Origin: Lentimicrobium sp. L6
Lineage (GTDB): Bacteria > Bacteroidota > Bacteroidia > Bacteroidales > UBA12170
Direction: 5' to 3'
Assembly: GCF_013166655.1 (NCBI RefSeq)
Contig: NZ_JABKCA010000041.1
Coordinates: forward strand, 1-48,936
Length of the DNA: 48,936 bases
Part shown: piece by piece, positions 1-48,936 of the stretch
Layout: each line of letters opens with the position of its first letter
Numbering within the stretch: position 1 is the stretch's first letter
Made by a program: the position numbers and the translations under genes
The notes under the pieces: generated by a model
The model's input: only the letters and a program-made list of their open reading frames with translations
Told to the model about the DNA's origin: nothing
Databases searched by the model: none

Positions 1-33
1 TAAATTTTGAGCAACAAATTGAAAGAGCTTTTT

Positions 34-54
34 GCTTAAGTTAACGCTAATGCC
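34..54 (+). repeat. 21-bp repeat, left copy of an inverted pair
   Basis: These 21 bases, beginning GCTTAAGTTAACGC, occur as an exact reverse complement at 48883-48903. After the match this copy continues TATAGGGAGGAAAC while the other reads CCATGGGGAGCCAAA on the same strand sense, so a GGGAG core is also shared. A dispersed intergenic repeat is the likely explanation. Confidence 0.6.
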
Positions 55-299
55 TATAGGGAGGAAACGAATTTATTCTCTTGTCATTCAATGGGTTGAG
101 TGTTGTGTATTGTTGATTTATAATGTCTTTCGATGGAAATAACGATTTTCAAGAAAGTTGAAGTTTTATTTAAGAAGCCTTAAGTCTTTCTGAAGATGAA
201 TGTACCCAATGAAAGCCCTTTGTTTTCTGTAATACCTATGTAATATGGCTTTACCAATAAGGACATAATGGATCCTTTGCCAATGTCTCTACCTTATTT

Positions 300-337
300 T
301 ACCTTTGTGGTTTAAATCAAAAACATCATTAAATTTG
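300..337 (+). promoter_or_regulatory. Bacteroidota-type promoter(s) of the GMC operon
   Basis: Two -7 elements of the form TAnnTTTG are present: TACCTTTG at 300-307 and TAAATTTG at 330-337. The TTTG at 304-307 also sits at a suitable distance to act as the -33 element of the second. The predicted transcript starts 30-60 nt before the ATG at 373. Confidence 0.5.
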
Positions 338-372
338 TAAGATTAGGCTTCCTTTTACGATCCAATAAATCC

Positions 373-999
373 ATGACAGATAAAACAAAATTCATACCCA
401 AAACGCTGCAATCTCCGCAAAAATGGAGGATGCAAAGAAGTCAATTCTTGAGAGTCCTTCTGGCCGGAGCTGTGGCTACTCAGATTCCATGGTGGATGGC
501 CTGTAGCTCTGGTAAGAATCAAACCGCTGACTATAGCCTAAACGAAGAGCAGCAAAGTATATTAGTTTTAGTGCAAAATTTTCTTTTCCCTGCTGATGGA
601 AATGGACCAGGAGCCGTGGATTTTAAAGCCGAAAAATATATGCAATGGGTTTTAAGTGATGAGAACATGGACCCAATAGAAAAAAAATACTTCATCAATG
701 GATTAGCATGGGTGGAGGAGACTGCCCAAGAAGAGAAAGGGCTATCATTTTTAGAATTATCAGAAATGGAGAGAGAAGAAATTTTAGAGTTGATTAGTAA
801 AGAAGTTTGGGGAGAGTCTTGGTATTCCATGAATCTGAACTTTATATTTGAAGCACTTTTATCCGATCCTATTTATGGTGCTAATATGGATAAGCAAAGC
901 TGGAATTGGCTGGAGCATAATCCAGGACATCCTCGCCCCATTGAAGAAATGAAATATGGAAACTTCCTCAATTACGTCAATCAAGAAAACAAAAGCTAA
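373..999 (+). CDS. Gluconate 2-dehydrogenase subunit 3 family protein
   Basis: A 208-residue protein of the type that accompanies flavin-dependent GMC dehydrogenases as a small exported subunit. The N-terminus has a twin-arginine-like segment (QRSQFLRVLLAG, residues 21-32, with one Arg replaced by Gln) followed by a hydrophobic stretch and a possible lipobox ending WMAC around residue 44. The rest is helical and acidic, as in the Gluconate_2-dh3 family. The stop codon overlaps the ATG of the GMC gene as TAATG, which indicates translational coupling and makes the pairing convincing. The family assignment rests on this context and general character; there is no catalytic motif. Met20 is an alternative start, but Met1 lies closer to the promoter at 330-337. 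Confidence 0.75.
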   Translation: MTDKTKFIPKTLQSPQKWRMQRSQFLRVLLAGAVATQIPWWMACSSGKNQTADYSLNEEQQSILVLVQNFLFPADGNGPGAVDFKAEKYMQWVLSDENMDPIEKKYFINGLAWVEETAQEEKGLSFLELSEMEREEILELISKEVWGESWYSMNLNFIFEALLSDPIYGANMDKQSWNWLEHNPGHPRPIEEMKYGNFLNYVNQENKS

Positions 1000-2687
1000 T
1001 GCCAAAAGAGAAGAAATACGATGTTTGTATTATAGGAAGTGGCGCTGGAGCTGGACCTGTGGCCTACGAGCTGGCTTTAGCGGGCCATCAAGTTCTGATT
1101 TTGGAGAAAGGCCCATGGATTAAAACCAAAGACTTTAGCAAAGATGAAATAGTAAGCAGCAGAAGAAGTGTCTATACACCCAAGCTCAAGGATGAGCCCC
1201 AAGTTATTGAGAAACAAAACTCAGATGGGGAATGGATAGCACGCTCCAACTATGAAACAGGCCAAGATATGTGGAATGGAAACTGTGTGGGCGGTTCCTC
1301 CAATTTCATGAGCGGATATTTCAATAGATTAAAACCCAATGACTTTCAGTTATTATCTAAATATGGCGAAATAGAAGGGGCCAATATTGTTGACTGGCCT
1401 TTGAAATATGAAGACCTAGAAGCTTATTATGCCAAAGTGGAGCAAATTATTGGTATTTCAGGAAAAGTGATTCCCCATCCAATGGCAGAACCTCGTTCTA
1501 CTACTGACTTCCCTTATCCTCCTTTAGCGGAAAATGTAGCTGCCAAATGGGTAGATCAAGCTGCTTTGAAACTCGATTATAAATCACTCGTCCTTCCAAG
1601 AGCTATATTAAGTCGCCCCCAGAGCGATAGAAACCCATGCTATTATTCGGGATATTGCGGAAGCTATGGTTGTAGTAGCGATGCCAAAGGCAGTTCAAGA
1701 GCTGCTCTTTTAAATAAGGCATTAAAGTCAGGAAACTTGGATGTCATTCCCAATGCCAAGGTTTTTAATTTGGAGGAAGAGCATCAAAAAGTAGTGGTGG
1801 CACATTATTATGATATTGCAGGTCAGGCGAAAAAAGCGACTGCCAAAATATTTGTAGTGGCTGCTCAAGCCATTGAAACTTCCCGCCTTTTATTGATGAG
1901 TAAAAGCCCTAATTTCCCCAATGGATTGGCTAATAATTCAGGGCAAGTGGGGAGAAATCTAATATTTTCTGGAGGAGGTTCCGGAAGTGGAGAGTTTTAT
2001 AGAGAAGATTTAGACGAGGCGAGCTGGAATCAGTTAAAGGCTTTTGGCGTATTTGTAAATAGAACAATCCATCAATGGTATGAAATAGAGGAAGAGCCTT
2101 TTGCAAAACCCGTAAAAGGAGGGAGCATTGACTTTTTAATGGAGCATAATAATGGAATCACCAGAGCCATACATCAGAAATGGGATAATGAAGGAAACCT
2201 GGTTTATGGCAGCAAGCTCAAAGAAAAGCTCAAGCATTATTTCACCGAATTGAGGAGTCTAAACTTTGAAGTTTTTGTGGATTGGTTACCCACCGACGAT
2301 TGCTATGTGAAATTATCGGAAGAGGTAACCGATAAGTGGGGAGATCCGGTAGCCCACATTAGAATATATAGCCATGAAAGAGATGTGAAAGTAGGGCAAG
2401 TATTGGCAAAAAAAGCCGAGCATTTGTTAGCAGAAATGGGGGCCAGAAATATCAGTTCGAATATTAGTGGTGCTCCTCCTCCAAATTTGGTGGCTGGGGG
2501 CTGTAGATTTGGAGAAGATCCCAAAGAATCGGTGCTCAATCCCCATTGCCAAGCCCATGATGTAAGCAACTTATTTGTTACCGATGGCAGCTGGATGCCC
2601 ACCGGTGGCAGTGTTACTCACACTTGGACCATCTATGCCAATTCGTTTCGTGTGGCTGATATTATTAGGGGAAAGCTTGGAGAATAG
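999..2687 (+). CDS. GMC-family FAD-dependent oxidoreductase
   Basis: 562 residues. It oxidises an alcohol or sugar-type substrate using FAD; the substrate cannot be read from the sequence. The N-terminal dinucleotide-binding motif is GSGAGAGPVAYE (from residue 13) followed by LILEKGPW. A second FAD contact lies in GNCVGGSSNF, and a Cys cluster CYYSGYCGSYGC sits in the middle of the protein. The GMC C-terminal domain carries TDGSWMPTGGSVTHTWTI, with the His expected at the active site. It is translated together with the small subunit upstream, like the large and small subunits of gluconate 2-dehydrogenase. The cytochrome c subunit that normally completes such complexes is not in the neighbourhood. 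The small subunit carries the export signal; this one has none, so it may be exported as a complex. Confidence 0.85.
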   Translation: MPKEKKYDVCIIGSGAGAGPVAYELALAGHQVLILEKGPWIKTKDFSKDEIVSSRRSVYTPKLKDEPQVIEKQNSDGEWIARSNYETGQDMWNGNCVGGSSNFMSGYFNRLKPNDFQLLSKYGEIEGANIVDWPLKYEDLEAYYAKVEQIIGISGKVIPHPMAEPRSTTDFPYPPLAENVAAKWVDQAALKLDYKSLVLPRAILSRPQSDRNPCYYSGYCGSYGCSSDAKGSSRAALLNKALKSGNLDVIPNAKVFNLEEEHQKVVVAHYYDIAGQAKKATAKIFVVAAQAIETSRLLLMSKSPNFPNGLANNSGQVGRNLIFSGGGSGSGEFYREDLDEASWNQLKAFGVFVNRTIHQWYEIEEEPFAKPVKGGSIDFLMEHNNGITRAIHQKWDNEGNLVYGSKLKEKLKHYFTELRSLNFEVFVDWLPTDDCYVKLSEEVTDKWGDPVAHIRIYSHERDVKVGQVLAKKAEHLLAEMGARNISSNISGAPPPNLVAGGCRFGEDPKESVLNPHCQAHDVSNLFVTDGSWMPTGGSVTHTWTIYANSFRVADIIRGKLGE

Positions 2688-2742
2688 TTAAAAATCTATT
2701 CATGTAATTTGGTTTTTAGTGTTCTTTATTTTAACTAATAAA

Positions 2743-2810
2743 TAGCTGTACCACAAAGGTGCACAAAGCCTACCTGCCGTCAGCCAGGGGTTTCGCAAAG
2801 TTCCACAAAG
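2743..2810. repeat. CACAAAG-rich dispersed repeat, copy 1
   Basis: This stretch carries TAGCTGTACCACAAAGGTGCACAAAG, split here as TAGCTGTACCACAAAG plus GTGCACAAAG, then further CGCAAAG and CACAAAG units. The core closely matches copy 3 (21451-21557) and resembles copy 2 (5015-5115). It is noncoding. Confidence 0.55.
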
Positions 2811-2936
2811 CAAAAAACATATTTCAGTTCTACATTCAGCTAAAAACTTAGGAGGTTTTAATTTTAGTATAGGATTTGAGTAACAGACTTCCTTAAAAGT
2901 TTATAATGGATTAACAGAGCGATCCTCATAAAATAT

Positions 2937-2944
2937 TACCTTTG
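2937..2944 (+). promoter_or_regulatory. -7 promoter element TACCTTTG
   Basis: A consensus -7 element lies only 7 nt before the ATG at 2952, so the transcript would begin at or next to the start codon (leaderless or nearly so). Confidence 0.5.
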
Positions 2945-2951
2945 CGATCTA

Positions 2952-4013
2952 ATGAATCACGAAGACAGCAAAAAATACACACAGCTAAAGAAAAATCTTA
3001 GCCCATCAAAAATCATGATTCCCATCGTTCTGGGATTGGGTATGGTGGCTTGGCTGATGTATAATGAAATCAATCCCGAAACCTTTAGCTTTTTTCAATG
3101 GACAGCAGCGGCTGGTTTTTGGCTATTCATTAGCTTTTTGATGATGGCCATACGTGATATTGCCTATATGTGGCGTATTCGCATACTCACTCATCAAAAA
3201 ATCACCTGGAGAAATACCTTTGATGTGATTATGCTTTGGGAATTTAGCTCTGCCGTAAGCCCAAGCGTGGTAGGTGGAACAGGACCAGCCATTTACTTTC
3301 TCTATAAAGAAGGCTTGAATTTGGGAAAAAGCACGGCGGTAGTTTTAACGGCTATTTTCCTCGACGAGCTCTTTTTCATCATTATGGTGCCCCTGATGAT
3401 TTTATTCTTTGGAAATATGGCTTTCCCACAGGAAGGCTTGTCGTTTCTGGGGAATTTAGTGATCTACTTTTGGATAGGATATGGGATTATTTTTATTTAT
3501 ACCCTCCTCCTTCTTTATGCTTTATTTATTAATCCTCATACCATAAAAAAACTGCTTTCCTGGGTTTTTCTATTGCCATTTTTAAAACGATGGAGATTAA
3601 AAGTTCGTAAACTTTCCAATCAATTAGTGATTACTTCTGAAGAATTTAAAGGCAAAAGTTTTAGCTTTTGGTTGAAGAGTTTTACCGCTACTTTTATTAG
3701 TTGGACAGCCAGATATTGGGTGGTGAATTTCCTTTTTATGGCTTTCTTTTTTAGCCATTTGGGGCTCGTTGACCATTTTCTCATCTATGCCCGTCAACTC
3801 ACCATGTGGATTATTCTATTGATTAGCCCAACTCCTGGAGGCAGTGGTATTGCAGAATTTGTCTTCAAGGATTTCTTAGGCGATATCATCCCCAATTTAG
3901 AATGGGCCGTTCCTTTGGCTTTGCTTTGGAGGGTGATCAGTTATTATCCTTATTTATTAATTGGGGCTATTGTGTTGCCTCGCTGGCTCAGAAAAGTATT
4001 CTTTAAGAAGTGA
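2952..4013 (+). CDS. Lysylphosphatidylglycerol synthase TM-region (YbhN/UPF0104) family membrane protein
   Basis: A 353-residue polytopic inner-membrane protein of the flippase-like family related to the membrane half of MprF and to YbhN. Diagnostic segments are SSAVSPSVVGGTGPAIYF followed by LFLDELFF-like acidic residues in mid-protein, and ISPTPGGSGIAEFVF near residue 295-310. About eight hydrophobic helices are visible, starting at residue 22. There is no C-terminal soluble synthase domain, so it is not a complete MprF. The exact substrate is unknown. The ATG at 2952 follows the -7 element by only 7 nt; Met22 (3015), just before the first helix, is an alternative start. Confidence 0.8.
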   Translation: MNHEDSKKYTQLKKNLSPSKIMIPIVLGLGMVAWLMYNEINPETFSFFQWTAAAGFWLFISFLMMAIRDIAYMWRIRILTHQKITWRNTFDVIMLWEFSSAVSPSVVGGTGPAIYFLYKEGLNLGKSTAVVLTAIFLDELFFIIMVPLMILFFGNMAFPQEGLSFLGNLVIYFWIGYGIIFIYTLLLLYALFINPHTIKKLLSWVFLLPFLKRWRLKVRKLSNQLVITSEEFKGKSFSFWLKSFTATFISWTARYWVVNFLFMAFFFSHLGLVDHFLIYARQLTMWIILLISPTPGGSGIAEFVFKDFLGDIIPNLEWAVPLALLWRVISYYPYLLIGAIVLPRWLRKVFFKK

Positions 4014-4166
4014 TTGTCATATAAGGCCGATTTTTTCGTTACGCTCTTACTGAAAACAAACATTTGCAAAAGCAAACTTTTTGTTATTCAGCAATCACAA
4101 GCCTCAAACTTGACCTTACCTGTCTAATCACCCAAAATAATTAGATGTCATATAGGAATTTGTAAA

Positions 4167-4390
4167 ATTACCCCGAGTTTCAACTCGGGGTAATAAAACT
4201 TCTCGTTTTTTTTAAGTCGGCCAGAGGTTTATCCTTCGAAGCTTTTGCTTTCCCATATCATTCTTTAAAAGAAGGCTGAAGGCCTTCAATATGAATAGCC
4301 ATGGGCATCGCCCATGGTTATGAATGTGAAATATATTATTGGTCGGCTAGAAGATCTTTTTGGTAACAATCTCTTATTGCCGACCAATAA
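4167..4390. repeat. Cluster of palindromes (REP-like)
   Basis: Four inverted repeats lie in succession: ATTACCCCGAGT/ACTCGGGGTAAT at 4167-4194 (12-bp perfect arms, 4-nt loop); GAAGGC/GGCCTTC at 4271-4287; CCATGGGC/GCCCATGG at 4299-4317 (3-nt loop); and TTATTGGTCGGC/GCCGACCAATAA at 4336-4390 (12-bp perfect arms, 31-nt loop). The first hairpin could terminate transcription from the membrane protein gene, but it is not followed by a clear T run. The dense arrangement looks like a dispersed repetitive element. Confidence 0.6.
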
Positions 4391-4523
4391 AGGGATTAAC
4401 ATTAGCCTAAACAGCTCCTTTTGATTTCATTTATTTGCTTTGATCCATCCTTTTAAAAATTCAACAGGATATTGAATAGAATATATTAAATTTGAACAGT
4501 AAATCCCATCTTTAATTCAGGTA

Positions 4524-4555
4524 TTTGGATGCGTAAATAAATTGGAATAAATTTG
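4524..4555 (+). promoter_or_regulatory. Promoter of the small envelope protein gene
   Basis: A full Bacteroidota promoter: TTTG at 4524-4527, a 20-nt spacer and TAAATTTG at 4548-4555. The ATG at 4564 follows after 8 nt, so the mRNA is expected to be leaderless or almost so. Confidence 0.6.
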
Positions 4556-4563
4556 CAAGGCAA

Positions 4564-4953
4564 ATGACACAGAAAATTCTTTCCATATTTTTAGTTGTGG
4601 CCTTTATGTCCTACCAATCTTATCATACATTGGTATATATCAACTATTATGTGAATTACGATTATTTTGTGAATGTGCTCTGCGAGAATAAAGACAATCC
4701 AGAGAAGCCAGCTTGTAATGGAAAATGCCACTTGAATAAGCAACTAGACCAGCAAAAACCTGCGCAAGAGGAGCATCCTTTTTCGAAAACAGTGGCTCCA
4801 ATATTCTATCCTGAGATTATCGCTATTTTGTTGCAAGGAGAAAATCAAAGCTTTGAACATATCAATGGAGGAAGTCATCATTGTTTGTCCCCTCCCCAAA
4901 TTGCTCAGCCTTTTTTAGATAATATCTTCCATCCCCCCAAAATGCTAGTTTAA
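4564..4953 (+). CDS. Small Cys-containing envelope protein upstream of copper receptor
   Basis: 129 residues with an N-terminal hydrophobic segment (residues 4-17) that is either a signal peptide or a membrane anchor. The notable feature is a cysteine cluster, CENKDNPEKPACNGKCHL, near residues 39-56, followed by a charged segment and a His pair (GGSHHC) further on. Cys and His in this arrangement suggest metal or disulfide chemistry. It stands directly before a TonB-dependent receptor with copper-ligand motifs, in the same direction, with no clear promoter between them. A role in copper handling is inferred from that context; the protein belongs to no family I can name securely. Confidence 0.6.
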   Translation: MTQKILSIFLVVAFMSYQSYHTLVYINYYVNYDYFVNVLCENKDNPEKPACNGKCHLNKQLDQQKPAQEEHPFSKTVAPIFYPEIIAILLQGENQSFEHINGGSHHCLSPPQIAQPFLDNIFHPPKMLV

Positions 4954-5014
4954 TTTTCTTGAACATACAGTTTTAATAAAATAATCTCAATAGAATGCAT
5001 AGCTACCCTAAAAG

Positions 5015-5115
5015 TCCTTTGTGGAACTTTGAGTGATCTTTGTGTCTTTTGTGATATGGCTTATTTAGTTATTGCACAAAGAAGGCTCAAAGAAGTACCA
5101 AGATTCACAAAGAAA
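5015..5115. repeat. CACAAAG-rich palindromic repeat, copy 2
   Basis: The left half carries CTTTGTGG, ACTTTGAG, CTTTGTG and CTTTTGTG; the right half carries CACAAAG, CTCAAAG and CACAAAG, with TTATTTAGTTATTG at the centre. The result is a long imperfect inverted repeat. It resembles copy 3 (21451-21557) in layout and lies between the small Cys protein and the TonB receptor. Confidence 0.6.
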
Positions 5116-5195
5116 AGTGAACTATACCTTCCTATTATTGACTTTAAGAATGCCTCATTGGGATTATATCTCATTCAAAACAAATCAAAAATTAA

Positions 5196-7259
5196 ATGAA
5201 CAAAATCAAATACATTTTGGGTATCTCCATCATTTTGCTTGGCATGAATAACTATGCCCAACAAGTGGATACCACATTAAATATTTCTGGACTTGAAGTT
5301 TTTGGCAACAGCCTAGGCACCGATGAAGAAATCAAGATCACAGAAAACAACAGAAGCAAAGAAGATGTGGGGAAAATCATCAAACAAAGCCCCAATATCA
5401 GCCTCATCAAAAGAGGAAACTATGCTACCGACCCCGTCATTAGAGGATTCAAAGCCGACCAATTACAGCTTTTGAGCAATGGTTTTATGCAAACCAATCC
5501 TGCCTGTCCCAATAGAATGGATGCCCCCACTTCTCATATCAACTTGGAGGACTTAGAATCCATTGAAATCATAAAAGGTCCTTATAGTGTGAGGTATGGA
5601 ATGAATACCGGAGGCATCCTCAATTTTAAATCCAAAGACCCAAGGGCAACAGATTCTTTTCAAGTACATGGTTATGCAGGATGGTTCTATCATACCAATG
5701 GAGAAAGTACTGATGGTCAAGCCAGAGTTCAAATTTCGGATAAAAAATATCTGCTCAAAGTTTATGGTGGACTTAAAGACTTCGGAAATTATAAAAGTGG
5801 AGACGGAACAGAAATCCTTTCCAGCTTTAAGCATTCCGATTATAGTGCGCAAGCCGCTTGGTTTATCAATCCTAAAAACCAGATTATCTTAGATTGGAAA
5901 CAATCCTTTGCCAAAGATGTGCTTTTTGCTGGATTGCCCATGGATGGCGATTTTGACAATTCCAGTACGGGTGCACTGCGTTATCTCTATAAAGATGCAA
6001 CAAAGAAAATCTATAGAGCCGAGTTTAAGGTTTTTGGGAATATGATAGACCATCAGATGAGTAATCACCGACGTCCTAATCTAAAAATTGTGGATGCCGT
6101 TTCTGCATTGCAATCACAAACCTATGGTGCACGTGGTGAATTATCCTATCGTATTTCGGAAAATCATCATCTTTTGTTTGGTGCCGATTATAAGTTAATT
6201 GGCAAACAAGGGGATAGAGAAAGAATAGTCTTCGAGAATCCTTGTACCGGAATGGTCATGGATCCACCAAAAACATTCACCGATGCCATTTGGCAAGACA
6301 GTAAGCAGAGCGATTTGGGTGTTTTTGTAGAATCTAATTGGCAGATTTCTGATGTATGGCAATGGAAGGCAGGAGCTAGATTCGATATGGTCTCATCCGA
6401 TATTCAAGAGCCAGCACCAGATTTTGAAGCCCTCTATCCTGATTTAGGCAAAAAAGACGATGTGGCTTTTATGCTCAACAGTAGATTGAATTATAAACTC
6501 TCAGAGGGGATGTTTCTAGAATGGTCTATAGGTTTGGGACAAAGAGCCCCAGAACTGATAGAAAGATACCTCAACCATTTAACCGTGGGCATGGATGCTT
6601 ATGAATATGTGGGGAATCCGAATTTGGAGATGGAGCAGAACTTCCAAAACGATTTGAAATTCAAGCTCAATAAGCAGAAATTCTCATTGGAGGCGGGAGT
6701 GTTTTATGCCTTGGTAAAGAATTATATCCAAGCCAATTTAGACACCACCTTAAGCAAAAAGTTTATGCCTTGCATGGAGCCTAAGTTTGCCAAGCGTTAC
6801 GAAAATGTGGAGGATGCTAGATTATATGGATTCGAGGCAGCATTGAAATATACCTTCTGGAAAAACTTGAATGTTTATGGAACGGGGTCTTATACCATTG
6901 GTGAAAACGTGACTATGGATGAGCCTTTGGCAGAGATTCCTCCCATGGAGTTTAATTTAGGTTTAAATTATGAAAGCAAACGCTGGGGCGCCACTTTTAA
7001 CTTCCGCTTTGTGATGGAGCAAGACCGAGTTTCTTTGAGTTTTAACGAGAGTAAATCCGATGCTTTTCAGGTATTCGATTTATCGGCCCGCTATCATATA
7101 GGAAGAGGTTTAAATGTGACCATGAACATAGAGAATATCTTCGATGAAAACTATGTGGAGCATTTAAGCCGAGCATACAAAAACCAAATACCAGGCACTA
7201 ATATGGTGTATTATGAGCCCGGTAGGAACTTTATATTGGGGCTGAGTTTTAAATTCTAG
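5196..7259 (+). CDS. TonB-dependent outer-membrane receptor, OprC/NosA-like (copper)
   Basis: A 687-residue TonB-dependent receptor with a signal peptide (residues 1-21), an N-terminal plug (about 45-150) and a 22-strand-type barrel ending in the aromatic residue of FILGLSFKF. The plug segment NPACPNRMDAPTSH gives a Cys104-x-x-x-Met108 pair, and IDHQMSN in the barrel gives His286-x-Met288. In OprC the same CxxxM and HxM elements form the copper site, so copper ions are the predicted substrate. There is no N-terminal CarboxypepD-type extension as in SusC proteins and no SusD partner. It follows the small Cys protein by 242 nt. The gene ends in a strong terminator. Confidence 0.85.
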   Translation: MNKIKYILGISIILLGMNNYAQQVDTTLNISGLEVFGNSLGTDEEIKITENNRSKEDVGKIIKQSPNISLIKRGNYATDPVIRGFKADQLQLLSNGFMQTNPACPNRMDAPTSHINLEDLESIEIIKGPYSVRYGMNTGGILNFKSKDPRATDSFQVHGYAGWFYHTNGESTDGQARVQISDKKYLLKVYGGLKDFGNYKSGDGTEILSSFKHSDYSAQAAWFINPKNQIILDWKQSFAKDVLFAGLPMDGDFDNSSTGALRYLYKDATKKIYRAEFKVFGNMIDHQMSNHRRPNLKIVDAVSALQSQTYGARGELSYRISENHHLLFGADYKLIGKQGDRERIVFENPCTGMVMDPPKTFTDAIWQDSKQSDLGVFVESNWQISDVWQWKAGARFDMVSSDIQEPAPDFEALYPDLGKKDDVAFMLNSRLNYKLSEGMFLEWSIGLGQRAPELIERYLNHLTVGMDAYEYVGNPNLEMEQNFQNDLKFKLNKQKFSLEAGVFYALVKNYIQANLDTTLSKKFMPCMEPKFAKRYENVEDARLYGFEAALKYTFWKNLNVYGTGSYTIGENVTMDEPLAEIPPMEFNLGLNYESKRWGATFNFRFVMEQDRVSLSFNESKSDAFQVFDLSARYHIGRGLNVTMNIENIFDENYVEHLSRAYKNQIPGTNMVYYEPGRNFILGLSFKF

Positions 7260-7281
7260 CTTTAATTTGTATCAGGAAAAG

Positions 7282-7316
7282 CCCGATAACTCTTTTTTTT
7301 GTTATTGGGTTTTTTT
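7282..7316 (+). terminator. Rho-independent terminator after the copper receptor
   Basis: CCCGATAAC pairs with GTTATTGGG (one mismatch) around a T-rich loop, followed by seven T at 7310-7316. It separates the receptor from the convergent defence operon. Confidence 0.75.
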
Positions 7317-7415
7317 GTGGGAAACAACCTTATTCTTATGAGTAAATATTATTCAAAGCGAAGAATATTTTATCTTATTTAAAACATTATGGGAAACAAA
7401 GCAGCTAAAAATATT

Positions 7416-9782
7416 TTAAATGTTTAATCCATATTTCTTTACTTTTTCTAAAGAATTATTAACAATTTGTAATCTTCTTAAATCAATAGATTCATGTTTT
7501 TTCAGTTTTAAGATAACTGTCTTAATTACGCTGACTTCTTGAAAGCTTAACTTTCCAGTCTGTTCACCAAGAGCAATAATTCTATTCCAAGTACTAGAAT
7601 CGATTAGTTTTAGTCTATTATATATGGTTGAGGGCATGCTGAGATCTGCTTCTTCAAATCTGCTAAGAGCTTTGACCTTGTCAAAATCCACATTGTTTTT
7701 AACTAGGACATCTATTATGATTCCACCTCTTTTTATTTCAAAATCCGTGAAATTACCATTCGTTTTAATTTTTTTTCTAATAGTAGTTATGTAATTATGT
7801 TGTATTTCTGATAAATAATCAGTCCTCAACATAAAAATACAAAGTCCGTCCCAAAAACGTAAACCTAGAGAAGTAATTTTCTCTAGTGTATTATATCTTT
7901 CACTTTCAGCAACATCATCCACGATAGTTTCATATCTAGATTTATAATCTGCTTCTGTAATTAAGTATTTATTGACAACATTTAAATCTAAAGGATAATT
8001 TATTTTTTCCTTTAATAATGTCCAGTTTTTCTCACTCTTTGCAGCTTCACTTATTAGTGCTACATCTAATCCAGTGAAAAAGTGATAAACAAAAATAAGT
8101 AGTTTTTTTAACTCTACCTGAAGTTCTGTTGCAACATTTTGATTGTCCCATATTGAACCTAGATTTAATTTATTGTCAGTAATATGGTGGAAATAGGATA
8201 AGGTGTAAGCTACTGTGTGTGATTTAATATTAGTATCTCCAATTGGATCACTATTCTTTCTGCCAAATAGCTTATCTGTTGCTCGAAATAAAATGGCATT
8301 AGCTACAATATCAATCCAAAATATACGATTAGCTTTATTCTTCTTAAATTTTTTCTCTATTTCGCGAAGGAAAATAGTATAATTCTTTTGTGAGCCTTTT
8401 GATACATGAAAAGGTTTCAACTCCCATAAGTTTATATACTTTGCTACATCTGATTTTATTATAATCTGATTCTTAGGATACTTTAATTTAAAAGCATTCT
8501 GTTTACTAACGGTTGGCTCTTTATTTAAAGCTTCTTTATATTGACCTTTTACACGTTCGAAAAACCATACTGTCTGCTTATTTCTGTCATTAAGATCTAT
8601 TGCGAAAGTAGTTCTGGAAAGCTCTTCAAGCCTTTGTAATAATGGGTTATTAGAAGTCAAATCTAGTTCAGAAACTTTATTCTGACTATTGGCATATCGT
8701 GATATAAATGGGACAGTTTCATCTTTTTTTATTTCATCCTTAATTACAGTAAGTTTCATTTGAACAAAAACCTCGGAGATATTAGCCTCTTTATATTTTT
8801 TTGCAGTATGAAATAGTGAAGCTGTTGTTTGGCCACCATTTACAATTTGAAAATCTTTTACCGAAGTAATAACTAATTGGCCTTTATCTGTAATTTTGGT
8901 CTTTACAGCTTGAGCTGTTGTAGCAAGACCATTATTGTATGGCAAAAACATATGCGGATTGAAGCGTATTGTATCTCTTATTCCCTGATTAACTTTCCCC
9001 GTTTGTTGTAAAAATGCTCTAACATTACTTTCAAGAAGTCTTACTCCATAATTTCTATATAATACTGAAAGGACAGTCCCTGGTACAATTGCAAGGTAAC
9101 ACTCATATAGGTCGTTTTTAGAAGGCATTTCTAAACAAGGTATTGTTTCGCCCAGAGTTTCCTCGAAATCTATCTCTATTGGCTCTCTATTTCCTGAAGA
9201 AAGTGATAACCTATGAAGTCTCTCAATGTCCCAAATCTTAAAATTAATCAAGACTTCCTCCATGTTTATTAATTTAAAATCTGAAGGAGGATCATACGGA
9301 ATATCTCCATTTGACAACACAAAAACATTAATTCTGATTATTTTCTTTCTTTCCTTGGTCAGTAAAGAAGCTAACCCATATGCTTCAATGGATGGCTCGA
9401 TATCATCTAAGAATCCTTTTAAAGCTGCGTTAATAAAACCCGAAGACCACTTTATTAGTTTCTCGAATTCAGCTTTAGTTATTTTATAAAACTCATTTGT
9501 GTCTTTATACGAAGAGATAAATATATCAATGTTCTCATAACCTTCCTCTAAGGCATAACCATTAATTTTAAACTGTATGTTTTCAAACTTGTTTTCTTTG
9601 ATGTAATGACATAATCTCACTCCTTCAGTTTCTCCAGCATCAGCTAAAATATCCATTACGTATTCAGTAAACTTGTTTTCCTTAGAATCGCCGTTATCAT
9701 CAGAATAGACTAATGATTGTACCTCATGAAATAGGTTTTGAATAAATAAATCTAATTCGAAATCTATATTATTATTCTGCAT
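7416..9782 (-). CDS. AIPR-family (abortive infection phage resistance) protein
   Basis: 788 residues, last gene of the five-gene island. Conserved AIPR elements are seen in order: YNNGLATTAQ (near residue 280), FQIVNGGQTTAS (near 312), a beta-rich VQMKLTVIKD segment, and ISRYANSQNKVSELDL (near 360). AIPR proteins were first noted in lactococcal abortive infection and recur in restriction-modification islands; their biochemical activity is not settled. The start codon overlaps the stop of the nuclease gene by one base (TAATG), so translation is coupled. No transmembrane segment or signal peptide is visible, so it acts in the cytoplasm. As the terminal gene it would be made last, which fits an effector role, but that is inference. 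Confidence 0.85.
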   Translation of the reverse strand: MQNNNIDFELDLFIQNLFHEVQSLVYSDDNGDSKENKFTEYVMDILADAGETEGVRLCHYIKENKFENIQFKINGYALEEGYENIDIFISSYKDTNEFYKITKAEFEKLIKWSSGFINAALKGFLDDIEPSIEAYGLASLLTKERKKIIRINVFVLSNGDIPYDPPSDFKLINMEEVLINFKIWDIERLHRLSLSSGNREPIEIDFEETLGETIPCLEMPSKNDLYECYLAIVPGTVLSVLYRNYGVRLLESNVRAFLQQTGKVNQGIRDTIRFNPHMFLPYNNGLATTAQAVKTKITDKGQLVITSVKDFQIVNGGQTTASLFHTAKKYKEANISEVFVQMKLTVIKDEIKKDETVPFISRYANSQNKVSELDLTSNNPLLQRLEELSRTTFAIDLNDRNKQTVWFFERVKGQYKEALNKEPTVSKQNAFKLKYPKNQIIIKSDVAKYINLWELKPFHVSKGSQKNYTIFLREIEKKFKKNKANRIFWIDIVANAILFRATDKLFGRKNSDPIGDTNIKSHTVAYTLSYFHHITDNKLNLGSIWDNQNVATELQVELKKLLIFVYHFFTGLDVALISEAAKSEKNWTLLKEKINYPLDLNVVNKYLITEADYKSRYETIVDDVAESERYNTLEKITSLGLRFWDGLCIFMLRTDYLSEIQHNYITTIRKKIKTNGNFTDFEIKRGGIIIDVLVKNNVDFDKVKALSRFEEADLSMPSTIYNRLKLIDSSTWNRIIALGEQTGKLSFQEVSVIKTVILKLKKHESIDLRRLQIVNNSLEKVKKYGLNI

Positions 9783-10765
9783 TATATTATTTCTTTAGTA
9801 ATCTCATTAATATCTACTTCAAAATCCACACAGGCAATAGGAGAAATCTCATAAGACACTTTGGAAATTGCTTGATTAATTATTTCGGAAGTAATTCTAG
9901 GGAAATTATCAGTAACTTTATAATATAGTTCCCTTGAAATAGAATATCCGATTTTATCATATTCTGACTCTGTTTCCAGAGAAATCCCAAGAATTTCCAA
10001 TTTAAGATTGAACTCTCGCTTCAAATTAACAAATAGGTTAAGTATATTTCTTATTTCTGTTATGATATTAAAAAGGGTATTTTCCCCGTTAGGATATTCG
10101 TTTAACTTATAGAATGAAATAAACAATATTTTCAGCTCGTCAATATCTAATTGAAATTCATTTGCTATTTTAATGCTGGGCGTATTTGCAATAGAAGTTT
10201 TAACTTCCACGGCGATTCCATTGAAATAAAAATCTTGATTAGCCCCATCGGGAGCTTGCCAAGCATTAATAATTTTATCTTTATTAATCCCGTCTAGCTC
10301 AAGCAGAAGCTTTAAAAAATATAATTCTCCATATAGGCCTCTTTGTTGCTGTGAACTTAATAATCCATTTGTAAATTTCCCGAATAGTTTTCTCCAATAA
10401 TTGATACGATTTGAAATGATTAATAGAGCATCTTCAGAATTTTTCACATCTGCGAGACTCTGAATAATATCTTCTATAAACATAACAAACACATCAGCTA
10501 ACTCTTCTTCTAAGAGAATTAGGACAAGCTCCTTTTGGTGTTCATTTATTTGCAGAACCTGCACCTCAACACCTATAAAACGCTTTAAATAATTTGGATG
10601 TACTTTTACTTGTGGGTCTATCTCTAAAGTGAATATTTTAGCTTTAGATACAGACACTGTTCCAATACAGCATTTCAAGTACTTGATATCTTCTACCCTA
10701 TGTCTTATAACTTCATTTTTAAATGAAGCTGCCTGACTATTCCATATTTCTTTAATTCTACTCAT
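9782..10765 (-). CDS. PD-(D/E)XK motif protein (DUF4420 family), putative nuclease
   Basis: 327 residues. The nuclease core is visible: Glu147 in GLYGELYFL, Asp178 in NQDFYFNG and Glu187-Val-Lys189 in AVEVKTS, matching the E...D...ExK layout of restriction-endonuclease-like folds with all metal ligands present. The protein is therefore expected to cut DNA and is the only intact nuclease-like active site recognised in the island. Its start overlaps the end of the Z1 gene by 8 nt and its stop overlaps the AIPR start by 1 nt. The family is commonly found beside Z1 ATPases and MORC-like proteins. The DNA specificity and cleavage pattern cannot be read from the sequence. Confidence 0.85.
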   Translation of the reverse strand: MSRIKEIWNSQAASFKNEVIRHRVEDIKYLKCCIGTVSVSKAKIFTLEIDPQVKVHPNYLKRFIGVEVQVLQINEHQKELVLILLEEELADVFVMFIEDIIQSLADVKNSEDALLIISNRINYWRKLFGKFTNGLLSSQQQRGLYGELYFLKLLLELDGINKDKIINAWQAPDGANQDFYFNGIAVEVKTSIANTPSIKIANEFQLDIDELKILFISFYKLNEYPNGENTLFNIITEIRNILNLFVNLKREFNLKLEILGISLETESEYDKIGYSISRELYYKVTDNFPRITSEIINQAISKVSYEISPIACVDFEVDINEITKEII

Positions 10766-13505
10766 CTGTGTCTATATCATCATCGGATTGTGTATCTTCA
10801 AAACTAGAACTATAAGGACGTGCTGCATATTCCACTTTTTCCTCATTTTTAATTTCAGGAAAGACTAAACCCCATCCAACTAATGGAATACCATCTTCAA
10901 GCTTTGTATCAACCGTCCAATCAAGAGGATAAATAACTAATAATGATTTTCCTACTTTAGCTCTTATTTTCTTGACCTCCGATTCTTTTGGGTTCTTGTT
11001 ATTCATTTCCAAGTCTAATCTTCTATGAGTAGGATCGAAAATGTTATTTTTTGATAAGGTAAAATAAGAATCACCACCGATTTTAGTATTTGTTCTTTTG
11101 GATAAACCTGCTACAACAGAGCCATTTAAATACTTGAATTCATATGAATTTTCACTTTCAGAATTTATAATAAGAGCAATAGTCCAATCTAATAATAAAC
11201 CTTTACTATTTTGTTTTTGTATATATCGATTTAGCAATTCTGTACGGATATTTGGTTGATTAGTGGAAAACCCCTCAAGAAAACTCATGACTTTTTCAGG
11301 CGCTACATTTTCCCAATTTAATCCATTCAGCTTCTTTGATAAAGTATATCTTTTCTTGGGATTTTCTAAACGAACCAGTAAACTATTCAAAACATTTAAA
11401 TTATTCTTTACAATTTTCTCGTTCTTTATTAATTGATACGTCTGTGTTATTTTACCAGAAAAACCTACTAGAATCTTTTGGTGCTCTCGCATCTTTCCTG
11501 CAGCTGTAATGTTTAATATTCCTGGATGAGTTCTTATTTTTAATCTATAATCAACCGGCTGTTTATTGCTAGCTGCCATTTCATCGAAATCGGCTCGCAT
11601 TTCCTCCGTAGCCAGCGTTATATGCCTATACCAATTTATGAGTTGATTTGTAGTGAATAGTCGACATAAGTCAATATAACCAGGTCTGTACCCAAACCAA
11701 CGTCCCATTTGCATTAAAGAATCATATAGACGAGATGCTCTTAAATAATAACTCACAGATAAGCCTTCCAATGTAATGCCTCTTGCAAGACGATTTCCAC
11801 CAACGGCTATAACAGACATCCCATTCTTATAATCATCGTACTTAATATCTTCAATATTATGGTATTCTAGTAATCTTGTATTTTTTGTACCGTGAACAGA
11901 GCGAACTTCGATTTTTGAAACAGCATCGTTTAACACTAATATTATTTCATCCCAAGAATGCTGTTTGATTTTATGGTCTGTATATGCGATATTATCTTTT
12001 ACGTTATCAGTTGTTGGAATAAAGTCATTTTCAAATAGATCTTTCAATTCATTTATCAAATTCCCTTGCCCTGATCTTATCTGAAGTTTATAATCTCGCA
12101 TAATTTCATTTACAAGCCATGCAACGCGGTCAATCCAAGCAACATATAGTGCCACATGAATAAGCATAGAATTATGTTTGTTTTCCTGCCCTCTTAAGCG
12201 TCTTATTGCACAGGTAAGAATAAATGATTTGAGCGCTTCTTTTAAACTTGATGGTACATCGTCTGGCAAATCTCCTTTATTCTTCGAGTTCAGTTTTAAA
12301 GGGAAATAGGGCTCTTGATCTTCTGCGGTTCTAATTATATCCAATCCTTCAAAATCTTCACCAGTATCGCTATTCTCATAACCAAAGACCTGTACTGCAC
12401 CAACATAATTTGAAGGTGGTGGAATATTTACAATAAAATCACGTGGAAATAAGTCTTCACCTATCTTCATCCGAATATCTTTAACTATAGTTTCTAGAGT
12501 ATCGCTCCAAGAGGAGGGAATAAAGATATTTGCATAAGGAGTGGCTGTATATCCAATAAATGTATTTTGATTAAAAAGATTTAATAAAGTACGAATTAGT
12601 CTATTTATTGTTTTAATATCCAATTCTGATCCTGAATTAACGGAAGCATTGTCTGCTTCATCATCAATTAGGAGCAAAGGCACATCAAATATTCTATTGT
12701 CGCCTTTCTCATCCGTTGTAGCAAATTGATGAAGCCATAAAATAAGATTTTCAAGAATGCTTTTGTTTTTTTTAATAACCAAAACAGTTGGGCTTTTCCC
12801 TCCAATAGGAACACTTATTCTGCTAGCAATATTCCTATTAAAATCCCCTTTTGCATCCGATGAAGTATATGAATAGATCTCGGTTTCTGCTTTAATATAA
12901 CCAACACCAGTTTTTATATTTCGCTGTTTTAAGATAAAGTCAGAACTATTTCGTCCAATAAAACCTTCATCAATTCGACTTTGTGTCTGTGCTCTTAAAC
13001 TATTATGAATACCAGCAATGACAATAATCAACTTATATCCAGCATCAGTAGCTTTATTTATTAATCCCGTGTAATTTGCTGTTTTTCCTGATTGAACATT
13101 CCCCACAACCATTCCTCTTCGATCCCACCTACCTTTTACTTTAGGATTAACACATTTATCTAGAATCTTATCTGTAATATCATCAAGTGAACCCATCGGA
13201 AACGATGCATCTTTTTGATTCATATATATCTTATACCTATTCCATAATTCAGGATTTATTTTTGATTTTTCATCATAAAGCCAAGGAAGAACATCTTCTG
13301 CAACTAATAAAGTTGCCTCTTTTGAGTAAATATCAAAATCAGCTTCCAATTGTGAGATCAATTCTTCTTTATCAAGACTATCAAAACCAGGCATTAGAAA
13401 AATATTTTCAACTTCAATCGCTATAGTTGCATTTACAATATCCTTCTTCTTATATTTTTGGAGTAGAACATGGGCAATATTTCTCGCACTTTCAAAATGA
13501 CTCAT
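10758..13505 (-). CDS. Z1 domain-containing ATPase/helicase-like protein
   Basis: 915 residues. The ATPase has the Walker A motif GNVQSGKT at 135-142 (Lys141), the Walker B motif LLIDDEAD at about 278-285, motif III-like GYTATPYA, and the helicase motif VI region QMGRWFGYR near residue 600, preceded by GGNRLARGITLEG. This is the Z1 family, a superfamily 2-like ATPase found in predicted restriction systems, often with a nuclease encoded separately. It would couple ATP hydrolysis to DNA translocation or remodelling. The C-terminus is acidic (DTQSDDDIDTDE). The gene starts 1 nt after the MORC-like gene ends and overlaps the nuclease gene by 8 nt, which suggests the proteins form one complex. Confidence 0.88.
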   Translation of the reverse strand: MSHFESARNIAHVLLQKYKKKDIVNATIAIEVENIFLMPGFDSLDKEELISQLEADFDIYSKEATLLVAEDVLPWLYDEKSKINPELWNRYKIYMNQKDASFPMGSLDDITDKILDKCVNPKVKGRWDRRGMVVGNVQSGKTANYTGLINKATDAGYKLIIVIAGIHNSLRAQTQSRIDEGFIGRNSSDFILKQRNIKTGVGYIKAETEIYSYTSSDAKGDFNRNIASRISVPIGGKSPTVLVIKKNKSILENLILWLHQFATTDEKGDNRIFDVPLLLIDDEADNASVNSGSELDIKTINRLIRTLLNLFNQNTFIGYTATPYANIFIPSSWSDTLETIVKDIRMKIGEDLFPRDFIVNIPPPSNYVGAVQVFGYENSDTGEDFEGLDIIRTAEDQEPYFPLKLNSKNKGDLPDDVPSSLKEALKSFILTCAIRRLRGQENKHNSMLIHVALYVAWIDRVAWLVNEIMRDYKLQIRSGQGNLINELKDLFENDFIPTTDNVKDNIAYTDHKIKQHSWDEIILVLNDAVSKIEVRSVHGTKNTRLLEYHNIEDIKYDDYKNGMSVIAVGGNRLARGITLEGLSVSYYLRASRLYDSLMQMGRWFGYRPGYIDLCRLFTTNQLINWYRHITLATEEMRADFDEMAASNKQPVDYRLKIRTHPGILNITAAGKMREHQKILVGFSGKITQTYQLIKNEKIVKNNLNVLNSLLVRLENPKKRYTLSKKLNGLNWENVAPEKVMSFLEGFSTNQPNIRTELLNRYIQKQNSKGLLLDWTIALIINSESENSYEFKYLNGSVVAGLSKRTNTKIGGDSYFTLSKNNIFDPTHRRLDLEMNNKNPKESEVKKIRAKVGKSLLVIYPLDWTVDTKLEDGIPLVGWGLVFPEIKNEEKVEYAARPYSSSFEDTQSDDDIDTDE

Positions 13506-13506
13506 A

Positions 13507-14988
13507 TTATTTTAAGATTTCAATTAGTTGAGGAAATTCATTAAAAGGTTCAATATTCAAAATTTGTTTAATTGCAATATCTTTACTAATTCCAGATATT
13601 TTAAGAGATGAAAACATCATTTGAGCCAATTGAGCAGTTCCGGTATCTAGCTCCTTGGTTACATTTCTTAATTCAATGCTCTCGGGATTCTCACTGTAAT
13701 TCTGAATAATCGATTCCACAGGAGTTGTATTTCCAATTAATTTAAGCAGCGATTTTAATTCTTTAGGCTCTATTTTTTGAGCGTTAAGAATTTTCGAAAC
13801 GATGGGATGCTCTTCATTAATGTAATAATTTATTGCACCATCTCTATGCTTTGACGCTTTCCAAATTGATTGAAAACTGAAACTTGTTATTGAATCATCA
13901 AGCATTAATTGATTACCACGAAACCTATAAATATTAGCTGCATTAGACCTCGTGAGCTTACCTAGTCGGACTAAATCTTTCCTGATTATGATTGATGGTG
14001 TAGCTGTAGCTTTTTTTATATCTATTTTCCAATCATGATCAAGTTTATTGGGGATATCTATTAAAATCCTAGCATTCTTATAATGTTCATTTTTGGTGAA
14101 TAAGCCTAGCCAATCACCATAAAGCAGGAGTCTTTCATTTCTATAAATATAGAAACCCTGCAATTTATACCAGTCTTCAGTCTTGGCTAAAATTCTTTCT
14201 TCAGCAGTAATTTTTGAAATATGGGGTAACACATAACATTTCACATGAACATTTCCATCATCCAAAAGTTCATCAGAAACTAATTGTCCACCATCCTCCT
14301 CTTTCATAAATGGATCCCAAGGTAAAACGAGTGATTCATTTATCCATAACTTGAATTTTCTTTTTTCAAGAAAACGATGAAATACAATACTTAAATGACT
14401 CTCAACTAGAGCAAGTTCTTCTAGAAAAACAATTCTAGCGGCTTCATTTTCTTTATGAGAATTACCTATTAGTCGATCAAGTTTTTCCCAAATAACACAA
14501 GTTCCACTCTTTTGACTAGATAATCTTTCGAAATATTGCTCGTTAGATATATAATCAAGTAATGACCATTTTCCAGTTTTATTAACAAAGTCTAAATCCC
14601 AAGCTCTTTTTATTGTATTAAAACCATTTTTTTTTGAGGCAACTGTCAGGTTTTTACATTGGGAAAATGAAGATGTTTTCAAACCTAGGCCAAAGCGACC
14701 AAGATCATTGGCATCTCTTTCATCATTAGGATCTTTACTTCCGGGAGTCATTGCATTAACTAATGTCTGAACATCCATACCTTCCCCATCATCACAAATG
14801 GTTAACCAAGATTCAGCTCCATTCCATTCATAGTTTATCCATATATTTTGAGACTTAGCTGAAATACTGTTGTCAATAATATCCGCAATAGCGGTTTGAA
14901 GATTATACCCAAAAGCACGAAACGTATTAATCATAGCCCCTGCTTTGGGTGGAGTTTCTTCTGAGATATATTCAGTAAAATCTAACAT
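13507..14988 (-). CDS. MORC/paraMORC-like GHKL ATPase
   Basis: 493 residues with an N-terminal GHKL (gyrase, Hsp90, histidine kinase, MutL) ATPase. The N-box is IADIIDNSISA (Asp36, Asn40), the second motif is CDDGEGM (Asp66), and the lid/G2 motif is GRFGLGLKTSS (97-107). A middle S5-like segment and a C-terminal helical region follow. The N-box position usually held by the catalytic Glu is Asp36 here. In MORC and MutL relatives, ATP binding drives dimerisation around DNA. Placed between the methyltransferase (24 nt away) and the Z1 ATPase (1 nt away), it fits the prokaryotic MORC-like proteins predicted to act in restriction-modification. It is not a histidine kinase: no H-box or receiver domain is present. 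Confidence 0.85.
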   Translation of the reverse strand: MLDFTEYISEETPPKAGAMINTFRAFGYNLQTAIADIIDNSISAKSQNIWINYEWNGAESWLTICDDGEGMDVQTLVNAMTPGSKDPNDERDANDLGRFGLGLKTSSFSQCKNLTVASKKNGFNTIKRAWDLDFVNKTGKWSLLDYISNEQYFERLSSQKSGTCVIWEKLDRLIGNSHKENEAARIVFLEELALVESHLSIVFHRFLEKRKFKLWINESLVLPWDPFMKEEDGGQLVSDELLDDGNVHVKCYVLPHISKITAEERILAKTEDWYKLQGFYIYRNERLLLYGDWLGLFTKNEHYKNARILIDIPNKLDHDWKIDIKKATATPSIIIRKDLVRLGKLTRSNAANIYRFRGNQLMLDDSITSFSFQSIWKASKHRDGAINYYINEEHPIVSKILNAQKIEPKELKSLLKLIGNTTPVESIIQNYSENPESIELRNVTKELDTGTAQLAQMMFSSLKISGISKDIAIKQILNIEPFNEFPQLIEILK

Positions 14989-15012
14989 AATTTGATTTTA
15001 AGAAAACGTATT

Positions 15013-16644
15013 TTATTTGATCTTTTTAAGTATACTAATTACAATGTCCCCAATCTGTTTGGCCAAAAAAGGAGGCACTGCATTTCCAACCTGATGATAT
15101 TGATGTGTTCTTGCACCACAGAAATAATAATTATCAGGAAATGATTGAATTCGTGCTGCTTCACGTACTGTTAAGCTTCTGCATTGTAATGGATCATAAT
15201 GAATGAAATAGTGTCCATCTTTTGATATATGACTGGTTATAGTTGTTGCAGGAAATTCTGGGCGTTGTGTACGAAAACGGTCTGCAAATTTTCCACCTTT
15301 AGCACTTTTATGCTCTGGTAATAACCACTCTGGATAATCTCTTAATTTGGGGAAGTCACCATTCTTTTGCAAATAAATAGAAGAAAAAAGATATCTAGCC
15401 AAATCTTCCTTCAAATGCGTGCGTGATTCATGATTTAATATTCCAGTTAATCTTGGATCTTTATACCAATCCTTTAAAGGGTTTTCTTTCTCTGCATCCT
15501 TGAATTCTAGAAAATTTAACCCTTCGCTACTTGGCGATTGTTCCTTTTTATTTAATTTGATGTCTTTAAATTCTTCAGCAAGTTTTGCTCTATAAAAGGA
15601 AACGGAATCTTCCCAGTTTTCTTGATTATTAATAATTTTTTTATAAATATGCTTGCCGTTTTCTTTGGAACCAATAATTTCTCTTCCAATTCCGCTTCTT
15701 ATTTTGGGTAAGCTCCCGATTACATTCTTTAGCAAAACGAGTTCGGATTTCTCGAGTGTTTTGATATTTGAAGCATCAATATCCTGTCTAATGCCTAAAA
15801 ATATTACACGATGTCTTTTTTGAGGAACACCAAATTTTTCAGTTTTAATTAGGAAGGCTCTGTCGTCTTTATATTCCGGAAATCCATTTTCATCAAATGA
15901 ATCAGGCTCTTTTACAAAAGAAAATACTTTGTATGTCGGAGAATCTAGGTTTTCAAATACAGATCCTGGGTTTTTAAGATCATTCTTCATCCAAGTAAAG
16001 ACTTTCTCTCCATCTACTTTTGCTGATAATAATCCTTTTACATTTTCCATCACAAAGATTGCAGGGTGATGTTTGGCTATTATTCTTAGATACTCTTTAT
16101 ATAGAAATACTCTATGATCTTTTTTATTGACATTATCTTTTAATTGATTCCTTGACCTTCCAACAAGTGAAAATGCTTGACAAGGGGGGCCTCCGATTAA
16201 AACCCAATCTTTTTTAGGTGATAAACAGGCTGAAATTCGTCTGTCTATTTCTTCGTGTGCTTTTTTAATCTGTTGATCATTATATCCCTCTTCATGAGGT
16301 AATTCAAATTTCCAAGCTTCATTTTCAGCATTCTGCCATTCTTTTTGATTCTTTTCAATCAAAGATTCAAAGAGTTCTTCTTTTTTCTTTGAGTCGTTTT
16401 CTTTGATGTAATCATAGTATAATTCAGGAACGTCTTGTGGTTTAAATTGTCTGTAAAAGCTTCTTAGGCGTAAAGTTTTATGTGCATGGTAATCTTTCTC
16501 AATTGATAGTTTTATACTAAAGACTCTTTCATTTTTTTTATTATAAATTGATGAAAAGCCCTCGCCTAAGCCACCCGGACCTGCAAAAAGATCTATAACT
16601 GGAAATGCATATTTGTCAGGTTGATCCGTTACTTTCTTTGTCAT
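15013..16644 (-). CDS. DNA (cytosine-5) methyltransferase
   Basis: 543 residues, first gene of the island. Motif I is DLFAGPGGLGEGF (18-30), motif IV is GGPPCQAFS with the catalytic Cys155, motif VI is FVMENVKGLLS, motif VIII is QKRHRVIFLG, and motifs IX-X are RSLTVREAARIQSFP and HQVGNAVPPF. All catalytic elements are intact. An insert of about 90 residues between motifs I and IV, containing many charged residues, makes it longer than typical Dcm-type enzymes. It transfers a methyl group from SAM to C5 of cytosine; the target sequence is set by the region between motifs VIII and IX and cannot be read here. It would protect host DNA from the island's nuclease. Confidence 0.93.
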   Translation of the reverse strand: MTKKVTDQPDKYAFPVIDLFAGPGGLGEGFSSIYNKKNERVFSIKLSIEKDYHAHKTLRLRSFYRQFKPQDVPELYYDYIKENDSKKKEELFESLIEKNQKEWQNAENEAWKFELPHEEGYNDQQIKKAHEEIDRRISACLSPKKDWVLIGGPPCQAFSLVGRSRNQLKDNVNKKDHRVFLYKEYLRIIAKHHPAIFVMENVKGLLSAKVDGEKVFTWMKNDLKNPGSVFENLDSPTYKVFSFVKEPDSFDENGFPEYKDDRAFLIKTEKFGVPQKRHRVIFLGIRQDIDASNIKTLEKSELVLLKNVIGSLPKIRSGIGREIIGSKENGKHIYKKIINNQENWEDSVSFYRAKLAEEFKDIKLNKKEQSPSSEGLNFLEFKDAEKENPLKDWYKDPRLTGILNHESRTHLKEDLARYLFSSIYLQKNGDFPKLRDYPEWLLPEHKSAKGGKFADRFRTQRPEFPATTITSHISKDGHYFIHYDPLQCRSLTVREAARIQSFPDNYYFCGARTHQYHQVGNAVPPFLAKQIGDIVISILKKIK

Positions 16645-16770
16645 TTAGTAGTAATTAAAAAATTAGTTAGTTGCAAATACTTGTTATGTTCTTCACCAAG
16701 GATACTTACAATAGTAGGATTGAGGAAGCCGTTAATTTATTTAGTTCAATTTTTCGATCAATGCGAAGCC

Positions 16771-16778
16771 CAAAGCTA
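16771..16778 (-). promoter_or_regulatory. Putative -7 element for the defence operon
   Basis: CAAAGCTA on the plus strand reads TAGCTTTG on the minus strand, matching TAnnTTTG. It would give a 5' leader of about 120 nt before the methyltransferase ATG. I see no convincing -33 element, and a weaker candidate (AGTATTTG) lies at 16674-16681. Confidence 0.35.
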
Positions 16779-17004
16779 AGAAAAAAACCATTAACCAATA
16801 TATCAATTCGTATAATTAGGTAAATCTCATAAGCTTTGATTCAATCTACCCCCTCCAAAATCCTAATCAAATCATCATTCACTGGCTTTGCCTTGGTGTT
16901 TTAATGCTAAAAAAATTTGTTGCTTATTTATATCAAAATGTTACTTAGTTTGTGTTATGTGTTGATATACTGATTGATATGTTCTTGTTTTTTATGTTGC
17001 TTAA

Positions 17005-17163
17005 TCAATTTTCGGTGTTGCTTAAATCAATTTTACTTGTGACTACTTCTATTTCGTATCCCAACCCTCGTATTGCTAATTCTTTTAACTCATCTTTTAA
17101 TACATGGGGATTTCATTGTTCACATAAAACACATTTAGACCCATCATATCTGTCCAGATTTTT
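17005..17163 (-). pseudogene. Possible gene remnant upstream of the methyltransferase
   Basis: On the minus strand the frame reads KNLDRYDGSKCVLCEQ, a TGA stop at 17113-17115, then NPHVLKDELKELAIRGLG and YEIEVVTSKIDLSNTEN before a stop. The sequence looks like a real protein: balanced charge and amphipathic spacing. Alternatively, an ATG at 17116 reading MKSPCIK joins the same DELKELAIRG frame if one A is removed from the AAAA run at 17095-17098. Either way one lesion interrupts it. I do not recognise the family. Its position just before the defence operon would suit a decayed regulator or a scar of earlier insertion, but that is a guess. Confidence 0.3.
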
Positions 17164-17266
17164 AATATAATTGAACAAATACCAAAAAACCAATCAAAAA
17201 TGAACACAATCTATCCATGTGTCCATTTATTTCAATTTATTGGACAAATGCCTTTTAGGGTGATAT

Positions 17267-17297
17267 CTTGATGTCTTAAGTTTTTCATGTAATTTTG
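17267..17297 (+). promoter_or_regulatory. Promoter of the TPR/LuxR-type gene
   Basis: CTTG at 17267-17270 (one mismatch to TTTG), a 19-nt spacer and a consensus TAATTTTG at 17290-17297. The ATG at 17315 lies about 11 nt after the predicted start site. Confidence 0.5.
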
Positions 17298-17314
17298 AGT
17301 GTTAATATTCTGCC

Positions 17315-19099
17315 ATGAAGAGATTCTTATTTATTCTGTTGATTTTGTGTTCTATTGCTGGGCTGGCTCAAGTGGACTCCTCCAATTATAAGATGAATAT
17401 AGAGCAACTGAAAAGATATACAGAATTATCGCAAGATGAGCATTTTAATTTAGAGGAGCGTAAACTATTTGCCCATAAAGCCTATCAGCTTTCTAGAGAT
17501 TTAAACCTGCCCATACCGGGTGTCAAAGCACAAATTAGCTATGGCTATATTTTGGCTCAATCTGGATATTATGCTAAGGCATTCGAGGTGTTTTTAGATG
17601 CCAATGCCATATCAGATTCCTTGGGCTATCATTCCACTGAAGACTGGCGAAGAAAAGCCTATTTGCTCAATGTAGAAGGCATACTCTATAAAGAACTCGG
17701 CATTTATAATAAATCTTTAAAAGCCTATTATCAGTCCTTAAGTATTAGCGATTCAGTAGATTGGAAAGTAGGGCAGTCCACTGCATTGAATAATATTAGT
17801 AATCTCTATTTTATTCAAGGAAACTTAGATCAAGCCATACAACTTCAACATAAAGCCCTTCAAATTGCTCAATTGGCCAATGACCTTGGTAAAAAATATG
17901 ATGCCTATTTTAATTTGATGGTGATGTATGCGGATTTGACTCCTCTGGATTCCGCATTTCTATATGCCGAAAAATGTAAAGTAATATTACCCAAGCTGCA
18001 AAGTCAGTATCAAAACTGCTTTTTATATGAGGAATATGCTGGTTTGTTTTATAAATCGGGCGATAGGGAGCAAGCTCAATATTATTATGCTAAAGGATTA
18101 GAGATTGCGGTAGATCATCAATTTGAAGAGCTTCAGTTGAAATGTAACGAAGGACTTGGGAATATTGCTAAGGATCGGCTTTCTTTTGATTTAGCCATTT
18201 CCTATTTGACCAAGGCATTGGTTCTGAGCGATTCTATTTCTGTTCCCAAATTAAAGGTAGAGGTATTATTTGAATTGGCTGATTTGTATGAGCAAGAGAA
18301 TAAGCTGAATGAGGCCTATTTTTATTTAAAAGAAGCCCATAGTATTCAGGATTCTATTAATGAGACCTGGAAATCCATACAGCAAAGTGAGGTTCATCAG
18401 ATTTATTTACTAGAATGGCAAGAACAAGAAAATAGACTGCTCGAAAATAATCTAGCTTTAGCCCAGCTTAAATTAAATCAGAGGAATCTGATGTTGATAG
18501 GTTCTGTGATAAGCCTGATTGTTCTGCTGTGGTTGCTAACCATCCTCTATAGAAAAAGAGGTTTTGAAAAGAAAATGAGTCAACAAGTGAATGAGCAAAA
18601 CCAAACCATACAAGAGCAGCAGGACCTTATACATCAGCAAAACGAGAAGCAATTGAAACTGGAGCTAAATGCTAAATCTCGTCAACTGGCTACCTATTCG
18701 CTATCTTCTATAAAACATGTGCAGGCCACCGAAGAAATCATTAGCCGTTTGAGTCAGCTCATATATAACCAAGCCCTAAAAGCAGGAACCAAGAAAGAAT
18801 TGGAACAGGTGATTCAGCAGATGAAGCGCGACCTGATGAAAAGTGATTGGGAAGAATTTAAAACCTATTACCAACAAGTGCATCCTTCTTTTTATGAAAA
18901 CCTGATTGCTTATCATCCCGACCTCAGTGCAAACGAGGAGAAATTATGTGCTTTTATCAGTTTGGGTTTGAGTACTAAAGATATTGCTTCGCTTACTTTT
19001 AGGCAGGTGAGAAGTGTGGAATCTGCTCGATTAAGACTACGCAAAAAACTAAACATTGAAAATGCAGATCATCTTTTTGATTATTTGAAGCAATTTTAG
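17315..19099 (+). CDS. TPR-repeat membrane protein with C-terminal LuxR-type HTH
   Basis: 594 residues. A signal peptide (1-18, ending AGLAQ) precedes a periplasmic array of tetratricopeptide repeats (about 25-360) with typical pairs such as GILYKELGIYNKSLKAYYQS. A single membrane helix near 391-411 (LIGSVISLIVLLWLLTILY) is followed by a glutamine-rich coiled coil and a cytoplasmic C-terminal helix-turn-helix of LuxR character (LSTKDIASLTFRQVRSVES, about 550-570). This layout is a common one-component sensor in Bacteroidota, thought to carry signals from the periplasm to DNA. Targets are unknown. It is followed by a secreted protein gene with its own promoter, so an operon is not evident. Confidence 0.8.
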   Translation: MKRFLFILLILCSIAGLAQVDSSNYKMNIEQLKRYTELSQDEHFNLEERKLFAHKAYQLSRDLNLPIPGVKAQISYGYILAQSGYYAKAFEVFLDANAISDSLGYHSTEDWRRKAYLLNVEGILYKELGIYNKSLKAYYQSLSISDSVDWKVGQSTALNNISNLYFIQGNLDQAIQLQHKALQIAQLANDLGKKYDAYFNLMVMYADLTPLDSAFLYAEKCKVILPKLQSQYQNCFLYEEYAGLFYKSGDREQAQYYYAKGLEIAVDHQFEELQLKCNEGLGNIAKDRLSFDLAISYLTKALVLSDSISVPKLKVEVLFELADLYEQENKLNEAYFYLKEAHSIQDSINETWKSIQQSEVHQIYLLEWQEQENRLLENNLALAQLKLNQRNLMLIGSVISLIVLLWLLTILYRKRGFEKKMSQQVNEQNQTIQEQQDLIHQQNEKQLKLELNAKSRQLATYSLSSIKHVQATEEIISRLSQLIYNQALKAGTKKELEQVIQQMKRDLMKSDWEEFKTYYQQVHPSFYENLIAYHPDLSANEEKLCAFISLGLSTKDIASLTFRQVRSVESARLRLRKKLNIENADHLFDYLKQF

Positions 19100-19210
19100 T
19101 GTATTGAATATCTGAATTTTACGTATATTGCAGTAGTAAAATATCAATATATCATTTCAGTAGCGTAACTTAGATTGGTCCATCCTAGCCTTTAAATGAT
19201 AAATTGACTT

Positions 19211-19218
19211 TATGTTTG
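19211..19218 (+). promoter_or_regulatory. -7 promoter element TATGTTTG
   Basis: A consensus TAnnTTTG about 52 nt before the ATG at 19271. No clear -33 TTTG accompanies it. Confidence 0.45.
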
Positions 19219-19270
19219 CATGGAAGGAAATAAATAAAAGGAAATAACAAATTCACATAAAATATATCTC

Positions 19271-21184
19271 ATGAAAAAACTATTATTTTTATTCTTAATA
19301 CTAAGTCTGGGCGCTCAAGCACAATGGACTGATAATGCAGAAGTCAATACCATTATTAATGATGATGCCAATGCACATTATGTACCTAAGGTGGCCAGCA
19401 CGCCAAGTGGTGAATACTTTTTTAGTTGGTATGGTGGAGCAGGAAATTTAGATATGAATTTGGCTTTCTTGGCCCATGATGGTACTGATAATTGGGAAAA
19501 TGACATGAAGGTGAGTATACATCCTCAGAATTCTTGGGTAGACGATTATACACTCCTTAGTGATATGGATGGAAATGCCATTGTGATATTTTCCGACATT
19601 AGAAATGGAAATAAAGATGTAGTGGTTTATAAGATAGATGCCGAAGGTAATAACTTATGGGGAGAAGATGGAATTGTATTTCCGGTTTCTGGTTCTGATG
19701 AATATCAGCCTACGGGAGTGGTCACTAATGATAATGCCCTTGTTGTTTTATTCTCCACTAATTATACAGCAGGAACAGATAAGATCTTTGTTCATAAAAT
19801 ATTAGAAGATGGTACTTTGCCTTGGGGTGAAGAAGGAAAATCTTTCTCGGGATTTGGTTCTAAATGGGCTTTCCCTTCCGCTATAGCCAATGAAGATGGC
19901 GGCTTTAGTTTTGGTTTCTTTAAAGAAACAGGGAATTTCCCAGCCTTAACTCGTCATATTGCTGCCATCAGATGCGATGCTGATGGTGAAATGGTTTGGG
20001 ATTCAGAAAAAATAATTACCGAAGCTGGAGGAATTGCTGCTTGGGACGATTTGCACCTTTTTGGAACTGGTGATGGTAGCTTATATTTTGCTTGGGACGA
20101 CGACCGCTATTTTAATATGACCAATGAAGTATATGCTCAATATGTGGACGCTGATGGTGTGGTAAAATGGGAAACCGATGGCCTATTATTAGGAACAGAA
20201 GCCAGTGGACATCAACTTTCAGCAGTGATTTCTGGTACCAATACCAATGGAGAATTTGTGGTGCTATGGAACCTGTTAAATGGAAACCAGAGTATGGCTG
20301 CCTTAAAATACCAAAGAGTGAGTGCAGATGGCGAATTATTAGAAGGTGATGCAGGAGCTACCATAATTGGAATGAACGATCAACTTCAAGCAGGTTCTCA
20401 AGCCGTACAAATAGAGGATGAAACTTATTATTTTTATCGTAATTTCTTTGAAGGTTCTACCTATTTAGGAAGTTTAAATATGTTGGCATTAGATGCCGAG
20501 GGTGAACAAGTTTGGGAGAGCCCAACTGAGATTAGCAATTCTCAAAATTCAAAATCTCATGCTTTCTTAAGCAAATTTCATAGCAATCAGGCTGTAGTTA
20601 CATGGAGCGATGAACTGGGAAATGATACCAGAGTGATGGCTCAGAATATTTTTACCGATGGTAGTATTGGAGAATCTGAATTCGATTTTGCAACGGTAGT
20701 TTTTACCATCACAGATGAAGAAAGTAGTGAGGCCATAGAAGGAGCAGAAGTAAACTTGGACGGCTCTATCATGCTAACCGATACACAAGGAGTAGCCACC
20801 TTTAGTAATATTGTATTTGGGGAAGATATTGATGTTACTGTGAGTAAAGAAGCTTTCTATTCCTATGAAGGAACAATAGATATTGCTGAAGAAGTGGTGG
20901 AGCTTGATATTAGTTTAGAACCTATAATTGATCAGGTTTCAAATTTCAGTGCCGCTCAGTTTAGTGTATATCCAAATCCAGCTCAGGAGCAGATTTCTAT
21001 TCGCTTGAATAAGGCTCAGGAATATCGCATTCAATTATTAAACCAATTGGGACAGGTGCTCAGTGACGTTTATTCAAATGGCAATACAAGTCATATTGAT
21101 ATTTCCTCTTACAAAAGAGGAGTGTATTTCATCAAAATAATCTCAAATGATACTTATCAAGTTAAAAGTGTTGCTTTTGAGTAA
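19271..21184 (+). CDS. Secreted protein with T9SS type A sorting domain
   Basis: 637 residues. A signal peptide (1-18, ending AQAQ) sends it to the periplasm. The main part (about 25-470) is a beta-rich repeat with recurring aspartate-glycine-tryptophan patterns, such as DAEGNNLWGEDGIVF and DADGVVKWETDGLLL, suggesting a beta-propeller-like surface. A small Ig-like/carboxypeptidase-regulatory domain (about 475-555, ending LDISLEP) follows. The C-terminal sorting domain begins at FSVYPNPAQEQ (564) and ends GVYFIKIISNDTYQVKSV, the hallmark of type IX secretion. No enzymatic motif is seen, so function is unknown; surface attachment or a structural role is plausible. It ends in a strong terminator. 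Confidence 0.8.
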   Translation: MKKLLFLFLILSLGAQAQWTDNAEVNTIINDDANAHYVPKVASTPSGEYFFSWYGGAGNLDMNLAFLAHDGTDNWENDMKVSIHPQNSWVDDYTLLSDMDGNAIVIFSDIRNGNKDVVVYKIDAEGNNLWGEDGIVFPVSGSDEYQPTGVVTNDNALVVLFSTNYTAGTDKIFVHKILEDGTLPWGEEGKSFSGFGSKWAFPSAIANEDGGFSFGFFKETGNFPALTRHIAAIRCDADGEMVWDSEKIITEAGGIAAWDDLHLFGTGDGSLYFAWDDDRYFNMTNEVYAQYVDADGVVKWETDGLLLGTEASGHQLSAVISGTNTNGEFVVLWNLLNGNQSMAALKYQRVSADGELLEGDAGATIIGMNDQLQAGSQAVQIEDETYYFYRNFFEGSTYLGSLNMLALDAEGEQVWESPTEISNSQNSKSHAFLSKFHSNQAVVTWSDELGNDTRVMAQNIFTDGSIGESEFDFATVVFTITDEESSEAIEGAEVNLDGSIMLTDTQGVATFSNIVFGEDIDVTVSKEAFYSYEGTIDIAEEVVELDISLEPIIDQVSNFSAAQFSVYPNPAQEQISIRLNKAQEYRIQLLNQLGQVLSDVYSNGNTSHIDISSYKRGVYFIKIISNDTYQVKSVAFE

Positions 21185-21231
21185 TCAGCCTTTTAAATAA
21201 AGATTTTATAATAGAGGAATTGATTTTTTCA

Positions 21232-21262
21232 GCCATCAAGGATTTCCTTGATGGCTTTTTTT
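21232..21262 (+). terminator. Rho-independent terminator
   Basis: GCCATCAAGGA pairs perfectly with TCCTTGATGGC across a TT loop and is followed by seven T. It terminates the T9SS protein gene. Confidence 0.85.
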
Positions 21263-21367
21263 AAGTAGACTATTGCAGATTAAATCATTTAAAATCAAAT
21301 TTGTTTCAACCTTAAAAGGAGCCTGGTTTTCAAAGAGCTTATCTTTCATCAATTTATAAAACAACTG

Positions 21368-21616
21368 AAGTTTCGCACTTTGGCTTAAATGTTCAATTTA
21401 TGAAATATCCACTAATTCTAGTTGTGATATATTCTGATTACCAGAAAGAATTCTTCGTGAACCTTTGCGACTACTTTGGGAACCTCTGTGTAATAACTTT
21501 TTAGCTATAACACAAAGTTGCACAAAGAAAACACAAAGGTAACTCAAAGAAAAAAACCGAACTTGGAAACAACTGTTTATCAAGTCATTGCAAGACTCAT
21601 GTTAAGTGCGAAACTT
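21368..21616. mobile_element. Putative 249-bp MITE-like element with terminal inverted repeats
   Basis: AAGTTTCGCACTT at 21368-21380 is matched by its exact reverse complement at 21604-21616, with partial pairing continuing outside (AACTG against TACTC). Inside lies copy 3 of the CACAAAG palindrome (21451-21557). There is no coding capacity and I could not identify a clear target-site duplication, so mobility is an inference. Confidence 0.4.
21451..21557. repeat. CACAAAG-rich palindromic repeat, copy 3
   Basis: The left half reads TTCGTGAACCTTTGCGAC, CTTTGGGAACCTCTGTG; the right half reads CACAAAG, GCACAAAG, ACACAAAGG, CTCAAAG, with TTTTTAGCTATAA at the centre. It is the most symmetrical of the three copies in the window. 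Confidence 0.6.
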
Positions 21617-21625
21617 GAGTAAAAC

Positions 21626-21663
21626 AAAAAAAAATAGCTGCAAGTTAATACTTGTGGCTATTT
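21626..21663 (-). terminator. Rho-independent terminator of the PurF-like gene
   Basis: On the minus strand AAATAGC..CAAGT pairs with ACTTG..GCTATTT around a short loop, followed by a run of T interrupted once by G. It lies 22 nt after the stop codon at 21685. Confidence 0.8.
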
Positions 21664-21684
21664 AAATTTGATGGAATCTTATGC

Positions 21685-23586
21685 TTAATATGCTCTTCCT
21701 AGATTACCTTCTACATAATTGATAAAGCTAGTATTAACTACCTTATTACCTCCAGGTGTTGGATAGTTGCCAGTAAAATACCAATCTCCAGTGTGGTTTG
21801 GTACCGCAATGTGCAGATTTTCTATGCTTTGGAATAATACCTTAACCCTTGCCTTCACTTTCTTAGGGCTAACCAATACCGCAATTTTATCAGAAATTTG
21901 CTGGGCTGTAAAGGGCTCGTATATCTCTTTTACATAATTCACTACTTCTTCTTTTGGAAGCTTTTGTTGAGCCTTACATTTATTATAAACCGTATTGATA
22001 ATAGACTCCTGTTTGGTGTCTTTCAATAATTCAATGGCGGCTCTAAATGCGATAAAATCACCAAGTCGAGCCATATCAATACCATAGCAATCAGGATATC
22101 TGATTTGAGGAGCCGAAGAAACTACAATAATATCTGTTGGACCTAATCTGTCGATAATACTGATAATACTTTGCTTCAGAGTGGTTCCCCTCACAATACT
22201 ATCGTCAATAATCACTAATTTATCTTTTCCTTCTCTAATGGCACCATAGGTAACATCGTAAACGTGGCCTACTAAATCGTCTCTTTGATTATCCTGAGTA
22301 ATAAAGGTACGAAGCTTCATGTCTTTTACCGCCACAGTTTCAATACGTGGTGTAAACATCATAATTTCTTCTACCTTTTCTTTACTGACCTCATTGCCAA
22401 GTTCAAGAATTTTCTCCGCTTTAACTTTATTACAGAAATGATTAACTTCTTCAACCATCCCCTGATAAGCCACGGCAGCAGTATTTGGAATATAAGAGAA
22501 TACGGTATTGTGTAAATCGTAATTGATTTCCTTTAGAATTTCTGGAGTAATAATAGATCCTAATTTCTTTCTTTCTTTATAGATGTTAATATCGGTACCA
22601 CGACTAAAATAAATCCTTTCGAAAGAGCATGATTTCTTTTCTTTAGGAGCAAGTACTTCTACTTCTTCAACGGTATTTTGATGTTTGATGATTAAAGCGT
22701 GTCCAGGTTTTATCTCTTTGACATCCTCAGCTTTTACATTGAAAGTGGTTTGGATGACAGGGCGCTCAGAGGCGGCAACCACAATTTCATCATCCATATA
22801 ATAATAGGCCGGTCGAATCCCATTTGGATCGCGCATTACAAATGAATCTCCATGCCCAAGTAAACCAGTAATCACATATCCACCATCCCAATCGCTTGAT
22901 GCTCTCGATAAAATATTACTAATATCTAAGGCATCAGCAATCTTTTCGGTGGCTTCTTGTTTATTATGACCTTCGTATTTATATCGACGATAGAGCTCCT
23001 CATTTTCTTCATCAAGAAAGTGACCAATTTTCTCTAACATGGTAATGGTATCGCTAGTCTCCACAGGAAACTGACCAAAGGCTACCAAACGCTCAAATAA
23101 CTCGTTTACATTGGTGAGGTTGAAATTACCAGCCAAAACCAAATTTCTCGTTTTCCAATTATTCACTCTCAATACTGGATGAATACTTTGGATATTATTG
23201 ATTCCAAAAGTACCATATCGTAGATGACCCATAAAAACCTCCCCAGTAAAACGGCCATTGTTTTTAAGCCATTGAACATCGTTGAGCATTTTAGGATTTT
23301 CCTGTTCTAATTGCTGAAATGGTTCGTAGGCAGCATTAAAAATATCCTTTAAGGGGGTGGTTGAATTTGATCGCTGACGATCGATATACTTTACTCCGGG
23401 AGGCATATTTAACTTGATACTGGCTATTCCGGCTCCATCTTGGCCTCTATTATGCTGTTTTTGCATTAATAGGTGCATTTTATTGAGGGCGTAAAATGCT
23501 GTCCCATACTTAGAAAGGTAATGTTCTAATGGTTTACGGAGTCTAAGAAGGGCAATTCCGCATTCATGTTTGATTTGATCGCTCAT
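21685..23586 (-). CDS. PurF-like amidophosphoribosyltransferase homologue
   Basis: 633 residues when started at MSDQIKHEC; the longer frame from 23628 adds 14 residues that overlap the divergent promoter region, so I reject it. The N-terminal class II glutamine amidotransferase domain carries Cys9 in HECGIALLRL and QHNRGQDGAG. The phosphoribosyltransferase domain has the PRPP-binding motif VIIDDSIVRGTTL (about 453-465). It would make 5-phosphoribosylamine, the first step of purine synthesis. At about 630 residues it is longer than classic PurF (about 470-500) and belongs to the long form common in Bacteroidota, which may be a paralogue with an altered role; CYGIDMARLGDFIAF differs from the usual CYGIDMPT. 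No other purine gene is adjacent. Confidence 0.82.
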   Translation of the reverse strand: MSDQIKHECGIALLRLRKPLEHYLSKYGTAFYALNKMHLLMQKQHNRGQDGAGIASIKLNMPPGVKYIDRQRSNSTTPLKDIFNAAYEPFQQLEQENPKMLNDVQWLKNNGRFTGEVFMGHLRYGTFGINNIQSIHPVLRVNNWKTRNLVLAGNFNLTNVNELFERLVAFGQFPVETSDTITMLEKIGHFLDEENEELYRRYKYEGHNKQEATEKIADALDISNILSRASSDWDGGYVITGLLGHGDSFVMRDPNGIRPAYYYMDDEIVVAASERPVIQTTFNVKAEDVKEIKPGHALIIKHQNTVEEVEVLAPKEKKSCSFERIYFSRGTDINIYKERKKLGSIITPEILKEINYDLHNTVFSYIPNTAAVAYQGMVEEVNHFCNKVKAEKILELGNEVSKEKVEEIMMFTPRIETVAVKDMKLRTFITQDNQRDDLVGHVYDVTYGAIREGKDKLVIIDDSIVRGTTLKQSIISIIDRLGPTDIIVVSSAPQIRYPDCYGIDMARLGDFIAFRAAIELLKDTKQESIINTVYNKCKAQQKLPKEEVVNYVKEIYEPFTAQQISDKIAVLVSPKKVKARVKVLFQSIENLHIAVPNHTGDWYFTGNYPTPGGNKVVNTSFINYVEGNLGRAY

Positions 23587-23599
23587 TTTATTATTTTTG
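23569..23599 (+). promoter_or_regulatory. Promoter of the beta-helix T9SS gene
   Basis: TTTG at 23569-23572, a 19-nt spacer and TATTTTTG at 23592-23599: a full consensus promoter. The predicted start is near 23606, giving a leader of about 37 nt. The -33 element lies inside the coding region of the divergent gene. Confidence 0.6.
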
Positions 23600-23616
23600 C
23601 TATGGTATCGGTGCTG

Positions 23617-23624
23617 CAAAAATA
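23617..23624 (-). promoter_or_regulatory. -7 element of the PurF-like gene
   Basis: CAAAAATA on the plus strand reads TATTTTTG on the minus strand. The predicted start is near 23610, about 24 nt before the ATG at 23586. It faces the plus-strand promoter at 23592-23599. Confidence 0.5.
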
Positions 23625-23642
23625 TCATTAAAAACCAAGATT

Positions 23643-25076
23643 ATGAAAAAAATATTACTACTATTAATAAGTCTTTTTACTATTCAAGTTATGGCGCAAT
23701 ATTCTACGCCAGGAAATAATGGATCCTATACACTGGGTGACCTAGTGGATATCTCGGCTGGCGCTATTACCGCAGACGGTGATGGATTTAGTTTTAACGA
23801 AAGTATTATCATCTCGGCCAGTGATACTCTAAAGGTGGAGGAGGATGTTCAGTTAAGTATTGCTATTGATAAATTATGGACTATTGAAGGTGTTTTGTTA
23901 GTGACAGCAGACGAATTTGGAATTACAAGTAGTGCGAGTATTGGAAATTTTGAAGGAATTAGGTTTGATAATTCATCAGCTTCAGTTTTAAAAAACACCA
24001 TGATTCAGGGCTGCGGAGGAATAAAAGTTGTTGACTCGGATATGCTTATTCAAAATTGTTATTTTAGGGGTTTTGGTCAGGAATATTCCTCTGGAGCCAT
24101 AAACCTATTCGATTCAAATCCGATAATTCGAGATTGTGATTTCCAAAATAATGCAGGAGCAGCTATTTCCTCTGGAGCAAACTCCTCTTCTAGCCCTCAG
24201 ATTATTAATAATAATATTGTCAATAATGTGACTGTAAATTCAAATACTCCTCAAATTAACTTAGGAACTTCAGATGGCATTAGTCCGATTGTTATTGATA
24301 GCAATTACATAAGTGGTTCCTTTGATAATGCAGGTGGAATTGCTGTTTCAAATTTGGTAGGAGGAAGTTCAAATTCTATTATTACAAATAATTATGTTCT
24401 CAATAACAGGTATGGAATTGCCCAAATAGGTACTTTTATCACCTCCATAATTGCTGGGAACATTATGGCTGATAATAATATTCAAAACGACCCCATGCTA
24501 GGTGGTAGTGGATTAAACTTCTATGGAGACGAAACAAATACTTCTGTGGTTACCGAGAATGTGATTTATGGTAACCTTTGGGGAGTGACTATACAGTTAA
24601 ATGCTTCCCCAGATTTAGGCGATGGAACAGAAAACAGTCCTGGTAAAAACAGATTGTATAATAATGGTAACGGAGGAGATGTTTTTGCTCTTTATAACAA
24701 TACCCCAAACCCAATCAACGCCATTTATAATTTCTGGGGTACCACAGAGTTAGCAGAAGCCGAAGATGCTATATATCATGAAACCGATGATGCCAGTTTA
24801 GGTTTAGTTAGTTATGAACCTATGTGGACCAATCCTGTAGGAATACAAACTTTTTCAGATGATTCTAAGCAAAGCATTAGTCCAAACCCAGCTACTAACT
24901 ATTTTACTATTGATATTGAAGAGAAATCTGAAATGATTGTATATAATCAATCTGGTCAATTTGTCAATACATTGATGGTGTCACCAAATCAAAGAATTGA
25001 TATTTCAGAATGGGAAAAAGGAATTTATATTTTGAAATTGGCAAATGGCAGTACTAAAAAGCTAGTGGTTTTATAA
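23643..25076 (+). CDS. Secreted right-handed beta-helix protein with T9SS type A sorting domain
   Basis: 477 residues. A signal peptide (1-18, ending VMAQ) is followed by a right-handed parallel beta-helix (about 90-380) with typical turns such as SNPIIRDCDFQNNAGAAI, IINNNIVNNVTVN and NNYVLNNRYGIAQIG. The C-terminal domain from SISPNPATNYF (about 411) to GIYILKLANGSTKKLVVL is a type IX sorting signal. Such beta-helix proteins often bind or cleave polysaccharide, but I see no catalytic signature, so the function is open. Transcription starts from a promoter interlocked with that of the PurF-like gene. Confidence 0.82.
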   Translation: MKKILLLLISLFTIQVMAQYSTPGNNGSYTLGDLVDISAGAITADGDGFSFNESIIISASDTLKVEEDVQLSIAIDKLWTIEGVLLVTADEFGITSSASIGNFEGIRFDNSSASVLKNTMIQGCGGIKVVDSDMLIQNCYFRGFGQEYSSGAINLFDSNPIIRDCDFQNNAGAAISSGANSSSSPQIINNNIVNNVTVNSNTPQINLGTSDGISPIVIDSNYISGSFDNAGGIAVSNLVGGSSNSIITNNYVLNNRYGIAQIGTFITSIIAGNIMADNNIQNDPMLGGSGLNFYGDETNTSVVTENVIYGNLWGVTIQLNASPDLGDGTENSPGKNRLYNNGNGGDVFALYNNTPNPINAIYNFWGTTELAEAEDAIYHETDDASLGLVSYEPMWTNPVGIQTFSDDSKQSISPNPATNYFTIDIEEKSEMIVYNQSGQFVNTLMVSPNQRIDISEWEKGIYILKLANGSTKKLVVL

Positions 25077-25237
25077 GTAGAAAACTTGAACTTAATCTGG
25101 TATTTTATCACTTAGTAAATATACTATCCTTACTATTTTACGTTTAATTAATTCACAAACAGCTGTTGATGATATTTATTGATTTCAATAATATCGATTG
25201 ACCTGTGTTGTATTTTTATTGAATATAAAATAGATCT

Positions 25238-27907
25238 ATGCAAATCAACCTCAGAACATCCTATCTCTTGATTGTCTTTATTTTTATTGGCTTTCTAGGA
25301 GGAGGAATATATTTCTATCAACAATTATTTCAAGGGATTAAAGATCCAGTAAAATTGATTCCCGATGATGCGGCTTTAATTATTGAGATCCCGCAATTTG
25401 ATAAATTATATCAAAATTGGGATTCGGAAAGCTCTTATGGAAAGGTACTTAAAGAATGGCCAAAGCTAGAGAGCTTTCAATATTTTCTTCCGCAGGTTTT
25501 AACTTATTTTGAAGAGGAAACTGCCCATTTTACAGATTTACAACAGCCTGTTTTGCTCTCACGACACCAGCAAGGGTGGTTGTTATTATTCCCTTCTTTC
25601 GGTTATAGCTTGCAGAATTTTGAGCGAGATATATTATCGCAACTAAATGAATCCCCCATTACTCAAGAGAAAACCCTTGAAAGTGAATATTATCTTGAAC
25701 TTAACCAAGAAAAGCATCAGCTTTGTATCAGCGAAAAGAGAGGATGGTATTTTATATCAGATTCCCCAGAATTATTAGTGCAATCCATTGGCTTAGTAAA
25801 TGGCTCCAATAAGTTTCGTCATTCAGAAGAATTTCAGTCTTTAGAGAAAGTAAGTGGCAAAAGGTCAGATGCTCATGTTTTCATTAATTTTGATAAGCTC
25901 AAAGACATTTATCCTCAGAATGCAAGCGAAACACCATCTATAGTTTGGCAAAATCCCAAAAATATAGCCGCATGGACGGGGCTCGATTTAAGTATAAAGA
26001 CCAATGAACTACTATTAAATGGATATAGTATACCTGGAGATAGTGGAGTTTCTTTAATGAATATATTTCAAGACCAAGAGTCTGTGGGGATGACCATCAG
26101 CGATCACTTTCCTTATCAAACCAAATCCTATTATCATTTAAGCTTAAATGATTATTCAAGTTATTATCAGGCTTGGAAAAGCTATTTAAAATCCTCTGGG
26201 CAATGGGGTAAATACTCCAAGTCTATCCTAGAGGTGGAAAATGGCTTAAAGCAAAAGCCCGAAGAGCTTCATGCTAAATGGTGGGCCGGAGAAATGGCCA
26301 ATATAAAAACGGAGGATGGTAAGGAATATGGATTGTTTCTGGCTCAGCAGGGGCGAGAGAGTTATAGATTATTGTCAGATATTGCTCACCTGTCGCAGCC
26401 CTCCATGATTAGTATGGATTATAAAAACCTAAAGCTAAAAGAGATCAATTACCCCGATTTCTTAATGAGTCAGTTTGGCCCTTGGTTTAGTACTACTAAG
26501 AAATCTTATTTTGCGGTGGTAGACGAACTGGTGATTTTTTCTAAGTCCATTGAAGATCTAAAAGAATATATTGATCTTTTGGAATCGGGTTCCATCCTCC
26601 AAAAGAAAGAATCCTATCATGAGTTTTCTGATAACCTTTCTAAAAATACCAATTTCACATTTTATGTAAATAGGCCACATTCTGTTTCAGAAATATTCAA
26701 TATTTTCCAAAAGAAAGAAGAGCTAAGTATAAATGAGCTTTCCATATTTAAAAAAGACTTGAATGGTTATTCCCTCCAGCTCAACTGGAAAAATAGGATG
26801 GTTTATACTGGAATATTCGCTGGTTTATCTGGGGAGAAAACCGAGAAAAGTTCTCAATGGCAGGTGCTGATGGATAGTGATATTGTTAGCGGGCCTTTTA
26901 TTGTAACTGACCATACAGATGCCAGTCATAAGTATATTGTGTTTGATGATTTTAGGCAAATGTATCTCATTAATGAGCAAGGCGATATTGTTTGGAAAAA
27001 GCAAATAGAGGAAAAGCCCATCAGTAATGTTTTTGAAATAGACTATTATGGTAATGGAAAAATTCAATATCTATTTAATAGCGAGAATTATATGTACTTA
27101 ATTGATTTGACAGGTAACTTTGTGGCCAATTATCCCCTTAAATTAAATAGCGAAGCCAGTACGGGCTTGTCTGTAATAGATTATCAGAATAATAAAGATT
27201 ATAGAATTCTTATTCCTTGCCTTAATGGGGAGGTTTATAATTATAAAAAAGACGGAAGCCTTCTAAAGGATTGGAAATCAAAAAATACACGAAAGCAGAT
27301 CGTAAAGCCAATGAGTCATGTGGTGGCCAATAGTAAAGATTATTTGATAGCAGAGGCTCAAAATGGGAATATCATAATGTTTGATAGAAATGGAAAGGTT
27401 CGTTTAGAAATCAGAAAGTCTTTCACCAATGCCTTAGGTTCCGATGTTTATGCCAATAGAACCAATAGCAAAGGAATGATGATAACGACAGATTCAGATG
27501 GGAAACTCATTTATATTCCAGAAAAGGGTCAGGTGAAATCTACTGATTTTGGAGATTATTCTAAAGATCATTTCTTCATTTATAGTGATTTTAGTGGAAA
27601 TGGAAATTATGATTTTATTTATCTTGATGGCCAGGAGCTGAATGTATTTGACCGATTGAAGAAATCATTTGTCAACTATATCTTTGAGCGTCCTATTCTC
27701 ATTAAACCTCAGTTGTTTAGTGTGTCAGGGCGTAAGATACTAGCTGTTTTTGATAAAGAAGGGGAAACCCTATATTTATTCAACTCAGATGGACTGATGA
27801 GTAAAAAGCTCAAGGGAAATACTGGGTATGTTATTGATGTAAATAAGAGAAATAAACCAATGGTATTGATAGGTAAAGGGAAGGCCTTGATGAAATATCC
27901 AATATGA
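25238..27907 (+). CDS. Large membrane-anchored protein with C-terminal beta-propeller-like domain
   Basis: 889 residues. One N-terminal membrane helix (about 8-28) leaves the rest outside the cytoplasm. The first part contains IPDDAALIIEIPQFDKLY, similar in feel to DUF3352-type proteins that measure or bind at the envelope, and continues to about residue 520. The second part (about 550-880) has repeated blades, for example KYIVFDDFRQMYLINEQG, YLFNSENYMYLIDLTGN, NIIMFDRNGKVRLEI and LYLFNSDGLMSKK, typical of a beta-propeller of PQQ/FG-GAP character. No enzyme motif. The role is unknown; scaffolding or ligand binding at the envelope is possible. The gene ends at a bidirectional terminator shared with the SDR-like gene. 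Confidence 0.65.
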   Translation: MQINLRTSYLLIVFIFIGFLGGGIYFYQQLFQGIKDPVKLIPDDAALIIEIPQFDKLYQNWDSESSYGKVLKEWPKLESFQYFLPQVLTYFEEETAHFTDLQQPVLLSRHQQGWLLLFPSFGYSLQNFERDILSQLNESPITQEKTLESEYYLELNQEKHQLCISEKRGWYFISDSPELLVQSIGLVNGSNKFRHSEEFQSLEKVSGKRSDAHVFINFDKLKDIYPQNASETPSIVWQNPKNIAAWTGLDLSIKTNELLLNGYSIPGDSGVSLMNIFQDQESVGMTISDHFPYQTKSYYHLSLNDYSSYYQAWKSYLKSSGQWGKYSKSILEVENGLKQKPEELHAKWWAGEMANIKTEDGKEYGLFLAQQGRESYRLLSDIAHLSQPSMISMDYKNLKLKEINYPDFLMSQFGPWFSTTKKSYFAVVDELVIFSKSIEDLKEYIDLLESGSILQKKESYHEFSDNLSKNTNFTFYVNRPHSVSEIFNIFQKKEELSINELSIFKKDLNGYSLQLNWKNRMVYTGIFAGLSGEKTEKSSQWQVLMDSDIVSGPFIVTDHTDASHKYIVFDDFRQMYLINEQGDIVWKKQIEEKPISNVFEIDYYGNGKIQYLFNSENYMYLIDLTGNFVANYPLKLNSEASTGLSVIDYQNNKDYRILIPCLNGEVYNYKKDGSLLKDWKSKNTRKQIVKPMSHVVANSKDYLIAEAQNGNIIMFDRNGKVRLEIRKSFTNALGSDVYANRTNSKGMMITTDSDGKLIYIPEKGQVKSTDFGDYSKDHFFIYSDFSGNGNYDFIYLDGQELNVFDRLKKSFVNYIFERPILIKPQLFSVSGRKILAVFDKEGETLYLFNSDGLMSKKLKGNTGYVIDVNKRNKPMVLIGKGKALMKYPI

Positions 27908-27917
27908 TAGCAAATAA

Positions 27918-27954
27918 AAAGCCGAATATGATTCATATTCGGCTTTAATTTTTT
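27918..27954. terminator. Bidirectional terminator
   Basis: AAAGCCGAATAT pairs with ATATTCGGCTTT. Eight T follow on the plus strand (after TAA), and TTTTTA follows on the minus strand. It serves both the plus-strand propeller gene and the minus-strand SDR-like gene. Confidence 0.8.
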
Positions 27955-27964
27955 TTGGTTTTAA

Positions 27965-28741
27965 TTATCCAAAAACGCCTCTTGTTAACCCACCATCTAC
28001 ACTAATAGTTTGGCCAGTAACATAAGCAGATTGAGGAGAAAGCAGCCATAATGCTAGGCTTGCAAACTCTTTTGGATCTCCCATTTTACCATTCAAGGAT
28101 TCTGCTTCAATTTGTTCACGAGCTTCCTCTTCTGAAATATCAGAAATTAAAGCCTTTTTTGAAATGATTCTGTCCATTGCGCTGGTGTCATGATAACCCG
28201 GGGCCAATATATTCATATTAACACCTTTGTTTCCAACCTCTTGAGAGAAGGTTTTTACATAACCAACCATGGCTAACCTAAAAGCGTTACTTAAAACTAA
28301 GTTCGCTACTGGTTGCTTTACAGAGATACTCTCCACAAACACCATTTTTCCACCGCCCCATCCAATAAATCTTTGAACTAGCTTTTTGGTAATTCTCACC
28401 TTCCAACGAACCAATGACTTATAGGCTGTATCCCAGTCATTCAATCTCGATTCCATAGCGCTTTTTGCTGGTGGCCCACCTGCATTGATCACCGCTCCTG
28501 ATAGTCTCTTATTGCCTATCATATTTAAAACCTTGTCTTGTTCTAATGGAATGGTGATGTCAACAGCTAAATACTCAACTTGCTCGGGAGCCATCTTTTT
28601 TAGCTCTATTAATTTTTCCTCAGTTTTGGAATTAGCAAAAACAAATGCTCCTTCTTTAATAAGCGCTTCGGCTATTGCTCTTCCAAAGCCGCTACCTGCA
28701 CCTGTGACCAAAAAATATTGGCCTTTTAATTTTAAATCCAT
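27965..28741 (-). CDS. SDR-like protein of the BKR-like type lacking the catalytic Tyr and Lys
   Basis: 258 residues with a Rossmann fold of the short-chain dehydrogenase superfamily. The cofactor motif TGAGSGFG and the NAG motif (VINAGGPP) are present. At the active site the usual YxxxK is replaced: the segment reads VLSNAFRLAMVGYVKTF, where alignment puts Ser at the Tyr position and Arg at the Lys position. This matches the subgroup described as resembling beta-ketoacyl-ACP reductases but lacking the standard tetrad, so it may use different chemistry or act as a binding protein. The C-terminus GQTISVDGGLTRGVFG is typical of the superfamily. It is a single gene. Confidence 0.8.
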   Translation of the reverse strand: MDLKLKGQYFLVTGAGSGFGRAIAEALIKEGAFVFANSKTEEKLIELKKMAPEQVEYLAVDITIPLEQDKVLNMIGNKRLSGAVINAGGPPAKSAMESRLNDWDTAYKSLVRWKVRITKKLVQRFIGWGGGKMVFVESISVKQPVANLVLSNAFRLAMVGYVKTFSQEVGNKGVNMNILAPGYHDTSAMDRIISKKALISDISEEEAREQIEAESLNGKMGDPKEFASLALWLLSPQSAYVTGQTISVDGGLTRGVFG

Positions 28742-28817
28742 ACTTATCTCCTCTTTTAGTAACGCGATAAAATTAGTAAAAATCTTGATATGGACAAATA
28801 TTGTAATTGAAGGTTAA

Positions 28818-28825
28818 CAAATATA
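28818..28825 (-). promoter_or_regulatory. -7 element of the SDR-like gene
   Basis: CAAATATA on the plus strand reads TATATTTG on the minus strand, matching TAnnTTTG. The leader would be about 70 nt. Confidence 0.4.
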
Positions 28826-29022
28826 TATGAAAATATAATACTATACCAAGGTGGGGTATAAGTATGTTTTGATTTTTGTAATTAGCCTATAATCAAAGGT
28901 GTAATGATTTAAAAAAAATAGATATTTAGTTTTCAAAAAATAAAAGATTATTTTCATAAAATTTATTTAAGATAGGAGGAATTGCATTTTAGATGTGAAG
29001 GTAAATGATCAAATAAATTCTG

Positions 29023-29030
29023 TAATTTCG
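29023..29030 (+). promoter_or_regulatory. Near-consensus -7 element TAATTTCG
   Basis: One mismatch to TAnnTTTG. The first in-frame ATG (29036) lies at the predicted transcript start; the next ATG (29057) leaves a leader of about 20 nt and is preferred. Confidence 0.4.
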
Positions 29031-29056
29031 TCCACATGAAATTTAAACACAACAAA

Positions 29057-30712
29057 ATGATAAAGAAAACACTAATTTTTATGATGCTTGGTGCTTTTGC
29101 AATGAGTTTAAACTCTTGTGGAGATGAACCAAAGCCTATGGGGGAAAAGATTAAAACAGAGGATGTTAAAATGAAAAGTTTAGTAGAGACCTATACTGAT
29201 TTCACTTTGACTTCGGATATTTCTCATCTTTCGGTTGATGAAAAGGAAATGTTGAAACTCCTTTTCCAAGCTGCAGAAGTGATGAATTCTATTTATTGGC
29301 AAGAAAGCTATGGTGACAAGGCTAGTCTGATGGCTAAATTAGAAGATCCTTATCAAAAAAAGTTTGTCGAAATCAATTATGGACCTTGGGATCGTTTGGA
29401 TGATAATTCATCCTTTGTTGAAGGGATTGGAAAGAAGCCAGCAGGAGTTCGGTTTTATCCGGTTGATATGACCAAAGAAGAGTTTGAGGCTTGGGATGAT
29501 GAAGATAAATCAAGCCAATATACCATGATTGTGCGTGATGAGAATAAGAAGCTCAAGTCGGTTTGGTATCACGAGTATTTTAAAGATGAGATAGATCGAG
29601 TAGTGGACTTACTTAAAGAAGCAGCTAAATTGGCCGGAGACGAGGGCTTCCGTACTTATTTAAATTTAAGAGCAGAAGCATTATTAACTGATGATTATTT
29701 AGCAAGTGATATGGCTTGGATGGACATGAGGGATAATAATGTAGATCTTGTTATCGGGCCCATAGAGAATTATGAGGATGCTCTTTTTGGTACTAAAGCT
29801 GCACATGAGGCCTTTATTCTTATCAAAGATTTAGAGTGGACTAAGAAGCTAGCACATTTTGCGCAATTTCTTCCAGAATTGCAAAAGCAAATGCCTGTGG
29901 AAGCTAAATATAAAGCAGAGATTCCTGGAAGTAATGCTGATCTTGGAGCTTATGATGCTGTATTCTATGCAGGAGATTGTAATGCGGGTTCCAAGACTAT
30001 TGCCATCAATCTTCCAAATGATGAGCGTGTGCAACTAGAAAAAGGATCTCGTCGTCTGCAATTGAAGAATTCTATGCAAGCCAAATTCGATAAGATACTA
30101 ATTCCAATCAGTGAAGTTTTGATTGCTGAAGGTCAACGCAAACATGTTACTTTTGATGCATTCTTTGCTAATACTATGTTTCATGAAGTGGCTCATGGTT
30201 TAGGAATCAAGAATACCATTAATGGTAAAGGTGATGTTCGCTCAGCCATTAAAGAACAATACTCTGCTCTTGAGGAGGGTAAAGCTGATATATTAGGTTT
30301 GTATATGGTAACTAAGTTACACGAGATGGGTGAGCTTGGTGAAGCTGACCTTATGGATAACTACGTAACTTTTATGGCTGGTATCTTCCGCTCTGTTCGT
30401 TTTGGAGCTGCCAGTAGTCATGGGAAATCAAATATGGTTCGTTTCAATTACTTCCTAGAGCGTGGTGCTTTCACCAAATTAGAAAATGGAACATATCATA
30501 TTGATATGGCTAAAATGCAAGATGCTTCAAAAGAGTTAACCCAATTGATCCTTAAAATACAAGGGGATGGGGATTATGATGCCGCTAAAAAGCTAGTCGT
30601 AGAAAAAGGAACCATTAATGCTGATTTGCAAAAAGATTTAAATAAAATTGATGCCGCCGGTATCCCAATCGATATCGTTTTTAATCAAGGTATGGGGCAA
30701 TTGAATTTTTAA
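29057..30712 (+). CDS. Dipeptidyl-peptidase III (M49)-like zinc metallopeptidase lipoprotein
   Basis: 551 residues from ATG 29057; a longer frame begins at 29036. The start is chosen because MIKKTLIFMMLGAFAMSLNS then Cys21 forms a standard lipoprotein signal and because the -7 element ends 5 nt before the upstream ATG. The zinc site reads HEVAHGLG (His376-His380), with a downstream acidic ligand motif EEGKADILGLY (Glu406/Glu407). In M49 the first motif is usually HExxGH, whereas this group has the shorter HExxH seen in Bacteroidota homologues. The protein should sit in the outer or inner membrane facing the periplasm and cleave peptides. It stands alone and ends in a terminator. Confidence 0.8.
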   Translation: MIKKTLIFMMLGAFAMSLNSCGDEPKPMGEKIKTEDVKMKSLVETYTDFTLTSDISHLSVDEKEMLKLLFQAAEVMNSIYWQESYGDKASLMAKLEDPYQKKFVEINYGPWDRLDDNSSFVEGIGKKPAGVRFYPVDMTKEEFEAWDDEDKSSQYTMIVRDENKKLKSVWYHEYFKDEIDRVVDLLKEAAKLAGDEGFRTYLNLRAEALLTDDYLASDMAWMDMRDNNVDLVIGPIENYEDALFGTKAAHEAFILIKDLEWTKKLAHFAQFLPELQKQMPVEAKYKAEIPGSNADLGAYDAVFYAGDCNAGSKTIAINLPNDERVQLEKGSRRLQLKNSMQAKFDKILIPISEVLIAEGQRKHVTFDAFFANTMFHEVAHGLGIKNTINGKGDVRSAIKEQYSALEEGKADILGLYMVTKLHEMGELGEADLMDNYVTFMAGIFRSVRFGAASSHGKSNMVRFNYFLERGAFTKLENGTYHIDMAKMQDASKELTQLILKIQGDGDYDAAKKLVVEKGTINADLQKDLNKIDAAGIPIDIVFNQGMGQLNF

Positions 30713-30741
30713 TTAACCAATTTCGTATTTAAAAAAATCAA

Positions 30742-30770
30742 AAGCTTGGTCATTTGACCAGGCTTTTTTT
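30742..30770 (+). terminator. Rho-independent terminator
   Basis: AAGCTTGGTC pairs with GACCAGGCTT (one mismatch) around a four-base loop, followed by seven T. It ends the metallopeptidase gene. Confidence 0.8.
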
Positions 30771-30947
30771 ATGGAGGCTTTTATTTTATGAGCTTATAAA
30801 CTGACAATATTTAATAGAAAACAGACAAAACGGCATAATATATTTTTCACACACGACATAATGGCTGGCTTTGGACCGGAATTTCATTTGGCATTTCATT
30901 TGAGTACTTCAAATCAAATAACAATAAAATATTTAAAACATAAAAAT

Positions 30948-30953
30948 AAGGAG
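30948..30953 (+). promoter_or_regulatory. Strong Shine-Dalgarno site AAGGAG
   Basis: It lies 8 nt before the ATG of the small heat-shock gene. It stands out because no comparable site was noted before the other genes of this window, as is usual in Bacteroidota. Confidence 0.65.
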
Positions 30954-30961
30954 ATAAAACC

Positions 30962-31378
30962 ATGATGAATTTAGTAAAAGTAAACAGAAACCCATTATTC
31001 TCAGATTTAATGAATCAAATGTGGAATGATTTTGAAACTACACCAAAGGTAAAGCCAGCTACCAATGTGTTGGAAAACGAAACAGGGTTTAAAATTCAGA
31101 TTTCAATTCCAGGATGGGAGAAAGAAGATGTGAAAGTTGAAATTGACAAATCTCTTTTGAAGGTATCAGGCAAAGTAGAAGATAAGCAAGAAGAAAGCAA
31201 AGACGAGTTCCTAAGAAAAGAATTTAAAGCTGCATCTTTTGAAAGAGCCTTCACTTTACCAAAGGAGATTGACCACGAAAACATCCATGCTGAGCATAAG
31301 AATGGAATTTTAGAAATTAGCATCCCTAAAAATCTTAAAGAATTAGAGAAAATGCAAAGATTGATTGAGATTAAGTAA
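30962..31378 (+). CDS. Small heat-shock protein, Hsp20/alpha-crystallin family
   Basis: 138 residues. The alpha-crystallin domain runs from about 30 to 125: PATNVLENETGFKIQISIPG, then EDVKVEIDKSLLKVSGKVE, and FERAFTLPKEIDHENI. The conserved GILEISIPK near the C-terminus is the A-x-x-x-n-G-v-L core of the family. It is an ATP-independent chaperone holding unfolded proteins in the cytoplasm. The start at 30962 is supported by the AAGGAG site; Met2 directly behind it is possible. The strong ribosome binding site suggests high synthesis on demand. A perfect terminator follows. Confidence 0.92.
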   Translation: MMNLVKVNRNPLFSDLMNQMWNDFETTPKVKPATNVLENETGFKIQISIPGWEKEDVKVEIDKSLLKVSGKVEDKQEESKDEFLRKEFKAASFERAFTLPKEIDHENIHAEHKNGILEISIPKNLKELEKMQRLIEIK

Positions 31379-31402
31379 TTCATAAGAATAGCAGAGTTTC
31401 AT

Positions 31403-31429
31403 AAAAAGCCACCCATTGGGTGGCTTTTT
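31403..31429 (+). terminator. Rho-independent terminator
   Basis: AAAAAGCCACCCA and TGGGTGGCTTTTT form a perfect hairpin after the Hsp20 gene. Confidence 0.85.
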
Positions 31430-31517
31430 ATGTTAAATATTACAGGTCTTTTAGTGTGTTGGGGTGTGAATGTTCAATAACATGATCCGTCTTTATATCA
31501 ACAAAAAAAATCGAACA

Positions 31518-32189
31518 ATGAAAAAGCTTATATTATTATGTTTAATATCGTCATTTGGAATAATGGCAAATGCACAAGTAGAAATAGGAACCGCTACGAA
31601 TTTCACTGAAACAGAGGGAGATGGAACCATAGAGTTTAATGGTGCTGCCACTGTTTGGGATGATTATGTAGTGCCTTTTGCATCGACTAAAGTAAAGCAG
31701 TTCGTTGATCCGCCAGTATGGGTAAGTTTTATAGATGAGATCTATCAATACAAGTTTGAAGATAGTAAACTGGAGGAAGTGGGTATGACTATTCAGATGC
31801 CACATAGTTGGAATGGAACTGCTATCCATCCTCATATACACTGGTCACCAGAAGATGATGGCGCTGGAGATGTGATTTGGGCTATAGAATATACCTGGGT
31901 AAATTATAATTCAGAAACCCAATATGTTTTTCCTGCTGCTGAGACTCTTACAGCAACGGCAAGCGTGAATGGTGATTCTCATAAGTATTTAATAGCTAGT
32001 TTTGGACCCATAACTCCACTCACAGGATCAGAGAACCCTCAAGATAATGTAAGTAGCATTTTATTGATTAGGTTGTATAGAAACGGGACCAGTAATGATG
32101 ACACATATGCTAAAGGGGCTTTTGCTTTGTCTTTTGATATTCATTACGAAAAGAACACGGTTGGAAGCAGGCAAGAATACATTAAATAA
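31518..32189 (+). CDS. Secreted protein of unknown function
   Basis: 223 residues from ATG 31518; a longer frame begins at 31470 but its first 16 residues precede a normal signal peptide (MKKLILLCLISSFGIMANAQ), so I reject it. The mature part contains IQMPHSWNGTAIHPHIHWSP and VIWAIEYTWVNYNSETQY. From memory this pattern (Q-x-PH-x-W, PH-x-HW, then W-x-x-EY-x-W) resembles proteins encoded by phages and marine metagenomic contigs; I cannot verify that here. No T9SS tail is present. The next gene's open frame begins inside its last 95 bases, which points to a shared transcript. The function is unknown. Confidence 0.65.
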   Translation: MKKLILLCLISSFGIMANAQVEIGTATNFTETEGDGTIEFNGAATVWDDYVVPFASTKVKQFVDPPVWVSFIDEIYQYKFEDSKLEEVGMTIQMPHSWNGTAIHPHIHWSPEDDGAGDVIWAIEYTWVNYNSETQYVFPAAETLTATASVNGDSHKYLIASFGPITPLTGSENPQDNVSSILLIRLYRNGTSNDDTYAKGAFALSFDIHYEKNTVGSRQEYIK

Positions 32190-32994
32190 AAGGCAAATTA
32201 TAAATCATATTAAAATAATAATAGTTCTATTGTTTTTACCAAGTCTTTTGCATGCTCAAATAACAATAAAGCAGAACATGGGATTAAGAGTGTTGGAGGA
32301 GGATGAAATAAGAGTTGCTGGAAATGTTAATTTGGAAGATGCTACTTCTTCTGTTTCCCTTGATGGAAATATGAGTATCTCCGGAGATTTGTCAAATTCT
32401 GCCAATGCTTCTAATTTTATTATAGAATCGGATGCTAATAATACAGGCTCCTTAATTGTCGATGGAGCAATTATTGGAGATTATACAGTGGAAAGATATG
32501 TTACGAGTAATACTTGGCATTTTTTATCAGCTACAGTTGATAATTTAACCACTAGGGCTTTTTATTTTGATGAGAATCCGCTTACCTATATTGCTTCATA
32601 TAATGAGCCAGTTGGTACTTGGGATTTTATATCAGGCCTTGACGAGTCTTTACCTATGGGTATCGGTTATAAATTTTGGGTTGCTGAATCTAAGGCTCCT
32701 ATTACGGCATACATGGAGGGTGAGTTGAAATCAACAAGCTTATCCGTAGATTTGGATTATGGAGGAGTTGGTGGGAACTGGAATTTAATTGGTAATCCAT
32801 TTCCGTCTGCAGTTGATTGGGATGACGAAAACTGGTTAACAACCAATACAACAGGTGCTGTTTATATTTGGGATTCCACTTTTAATAATGGCGATTATAG
32901 AGTTTATAATGGGAGTACAGGAGATTTAACAAATGGTGTTATTCCTATGAGTCAAAGTTTTTTTTGTTTCGGCAACTTCTTCTGGGTCTTTTAA
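32095..32994 (+). CDS. T9SS cargo protein, N-terminal part of a frameshifted gene
   Basis: This frame codes for the first part of a secreted protein that continues in the frame of the next entry. The signal peptide is HIKIIIVLLFLPSLLHAQ, ending about residue 55, far from the first ATG; the stretch from 32095 to about 32190 lies inside the previous gene. No ATG stands close to the signal peptide, so initiation is unclear; TTG at 32158 is a candidate. The mature part carries SNTWHFLSATVDNLTTRAFY and GNWNLIGNPFPSAVDW, typical of Bacteroidota surface proteins. The frame is lost in the T8 tract at 32958-32965 and ends after 10 aberrant residues. Confidence 0.7.
   Translation: MMTHMLKGLLLCLLIFITKRTRLEAGKNTLNKRQIINHIKIIIVLLFLPSLLHAQITIKQNMGLRVLEEDEIRVAGNVNLEDATSSVSLDGNMSISGDLSNSANASNFIIESDANNTGSLIVDGAIIGDYTVERYVTSNTWHFLSATVDNLTTRAFYFDENPLTYIASYNEPVGTWDFISGLDESLPMGIGYKFWVAESKAPITAYMEGELKSTSLSVDLDYGGVGGNWNLIGNPFPSAVDWDDENWLTTNTTGAVYIWDSTFNNGDYRVYNGSTGDLTNGVIPMSQSFFCFGNFFWVF
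32958..32965 (+). other. T8 homopolymer, site of frameshift
   Basis: Reading seven T instead of eight gives SQSFFVSATSSGSFNIPASA and continues without a stop into the frame of the gene's second half. A sequencing error, a true mutation, phase variation or slippage could explain it. Confidence 0.8.
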
Positions 32995-33079
32995 TATTCC
33001 TGCGAGTGCAAGGACTCATGATGGATCGAATTTTTATAAGTCAACTAAGGAAAAAGGAAGTCCTTTTATTAAACTTCAA

Positions 33080-33733
33080 TTGAATCATCAAACTAAAGGA
33101 AATACTCTCTTTATTGGTTTCCCAGATAATGGAACCGCTCATTTTGATTTTAGAGGCGATGCCCACAAGCTTTATTCTGCAGCAGATGTACCACAACTAT
33201 TTGCTATAGAGGATGGGGAAAAACTCTGCATCAATGCCAATAAGCCATTGGGCAATGAAATGATAAGCATACCTTTATATATAGATCAAGTTGAGAATGG
33301 AGAATATAGTTTGAGCATGTCGAAAGGAGAAAATATACCAGGTGTTCAAATTGTTTTAAAGGATTTAAAAACAGGTTTCCAGCAAGACCTAAAGAAATAT
33401 CCAACATATAATTATAGTGCTTCTGAAAGTGATGAATTACAGCGGTTTGTGATTGCATTTCATCAAAATGCTTACGGTTTTGAGGAGGAAGAAATAATTG
33501 ATGATTTAGTGGGAATTTATTACGCAAATGGTGTCATTTGTATAACTTCTAAAGGTGTAGCGGAATTTGAGAGTGCTGACTTGTATGTCTTCAATCTATT
33601 AGGCCAGGAGATTCATTCTCAGGGTATAGCATCAGTAGAATTAATAAGGATTCCATTCAATTCTGATCAGGAATATATAATTGTAAAGCTTATCAAAAAT
33701 GGTTTTTATATAGTTGAGAAAATCAAATTATAG
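33080..33733 (+). CDS. T9SS cargo protein, C-terminal part of a frameshifted gene
   Basis: This is the continuation of the previous entry, not an independent gene; the frame is open from the T8 tract (32965), so the ATG at 33080 is internal. It contains NHQTKGNTLFIGFPDNGTAH and ends with a type A sorting domain: GIYYANGVICITSKGVAEF, then LYVFNLLGQEIHSQGI and YIIVKLIKNGFYIVEKIKL. Joined with the first half the protein would be roughly 520-545 residues, a normal size for such cargo. The intact reading of both halves, with no other lesion, suggests the break is recent or only apparent. Confidence 0.75.
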   Translation: MNHQTKGNTLFIGFPDNGTAHFDFRGDAHKLYSAADVPQLFAIEDGEKLCINANKPLGNEMISIPLYIDQVENGEYSLSMSKGENIPGVQIVLKDLKTGFQQDLKKYPTYNYSASESDELQRFVIAFHQNAYGFEEEEIIDDLVGIYYANGVICITSKGVAEFESADLYVFNLLGQEIHSQGIASVELIRIPFNSDQEYIIVKLIKNGFYIVEKIKL

Positions 33734-34194
33734 TATAAGTTTAGTCTGATACCCTTTTTTCTTTGTATTGTATGACGGGCAAAAACCTCTGCTTTCATAA
33801 TATGGTGTAAGCTAAGAATACCAGAGTCTTACTTTGTTTACAGTTGATGAAATATTAAAGATATAAGCCAGTCATTGTAAATTAATTTGGCAAGGCTTAT
33901 AGGAATTTTAACTCAAGACCCTAATATACTTATCCTGGATTGATAGTTAAGTATGCAGGATAGTTTAATAAAGAGGCTTAGTTTTGTGTTTTATCGCATA
34001 TCCCTAAAATTCAGTAATATCACGTAGTTATTATTAAGATATTTTGATTACCTTCGCACTCCTTTTCAAAAAATAGGAAAACTCAATAGGGGGAAGATTC
34101 CATTGCTTTTGATAAATAAAATGATTAAATTTGTAAGGGTAGGAGACTATTCCTAGTCTATTAATGTGTGATAAGGTATTGAGAGAAGTATCGA
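33734..34194. other. Intergenic region before recQ
   Basis: No gene, hairpin terminator or repeat could be supported. A TACCTTCG near 34050 resembles a -7 element with one mismatch, and a consensus one lies at 34126-34133. Confidence 0.5.
34126..34133 (+). promoter_or_regulatory. -7 promoter element TAAATTTG of recQ
   Basis: A consensus TAnnTTTG about 60 nt before the start codon; TTTG at 34108-34111 is a possible -33 element with a short spacer (14 nt). Confidence 0.45.
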
Positions 34195-36408
34195 ATGAAT
34201 AGTGTAATGACAGAAATTAAAGAAAATACATCATTAAAAGTCCTTTTAAAGAAGATTTTTGGTTTTACTAGTTTTAAAGGAACCCAAGAAGAAATCATTG
34301 AAAGTGTGTTAGCTGGGAGAGATACATTTGTTATCATGCCAACAGGCGGAGGTAAGTCTATGTGTTATCAATTACCTGCTTTAATTCAAAGTGGCACAGC
34401 TATTATAGTTTCGCCGTTAATTGCTCTGATGAAGAATCAGGTAGATGTGATTAGAAATTATAGCACTGATAAAGGGATTGCTCATGTAATGAATTCTAGT
34501 TTATCGAAAAGTGAGTTGATGGAGGTGCGAGAGGATTTGTTGAGTGGAAAAACTAAGCTTTTATATGTTGCTCCAGAGTCCTTAACTAAGGAAGAGAATG
34601 TAGAATTTCTGAAAAACATTGAAATTTCTTTTTACGCAATAGATGAAGCACACTGTATATCTGAATGGGGACATGATTTCCGTCCTGAATATCGAAGACT
34701 GCGCCCCATAGTACAAGCCATTGGTCATGATGTGCCGATTATAGCACTAACTGCAACTGCAACTCCAAAGGTAGAACAAGATATATTAAAGAATTTAGCC
34801 ATTGAGGATGCCAATGTTTTTAAGTCTTCTTTTGATAGAGCAAATCTATATTATGAAGTGCGTCCTAAAACAAAAGATGTCAATAAGGACATTATCAAAT
34901 ATATTAAAACTCAGCCTGGTAAATCAGGTATTGTATATTGCTTAAGCCGTAAAAAGGTGGAGGAAATTGCAGAAACCTTGCAAGTAAATGGAATTAAAGC
35001 CCTGCCTTATCATGCAGGTCTTGATGCACATACTCGTCGTAGGAATCAAGATATGTTCTTGATGGAAGAGGCAGATGTAATTGTGGCTACTATTGCTTTT
35101 GGAATGGGAATTGACAAGCCTGATATTAGGTTTGTGATTCATCATGATATTCCAAAATCCATAGAAGGATATTATCAGGAGACTGGACGAGCTGGACGTG
35201 ATGATGGAGAAGGAAACTGTATTGTATTCTATAGTTATGACGATATAGAGAAACTCGAGAAGTTCATGAAGAACAAGCCTGTTGCTGAACAAGAAATTGC
35301 CAAACAACTATTACAGGAAACAGTTTCTTATGCAGAATCCTCTGTTTGTCGTCACCGTCAATTATTGCATTATTTTGGAGAAGAATACACCAAAGATAAT
35401 TGTGGTTGTTGTGATAATTGTCTTAAACCAAAAGAGAGTTTCGAAGGAAAAGAAGATATAGCCAATGCCATACAAGCAGTATTAGATGTTAAGCAGTTGT
35501 TTAAACGTGAATATATTGTGAAACTATTGGTAGGAGATTTGAATTCTGATATCAGAGGAGCAAAACACGATAAATTAGAAGTTTTTGGAATTGGCGCTGA
35601 TAAAGATGAAAAACATTGGAATGCCGTTTTAAGGCAAATTCTAATTAATAATTTTCTAACCAAGGAGATTGAGAACTATGGTCTATTGAAAGTCACTCAA
35701 AAAGGACTTGATTTCTTAGAAAAACCATATAGTATTAAACTCACCAAAGATCATGATTATATTGAAGAGGCTGATAGTAGTATAGAAGTTGGAGGTGGTG
35801 CTAAATCAGGTGCTTTAGATGTGACCCTCTTTAATATGCTAAAAGACCTAAGGAGAAGAATCTCCAAAGAAGAGAATCTACCTCCTTTCGTTATTTTCCA
35901 AGATCCTTCCTTACAAGATATGACCGTTCAGTATCCAGTGAGTCTTGAAGAATTGAAAAATATTTCAGGAGTAGGAGCGGGTAAAGCTGCTAAATATGGA
36001 GAGCCTTTTGTTCAGTTGATCGCCAAATATGTTAAAGATAATGATATCACCCGTCCCATGGATATGGTGGTGAAATCAGTGGTCAATAAATCGGGATTAA
36101 AGGTTTATATTATTCGAAGTGTTGATAGAAAACTTCCCCTAGAGGATATTGCTAAGGCAAAACAAATGCCTGTTAATGAGATGATTAGTGAGATTGAAAG
36201 AATTGTTACTTCTGGAACTAAATTAGATCTGAGTTATTATATTGATGAAGTAGTTGACGAATACCATCAAGAGGAGATTTTAGAGTATTTTCACGAAGCC
36301 GATTCCGATAGTATTGAAGATGCACTTGACGAACTGGGAGAAGAAGAATTTGAAGAAATTGAAATTAGACTGATGCGAATAAAATTCTTGTCCGACGTAG
36401 GTAACTAA
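34195..36408 (+). CDS. recQ: ATP-dependent DNA helicase RecQ
   Basis: 737 residues. The helicase core has motif I MPTGGGKSMCYQLPAL, the DEAH-type motif II with the RecQ-specific loop (DEAHCISEWGHDFRPEYRRL), SAT-like ALTATAT and motif VI QETGRAGRD. A zinc-binding segment with Cys residues (CRHRQ... then NCGCCDNC) and a winged helix follow, then an HRDC domain (about 540-620, LFNMLKDLRRRISKEENLPP). A C-terminal extra helical segment of about 100 residues completes it. It unwinds DNA 3' to 5' in recombination and fork repair. Met5 (34207) is an equally plausible start. The DUF4296 lipoprotein gene follows after 13 nt, suggesting co-transcription. Confidence 0.95.
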   Translation: MNSVMTEIKENTSLKVLLKKIFGFTSFKGTQEEIIESVLAGRDTFVIMPTGGGKSMCYQLPALIQSGTAIIVSPLIALMKNQVDVIRNYSTDKGIAHVMNSSLSKSELMEVREDLLSGKTKLLYVAPESLTKEENVEFLKNIEISFYAIDEAHCISEWGHDFRPEYRRLRPIVQAIGHDVPIIALTATATPKVEQDILKNLAIEDANVFKSSFDRANLYYEVRPKTKDVNKDIIKYIKTQPGKSGIVYCLSRKKVEEIAETLQVNGIKALPYHAGLDAHTRRRNQDMFLMEEADVIVATIAFGMGIDKPDIRFVIHHDIPKSIEGYYQETGRAGRDDGEGNCIVFYSYDDIEKLEKFMKNKPVAEQEIAKQLLQETVSYAESSVCRHRQLLHYFGEEYTKDNCGCCDNCLKPKESFEGKEDIANAIQAVLDVKQLFKREYIVKLLVGDLNSDIRGAKHDKLEVFGIGADKDEKHWNAVLRQILINNFLTKEIENYGLLKVTQKGLDFLEKPYSIKLTKDHDYIEEADSSIEVGGGAKSGALDVTLFNMLKDLRRRISKEENLPPFVIFQDPSLQDMTVQYPVSLEELKNISGVGAGKAAKYGEPFVQLIAKYVKDNDITRPMDMVVKSVVNKSGLKVYIIRSVDRKLPLEDIAKAKQMPVNEMISEIERIVTSGTKLDLSYYIDEVVDEYHQEEILEYFHEADSDSIEDALDELGEEEFEEIEIRLMRIKFLSDVGN

Positions 36409-36421
36409 AAATAATTCTAGC

Positions 36422-36946
36422 ATGCTAAAGCTTAAACCCCTTCTATTTTATTTAATAGTTGTTTTATTAATAGTTTCTTCCTGTTCCTCATTTTCTAAAG
36501 AGGATACTGATGTGCCTGGGGATTTGATTTCTCGAGATAAGATGATTGTCATATTGGCTGATATGCAGATTACAGAAGCTTTTTTGGATGATTTGAGAAA
36601 AACAGGTATTAGAACCAATGACTCCTCATTATTGTATTTTCAAAAGGTATTTAAAAAGAATCAAGTAAGTCCAATGGAATTTGAAAATAGTTTGTTATAC
36701 TATAAGAAAAATCTGGAGCAAATGGATATGATTTATACAGATGTGGTGACACGTTTAAATGAGTTAAAGGCAAAAAATGATGAGATTTTGCTTCAGATGA
36801 AAGCCGATTCGCTAAGATTGGATAGTGTTAAAATCATTGATTCTTTTATCGATAGCTTAAGCCTAAGCAGTGATTCCTTATATGTACAAGATAGTTTAGC
36901 TTTGGATTCAATAATTAAACATCATTTTGGCAATAAGTCGAATTAA
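36422..36946 (+). CDS. DUF4296 lipoprotein
   Basis: 174 residues. A lipoprotein signal ends LIVSSC with the lipid-bearing Cys21. The conserved region reads ISRDKMIVILADMQITEAFL, then YFQKVFKKNQVSPMEFENSL and YKKNLEQMDMIYTDV, which is the DUF4296 pattern widespread in Bacteroidota. The second half is a helical, charged coiled-coil-like tail. The function of the family is unknown. It lies 13 nt after recQ, and the promoter of the next gene falls just after its end. Confidence 0.82.
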   Translation: MLKLKPLLFYLIVVLLIVSSCSSFSKEDTDVPGDLISRDKMIVILADMQITEAFLDDLRKTGIRTNDSSLLYFQKVFKKNQVSPMEFENSLLYYKKNLEQMDMIYTDVVTRLNELKAKNDEILLQMKADSLRLDSVKIIDSFIDSLSLSSDSLYVQDSLALDSIIKHHFGNKSN

Positions 36947-36976
36947 TTATTGTTATATATTTACCCTTTAAAAAAC

Positions 36977-36984
36977 TATCTTTG
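36977..36984 (+). promoter_or_regulatory. -7 promoter element TATCTTTG
   Basis: A consensus element. The longest open frame would start at TTG 36982, inside this element, and so cannot be right; ATG 36997 is the true start, with a leader of only a few nucleotides. Confidence 0.6.
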
Positions 36985-36996
36985 CGGTGTAAGCCT

Positions 36997-39018
36997 ATGA
37001 AGCACTCACTTATTATTATTGTCCTACTATTGTTCACATTCGAAGTGTATTCGCAACGAACTAAACTGGAATGTCTTACTGTTGGTGAGCAAGATGGTTC
37101 GGTGACATTAACGTTTTCGGCCGGCTCTAGTACTACCCATTTTTTTATCTATCGTTCTACTTCCATAAATGGAACATTTGAGCATATTCATACCACTAGT
37201 GATGCTACAGTAGATACTTATACAGATCTGGATGTGAATGCTGCCTCTCTATCTTATGCTTATTATGTAGAGTCCTATGTGGGTAATCAATTACAAAGCG
37301 AATCAGCAAAAGTGCGAACCATATTATTATCTGTAAATAATCTAGATAATGGATTGGTGGATATGTCATGGAACGATTCAGGTTTTGATCCCAATGAGGA
37401 ATATCATATTTGGAGAAGGGGTTCGGCGACCGCTTATGATGAGCATGATGTTACTTTCGATAATGAGTATATCGACACTACCAGAATGTGTGAAGTTACC
37501 TATTATTATCAAATTCGTGTAATGACTAATGGCTGTGAGTCAATTAGTAATGTAAGAGGAGGGATTTTTAAAGACAATACTCAGCCCGATTTGATAATAC
37601 CAGAAAACGCAAGTGTAGATATTGAAACTGGTGAAATTAGGTTGAGTTGGTTGTTACCAAGTATAGAAAATGCTGACATCAGAAAGTATATGATATGGAT
37701 CATGAATGAGGAGGGTGAATCCAATACGCAATATCCTATTGCTGAGGTTTATGGCTATCATAATTTATCCATTCAATTGGATCAGGGATTGGTTTGTGAT
37801 ACAACTCTAACATTCTCTATAACAGCACAAGATAGTTGTGGGAATTCATGTGTTTGGACTTCCGATTATTTTATTAGAACTGTTAATCTACATGCCCCTG
37901 AGTATAATATTTGTAATGATGAATGCTTGATATCTTGGGATAGTTTAAGGGATTGGCAAGATGTGAGTCTACAAGGTATTCGAGTTTATGAAAAGGTAGC
38001 TGATGGGGAATTTGAGGTGGTAGCTGATGTGGATCCAACCGAAACAGAGGTGAGCCTTTTTGGTTTTGAAAGAGATATTGAATACCGGTTTTATATTGAA
38101 GCCTATAGTGAGGGAAATACGAGAACATCAACTTCATGTATTAAAAAAGTCATTGGTAGAAAACCTGTTGTTACGGATTTTACTTGGTTGCGTTCGGCAA
38201 GTGTGGTAGATGGGAAAGTGGAGCTGAAATGGCAGGTAGATAGTATTGCCTATATTCCTCAATTTGCTATTACTAGGTCGGAAAATGGTGGAGATTTTGA
38301 GGTGCTCGATACAGTAATAGGGAATTCAGATACTTTACATTATTATGCAGATATCTCAAGTCGCTATTATCAGTCTCCTCAGTCCTATATTGTTCATCCC
38401 TATGATAGTTGCTTAAATATGGGGGAGGGCAGTAATATAGCCATGACTATGAATTCATCTGTAAGTTCTTATGCCGATGGAGAAGCATTAATAGAATGGA
38501 CTCCTTATTCTAAAATGGATTCTATTATTGCTTATCAAATATATAGAGTGATCGATACTCTTATTTATCCTTTCCCTGTTGGCGAAGTTTATCCTGAATC
38601 CGATCTTTCTTATGTAGATCGTTACGATCAGTCGGTACCATTAACCGCTAAAGTGGGTTATTTTGTTGAAGCAGTGGGGCATTTCTCTGATAGTATGCCA
38701 ACGGCAGATACTGCCCGTTCCAATGTGAATTTCTTGGCCAAGTTAAGTAATGTCTTTATTCCATCAGGTTTCGATCCAGATGGTGGGGTCACTAATATTT
38801 TTATGCCTATTTATACCGGAATTAAAATGGAGAATTACAGCTTCAAAATTCTGAATAGATGGGGAATGATGCTCTATGAATCCAATCAACCGGTATTGGG
38901 ATGGAATGGCAAGTTTCAAGGCGAATTTGTGCCACCAGGCCCTTATGCTTATGTCCTGACCTATGAAACATTATATGGTAAAAAGATGCGCAAGAGCGGA
39001 GTTTTTTTTGTTCTTTAA
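36997..39018 (+). CDS. Large secreted protein with gliding-associated (type B) T9SS sorting domain
   Basis: 673 residues from ATG 36997. A signal peptide ends about residue 20 (FEVYSQ). Most of the protein is a series of fibronectin type III-like beta-sandwiches of about 90 residues, recognisable by WNDSGFDPNEEYHIWRR, VDMSW and IRLSWLLPS patterns. The end carries the type B sorting domain: VFIPSGFDPDGGVTNIFMP, then YSFKILNRWGMMLYESN, GWNGKFQGEFVPPGPYAYV. Such proteins are moved across the outer membrane by the type IX system and often anchored at the surface. No enzyme domain is seen; adhesion or a structural role is likely. Confidence 0.85.
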   Translation: MKHSLIIIVLLLFTFEVYSQRTKLECLTVGEQDGSVTLTFSAGSSTTHFFIYRSTSINGTFEHIHTTSDATVDTYTDLDVNAASLSYAYYVESYVGNQLQSESAKVRTILLSVNNLDNGLVDMSWNDSGFDPNEEYHIWRRGSATAYDEHDVTFDNEYIDTTRMCEVTYYYQIRVMTNGCESISNVRGGIFKDNTQPDLIIPENASVDIETGEIRLSWLLPSIENADIRKYMIWIMNEEGESNTQYPIAEVYGYHNLSIQLDQGLVCDTTLTFSITAQDSCGNSCVWTSDYFIRTVNLHAPEYNICNDECLISWDSLRDWQDVSLQGIRVYEKVADGEFEVVADVDPTETEVSLFGFERDIEYRFYIEAYSEGNTRTSTSCIKKVIGRKPVVTDFTWLRSASVVDGKVELKWQVDSIAYIPQFAITRSENGGDFEVLDTVIGNSDTLHYYADISSRYYQSPQSYIVHPYDSCLNMGEGSNIAMTMNSSVSSYADGEALIEWTPYSKMDSIIAYQIYRVIDTLIYPFPVGEVYPESDLSYVDRYDQSVPLTAKVGYFVEAVGHFSDSMPTADTARSNVNFLAKLSNVFIPSGFDPDGGVTNIFMPIYTGIKMENYSFKILNRWGMMLYESNQPVLGWNGKFQGEFVPPGPYAYVLTYETLYGKKMRKSGVFFVL

Positions 39019-39176
39019 TAAAAGCTATTCCTGAAAATAATTCATTCTTCGTGTTTTTTAGTATATTTCTCTGTAAAACAGTGTTTTAAGGCTGGTGGGA
39101 TTTAGGTTTATCTTAGGCAAAATACTGATTTACATTAGAAATATCTTTTTTCTATCAAAAGCAAAATTCAATTTCC

Positions 39177-39184
39177 TATTTTTG
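39177..39184 (+). promoter_or_regulatory. -7 promoter element TATTTTTG of glyA
   Basis: A consensus element about 75 nt before the ATG at 39259. Confidence 0.5.
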
Positions 39185-39258
39185 CATATTCAGTTGATCT
39201 TGTAATCGTGTTAATGATTTCAAGATGAACTCATTCATGTAATTTAATAAATTTAGAT

Positions 39259-40539
39259 ATGATAAGAGATAAGCAGATTTTCGATTTGATCGAGCAAGAA
39301 AAAAAACGTCAAACTCACGGTATTGAGTTAATTGCTTCAGAAAACTTTGTAAGTGATGAAGTCATGCAAGCCATGGGGTCTGTTTTAACAAATAAATATG
39401 CAGAAGGATATCCTGGTAAGCGTTATTATGGTGGTTGTGAGGTAGTGGATCAAACAGAGCAAATAGCTATTGACCGTGCTAAAGAATTATTTGCAGCAGA
39501 ATATGTAAATGTTCAACCACACTCCGGTGCTCAGGCAAATATGGCTGTTATGCTAGCTTGTTTAGATCCAGGAGATACATTTATGGGTTTAGACCTTTCT
39601 CACGGTGGTCACCTTTCTCATGGTAGTCATGTAAATTCATCAGGAATTTTATATAATGCTGTTTCTTACGAAGTAGAAGAAGCTACTGGTGTTATTGATT
39701 ATGACAAGATGGAAGCCAAAGCCTTAGAAACTAAGCCAAAGCTTATTATTGCTGGTGCTTCTGCTTATAGTCGCGATTGGGATTATGAAAGAATGAGAGA
39801 CATTGCCGATAAAATTGATGCTATCTTAATGGCTGACATTTCACATCCTTCTGGATTAATTGCCAAAGGTTTATTAAACGATCCTATTCCTTATTGTCAT
39901 ATTGTAACTACTACTACTCATAAGACGCTGCGTGGCCCTAGAGGTGGTATGATTATGATGGGAGAAGATTTTGAGAATCCTTGGGGTTTAAAAACACCAA
40001 AAGGCGTGACTAAGATGATGTCTACCGTATTGAATTCAGCTGTATTTCCAGGTATTCAAGGTGGTCCTTTAGAGCATGTGATTGCTGCTAAAGCTGTTGC
40101 TTATGGCGAAGCCTTAACCGATAATTATATGAACTATATGCTTCAGGTTCAGAAAAATGCACAAGCTATGGCAGCTGCATTTATTGCTAAAGGATATCAT
40201 GTAGTTTCAGGTGGAACAGATAATCACTTGATGTTGATTGACCTCAGAAGTAAATTCCCTGAAATTACTGGTAAAGTGGTAGAAAATACCTTGGTAAAAG
40301 CTGATATTACTGTAAACAAGAATATGGTTCCTTTCGATAGCCGTTCTCCATTCCAGACTTCTGGTTTAAGAGTGGGTACTCCAGCGGTGACTTCTCGTGG
40401 ATTAACAGAAGAGCATATGCCTATTATTGTGGATTTAATTGATGAAGTGATTTCAGATATCGAAAACCCAGCAGTATTAGAAAAAGTAAGAAAAGAAGTG
40501 AATGCCTTAATGATGGATCGTCCATTATTTGTTTGGTAG
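39259..40539 (+). CDS. glyA: Serine hydroxymethyltransferase
   Basis: 426 residues, normal length. It converts serine and tetrahydrofolate to glycine and methylene-tetrahydrofolate in the cytoplasm, the main source of one-carbon units. Conserved segments are [36 protein letters not shown], the PLP-lysine motif [15 protein letters not shown] (Lys222) and the C-terminal [15 protein letters not shown]. It is a single unit with its own promoter and a strong terminator. Confidence 0.97.
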
Positions 40540-40560
40540 TCACTTGATAATATAATTGAG

Positions 40561-40599
40561 GTCCAAGTTGAGGCATTGCTTTAGCTTGGACTTTTTTTT
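40561..40599 (+). terminator. Rho-independent terminator of glyA
   Basis: GTCCAAG pairs with CTTGGAC, followed by eight T. Confidence 0.85.
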
Positions 40600-40628
40600 G
40601 TATTTTCACTTTTATAAAATTAAAAATA

Positions 40629-41081
40629 ATGAGAGTATTAATTCAAAGAGTTTCCGAAGCTTCCGTAAAAATAGATGGACATATAAAATCAGAAATTGCT
40701 CAGGGTTTATTGATTTTGCTGGGCATAGAAAATGAGGATGGTCAAGAAGATATCAATTGGTTGGTGGAGAAGATTCTAAAGCTTAGGATATTTGATGACG
40801 AAAATGGAGTCATGAATTTGTCCTTGATGGATGTTAATGGAGACCTAATGCTTATTAGCCAGTTTACGCTACATGCCAGCACTCGAAAAGGAGCTCGACC
40901 CAGTTATATAAAAGCTGCACGTCCTGAAAAAGCGATTCCATTATATGAAGCATTTATTAAAGCCATGGAAGAAAAGAAAGGTGGAAAAATAGCCACTGGT
41001 GAGTTTGGAGCAGATATGAAAGTGGGGCTAATTAACGATGGTCCAGTGACAATATGGATAGATTCGAAAAATAAAGAATAG
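40629..41081 (+). CDS. dtd: D-aminoacyl-tRNA deacylase
   Basis: 150 residues, full length for the family. It removes D-amino acids (and mischarged glycine) from tRNA. The start MRVLIQRVSEASVKIDG and the two active-site motifs SQFTLHASTRKGARPS (about 77-92) and NDGPVTIW (about 136-143, normally NxGPVT) are intact. The gene follows the glyA terminator by about 30 nt. Confidence 0.95.
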   Translation: MRVLIQRVSEASVKIDGHIKSEIAQGLLILLGIENEDGQEDINWLVEKILKLRIFDDENGVMNLSLMDVNGDLMLISQFTLHASTRKGARPSYIKAARPEKAIPLYEAFIKAMEEKKGGKIATGEFGADMKVGLINDGPVTIWIDSKNKE

Positions 41082-41123
41082 CTATTTATATGTTAAAACT
41101 TGACTAATTACCTAGAAATTACC

Positions 41124-41131
41124 TATTTTCG
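41124..41131 (+). promoter_or_regulatory. Near-consensus -7 element TATTTTCG
   Basis: One mismatch to TAnnTTTG, about 40 nt before the ATG at 41171. Confidence 0.35.
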
Positions 41132-41170
41132 TCTGATTAAAAGATTAATAAATCCAAAATTAATATACTT

Positions 41171-41737
41171 ATGAAAAAATTATCATCATTATTTGTTGTT
41201 GCTTTACTGGTATTAGCAGGAGCATTTACATCCTGCGAAAAAGTCGCAGAAGAACTTCAGAATTCAGTTGAAGTAACCGTTTATACTGATTTGGAAGCCC
41301 CAATGGTTGCGGTACCAGATGTAACTAAATCTACAGAAGAAGGAAGTGCTTCTTTTAATGAAACAGCAATCATAGACATTTCTAATAATGCAGATCTTGC
41401 AGATTATCTAGAGTCTATTCAAAGTATTGAGGTGACTAATATTAAAGTATTAGTTACAAGTACTACACCAGCTGGTCTTGCATTAGAAAGTGGTACTTTC
41501 TCTATTACTGATAATGTAAATGGAGACAGCTTTGCTTTTGCTAGTCCTGCCAATATGCCTATTGCAGTTGGTGCTCAGTTTGAAATTGGTAGCGATGCTC
41601 CAGGTTGGGATACTGTAAATAGTATTATTGCTTCTATGCATGCTTCTACTGTTAGTGCGGTGGGTACTATCAATAACGATACTTTTGAAGTCGGCTTTGT
41701 TGTTATGGTTTCTATTAAAGTAGTGGCTAAGCCTTAA
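41171..41737 (+). CDS. Putative lipoprotein of unknown function
   Basis: 188 residues. The signal peptide ends GAFTSC, giving lipid-bearing Cys22. The mature part is beta-rich and short of charges, with threonine, serine and valine-rich stretches (IEVTNIKVLVTSTTPAGL, then FSITDNVNGDSFAFAS). No domain is recognised. The outer membrane or periplasm is the likely location. The gene ends in a terminator that overlaps the stop codon of the convergent thymidine kinase gene. Confidence 0.7.
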   Translation: MKKLSSLFVVALLVLAGAFTSCEKVAEELQNSVEVTVYTDLEAPMVAVPDVTKSTEEGSASFNETAIIDISNNADLADYLESIQSIEVTNIKVLVTSTTPAGLALESGTFSITDNVNGDSFAFASPANMPIAVGAQFEIGSDAPGWDTVNSIIASMHASTVSAVGTINNDTFEVGFVVMVSIKVVAKP

Positions 41738-41762
41738 TGATAAAACTTAATAAGAAATTTAC

Positions 41763-41793
41763 AGCCTGGTTCTTAATCGAATCAGGCTTTTTT
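41763..41793 (+). terminator. Rho-independent terminator
   Basis: AGCCTGGTTC pairs with GAATCAGGCT (one mismatch) followed by six T. It overlaps the last bases of the convergent tdk gene. Confidence 0.75.
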
Positions 41794-42373
41794 ATGTTAA
41801 TGAATTTGCCTTATTATAACATGGGCGGCATAAAGGCTCGTAACTCTCGGTTTCACCTAATACCACTAAATCGTCACCTTGAATGGTTCTATGGGAATAC
41901 TGAGCCAGGTTGCCACATTTTATACAAATCGCATGTACTTTTGTTACATATTCGGCGGTGGCCATGAGGTGGGGGATGGGACCGAAGGGCTTGGCTTGAA
42001 AATCCATATCTAGCCCAGCCACGATAACTCTTATACCTTTGTTGGCTAGTTGATTACATACAGAGCCTAATTGATTATCAAAAAATTGAGCTTCATCAAT
42101 ACCTACCACATCCACGTCGTGGGCATAAAGTAGAATTTGTTCTGCGCTATCTATAGGTGTGCTCTTAATGCTGTTCTCATTATGTGATACCACATCCTCC
42201 TCATCGTATCTTACATCAATTCCTGGTTTAAAAATTTCTACCTTGAGTTTGGCGATTTTTGCTCTATTGAGTCTTCTGATCAGCTCTTCAGTCTTACCCG
42301 AAAACATGGAGCCCACTATCACTTCTACCCAACCCAGTTTATCGCCATTAAATTTTTTCTGCTCTAGAAACAT
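41792..42373 (-). CDS. tdk: Thymidine kinase
   Basis: 193 residues from [10 protein letters not shown]; the longer frame from 42418 adds 15 residues not typical of the family, whose Bacteroidota members start MFLE. The P-loop is GSMFSGKT (21-28), the Walker B region is [11 protein letters not shown], and the zinc-binding cysteines are in CIKCGNLAQ and CRPCY near the C-terminus. It phosphorylates thymidine in the salvage pathway. A possible minus-strand promoter (TAAATTTG, 42532-42539) lies about 160 nt upstream. Confidence 0.95.
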
Positions 42374-42442
42374 GATGTATATTTTTTCAAATGTCAGATA
42401 TACAGAATGGTATGTCATTCTTTATCAACATTTGTATTTTAA

Positions 42443-42450
42443 TAATTTTG
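42443..42450 (+). promoter_or_regulatory. -7 promoter element TAATTTTG
   Basis: A consensus element about 139 nt before the ATG at 42589. The intergenic space also contains TAAATTTG on the minus strand (42532-42539), a candidate for tdk. Confidence 0.35.
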
Positions 42451-42588
42451 TGCCGTACAATAAATAGGGCCATAAATTCATTATATCTTTAAGCCGATTA
42501 TTATAAAAATCAAAAACCTAAAAACTGAAAACAAATTTAATCATCTTCAAGATTAATCCAATCCATTTTTGAAATAAAAAGATAGCAT

Positions 42589-43410
42589 ATGAGATTCAAT
42601 TTAATGAAAGAAGAATTAGCGGCTATGTTAGCCAGTCTGACTGAGCAGTTTGAACTAATGGATTCCCATAAAGAAAATATTCCTCAAATCGAAATGGACA
42701 TTTTTATTAGAAATATCCAGAAACTTTATGAAGATACCATTTATCTAAAGAAACTGAATGAATCCCCAGTTCTTAAAACAGAGAAGGAGCAAGAAGTTCA
42801 GGAATACAAGCTTCAAGTAGAAGAGTCTAAAGCTGTTCTTGTGAAAGAGCCTGTAAAAGAAGAAGCCATGGAGGAGCCTAAATACGAAGAGGTGCTTAAA
42901 GAAGAAATAAGCATGTCCGAAGAGGTGATTGAAGAAGTACAAGAGGAGATAGTAGAGATAGATTTCAAAGTGGAAGTAGAGGAAAAAATACCGGAAGAGC
43001 AGGTAGAAGAAGTAAAGTCCTCTTTAGACGATATGATTGAGCAGCCTAATCTAGAAAATAATTTGTTTAGCCAAGTAAAAACCAGTCCCGAGATATCTGA
43101 TTTAAATAAAAAATTAGCTGACGCACGTAATACCCATTCGATAGTAGAAAAACTACAGAATAATAGAATAGAAAACCTGAAGTCTGTCATCGGAATCAAT
43201 GATAAATTCTATTTTATTAACGAGTTGTTTGGTGGTAATGCTCAGAAGTATGAAGATATAATATATACCCTCAATAATTTTAAAAAGCTGGAGGATGCCA
43301 TGCAATATTTCAGTACGCTAAAATATCGTTTTAATTGGGATGAAGAATCGGAGCCTTTTGCAAAATTGGTGAATATGTTAGAGCGGAAATTTAATTTGAT
43401 AGATGCATAA
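42589..43410 (+). CDS. Conserved acidic protein of unknown function
   Basis: 273 residues in three parts: an N-terminal helical segment (1-62), a long very acidic linker rich in Glu, Val and Lys (about 63-150, with runs such as EEVQEEIVEIDFKVEVEE), and a C-terminal globular helical domain (about 165-273) with SVIGINDKFYFINELFGGN and YRFNWDEESEPFAKL. The layout, with a flexible charged linker between two helical parts, suggests an adaptor or scaffold in the cytoplasm. I recall similar proteins in Bacteroidota but no function. Its stop overlaps the start of the M28 peptidase gene by 8 nt, so the two are probably co-transcribed. Confidence 0.7.
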   Translation: MRFNLMKEELAAMLASLTEQFELMDSHKENIPQIEMDIFIRNIQKLYEDTIYLKKLNESPVLKTEKEQEVQEYKLQVEESKAVLVKEPVKEEAMEEPKYEEVLKEEISMSEEVIEEVQEEIVEIDFKVEVEEKIPEEQVEEVKSSLDDMIEQPNLENNLFSQVKTSPEISDLNKKLADARNTHSIVEKLQNNRIENLKSVIGINDKFYFINELFGGNAQKYEDIIYTLNNFKKLEDAMQYFSTLKYRFNWDEESEPFAKLVNMLERKFNLIDA

Positions 43411-44641
43411 TTCTACTATGATATTAAAAAGCTTCATGATGATACTGTTCACATGGAGCTTTTTTGGTTTACAAGCTCAGGATCGAAAATCTGTGGAGAA
43501 GCATTTGAAAAAGCTCACTTCTACCTCTTTTGCTGGAAGAGCTTATGTGAATAATGGAGATGCTAAGGCGGCTAAATATATTGCCAAGCAATTTAAGAAG
43601 TATAAACTGGAAACCATTACCGGCAGCTATTATCAAGAATATGAATTTGCCATCAATACCTTTCCTAATCCTATTTCTCTTTCCTTAAATCAACAAGAAC
43701 TCAAGGCTGGACTTGATTATGTAGTTGGGGCCTCTTCCGTTTCAACAAGTGGTGATTTTTCAACTATGTATTTACCTCTTTCAGAAGAGGAAAAGAAAAG
43801 TGATTTGAGTCAAACTTTTTTAGTGGGTGATCAGGCTTATAAAGAATTCTTGAAAGCGAATATATATCATGCAAAAGGATTTTTGTATTTAGAAGAGAAG
43901 CAGCCTATCTGGAGTGTTTATCATGGAAGAGATACTTCTTTATATATGGTATTAAAAGTAAATAGAGAAAAGATAAGAGATAGTATTACTAGTCTTCATC
44001 TTGAGGTAGAAAGTGTTTTTAATCCCTCCCACAAAACTCAAAATGTTTGGGGCTTTGTGGAAGGAGAAAGATATAAGGATAGCATTATTATTGTTGGTGC
44101 TCATTACGATCACCTTGGTATGATGGGGCAGGCCATTTATAGAGGGGCAAATGATAATGCTAGCGGAACAGTAATGGTGATGGAATTGGCTAAGTATTTT
44201 GCAAAACCTGAAAATAAGCCTGATTGTTCCATTGTTTTTGCCTTATTCAGCGGAGAAGAAGCTGGTCTCCTGGGAAGTAGATATATGGCCAATCATTTTC
44301 CTTTCGATTTGAGGATGGTGAAAATGATGATTAACCTAGATATGGTGGCTACTGGTAGCGATGGAATAACAGTGGTGAATGCGAATACGGTTCCACGAGT
44401 TTTTAATCGGCTGGTACAAGTTAATCAGAAAAAGCAGTATTTAAAGGAGGTGAAGGCTAGAGGAGAGCGTTGTAATAGTGACCATTGCCCATTCTATGAG
44501 AAAGGGGTATCAGCTGTTTTTATTTATACGATAGGTTCAGAGGCCACAGCCTATCATAGCCCTGATGATGATTTTCAAAGCCTACCGCTTACTGAGTTTG
44601 ACGATTTATTCCTTCTATTAAGAGATGTTATTCAAGAATAG
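43403..44641 (+). CDS. M28-family zinc aminopeptidase, exported
   Basis: 412 residues. A signal peptide ends about residue 25 (FGLQAQ). The two-zinc site of M28 is complete: GAHYDHLG (His234, Asp236), RGANDNASG (Asp251), FSGEEAGLLGS (Glu285/286), NLDMV (Asp about 312) and TAYHSPDD (His about 388). It would cleave N-terminal residues from peptides in the periplasm or outside the cell. The ATG at 43403 overlaps the previous gene by 8 nt; Met6 (43418) is an alternative start. No sorting domain is present. Confidence 0.9.
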   Translation: MHNSTMILKSFMMILFTWSFFGLQAQDRKSVEKHLKKLTSTSFAGRAYVNNGDAKAAKYIAKQFKKYKLETITGSYYQEYEFAINTFPNPISLSLNQQELKAGLDYVVGASSVSTSGDFSTMYLPLSEEEKKSDLSQTFLVGDQAYKEFLKANIYHAKGFLYLEEKQPIWSVYHGRDTSLYMVLKVNREKIRDSITSLHLEVESVFNPSHKTQNVWGFVEGERYKDSIIIVGAHYDHLGMMGQAIYRGANDNASGTVMVMELAKYFAKPENKPDCSIVFALFSGEEAGLLGSRYMANHFPFDLRMVKMMINLDMVATGSDGITVVNANTVPRVFNRLVQVNQKKQYLKEVKARGERCNSDHCPFYEKGVSAVFIYTIGSEATAYHSPDDDFQSLPLTEFDDLFLLLRDVIQE

Positions 44642-44681
44642 AAAATCATGATAAATGTATTGTGGGCTATTGGTTTATCCC

Positions 44682-44689
44682 TATTTTTG
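44682..44689 (+). promoter_or_regulatory. -7 promoter element TATTTTTG
   Basis: A consensus element about 52 nt before ATG 44742. Confidence 0.5.
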
Positions 44690-44741
44690 CAAATGATATC
44701 ATAATTATCGTTTATAAAACACTTGATAATACTTGCAATCT

Positions 44742-45689
44742 ATGAAAAAACTAGTCTATTTACTTCTTCTTGTATTCGTACTTCCATCTTGTGTAAAAGA
44801 TGATGATAAAGCCCCCGATACTTCGGGTTTGCCAAAGCGAATTAAGACAGCCATATTTTATGATCATAATGTGGAAAGCCAAAGGTTTGATTATTACTAT
44901 AATATAGACAAACTTGTAAAAGCAGAGCTTTATGCCAAAACAGGGGCTTCTGGCGACTGGGAAATGGTTAATGAATTGAATTATGAATATAACCTTCCGA
45001 AAGTTACATTAACAGTGAATTATAACTGGATGGGAACATGGACTGAAACCGCCAAAATAGAATATATCATCGAGGATGGGAAAATTCAGGAAATGAATCA
45101 TTATACTAACTTCTATGATGTTTGGCGACATGATGTTTCAACATCATATTCTTATGCTAATGATAAGCTTATTTCTTATGTACAAGAACATTTAAGATCG
45201 GATACAGTGAGTTATGCAAAAAAATATGAGTATGACTATATTGATGGTTTTCCTGTTCAAGCTAAGCAGTATTACTTCCTTAATGGGGATTGGGAAATGA
45301 ATAATTTCTATAATTATGATTACAAAGTTGGGGGTAGTGGAGGTTACAAAATCAGTGGTTTTGATGCCGATAGTATAGCTCACTCCGAAACGTTGGTCAC
45401 CACAGTTGGGGGGCTAGTCACCAAAAGAGAAACTCTTTTGAGTTCATCTGCGGGTGAGCCATTGGTAATGGATAAAACAGAGGCTTTTAGATATTTCCAA
45501 GAAGTGTATTTATTGTACAGTGATTTGCAAACTGACATACAGTTTCAGCATGTCGATTATTATTACGAAAATGCGGAAGGAAATGCCGCTTGGTTTAATA
45601 GTCCTCAGGAAGAAATAGAGGGGGTTCCTAGACCCAAAGGACATGATCTTGTATATATGAGCTTTAATCTTATTCAAAAAAGATGGTAG
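44742..45689 (+). CDS. Putative lipoprotein with repeated Tyr-rich strands
   Basis: 315 residues from ATG 44742; the longer frame from TTG 44733 is not credible because ATG 44742 begins a clean lipoprotein signal (MKKLVYLLLLVFVLPSC, lipid-bearing Cys17). The mature part is made of repeated short antiparallel strands with aromatic residues (SQRFDYYYNIDKLVKAE, WEMVNELNYEYNLPKV, SYAKKYEYDYIDGFPV), a pattern similar to YD-repeat-like or DUF4595-type lipoproteins. Function is unknown; outer-membrane location is likely. Confidence 0.7.
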   Translation: MKKLVYLLLLVFVLPSCVKDDDKAPDTSGLPKRIKTAIFYDHNVESQRFDYYYNIDKLVKAELYAKTGASGDWEMVNELNYEYNLPKVTLTVNYNWMGTWTETAKIEYIIEDGKIQEMNHYTNFYDVWRHDVSTSYSYANDKLISYVQEHLRSDTVSYAKKYEYDYIDGFPVQAKQYYFLNGDWEMNNFYNYDYKVGGSGGYKISGFDADSIAHSETLVTTVGGLVTKRETLLSSSAGEPLVMDKTEAFRYFQEVYLLYSDLQTDIQFQHVDYYYENAEGNAAWFNSPQEEIEGVPRPKGHDLVYMSFNLIQKRW

Positions 45690-45751
45690 GGTTCCTAAAT
45701 TTAGGAACACGTTAAAGAATTGCGAATATGATTTTTTATTTGTAAATCTTG

Positions 45752-45759
45752 TAGTTTTG
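45752..45759 (+). promoter_or_regulatory. -7 promoter element TAGTTTTG
   Basis: A consensus element about 20 nt before the ATG at 45779. Confidence 0.5.
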
Positions 45760-45778
45760 CAGCTATAAAAAGATAATC

Positions 45779-46333
45779 ATGGAGTGGAAAATATATACTA
45801 AACAAGGTGATAAAGGGCAGACTTCTTTAATTGGTGGAACTCGAGTGCCTAAATACGATGATAGAGTAGAAGCTTATGGAACCATCGATGAACTAAAAAG
45901 CTATATTGGAATCATTAGGGATTTGAGTGAAGATAAAAAGATTAAAGATTTATTATTGGTGATTCAAGAGCGACTTTTTACTGCAGAAAGCAGGGTAGCG
46001 GTGGATTCTGAGGAGGTCTTGAAAAAAATGCCAGAGCTATTAGAAGACGACATTAAGCTATTGGAAAGTAAGATAGATGAGATGAATGAGAGCTTACCCT
46101 CTCTAACGTCCTTTATTCTTCCAAGCGGTCAGATTTTGGCTTCTCATGCTCATGTGGCTCGAACCATTTGTCGACGAGCAGAACGTATTACCTTAAAAGC
46201 ATTCCCCGATGGAAATGTGGATCCTTTAGTTTTGAAATACTTAAATAGAATGTCCGATTTCTTATTTGTACTGGCTCGTAAATTTGCCAACGAGTTGGGC
46301 GATGGAGATGTAAAGTGGGAGCCGAAGGTATAG
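45779..46333 (+). CDS. Cob(I)alamin adenosyltransferase, PduO type
   Basis: 184 residues, normal length. It adds the adenosyl group of ATP to cob(I)alamin to make coenzyme B12. Conserved parts are the ATP-binding N-terminus YTKQGDKGQTSLIGG, DRVEAYGTIDELKSYIG, the arginine-rich CRRAERI and the closing LKYLNRMSDFLFVLAR. No other cobalamin gene is in the window, so it may serve salvage or repair of B12 for a mutase or reductase elsewhere. Confidence 0.94.
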   Translation: MEWKIYTKQGDKGQTSLIGGTRVPKYDDRVEAYGTIDELKSYIGIIRDLSEDKKIKDLLLVIQERLFTAESRVAVDSEEVLKKMPELLEDDIKLLESKIDEMNESLPSLTSFILPSGQILASHAHVARTICRRAERITLKAFPDGNVDPLVLKYLNRMSDFLFVLARKFANELGDGDVKWEPKV

Positions 46334-46337
46334 GAAA

Positions 46338-46374
46338 CTGGGTGCTGGGTGCTGGGTGTACTGGTTACTGGGTT
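46338..46374. repeat. Short tandem repeat of 7 nt
   Basis: CTGGGTG occurs three times in a row (46338-46358), followed by related CTGGTTA and CTGGGTT after two bases. It lies between two genes, directly after the stop of the cobalamin gene, and is noncoding. Confidence 0.7.
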
Positions 46375-46387
46375 TCGTTTTTAAGGC

Positions 46388-46395
46388 TAAATTTG
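46388..46395 (+). promoter_or_regulatory. -7 promoter element TAAATTTG of pssA
   Basis: A consensus element about 25 nt before the ATG at 46421. Confidence 0.5.
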
Positions 46396-46420
46396 TATTG
46401 ATTTTTAATAATATATAGAA

Positions 46421-47122
46421 ATGAAAAAACATATTCCAAACATCATCACTTCTTTTAATCTCTTAAGTGGTATTATGGCCATCTATTTTAGTTTCTTTGG
46501 TCAATTACAGTTGGCTGCGGCATTAATGGCTTTGGGCGCTTTTTTCGATTTCTTTGATGGTTTGGCTGCCAGAGCATTAAATGTGAAGTCCGAAATGGGA
46601 AAGCAAATGGATAGCTTAGCTGATATGGTTAGCTTTGGTTTGGTTCCCGGTTTTATTATGTTCCAATTGATGCAAAAAAGCGAATACTTACCCAATATGA
46701 TGATAGGTGGGCTTGCTATATTGCCTTTTCTGGCTTTTATTATTCCTGTATTGTCTGCCTTCCGATTGGCTAAATTTAATATCGATACCAGGCAAACCGA
46801 TAGTTTTATTGGATTGCCTACTCCCGCATTGGCTTTGTTTGTAGGTAGTTTGCCATTTCTTATCGATGGTGTTTTTAGTATGCAACTCCTTTGGCTCAAT
46901 AATTACTACATCTTACTTGCGCTCTCTTTTGCATTGTCTATGTTACTGGTCTCTGAACTTCCATTGTTTAGTTTAAAATTTAAGAATTTAAAATGGAAGG
47001 ATAATGCCATTCGCTTTGTTTTCTTGGGGCTGAGTATTTTATTTCTTGCCCTCCTCCAAATTGGCGCTTTTCCAGTCGTTATTATTTTGTATGTATTATT
47101 GTCATTATTCAGCAAAAAGTAA
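46421..47122 (+). CDS. pssA: CDP-diacylglycerol-serine O-phosphatidyltransferase
   Basis: 233 residues. It joins serine to CDP-diacylglycerol to make phosphatidylserine, the precursor of phosphatidylethanolamine, in the inner membrane. The CDP-alcohol phosphotransferase motif DGLAARALNVKSEMGKQMDS (about 46-65, then LAD) is complete, with its Asp and Gly residues in place. About seven to eight hydrophobic helices are seen. The N-terminus KHIPNIITSFNLLSG is typical of the type II enzyme. No psd gene is adjacent. Confidence 0.92.
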   Translation: MKKHIPNIITSFNLLSGIMAIYFSFFGQLQLAAALMALGAFFDFFDGLAARALNVKSEMGKQMDSLADMVSFGLVPGFIMFQLMQKSEYLPNMMIGGLAILPFLAFIIPVLSAFRLAKFNIDTRQTDSFIGLPTPALALFVGSLPFLIDGVFSMQLLWLNNYYILLALSFALSMLLVSELPLFSLKFKNLKWKDNAIRFVFLGLSILFLALLQIGAFPVVIILYVLLSLFSKK

Positions 47123-47246
47123 TGTCATTAAATATTTCTTGGGGAGAAAGGTTCCTATCTCTAAGAAAATCACTTATGCTTATGAATAAAGCTTATAAAT
47201 AATTTCACTTTTCATTGCTAATTGATTAACAGGGCTAAGGCTGGCT

Positions 47247-47254
47247 TACATTTG
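47247..47254 (+). promoter_or_regulatory. -7 promoter element TACATTTG
   Basis: A consensus element about 22 nt before the ATG at 47277. Confidence 0.5.
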
Positions 47255-47276
47255 CGCCCTTAATAAATCAAATCAC

Positions 47277-48428
47277 ATGAAGAAAACTTTGTTTAATGCT
47301 ATTGCTGTGTCCATTTTTTTGTTGGGTTCGGCCTCAAGCGCTTTTGCGCTAGATTTTAAAAGTTCTGGAATAACTGAAGTTCTAGAAGTCCAACAGTATA
47401 ATAGAGCCATTCATATTATGGCTATGCTTCTTATTGGTTTCGGCTTTTTGATGGTCTTTGTCAAAAACTATGGAAAGTCAGCCTTAACAGCAACCTTCCT
47501 TTTGGTTAGCGTTTCTTTGCCCATGTATTTGGCTATAAGTAGTTTGAGCTTTTTTGCTGAGAAAAGTGAAATTGAGCATTTTATCTTAGCGGAATTTGGA
47601 GCGGCCAGTTTGTTAATTGCTGCCGGAGCGCTACTTGGTAGATTAAAAATGTACCAGTATATGATTCTGGGTTTATTGTTTATTCCATTTTACATTTTAA
47701 ACGAAGTCATAGTTTTAGATGATCATTTCCATTTCGTGGGTACTATTGCTGATACTGGTGGATCGATTATCATTCATGCCTTTGGTGCTATCTTCGGAAT
47801 CTCTGCTGCTGTTTCCTTATCTACAAAACATCAAAGAGAAATTCCTATTGAAGCTGACGCTACTTCTGATCGTTATTCTCTATTAGGTTCTATGGTACTT
47901 TGGGTATTTTGGCCAAGTTTCTGTGCGGCTTTAGTTCCTGCTGCTGCTATTCCAGCTACAGTCGTAAATGTATTTATTGCGCTCTGTGGTTCTACTGTGG
48001 CTACTTATATTGCTTCGGTTTCTATTAGAGGTAAAATTAATGCTGCTGATATTGCCAATGCAGCTTTAGCAGGAGGTGTGGCTATTGGAGCTACTTGTGA
48101 TCATGCTACTCATTTCGAAGCTATGGTTATTGGTTTAATTGCCGGTGTTATTTCCACAGTTGGATTTGCACTATTACAAGAGAAGCAAGAAAAGTTTCAT
48201 AAAATTATAGATACCTGCGGTGTTTCTAACCTTCACGGAATCCCTGGTATTTTTGGTGGATTAGCAGCTATTGTTATTGTAGATGGTTTAGATGCCAGTT
48301 CACAATTAAAAGCAATTGGTGTTACTGTCATCATTGCTATAGTTGCAGGATTGATTTCGGGAAAAATCATCTCCTTATTTGGTAGGCCAAGCGAAATCTA
48401 TAATGACGAAAACGAGTTTGAAGATTAA
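47277..48428 (+). CDS. Rh-type ammonia channel (Amt/Rh superfamily)
   Basis: 383 residues, polytopic, with a signal-like N-terminal helix ending about residue 24. The twin-His pore pair is present: His167 in GGSIIIHAFGAIFG and His320 in DTCGVSNLHGIPGIFGG. Several segments are closer to Rhesus-type than to classic AmtB channels: SDRYSLLGSMVLWVFWPSF and the DTCGVxNLHGxPG stretch. It would conduct NH3 (possibly CO2) across the inner membrane. No glnK gene follows, which also fits an Rh protein, since these are not known to be GlnK-gated. The C-terminus ends in a short acidic tail. The pore motif gives the superfamily with high certainty, the Rh subfamily with moderate certainty. Confidence 0.85.
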   Translation: MKKTLFNAIAVSIFLLGSASSAFALDFKSSGITEVLEVQQYNRAIHIMAMLLIGFGFLMVFVKNYGKSALTATFLLVSVSLPMYLAISSLSFFAEKSEIEHFILAEFGAASLLIAAGALLGRLKMYQYMILGLLFIPFYILNEVIVLDDHFHFVGTIADTGGSIIIHAFGAIFGISAAVSLSTKHQREIPIEADATSDRYSLLGSMVLWVFWPSFCAALVPAAAIPATVVNVFIALCGSTVATYIASVSIRGKINAADIANAALAGGVAIGATCDHATHFEAMVIGLIAGVISTVGFALLQEKQEKFHKIIDTCGVSNLHGIPGIFGGLAAIVIVDGLDASSQLKAIGVTVIIAIVAGLISGKIISLFGRPSEIYNDENEFED

Positions 48429-48532
48429 TTTTTTTGAGGTGTTCAATTATTTACTCTGCTTAATGAGCCTAATTCAATATGCTATAAATTTATTTTTTCA
48501 CTAAACTGTAGAACTAATTGCTCTGGAGTATA

Positions 48533-48644
48533 CTTTTTTCGCTCCCCTTGGGCCGGAACGATGCTGTTCGCTACGATGAATGTAGCGATAATGATAGTAT
48601 CGTCATTAACCGAAGCGTCAGCTGTTGGGGTAAACGAAAAAAAG
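48533..48644. repeat. Compact hairpin cluster with inverted ends
   Basis: Bounded by CTTTTTTCG and CGAAAAAAAG, with CTCCCC and GGGG just inside. Within it are three smaller hairpins: GAAC/GTTC, CGCTAC/GTAGCG and AATGA/TCATT. It is noncoding and looks like a small mobile or REP-like element. Confidence 0.5.
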
Positions 48645-48751
48645 ATAGAATATTATGATGTTAGGTACTTACCTCCTTGCTTTTATTAAGTAATTGTTTC
48701 ATTAGCTCAATTAATATTTGTTACTAATCAATAAGAATTACTATAGTTTAA

Positions 48752-48792
48752 TTTTCCCTGATTTCCCCAACCCCAAGGGGAGTCAGGGAAAA
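48752..48792. repeat. 41-nt palindrome
   Basis: TTTTCCCTGATTTCCCC pairs with GGGGAGTCAGGGAAAA around a short loop. No T run follows and the nearest gene ends over 300 nt upstream, so it is more likely a repeat than a terminator. Confidence 0.55.
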
Positions 48793-48882
48793 GATTCAGC
48801 AAAATGATTAGATTGAAAAATTTGATATTCTATTCTAATTTGATTTTTGAAACTAAAATCTGATTTTTTTGGCTCCCCATGG

Positions 48883-48903
48883 GGCATTAGCGTTAACTTA
48901 AGC
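48883..48903 (-). repeat. 21-bp repeat, right copy of an inverted pair
   Basis: The exact reverse complement of 34-54. It is preceded by GGCTCCCCATGG, so in its own orientation the repeat continues into CCATGGGGAGCC. Confidence 0.6.
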
Positions 48904-48936
48904 TGTCTATTTTTTTAAGTTACAGATATACATATG

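Follow-up and report, generated by a model that had tools for sequence, protein, structure and literature searches.

A five-gene operon in Lentimicrobium sp. L6 that looks like a methylase-led form of the MZA anti-phage family

The MZA system (mzaABCDE), in the form carried by Escherichia coli and Salmonella, was reportedly put to experimental test by Gao et al. in 2020. In excerpt, PMC9523054 (2022) calls mzaABCDE validated, and its predicted system resembling mzaABCDE includes a 'type II'. The components had been in print since Iyer, Abhiman and Aravind (2008), whose excerpted text (PMC2292703) presents restriction-modification neighbourhoods of MORC, Z1 helicase and RE-fold nuclease genes. 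Z1 ATPases also have nuclease and methylase partners in the ATP-dependent restriction systems CglI and NgoAVII, according to passages of PMC4267653 and PMC5737866, the Z1 label being that of a reference title. Here we describe an operon found in a 48,936-nucleotide stretch of Lentimicrobium sp. L6 (hereafter the window), which, judging from its sequence, looks like a methylase-led form of this already described family, apparently intact.

Layout and identity of the operon

The operon spans positions 7416-16644 on the minus strand and consists of five intact, tightly packed open reading frames, all on that strand. The first encodes a C5 cytosine DNA methyltransferase (15013..16644, 543 aa), the predicted source of a self mark. 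It is followed by a MzaB-like MORC-type GHKL ATPase (13507..14988, 493 aa), a predicted DNA clamp or loader, a MzaC-like Z1-domain superfamily 2 ATPase (10758..13505, 915 aa), a predicted DNA motor, a MzaD-like PD-(D/E)XK protein of the DUF4420 family (9782..10765, 327 aa), a predicted nuclease, and a MzaE-like AIPR protein (7416..9782, 788 aa), a predicted sensor or regulator. In gene order, the frames are separated first by 24 nt and then by 1 nt, after which they overlap by 8 nt and by 1 nt; the ORF coordinates thus bear out the arrangement given in the first-pass annotation, with every frame open. Its claim that all five proteins have intact signature motifs also holds, both in Pfam matches and in family alignments of 69 to 84 sequences, window sequence included, in which we call conserved any residue shared by 93% or more.

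PADLOC and NCBIfam both match genes 2 to 5, in order and on one strand, to MzaB, MzaC, MzaD and MzaE (PADLOC E-values of 4e-96, 1.1e-161, 6.8e-15 and 4.3e-87, respectively). None of the four window proteins reaches its NCBIfam equivalog cut-off, and scores are well below it: 389 bits against 850 for MzaB, 649 against 1500 for MzaC, 98.5 against 420 for MzaD and 369 against 1050 for MzaE. The operon therefore belongs to the family in its wider sense and is not an equivalog of the E. coli type. Identity with the E. coli proteins is 37% for MzaB and 35% for MzaC, both full-length matches, 27% for MzaD in a match spanning 220 columns, and 32% for MzaE (598 aa in E. coli), again in a full-length match, over residues 38-596. 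No sigma HMM match to the sigma-70-like MzaA was found in the window, using an HMM built from two sequences; the methylase lies upstream instead. The five-gene set had been thought undescribed, which is not so, as four of its genes are called MzaB-E by PADLOC and NCBIfam and the combination with a methylase is the 'type II' of the PMC9523054 excerpt. With all parts already named in these three sources, we rejected a new system type.

The methylase matches Pfam DNA_methylase (3.1e-45) and NCBIfam dcm (6.5e-43, exceeding the cut-off), and in PADLOC its best match is DrmMII (7.3e-92), followed by MTase_II. Its nearest solved relative is M.HaeIII (8.4e-18), and P154-C155, E200-N-V202, Q275/R277/R279 and G520-N521/V523 are conserved. 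MzaB matches Pfam HATPase_c_3 (1.3e-32), and its PDB profile matches cover the GHKL domain only (MORC4, 2.5e-8; MutL, 8.8e-7). D36, D39-N40-S41 and D66/G68/G70 are conserved in this domain family, and the S5-like domain contains the motif GhXhhpXXRhl, defined for MORC in the excerpted text of PMC2292703, as GFYIYRNERLL at residues 278-288, where G278, F279, Y280, Y282, R283, R286 and L287 reach at least 93% conservation across 83 sequences. MzaC matches Pfam Z1 (6e-78) and conserves Q138-SGKT142, D281-D-E283, D285, T320-ATP323 and Q599-MGRWFGYR607 (84 sequences). MzaD matches the PD-(D/E)XK family DUF4420 (1.3e-54); D178-F179, E187 and K189 are conserved in its family alignment, and E147, D178, E187 and K189 are invariant in 50 sequences. 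Its AlphaFold2 model (pLDDT 91.9) had no Foldseek match in the PDB at E 0.001 or better, protein kinases forming the top rows. A PDB profile search found no solved relatives of MzaC, MzaD or MzaE; a designer PPR match was taken as spurious because it covers under 50 positions.

The proposed mechanism and the part of MzaE

The proposal that the genes form a single operon and a defence system of restriction-modification type is supported, with a methylase, a MORC-type GHKL ATPase, a Z1 motor and a PD-(D/E)XK nuclease. We consider it fairly probable that this methylase-led MZA operon performs ATP-dependent restriction of unmethylated DNA, and infer every biochemical step as follows. The methylase would place 5-methylcytosine on the host's own sites. 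Where incoming DNA lacks the mark, the MORC ATPase MzaB would close on it as a clamp and the Z1 ATPase MzaC would translocate along the duplex, clamp and motor together bringing the nuclease to foreign DNA, where MzaD would cut what is unmarked; MzaE would sense or license the complex and would not be an RNase toxin. Marking by the methylase, clamping by MzaB and translocation by MzaC are what membership of their respective families predicts.

MzaE matches Pfam AIPR (5.3e-87) and AIPR_N (4.3e-38), and Q312-IVNGGQTT320 is conserved in its family alignment. The first-pass annotation made it an abortive-infection module, which rests on the family name. An abortive system, in which MzaE would be a toxic effector released by a B-C-D sensor upon unmethylated or damaged phage DNA, seems unlikely to us. 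Besides the name of the family and the Pfam title of AIPR_N, it can call upon one paper, known from excerpt, that assigns a HEPN RNase to the N-termini of AIPR proteins, and upon the many invariant polar residues of the MzaE core, which resemble an active site. However, the HEPN motif R-X4-6-H is not conserved, being present within the N-terminal 250 residues in 22 of 52 MzaE sequences, and the alignment of these 52 sequences contains no conserved histidine. The AlphaFold2 model begins with an alpha-alpha-beta-beta-beta fold, two helices and then three strands, with no helical bundle, and MzaE evolves in step with MzaB, MzaC and MzaD. A suicide role for the AIPR protein as a HEPN RNase is thus not supported.

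Foldseek found no PDB match to the MzaE model at E 0.001 or better, and gave mere hints of a nuclease-like N-domain (FokI, probability 0.44; Shedu SduA, 0.38). For a relation to DndB we looked for profile similarity with the DGQHR and FxxxN motifs in register, the DndB/DGQHR relatives having a ParB/Srx fold. The AIPR core of MzaE has a weak link to DndB (hhalign E 0.0029, against 0.27-0.95 for six unrelated profiles), and may be distantly related to it. Among the families related to DndB, hhalign matched MzaE neither to GmrS (0.22) nor to ParB (0.58), while DndB itself matched GmrS (0.00034) and not ParB (0.47); a ParB- or GmrS-like MzaE therefore has no support from profile comparison. This link, and the association of DndB-type domains with recognition of modified sites in the excerpted literature, would suit a type IV-like system attacking modified phage DNA, with the methylase regulating it or supplying the sensed mark. 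We regard this as very improbable: the linked methylase would then make the host genome a target, and in the Z1 systems CglI and NgoAVII, as excerpts of PMC4267653 and PMC5737866 have it, the methylase protects.

Methylase linkage and the genomic slot

In 67 of 80 related genome loci, mzaB, mzaC, mzaD and mzaE occur in this order. The other 13 comprise eight cut by a contig end and five uncut (L021, L022, L026, L030 and L085), in which D and/or E was not found or C is broken. Since the neighbours recur in order and a sister genome has the flanks without the block, their grouping is beyond chance. The conservation of order suggested as a check on the first proposal extends to the exact five-gene set: 27 of the 67 complete loci have the methylase directly upstream as in the window (at most 150 nt, same strand), and these belong to Bacteroidota, cyanobacteria, Chloroflexota, methanogens, Verrucomicrobia, Calditrichota, Alphaproteobacteria and one actinobacterium.

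A C5 methylase is present in 63 of the 67 complete loci. Among the four where the stretch holds none, L015 and L036 lie at a contig end and open with mzaB or only slightly ahead of it, L076 is truncated on its downstream side, and in L075 the flanks extend for about 7-8 kb. The background of PF00145 in 21 relatives, 20 match rows in about 69 Mb, of which some are fragments of a single gene, leads one to expect about 0.006 methylases per 22-kb locus, bearing in mind that defence genes cluster anyway. A Vsr gene accompanies 41 of the 67 loci, which fits real 5-methylcytosine.

The methylase could also be an independent, exchangeable neighbour, with its own restriction enzyme or as an orphan epigenetic mark, MzaBCDE sensing DNA independently of methylation as may hold in E. 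coli. Three mza loci examined in E. coli lack any methylase up to about 13 kb away, so linkage to one may not be needed for the core to act. Pairwise distances of MzaB to MzaE correlate at r 0.84-0.91 (62 loci) and those of the methylase with the core loosely, at 0.33-0.44, a figure depressed by selection of the wrong methylase in L089; the methylase of L078 is unrelated to those of L079 and L082 despite cores 79-89% identical, and other restriction enzymes lie nearby in some loci. We nonetheless judge this independence improbable in view of the 63 loci with a methylase, 27 of them with it immediately upstream. In addition, a single methylase class, the window's own, occurs in 16 of 62 loci across several phyla and in both arrangements, E. 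coli carries C5 methylase and Vsr genes elsewhere (detected in control searches), and the operon gene is the sole PF00145 match found in the 5.14-Mb window genome.

An apparent exchange of methylases between L073 and L089 did not hold up, as L089 carries a second methylase, 67% identical to that of L073. We also dropped the idea that MzaD is a recognition subunit tracking the methylase, the effects of class sharing being too small to lean on. Between loci with a common methylase class, MzaD distance falls by only 0.011 (matched in 9 of 1000 permutations) and MzaB distance by 0.014 (0 of 1000), and MzaE and MzaC distances shift in the opposite direction; the permutations ignore relatedness.

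Alignments of the flanks with a sister genome end at 7322 and resume at 16769; the intervening stretch (7323..16768) is replaced there by a single PDC-S41 gene (L115:10405-12378; PADLOC PDC-S41, 9.6e-281). Upstream, the shared flank block (16769..16882, minus strand) is 83% identical to that of the sister genome G002 and has at its edge a promoter-like TTG-N17-TAGCTTTG reading into the operon. The 44 nt of it that adjoin the junction are identical at 43 positions in G002, where they lead into different cargo, and one good copy of the block is found in each of G000 and G002. The slot behind this promoter-like block is thus common to the operon and to PDC-S41, another defence candidate. Downstream, between mzaE and a converging TonB-receptor gene and within the shared flank, a putative terminator-like hairpin was read by eye at 7279..7314 (CCCGATAAC...GTTATTGGG, then a T run). 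We found no convincing direct repeats at the island edges.

The sigma factor MzaA is confined to one clade, which makes the methylase look like the general partner. Extending this, we offer a tentative and rather doubtful generalization: the methylase, not the sigma factor, would be the general MZA partner, and MzaBCDE an effector core that has no encoded site preference of its own, works across methylase exchanges and reads methylation status through a MORC/Z1/AIPR complex. On this view MzaA would be a regulator that a single clade acquired once, the E. coli MZA would lean on a resident chromosomal C5 methylase, and the window slot would be a plug-in site in which any defence cargo is driven by the promoter already in place.

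Should the methylase be its normal partner, MZA, a listed anti-phage system, could be tested as a restriction-modification system whose self mark is known, and a direct assay would be available for the MORC and AIPR proteins of prokaryotes; defence-finding tools scoring MzaA-E alone would miss one part. The swap between two species at one promoter offers a compact and clear case of a defence slot.

Comparison with known systems

Like CglI and NgoAVII, the operon pairs a DEAD-Z1 type ATPase with a nuclease, here a predicted one, and a methylase that would protect. The nuclease of these systems, however, belongs to the PLD superfamily, and the excerpts of PMC4267653 and PMC5737866 describe no MORC, DUF4420 or AIPR partner; Pfam gave no PLD match in the five operon proteins, whose nuclease candidate is the PD-(D/E)XK protein. 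Component by component, the operon resembles the neighbourhoods in the excerpt of PMC2292703: a MORC protein with its signature motif, a superfamily 2 helicase with D-T-h-h-Q-x-u-R-h-F-G, a nuclease with E-D-ExK, a cytosine methylase, and AIPR, named there in a figure legend. It differs from them in having no Vsr gene in the window.

With mzaABCDE it shares homologues of MzaB, MzaC, MzaD and MzaE in the same order and orientation, and differs by a C5 methylase in first place instead of the sigma factor MzaA, by about 190 additional residues at the C-terminus of MzaE, and by scores under the equivalog cut-offs. The type II system (II-A/II-B) of PMC9523054 matches by component list all five proteins in the excerpted description: a Z1 protein of about 925 aa, a PD-(D/E)XK protein, a cytosine methylase, AIPR and an associated MORC. 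The identity to mzaBCDE quoted there is about 20%, and that of the window operon is 27-37%.

Identity of the operon and its relatives

The five minus-strand open reading frames at 7416-16644 lie where the first-pass annotation placed them, and the window sequence has the gaps and overlaps it gave. Pfam assigns their products, in order, to the C5 DNA methylase, GHKL ATPase, Z1, DUF4420 PD-(D/E)XK and AIPR families; PADLOC names the last four operon genes, in order, MzaB, MzaC, MzaD and MzaE, and NCBIfam gives these names again, all four under the equivalog cut-off. Identities to the annotated E. coli mza locus L124 are 37% (B), 35% (C), 27% over 220 columns (D) and 32% (E). The window MzaB has the MORC-defining motif, as set out with the MORC neighbourhoods in PMC2292703. 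Operon G+C is 31-33% against 39% and 36% on its two flanks, and third-position G+C 22-25% against 42% in the adjoining TonB-receptor gene, a modest contrast since genes further right stand at 26-36%.

Related loci came from one scan of 84,980 genomes with a six-sequence MzaC alignment; we surveyed the best 80 of 460 confirmed candidates, a sample biased toward the window's kin, using HMMs made from window and plasmid sequences. In 67 of these best 80 of 460, B, C, D and E are ordered on one strand, and in 27 of the 67 a methylase lies directly upstream on the same strand, at most 150 nt from mzaB; the conserved order on which the first-pass annotation had staked its proposal was thus recovered. 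The same 67 complete loci (best 80 of 460) include 63 with a C5 methylase, counting any that an HMM from six diverse methylases found in the fetched stretch (up to 10 kb each side), 41 with Vsr, and 12 with an MzaA-like sigma factor (11 of these with methylase, 11 with Vsr). Vsr is absent from the window and was not found in its own genome.

Eight of the 13 remaining loci end at a contig edge (L012, L013, L019, L032, L052, L061, L065, L070). The other five are uncut: the HMM survey of the fetched stretches did not find MzaD and MzaE in L021, L026 and L030, nor MzaD in L022, where an AAA-type protein takes its position, and mzaC is short in L085. L021, L026 and L030 share the arrangement methylase, MORC, other genes (one in L021 a weak PADLOC PDC-M58A match) and a longer Z1 protein (1046-1058 aa), possibly a distinct subtype. 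Additional genes also occur: in L011, a 1225-aa PADLOC CARF_STK_AAA gene (4831-8508) and a 409-aa gene lacking a PADLOC match lie between methylase and mzaB; in the sigma-type loci L073 (15505-18303) and L089 (14472-17123), mzaE is followed by another AIPR gene, a longer one of 883-932 aa; and a larger second GHKL ATPase, perhaps a paraMORC (712-751 aa; MzaB HMM 23-32 bits), repeatedly adjoins MZA loci (L002:2108-4321, L003:245-2383, L035:5164-7419, L041:15846-18011, L050:1235-3373).

The MzaB-E core and the methylase

Across 62 loci, including the window and five plasmid loci, pairwise distances give correlations of 0.84-0.91 among MzaB-E and of 0.33-0.44 between the methylase and MzaB-E, the latter values somewhat lowered by taking the nearest methylase at each locus, the wrong choice for L089. 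Each correlation lies above those of 500 permutations, a test that takes no account of relatedness. The second methylase of L089 shares 67% identity with the one in neighbouring L073; L022 (outside the 62) and L084 also have two each. Judged on methylases inside the fetched stretches, two exchanges are clear. L078 shares 79-89% core identity with L079 and L082, yet its methylase resembles theirs in nothing more than short conserved stretches; between L020 and L088, identity is 46-65% in the core and 32% in the methylase. It is a tentative and rather doubtful proposal that the methylase, not the sigma factor, is the general MZA partner, with MzaBCDE an effector core working across exchanged methylases.

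MORC and MutL ATPases close on DNA. For CglI and NgoAVII, PMC4267653 and PMC5737866 describe Z1 ATPases (a label taken from a reference title in PMC7159879) whose ATP hydrolysis takes place on double-stranded DNA and which the partner nuclease needs for cleavage. From this family knowledge, the C5 methylase would supply a self mark, MzaB a clamp, MzaC a motor and MzaD a nuclease. MzaB Asp36, at least 93% conserved in the family alignment, occupies the position of the catalytic Glu of MutL; with this substitution, turnover may be slow.

The role of MzaE is the hardest to assign. An N-terminal HEPN RNase is attributed to AIPR in PMC3506569; the MzaE N-domain is not HEPN-like, which speaks against this here. 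The MzaE core aligned weakly with the DndB profile over 225 columns (E 0.0029, one planned comparison of nine), the GGQT/DGQHR regions and the N-x-QN/FxxxN regions falling at matching positions, and gave no match to the GmrS and ParB profiles, families related to DndB. DndB-type domains are tied to recognition of modified sites (PMC4619093).

A slot shared by two species

Within the genus, MzaC is present in one genome of 11, the one that holds the window. In the sister genome G002, alignment on the TonB-receptor side runs as far as window position 7322 and resumes at a block at 16769-16882; between these flanks G002 has a single 657-aa gene (PADLOC PDC-S41, Pfam Schlafen-group-3 helicase). 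The last 44 nt of the block are identical at 43 positions and end in TTG-N17-TAGCTTTG, similar to the Bacteroidota promoter consensus; TAnnTTTG is expected 0.2 times by chance in the 356-nt region. Both cargos point away from the block, starting 124 nt (window) and 73 nt (G002) further on. G000 and G002 each contain a single good copy of the block, and three further relatives show nothing beyond weak, partial matches. The site is nearly empty in G005, where less than 0.8 kb separates the aligned parts of the flanking genes. The right flank in G002 is only partly collinear, which counts against a simple swap; the window gene at 17315-19099 has no more than remote matches in G002, where two other genes intervene.

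Just upstream of the promoter-like block, 16842-16900 (minus strand) resembles the terminal part of a former coding sequence, which an earlier cargo may have left behind. Three window proteins (19271-21184, 23643-25076, 36982-39018) have type IX secretion C-terminal sorting domains, and the remaining annotated window, with RecQ, SHMT and an ammonium transporter among its products, resembles unremarkable chromosomal DNA of Bacteroidota.

Comparison with described MZA loci

In a quick tree built from 84 MzaC rows, whose long branches drew the tree program's own warning, the sigma factor requires one change and Vsr 18. The sigma HMM was built from two sequences only, so a diverged sigma could escape detection; L060, adjoining the sigma clade, has a 38-bit match, under the 60-bit threshold used.

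In E. coli, an MzaC DNA query matched in 55 of 5,426 genomes, no match covering 80% of the query. All three mza loci viewed (L122-L124) carry mzaA, and within about 13 kb on either side of them no C5 methylase is annotated. Since E. coli was positive in the family controls for C5 methylase and Vsr, we hypothesise that a resident methylase could serve MZA. In two of the three loci mzaB is broken by an IS421 element (L122:9889-12731, L123:9751-12602), which makes it probable that some of the MZA loci in annotated genomes are not functional.

Searches of open-licence literature listed no mechanistic study of MZA or of prokaryotic MORC; mzaABCDE was reportedly tested experimentally by Gao et al. 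in 2020. The five-gene operon, whose last four genes PADLOC and NCBIfam name MzaB-E, has all five components of the predicted type II system in PMC9523054 (further cited literature: PMC5379612, PMC10740426). The first-pass annotation was sound in observation and largely right in its guess at function, for a system already described; new here are a count showing how general the methylase is, the restriction of the sigma factor to one clade, and the slot found in two species.
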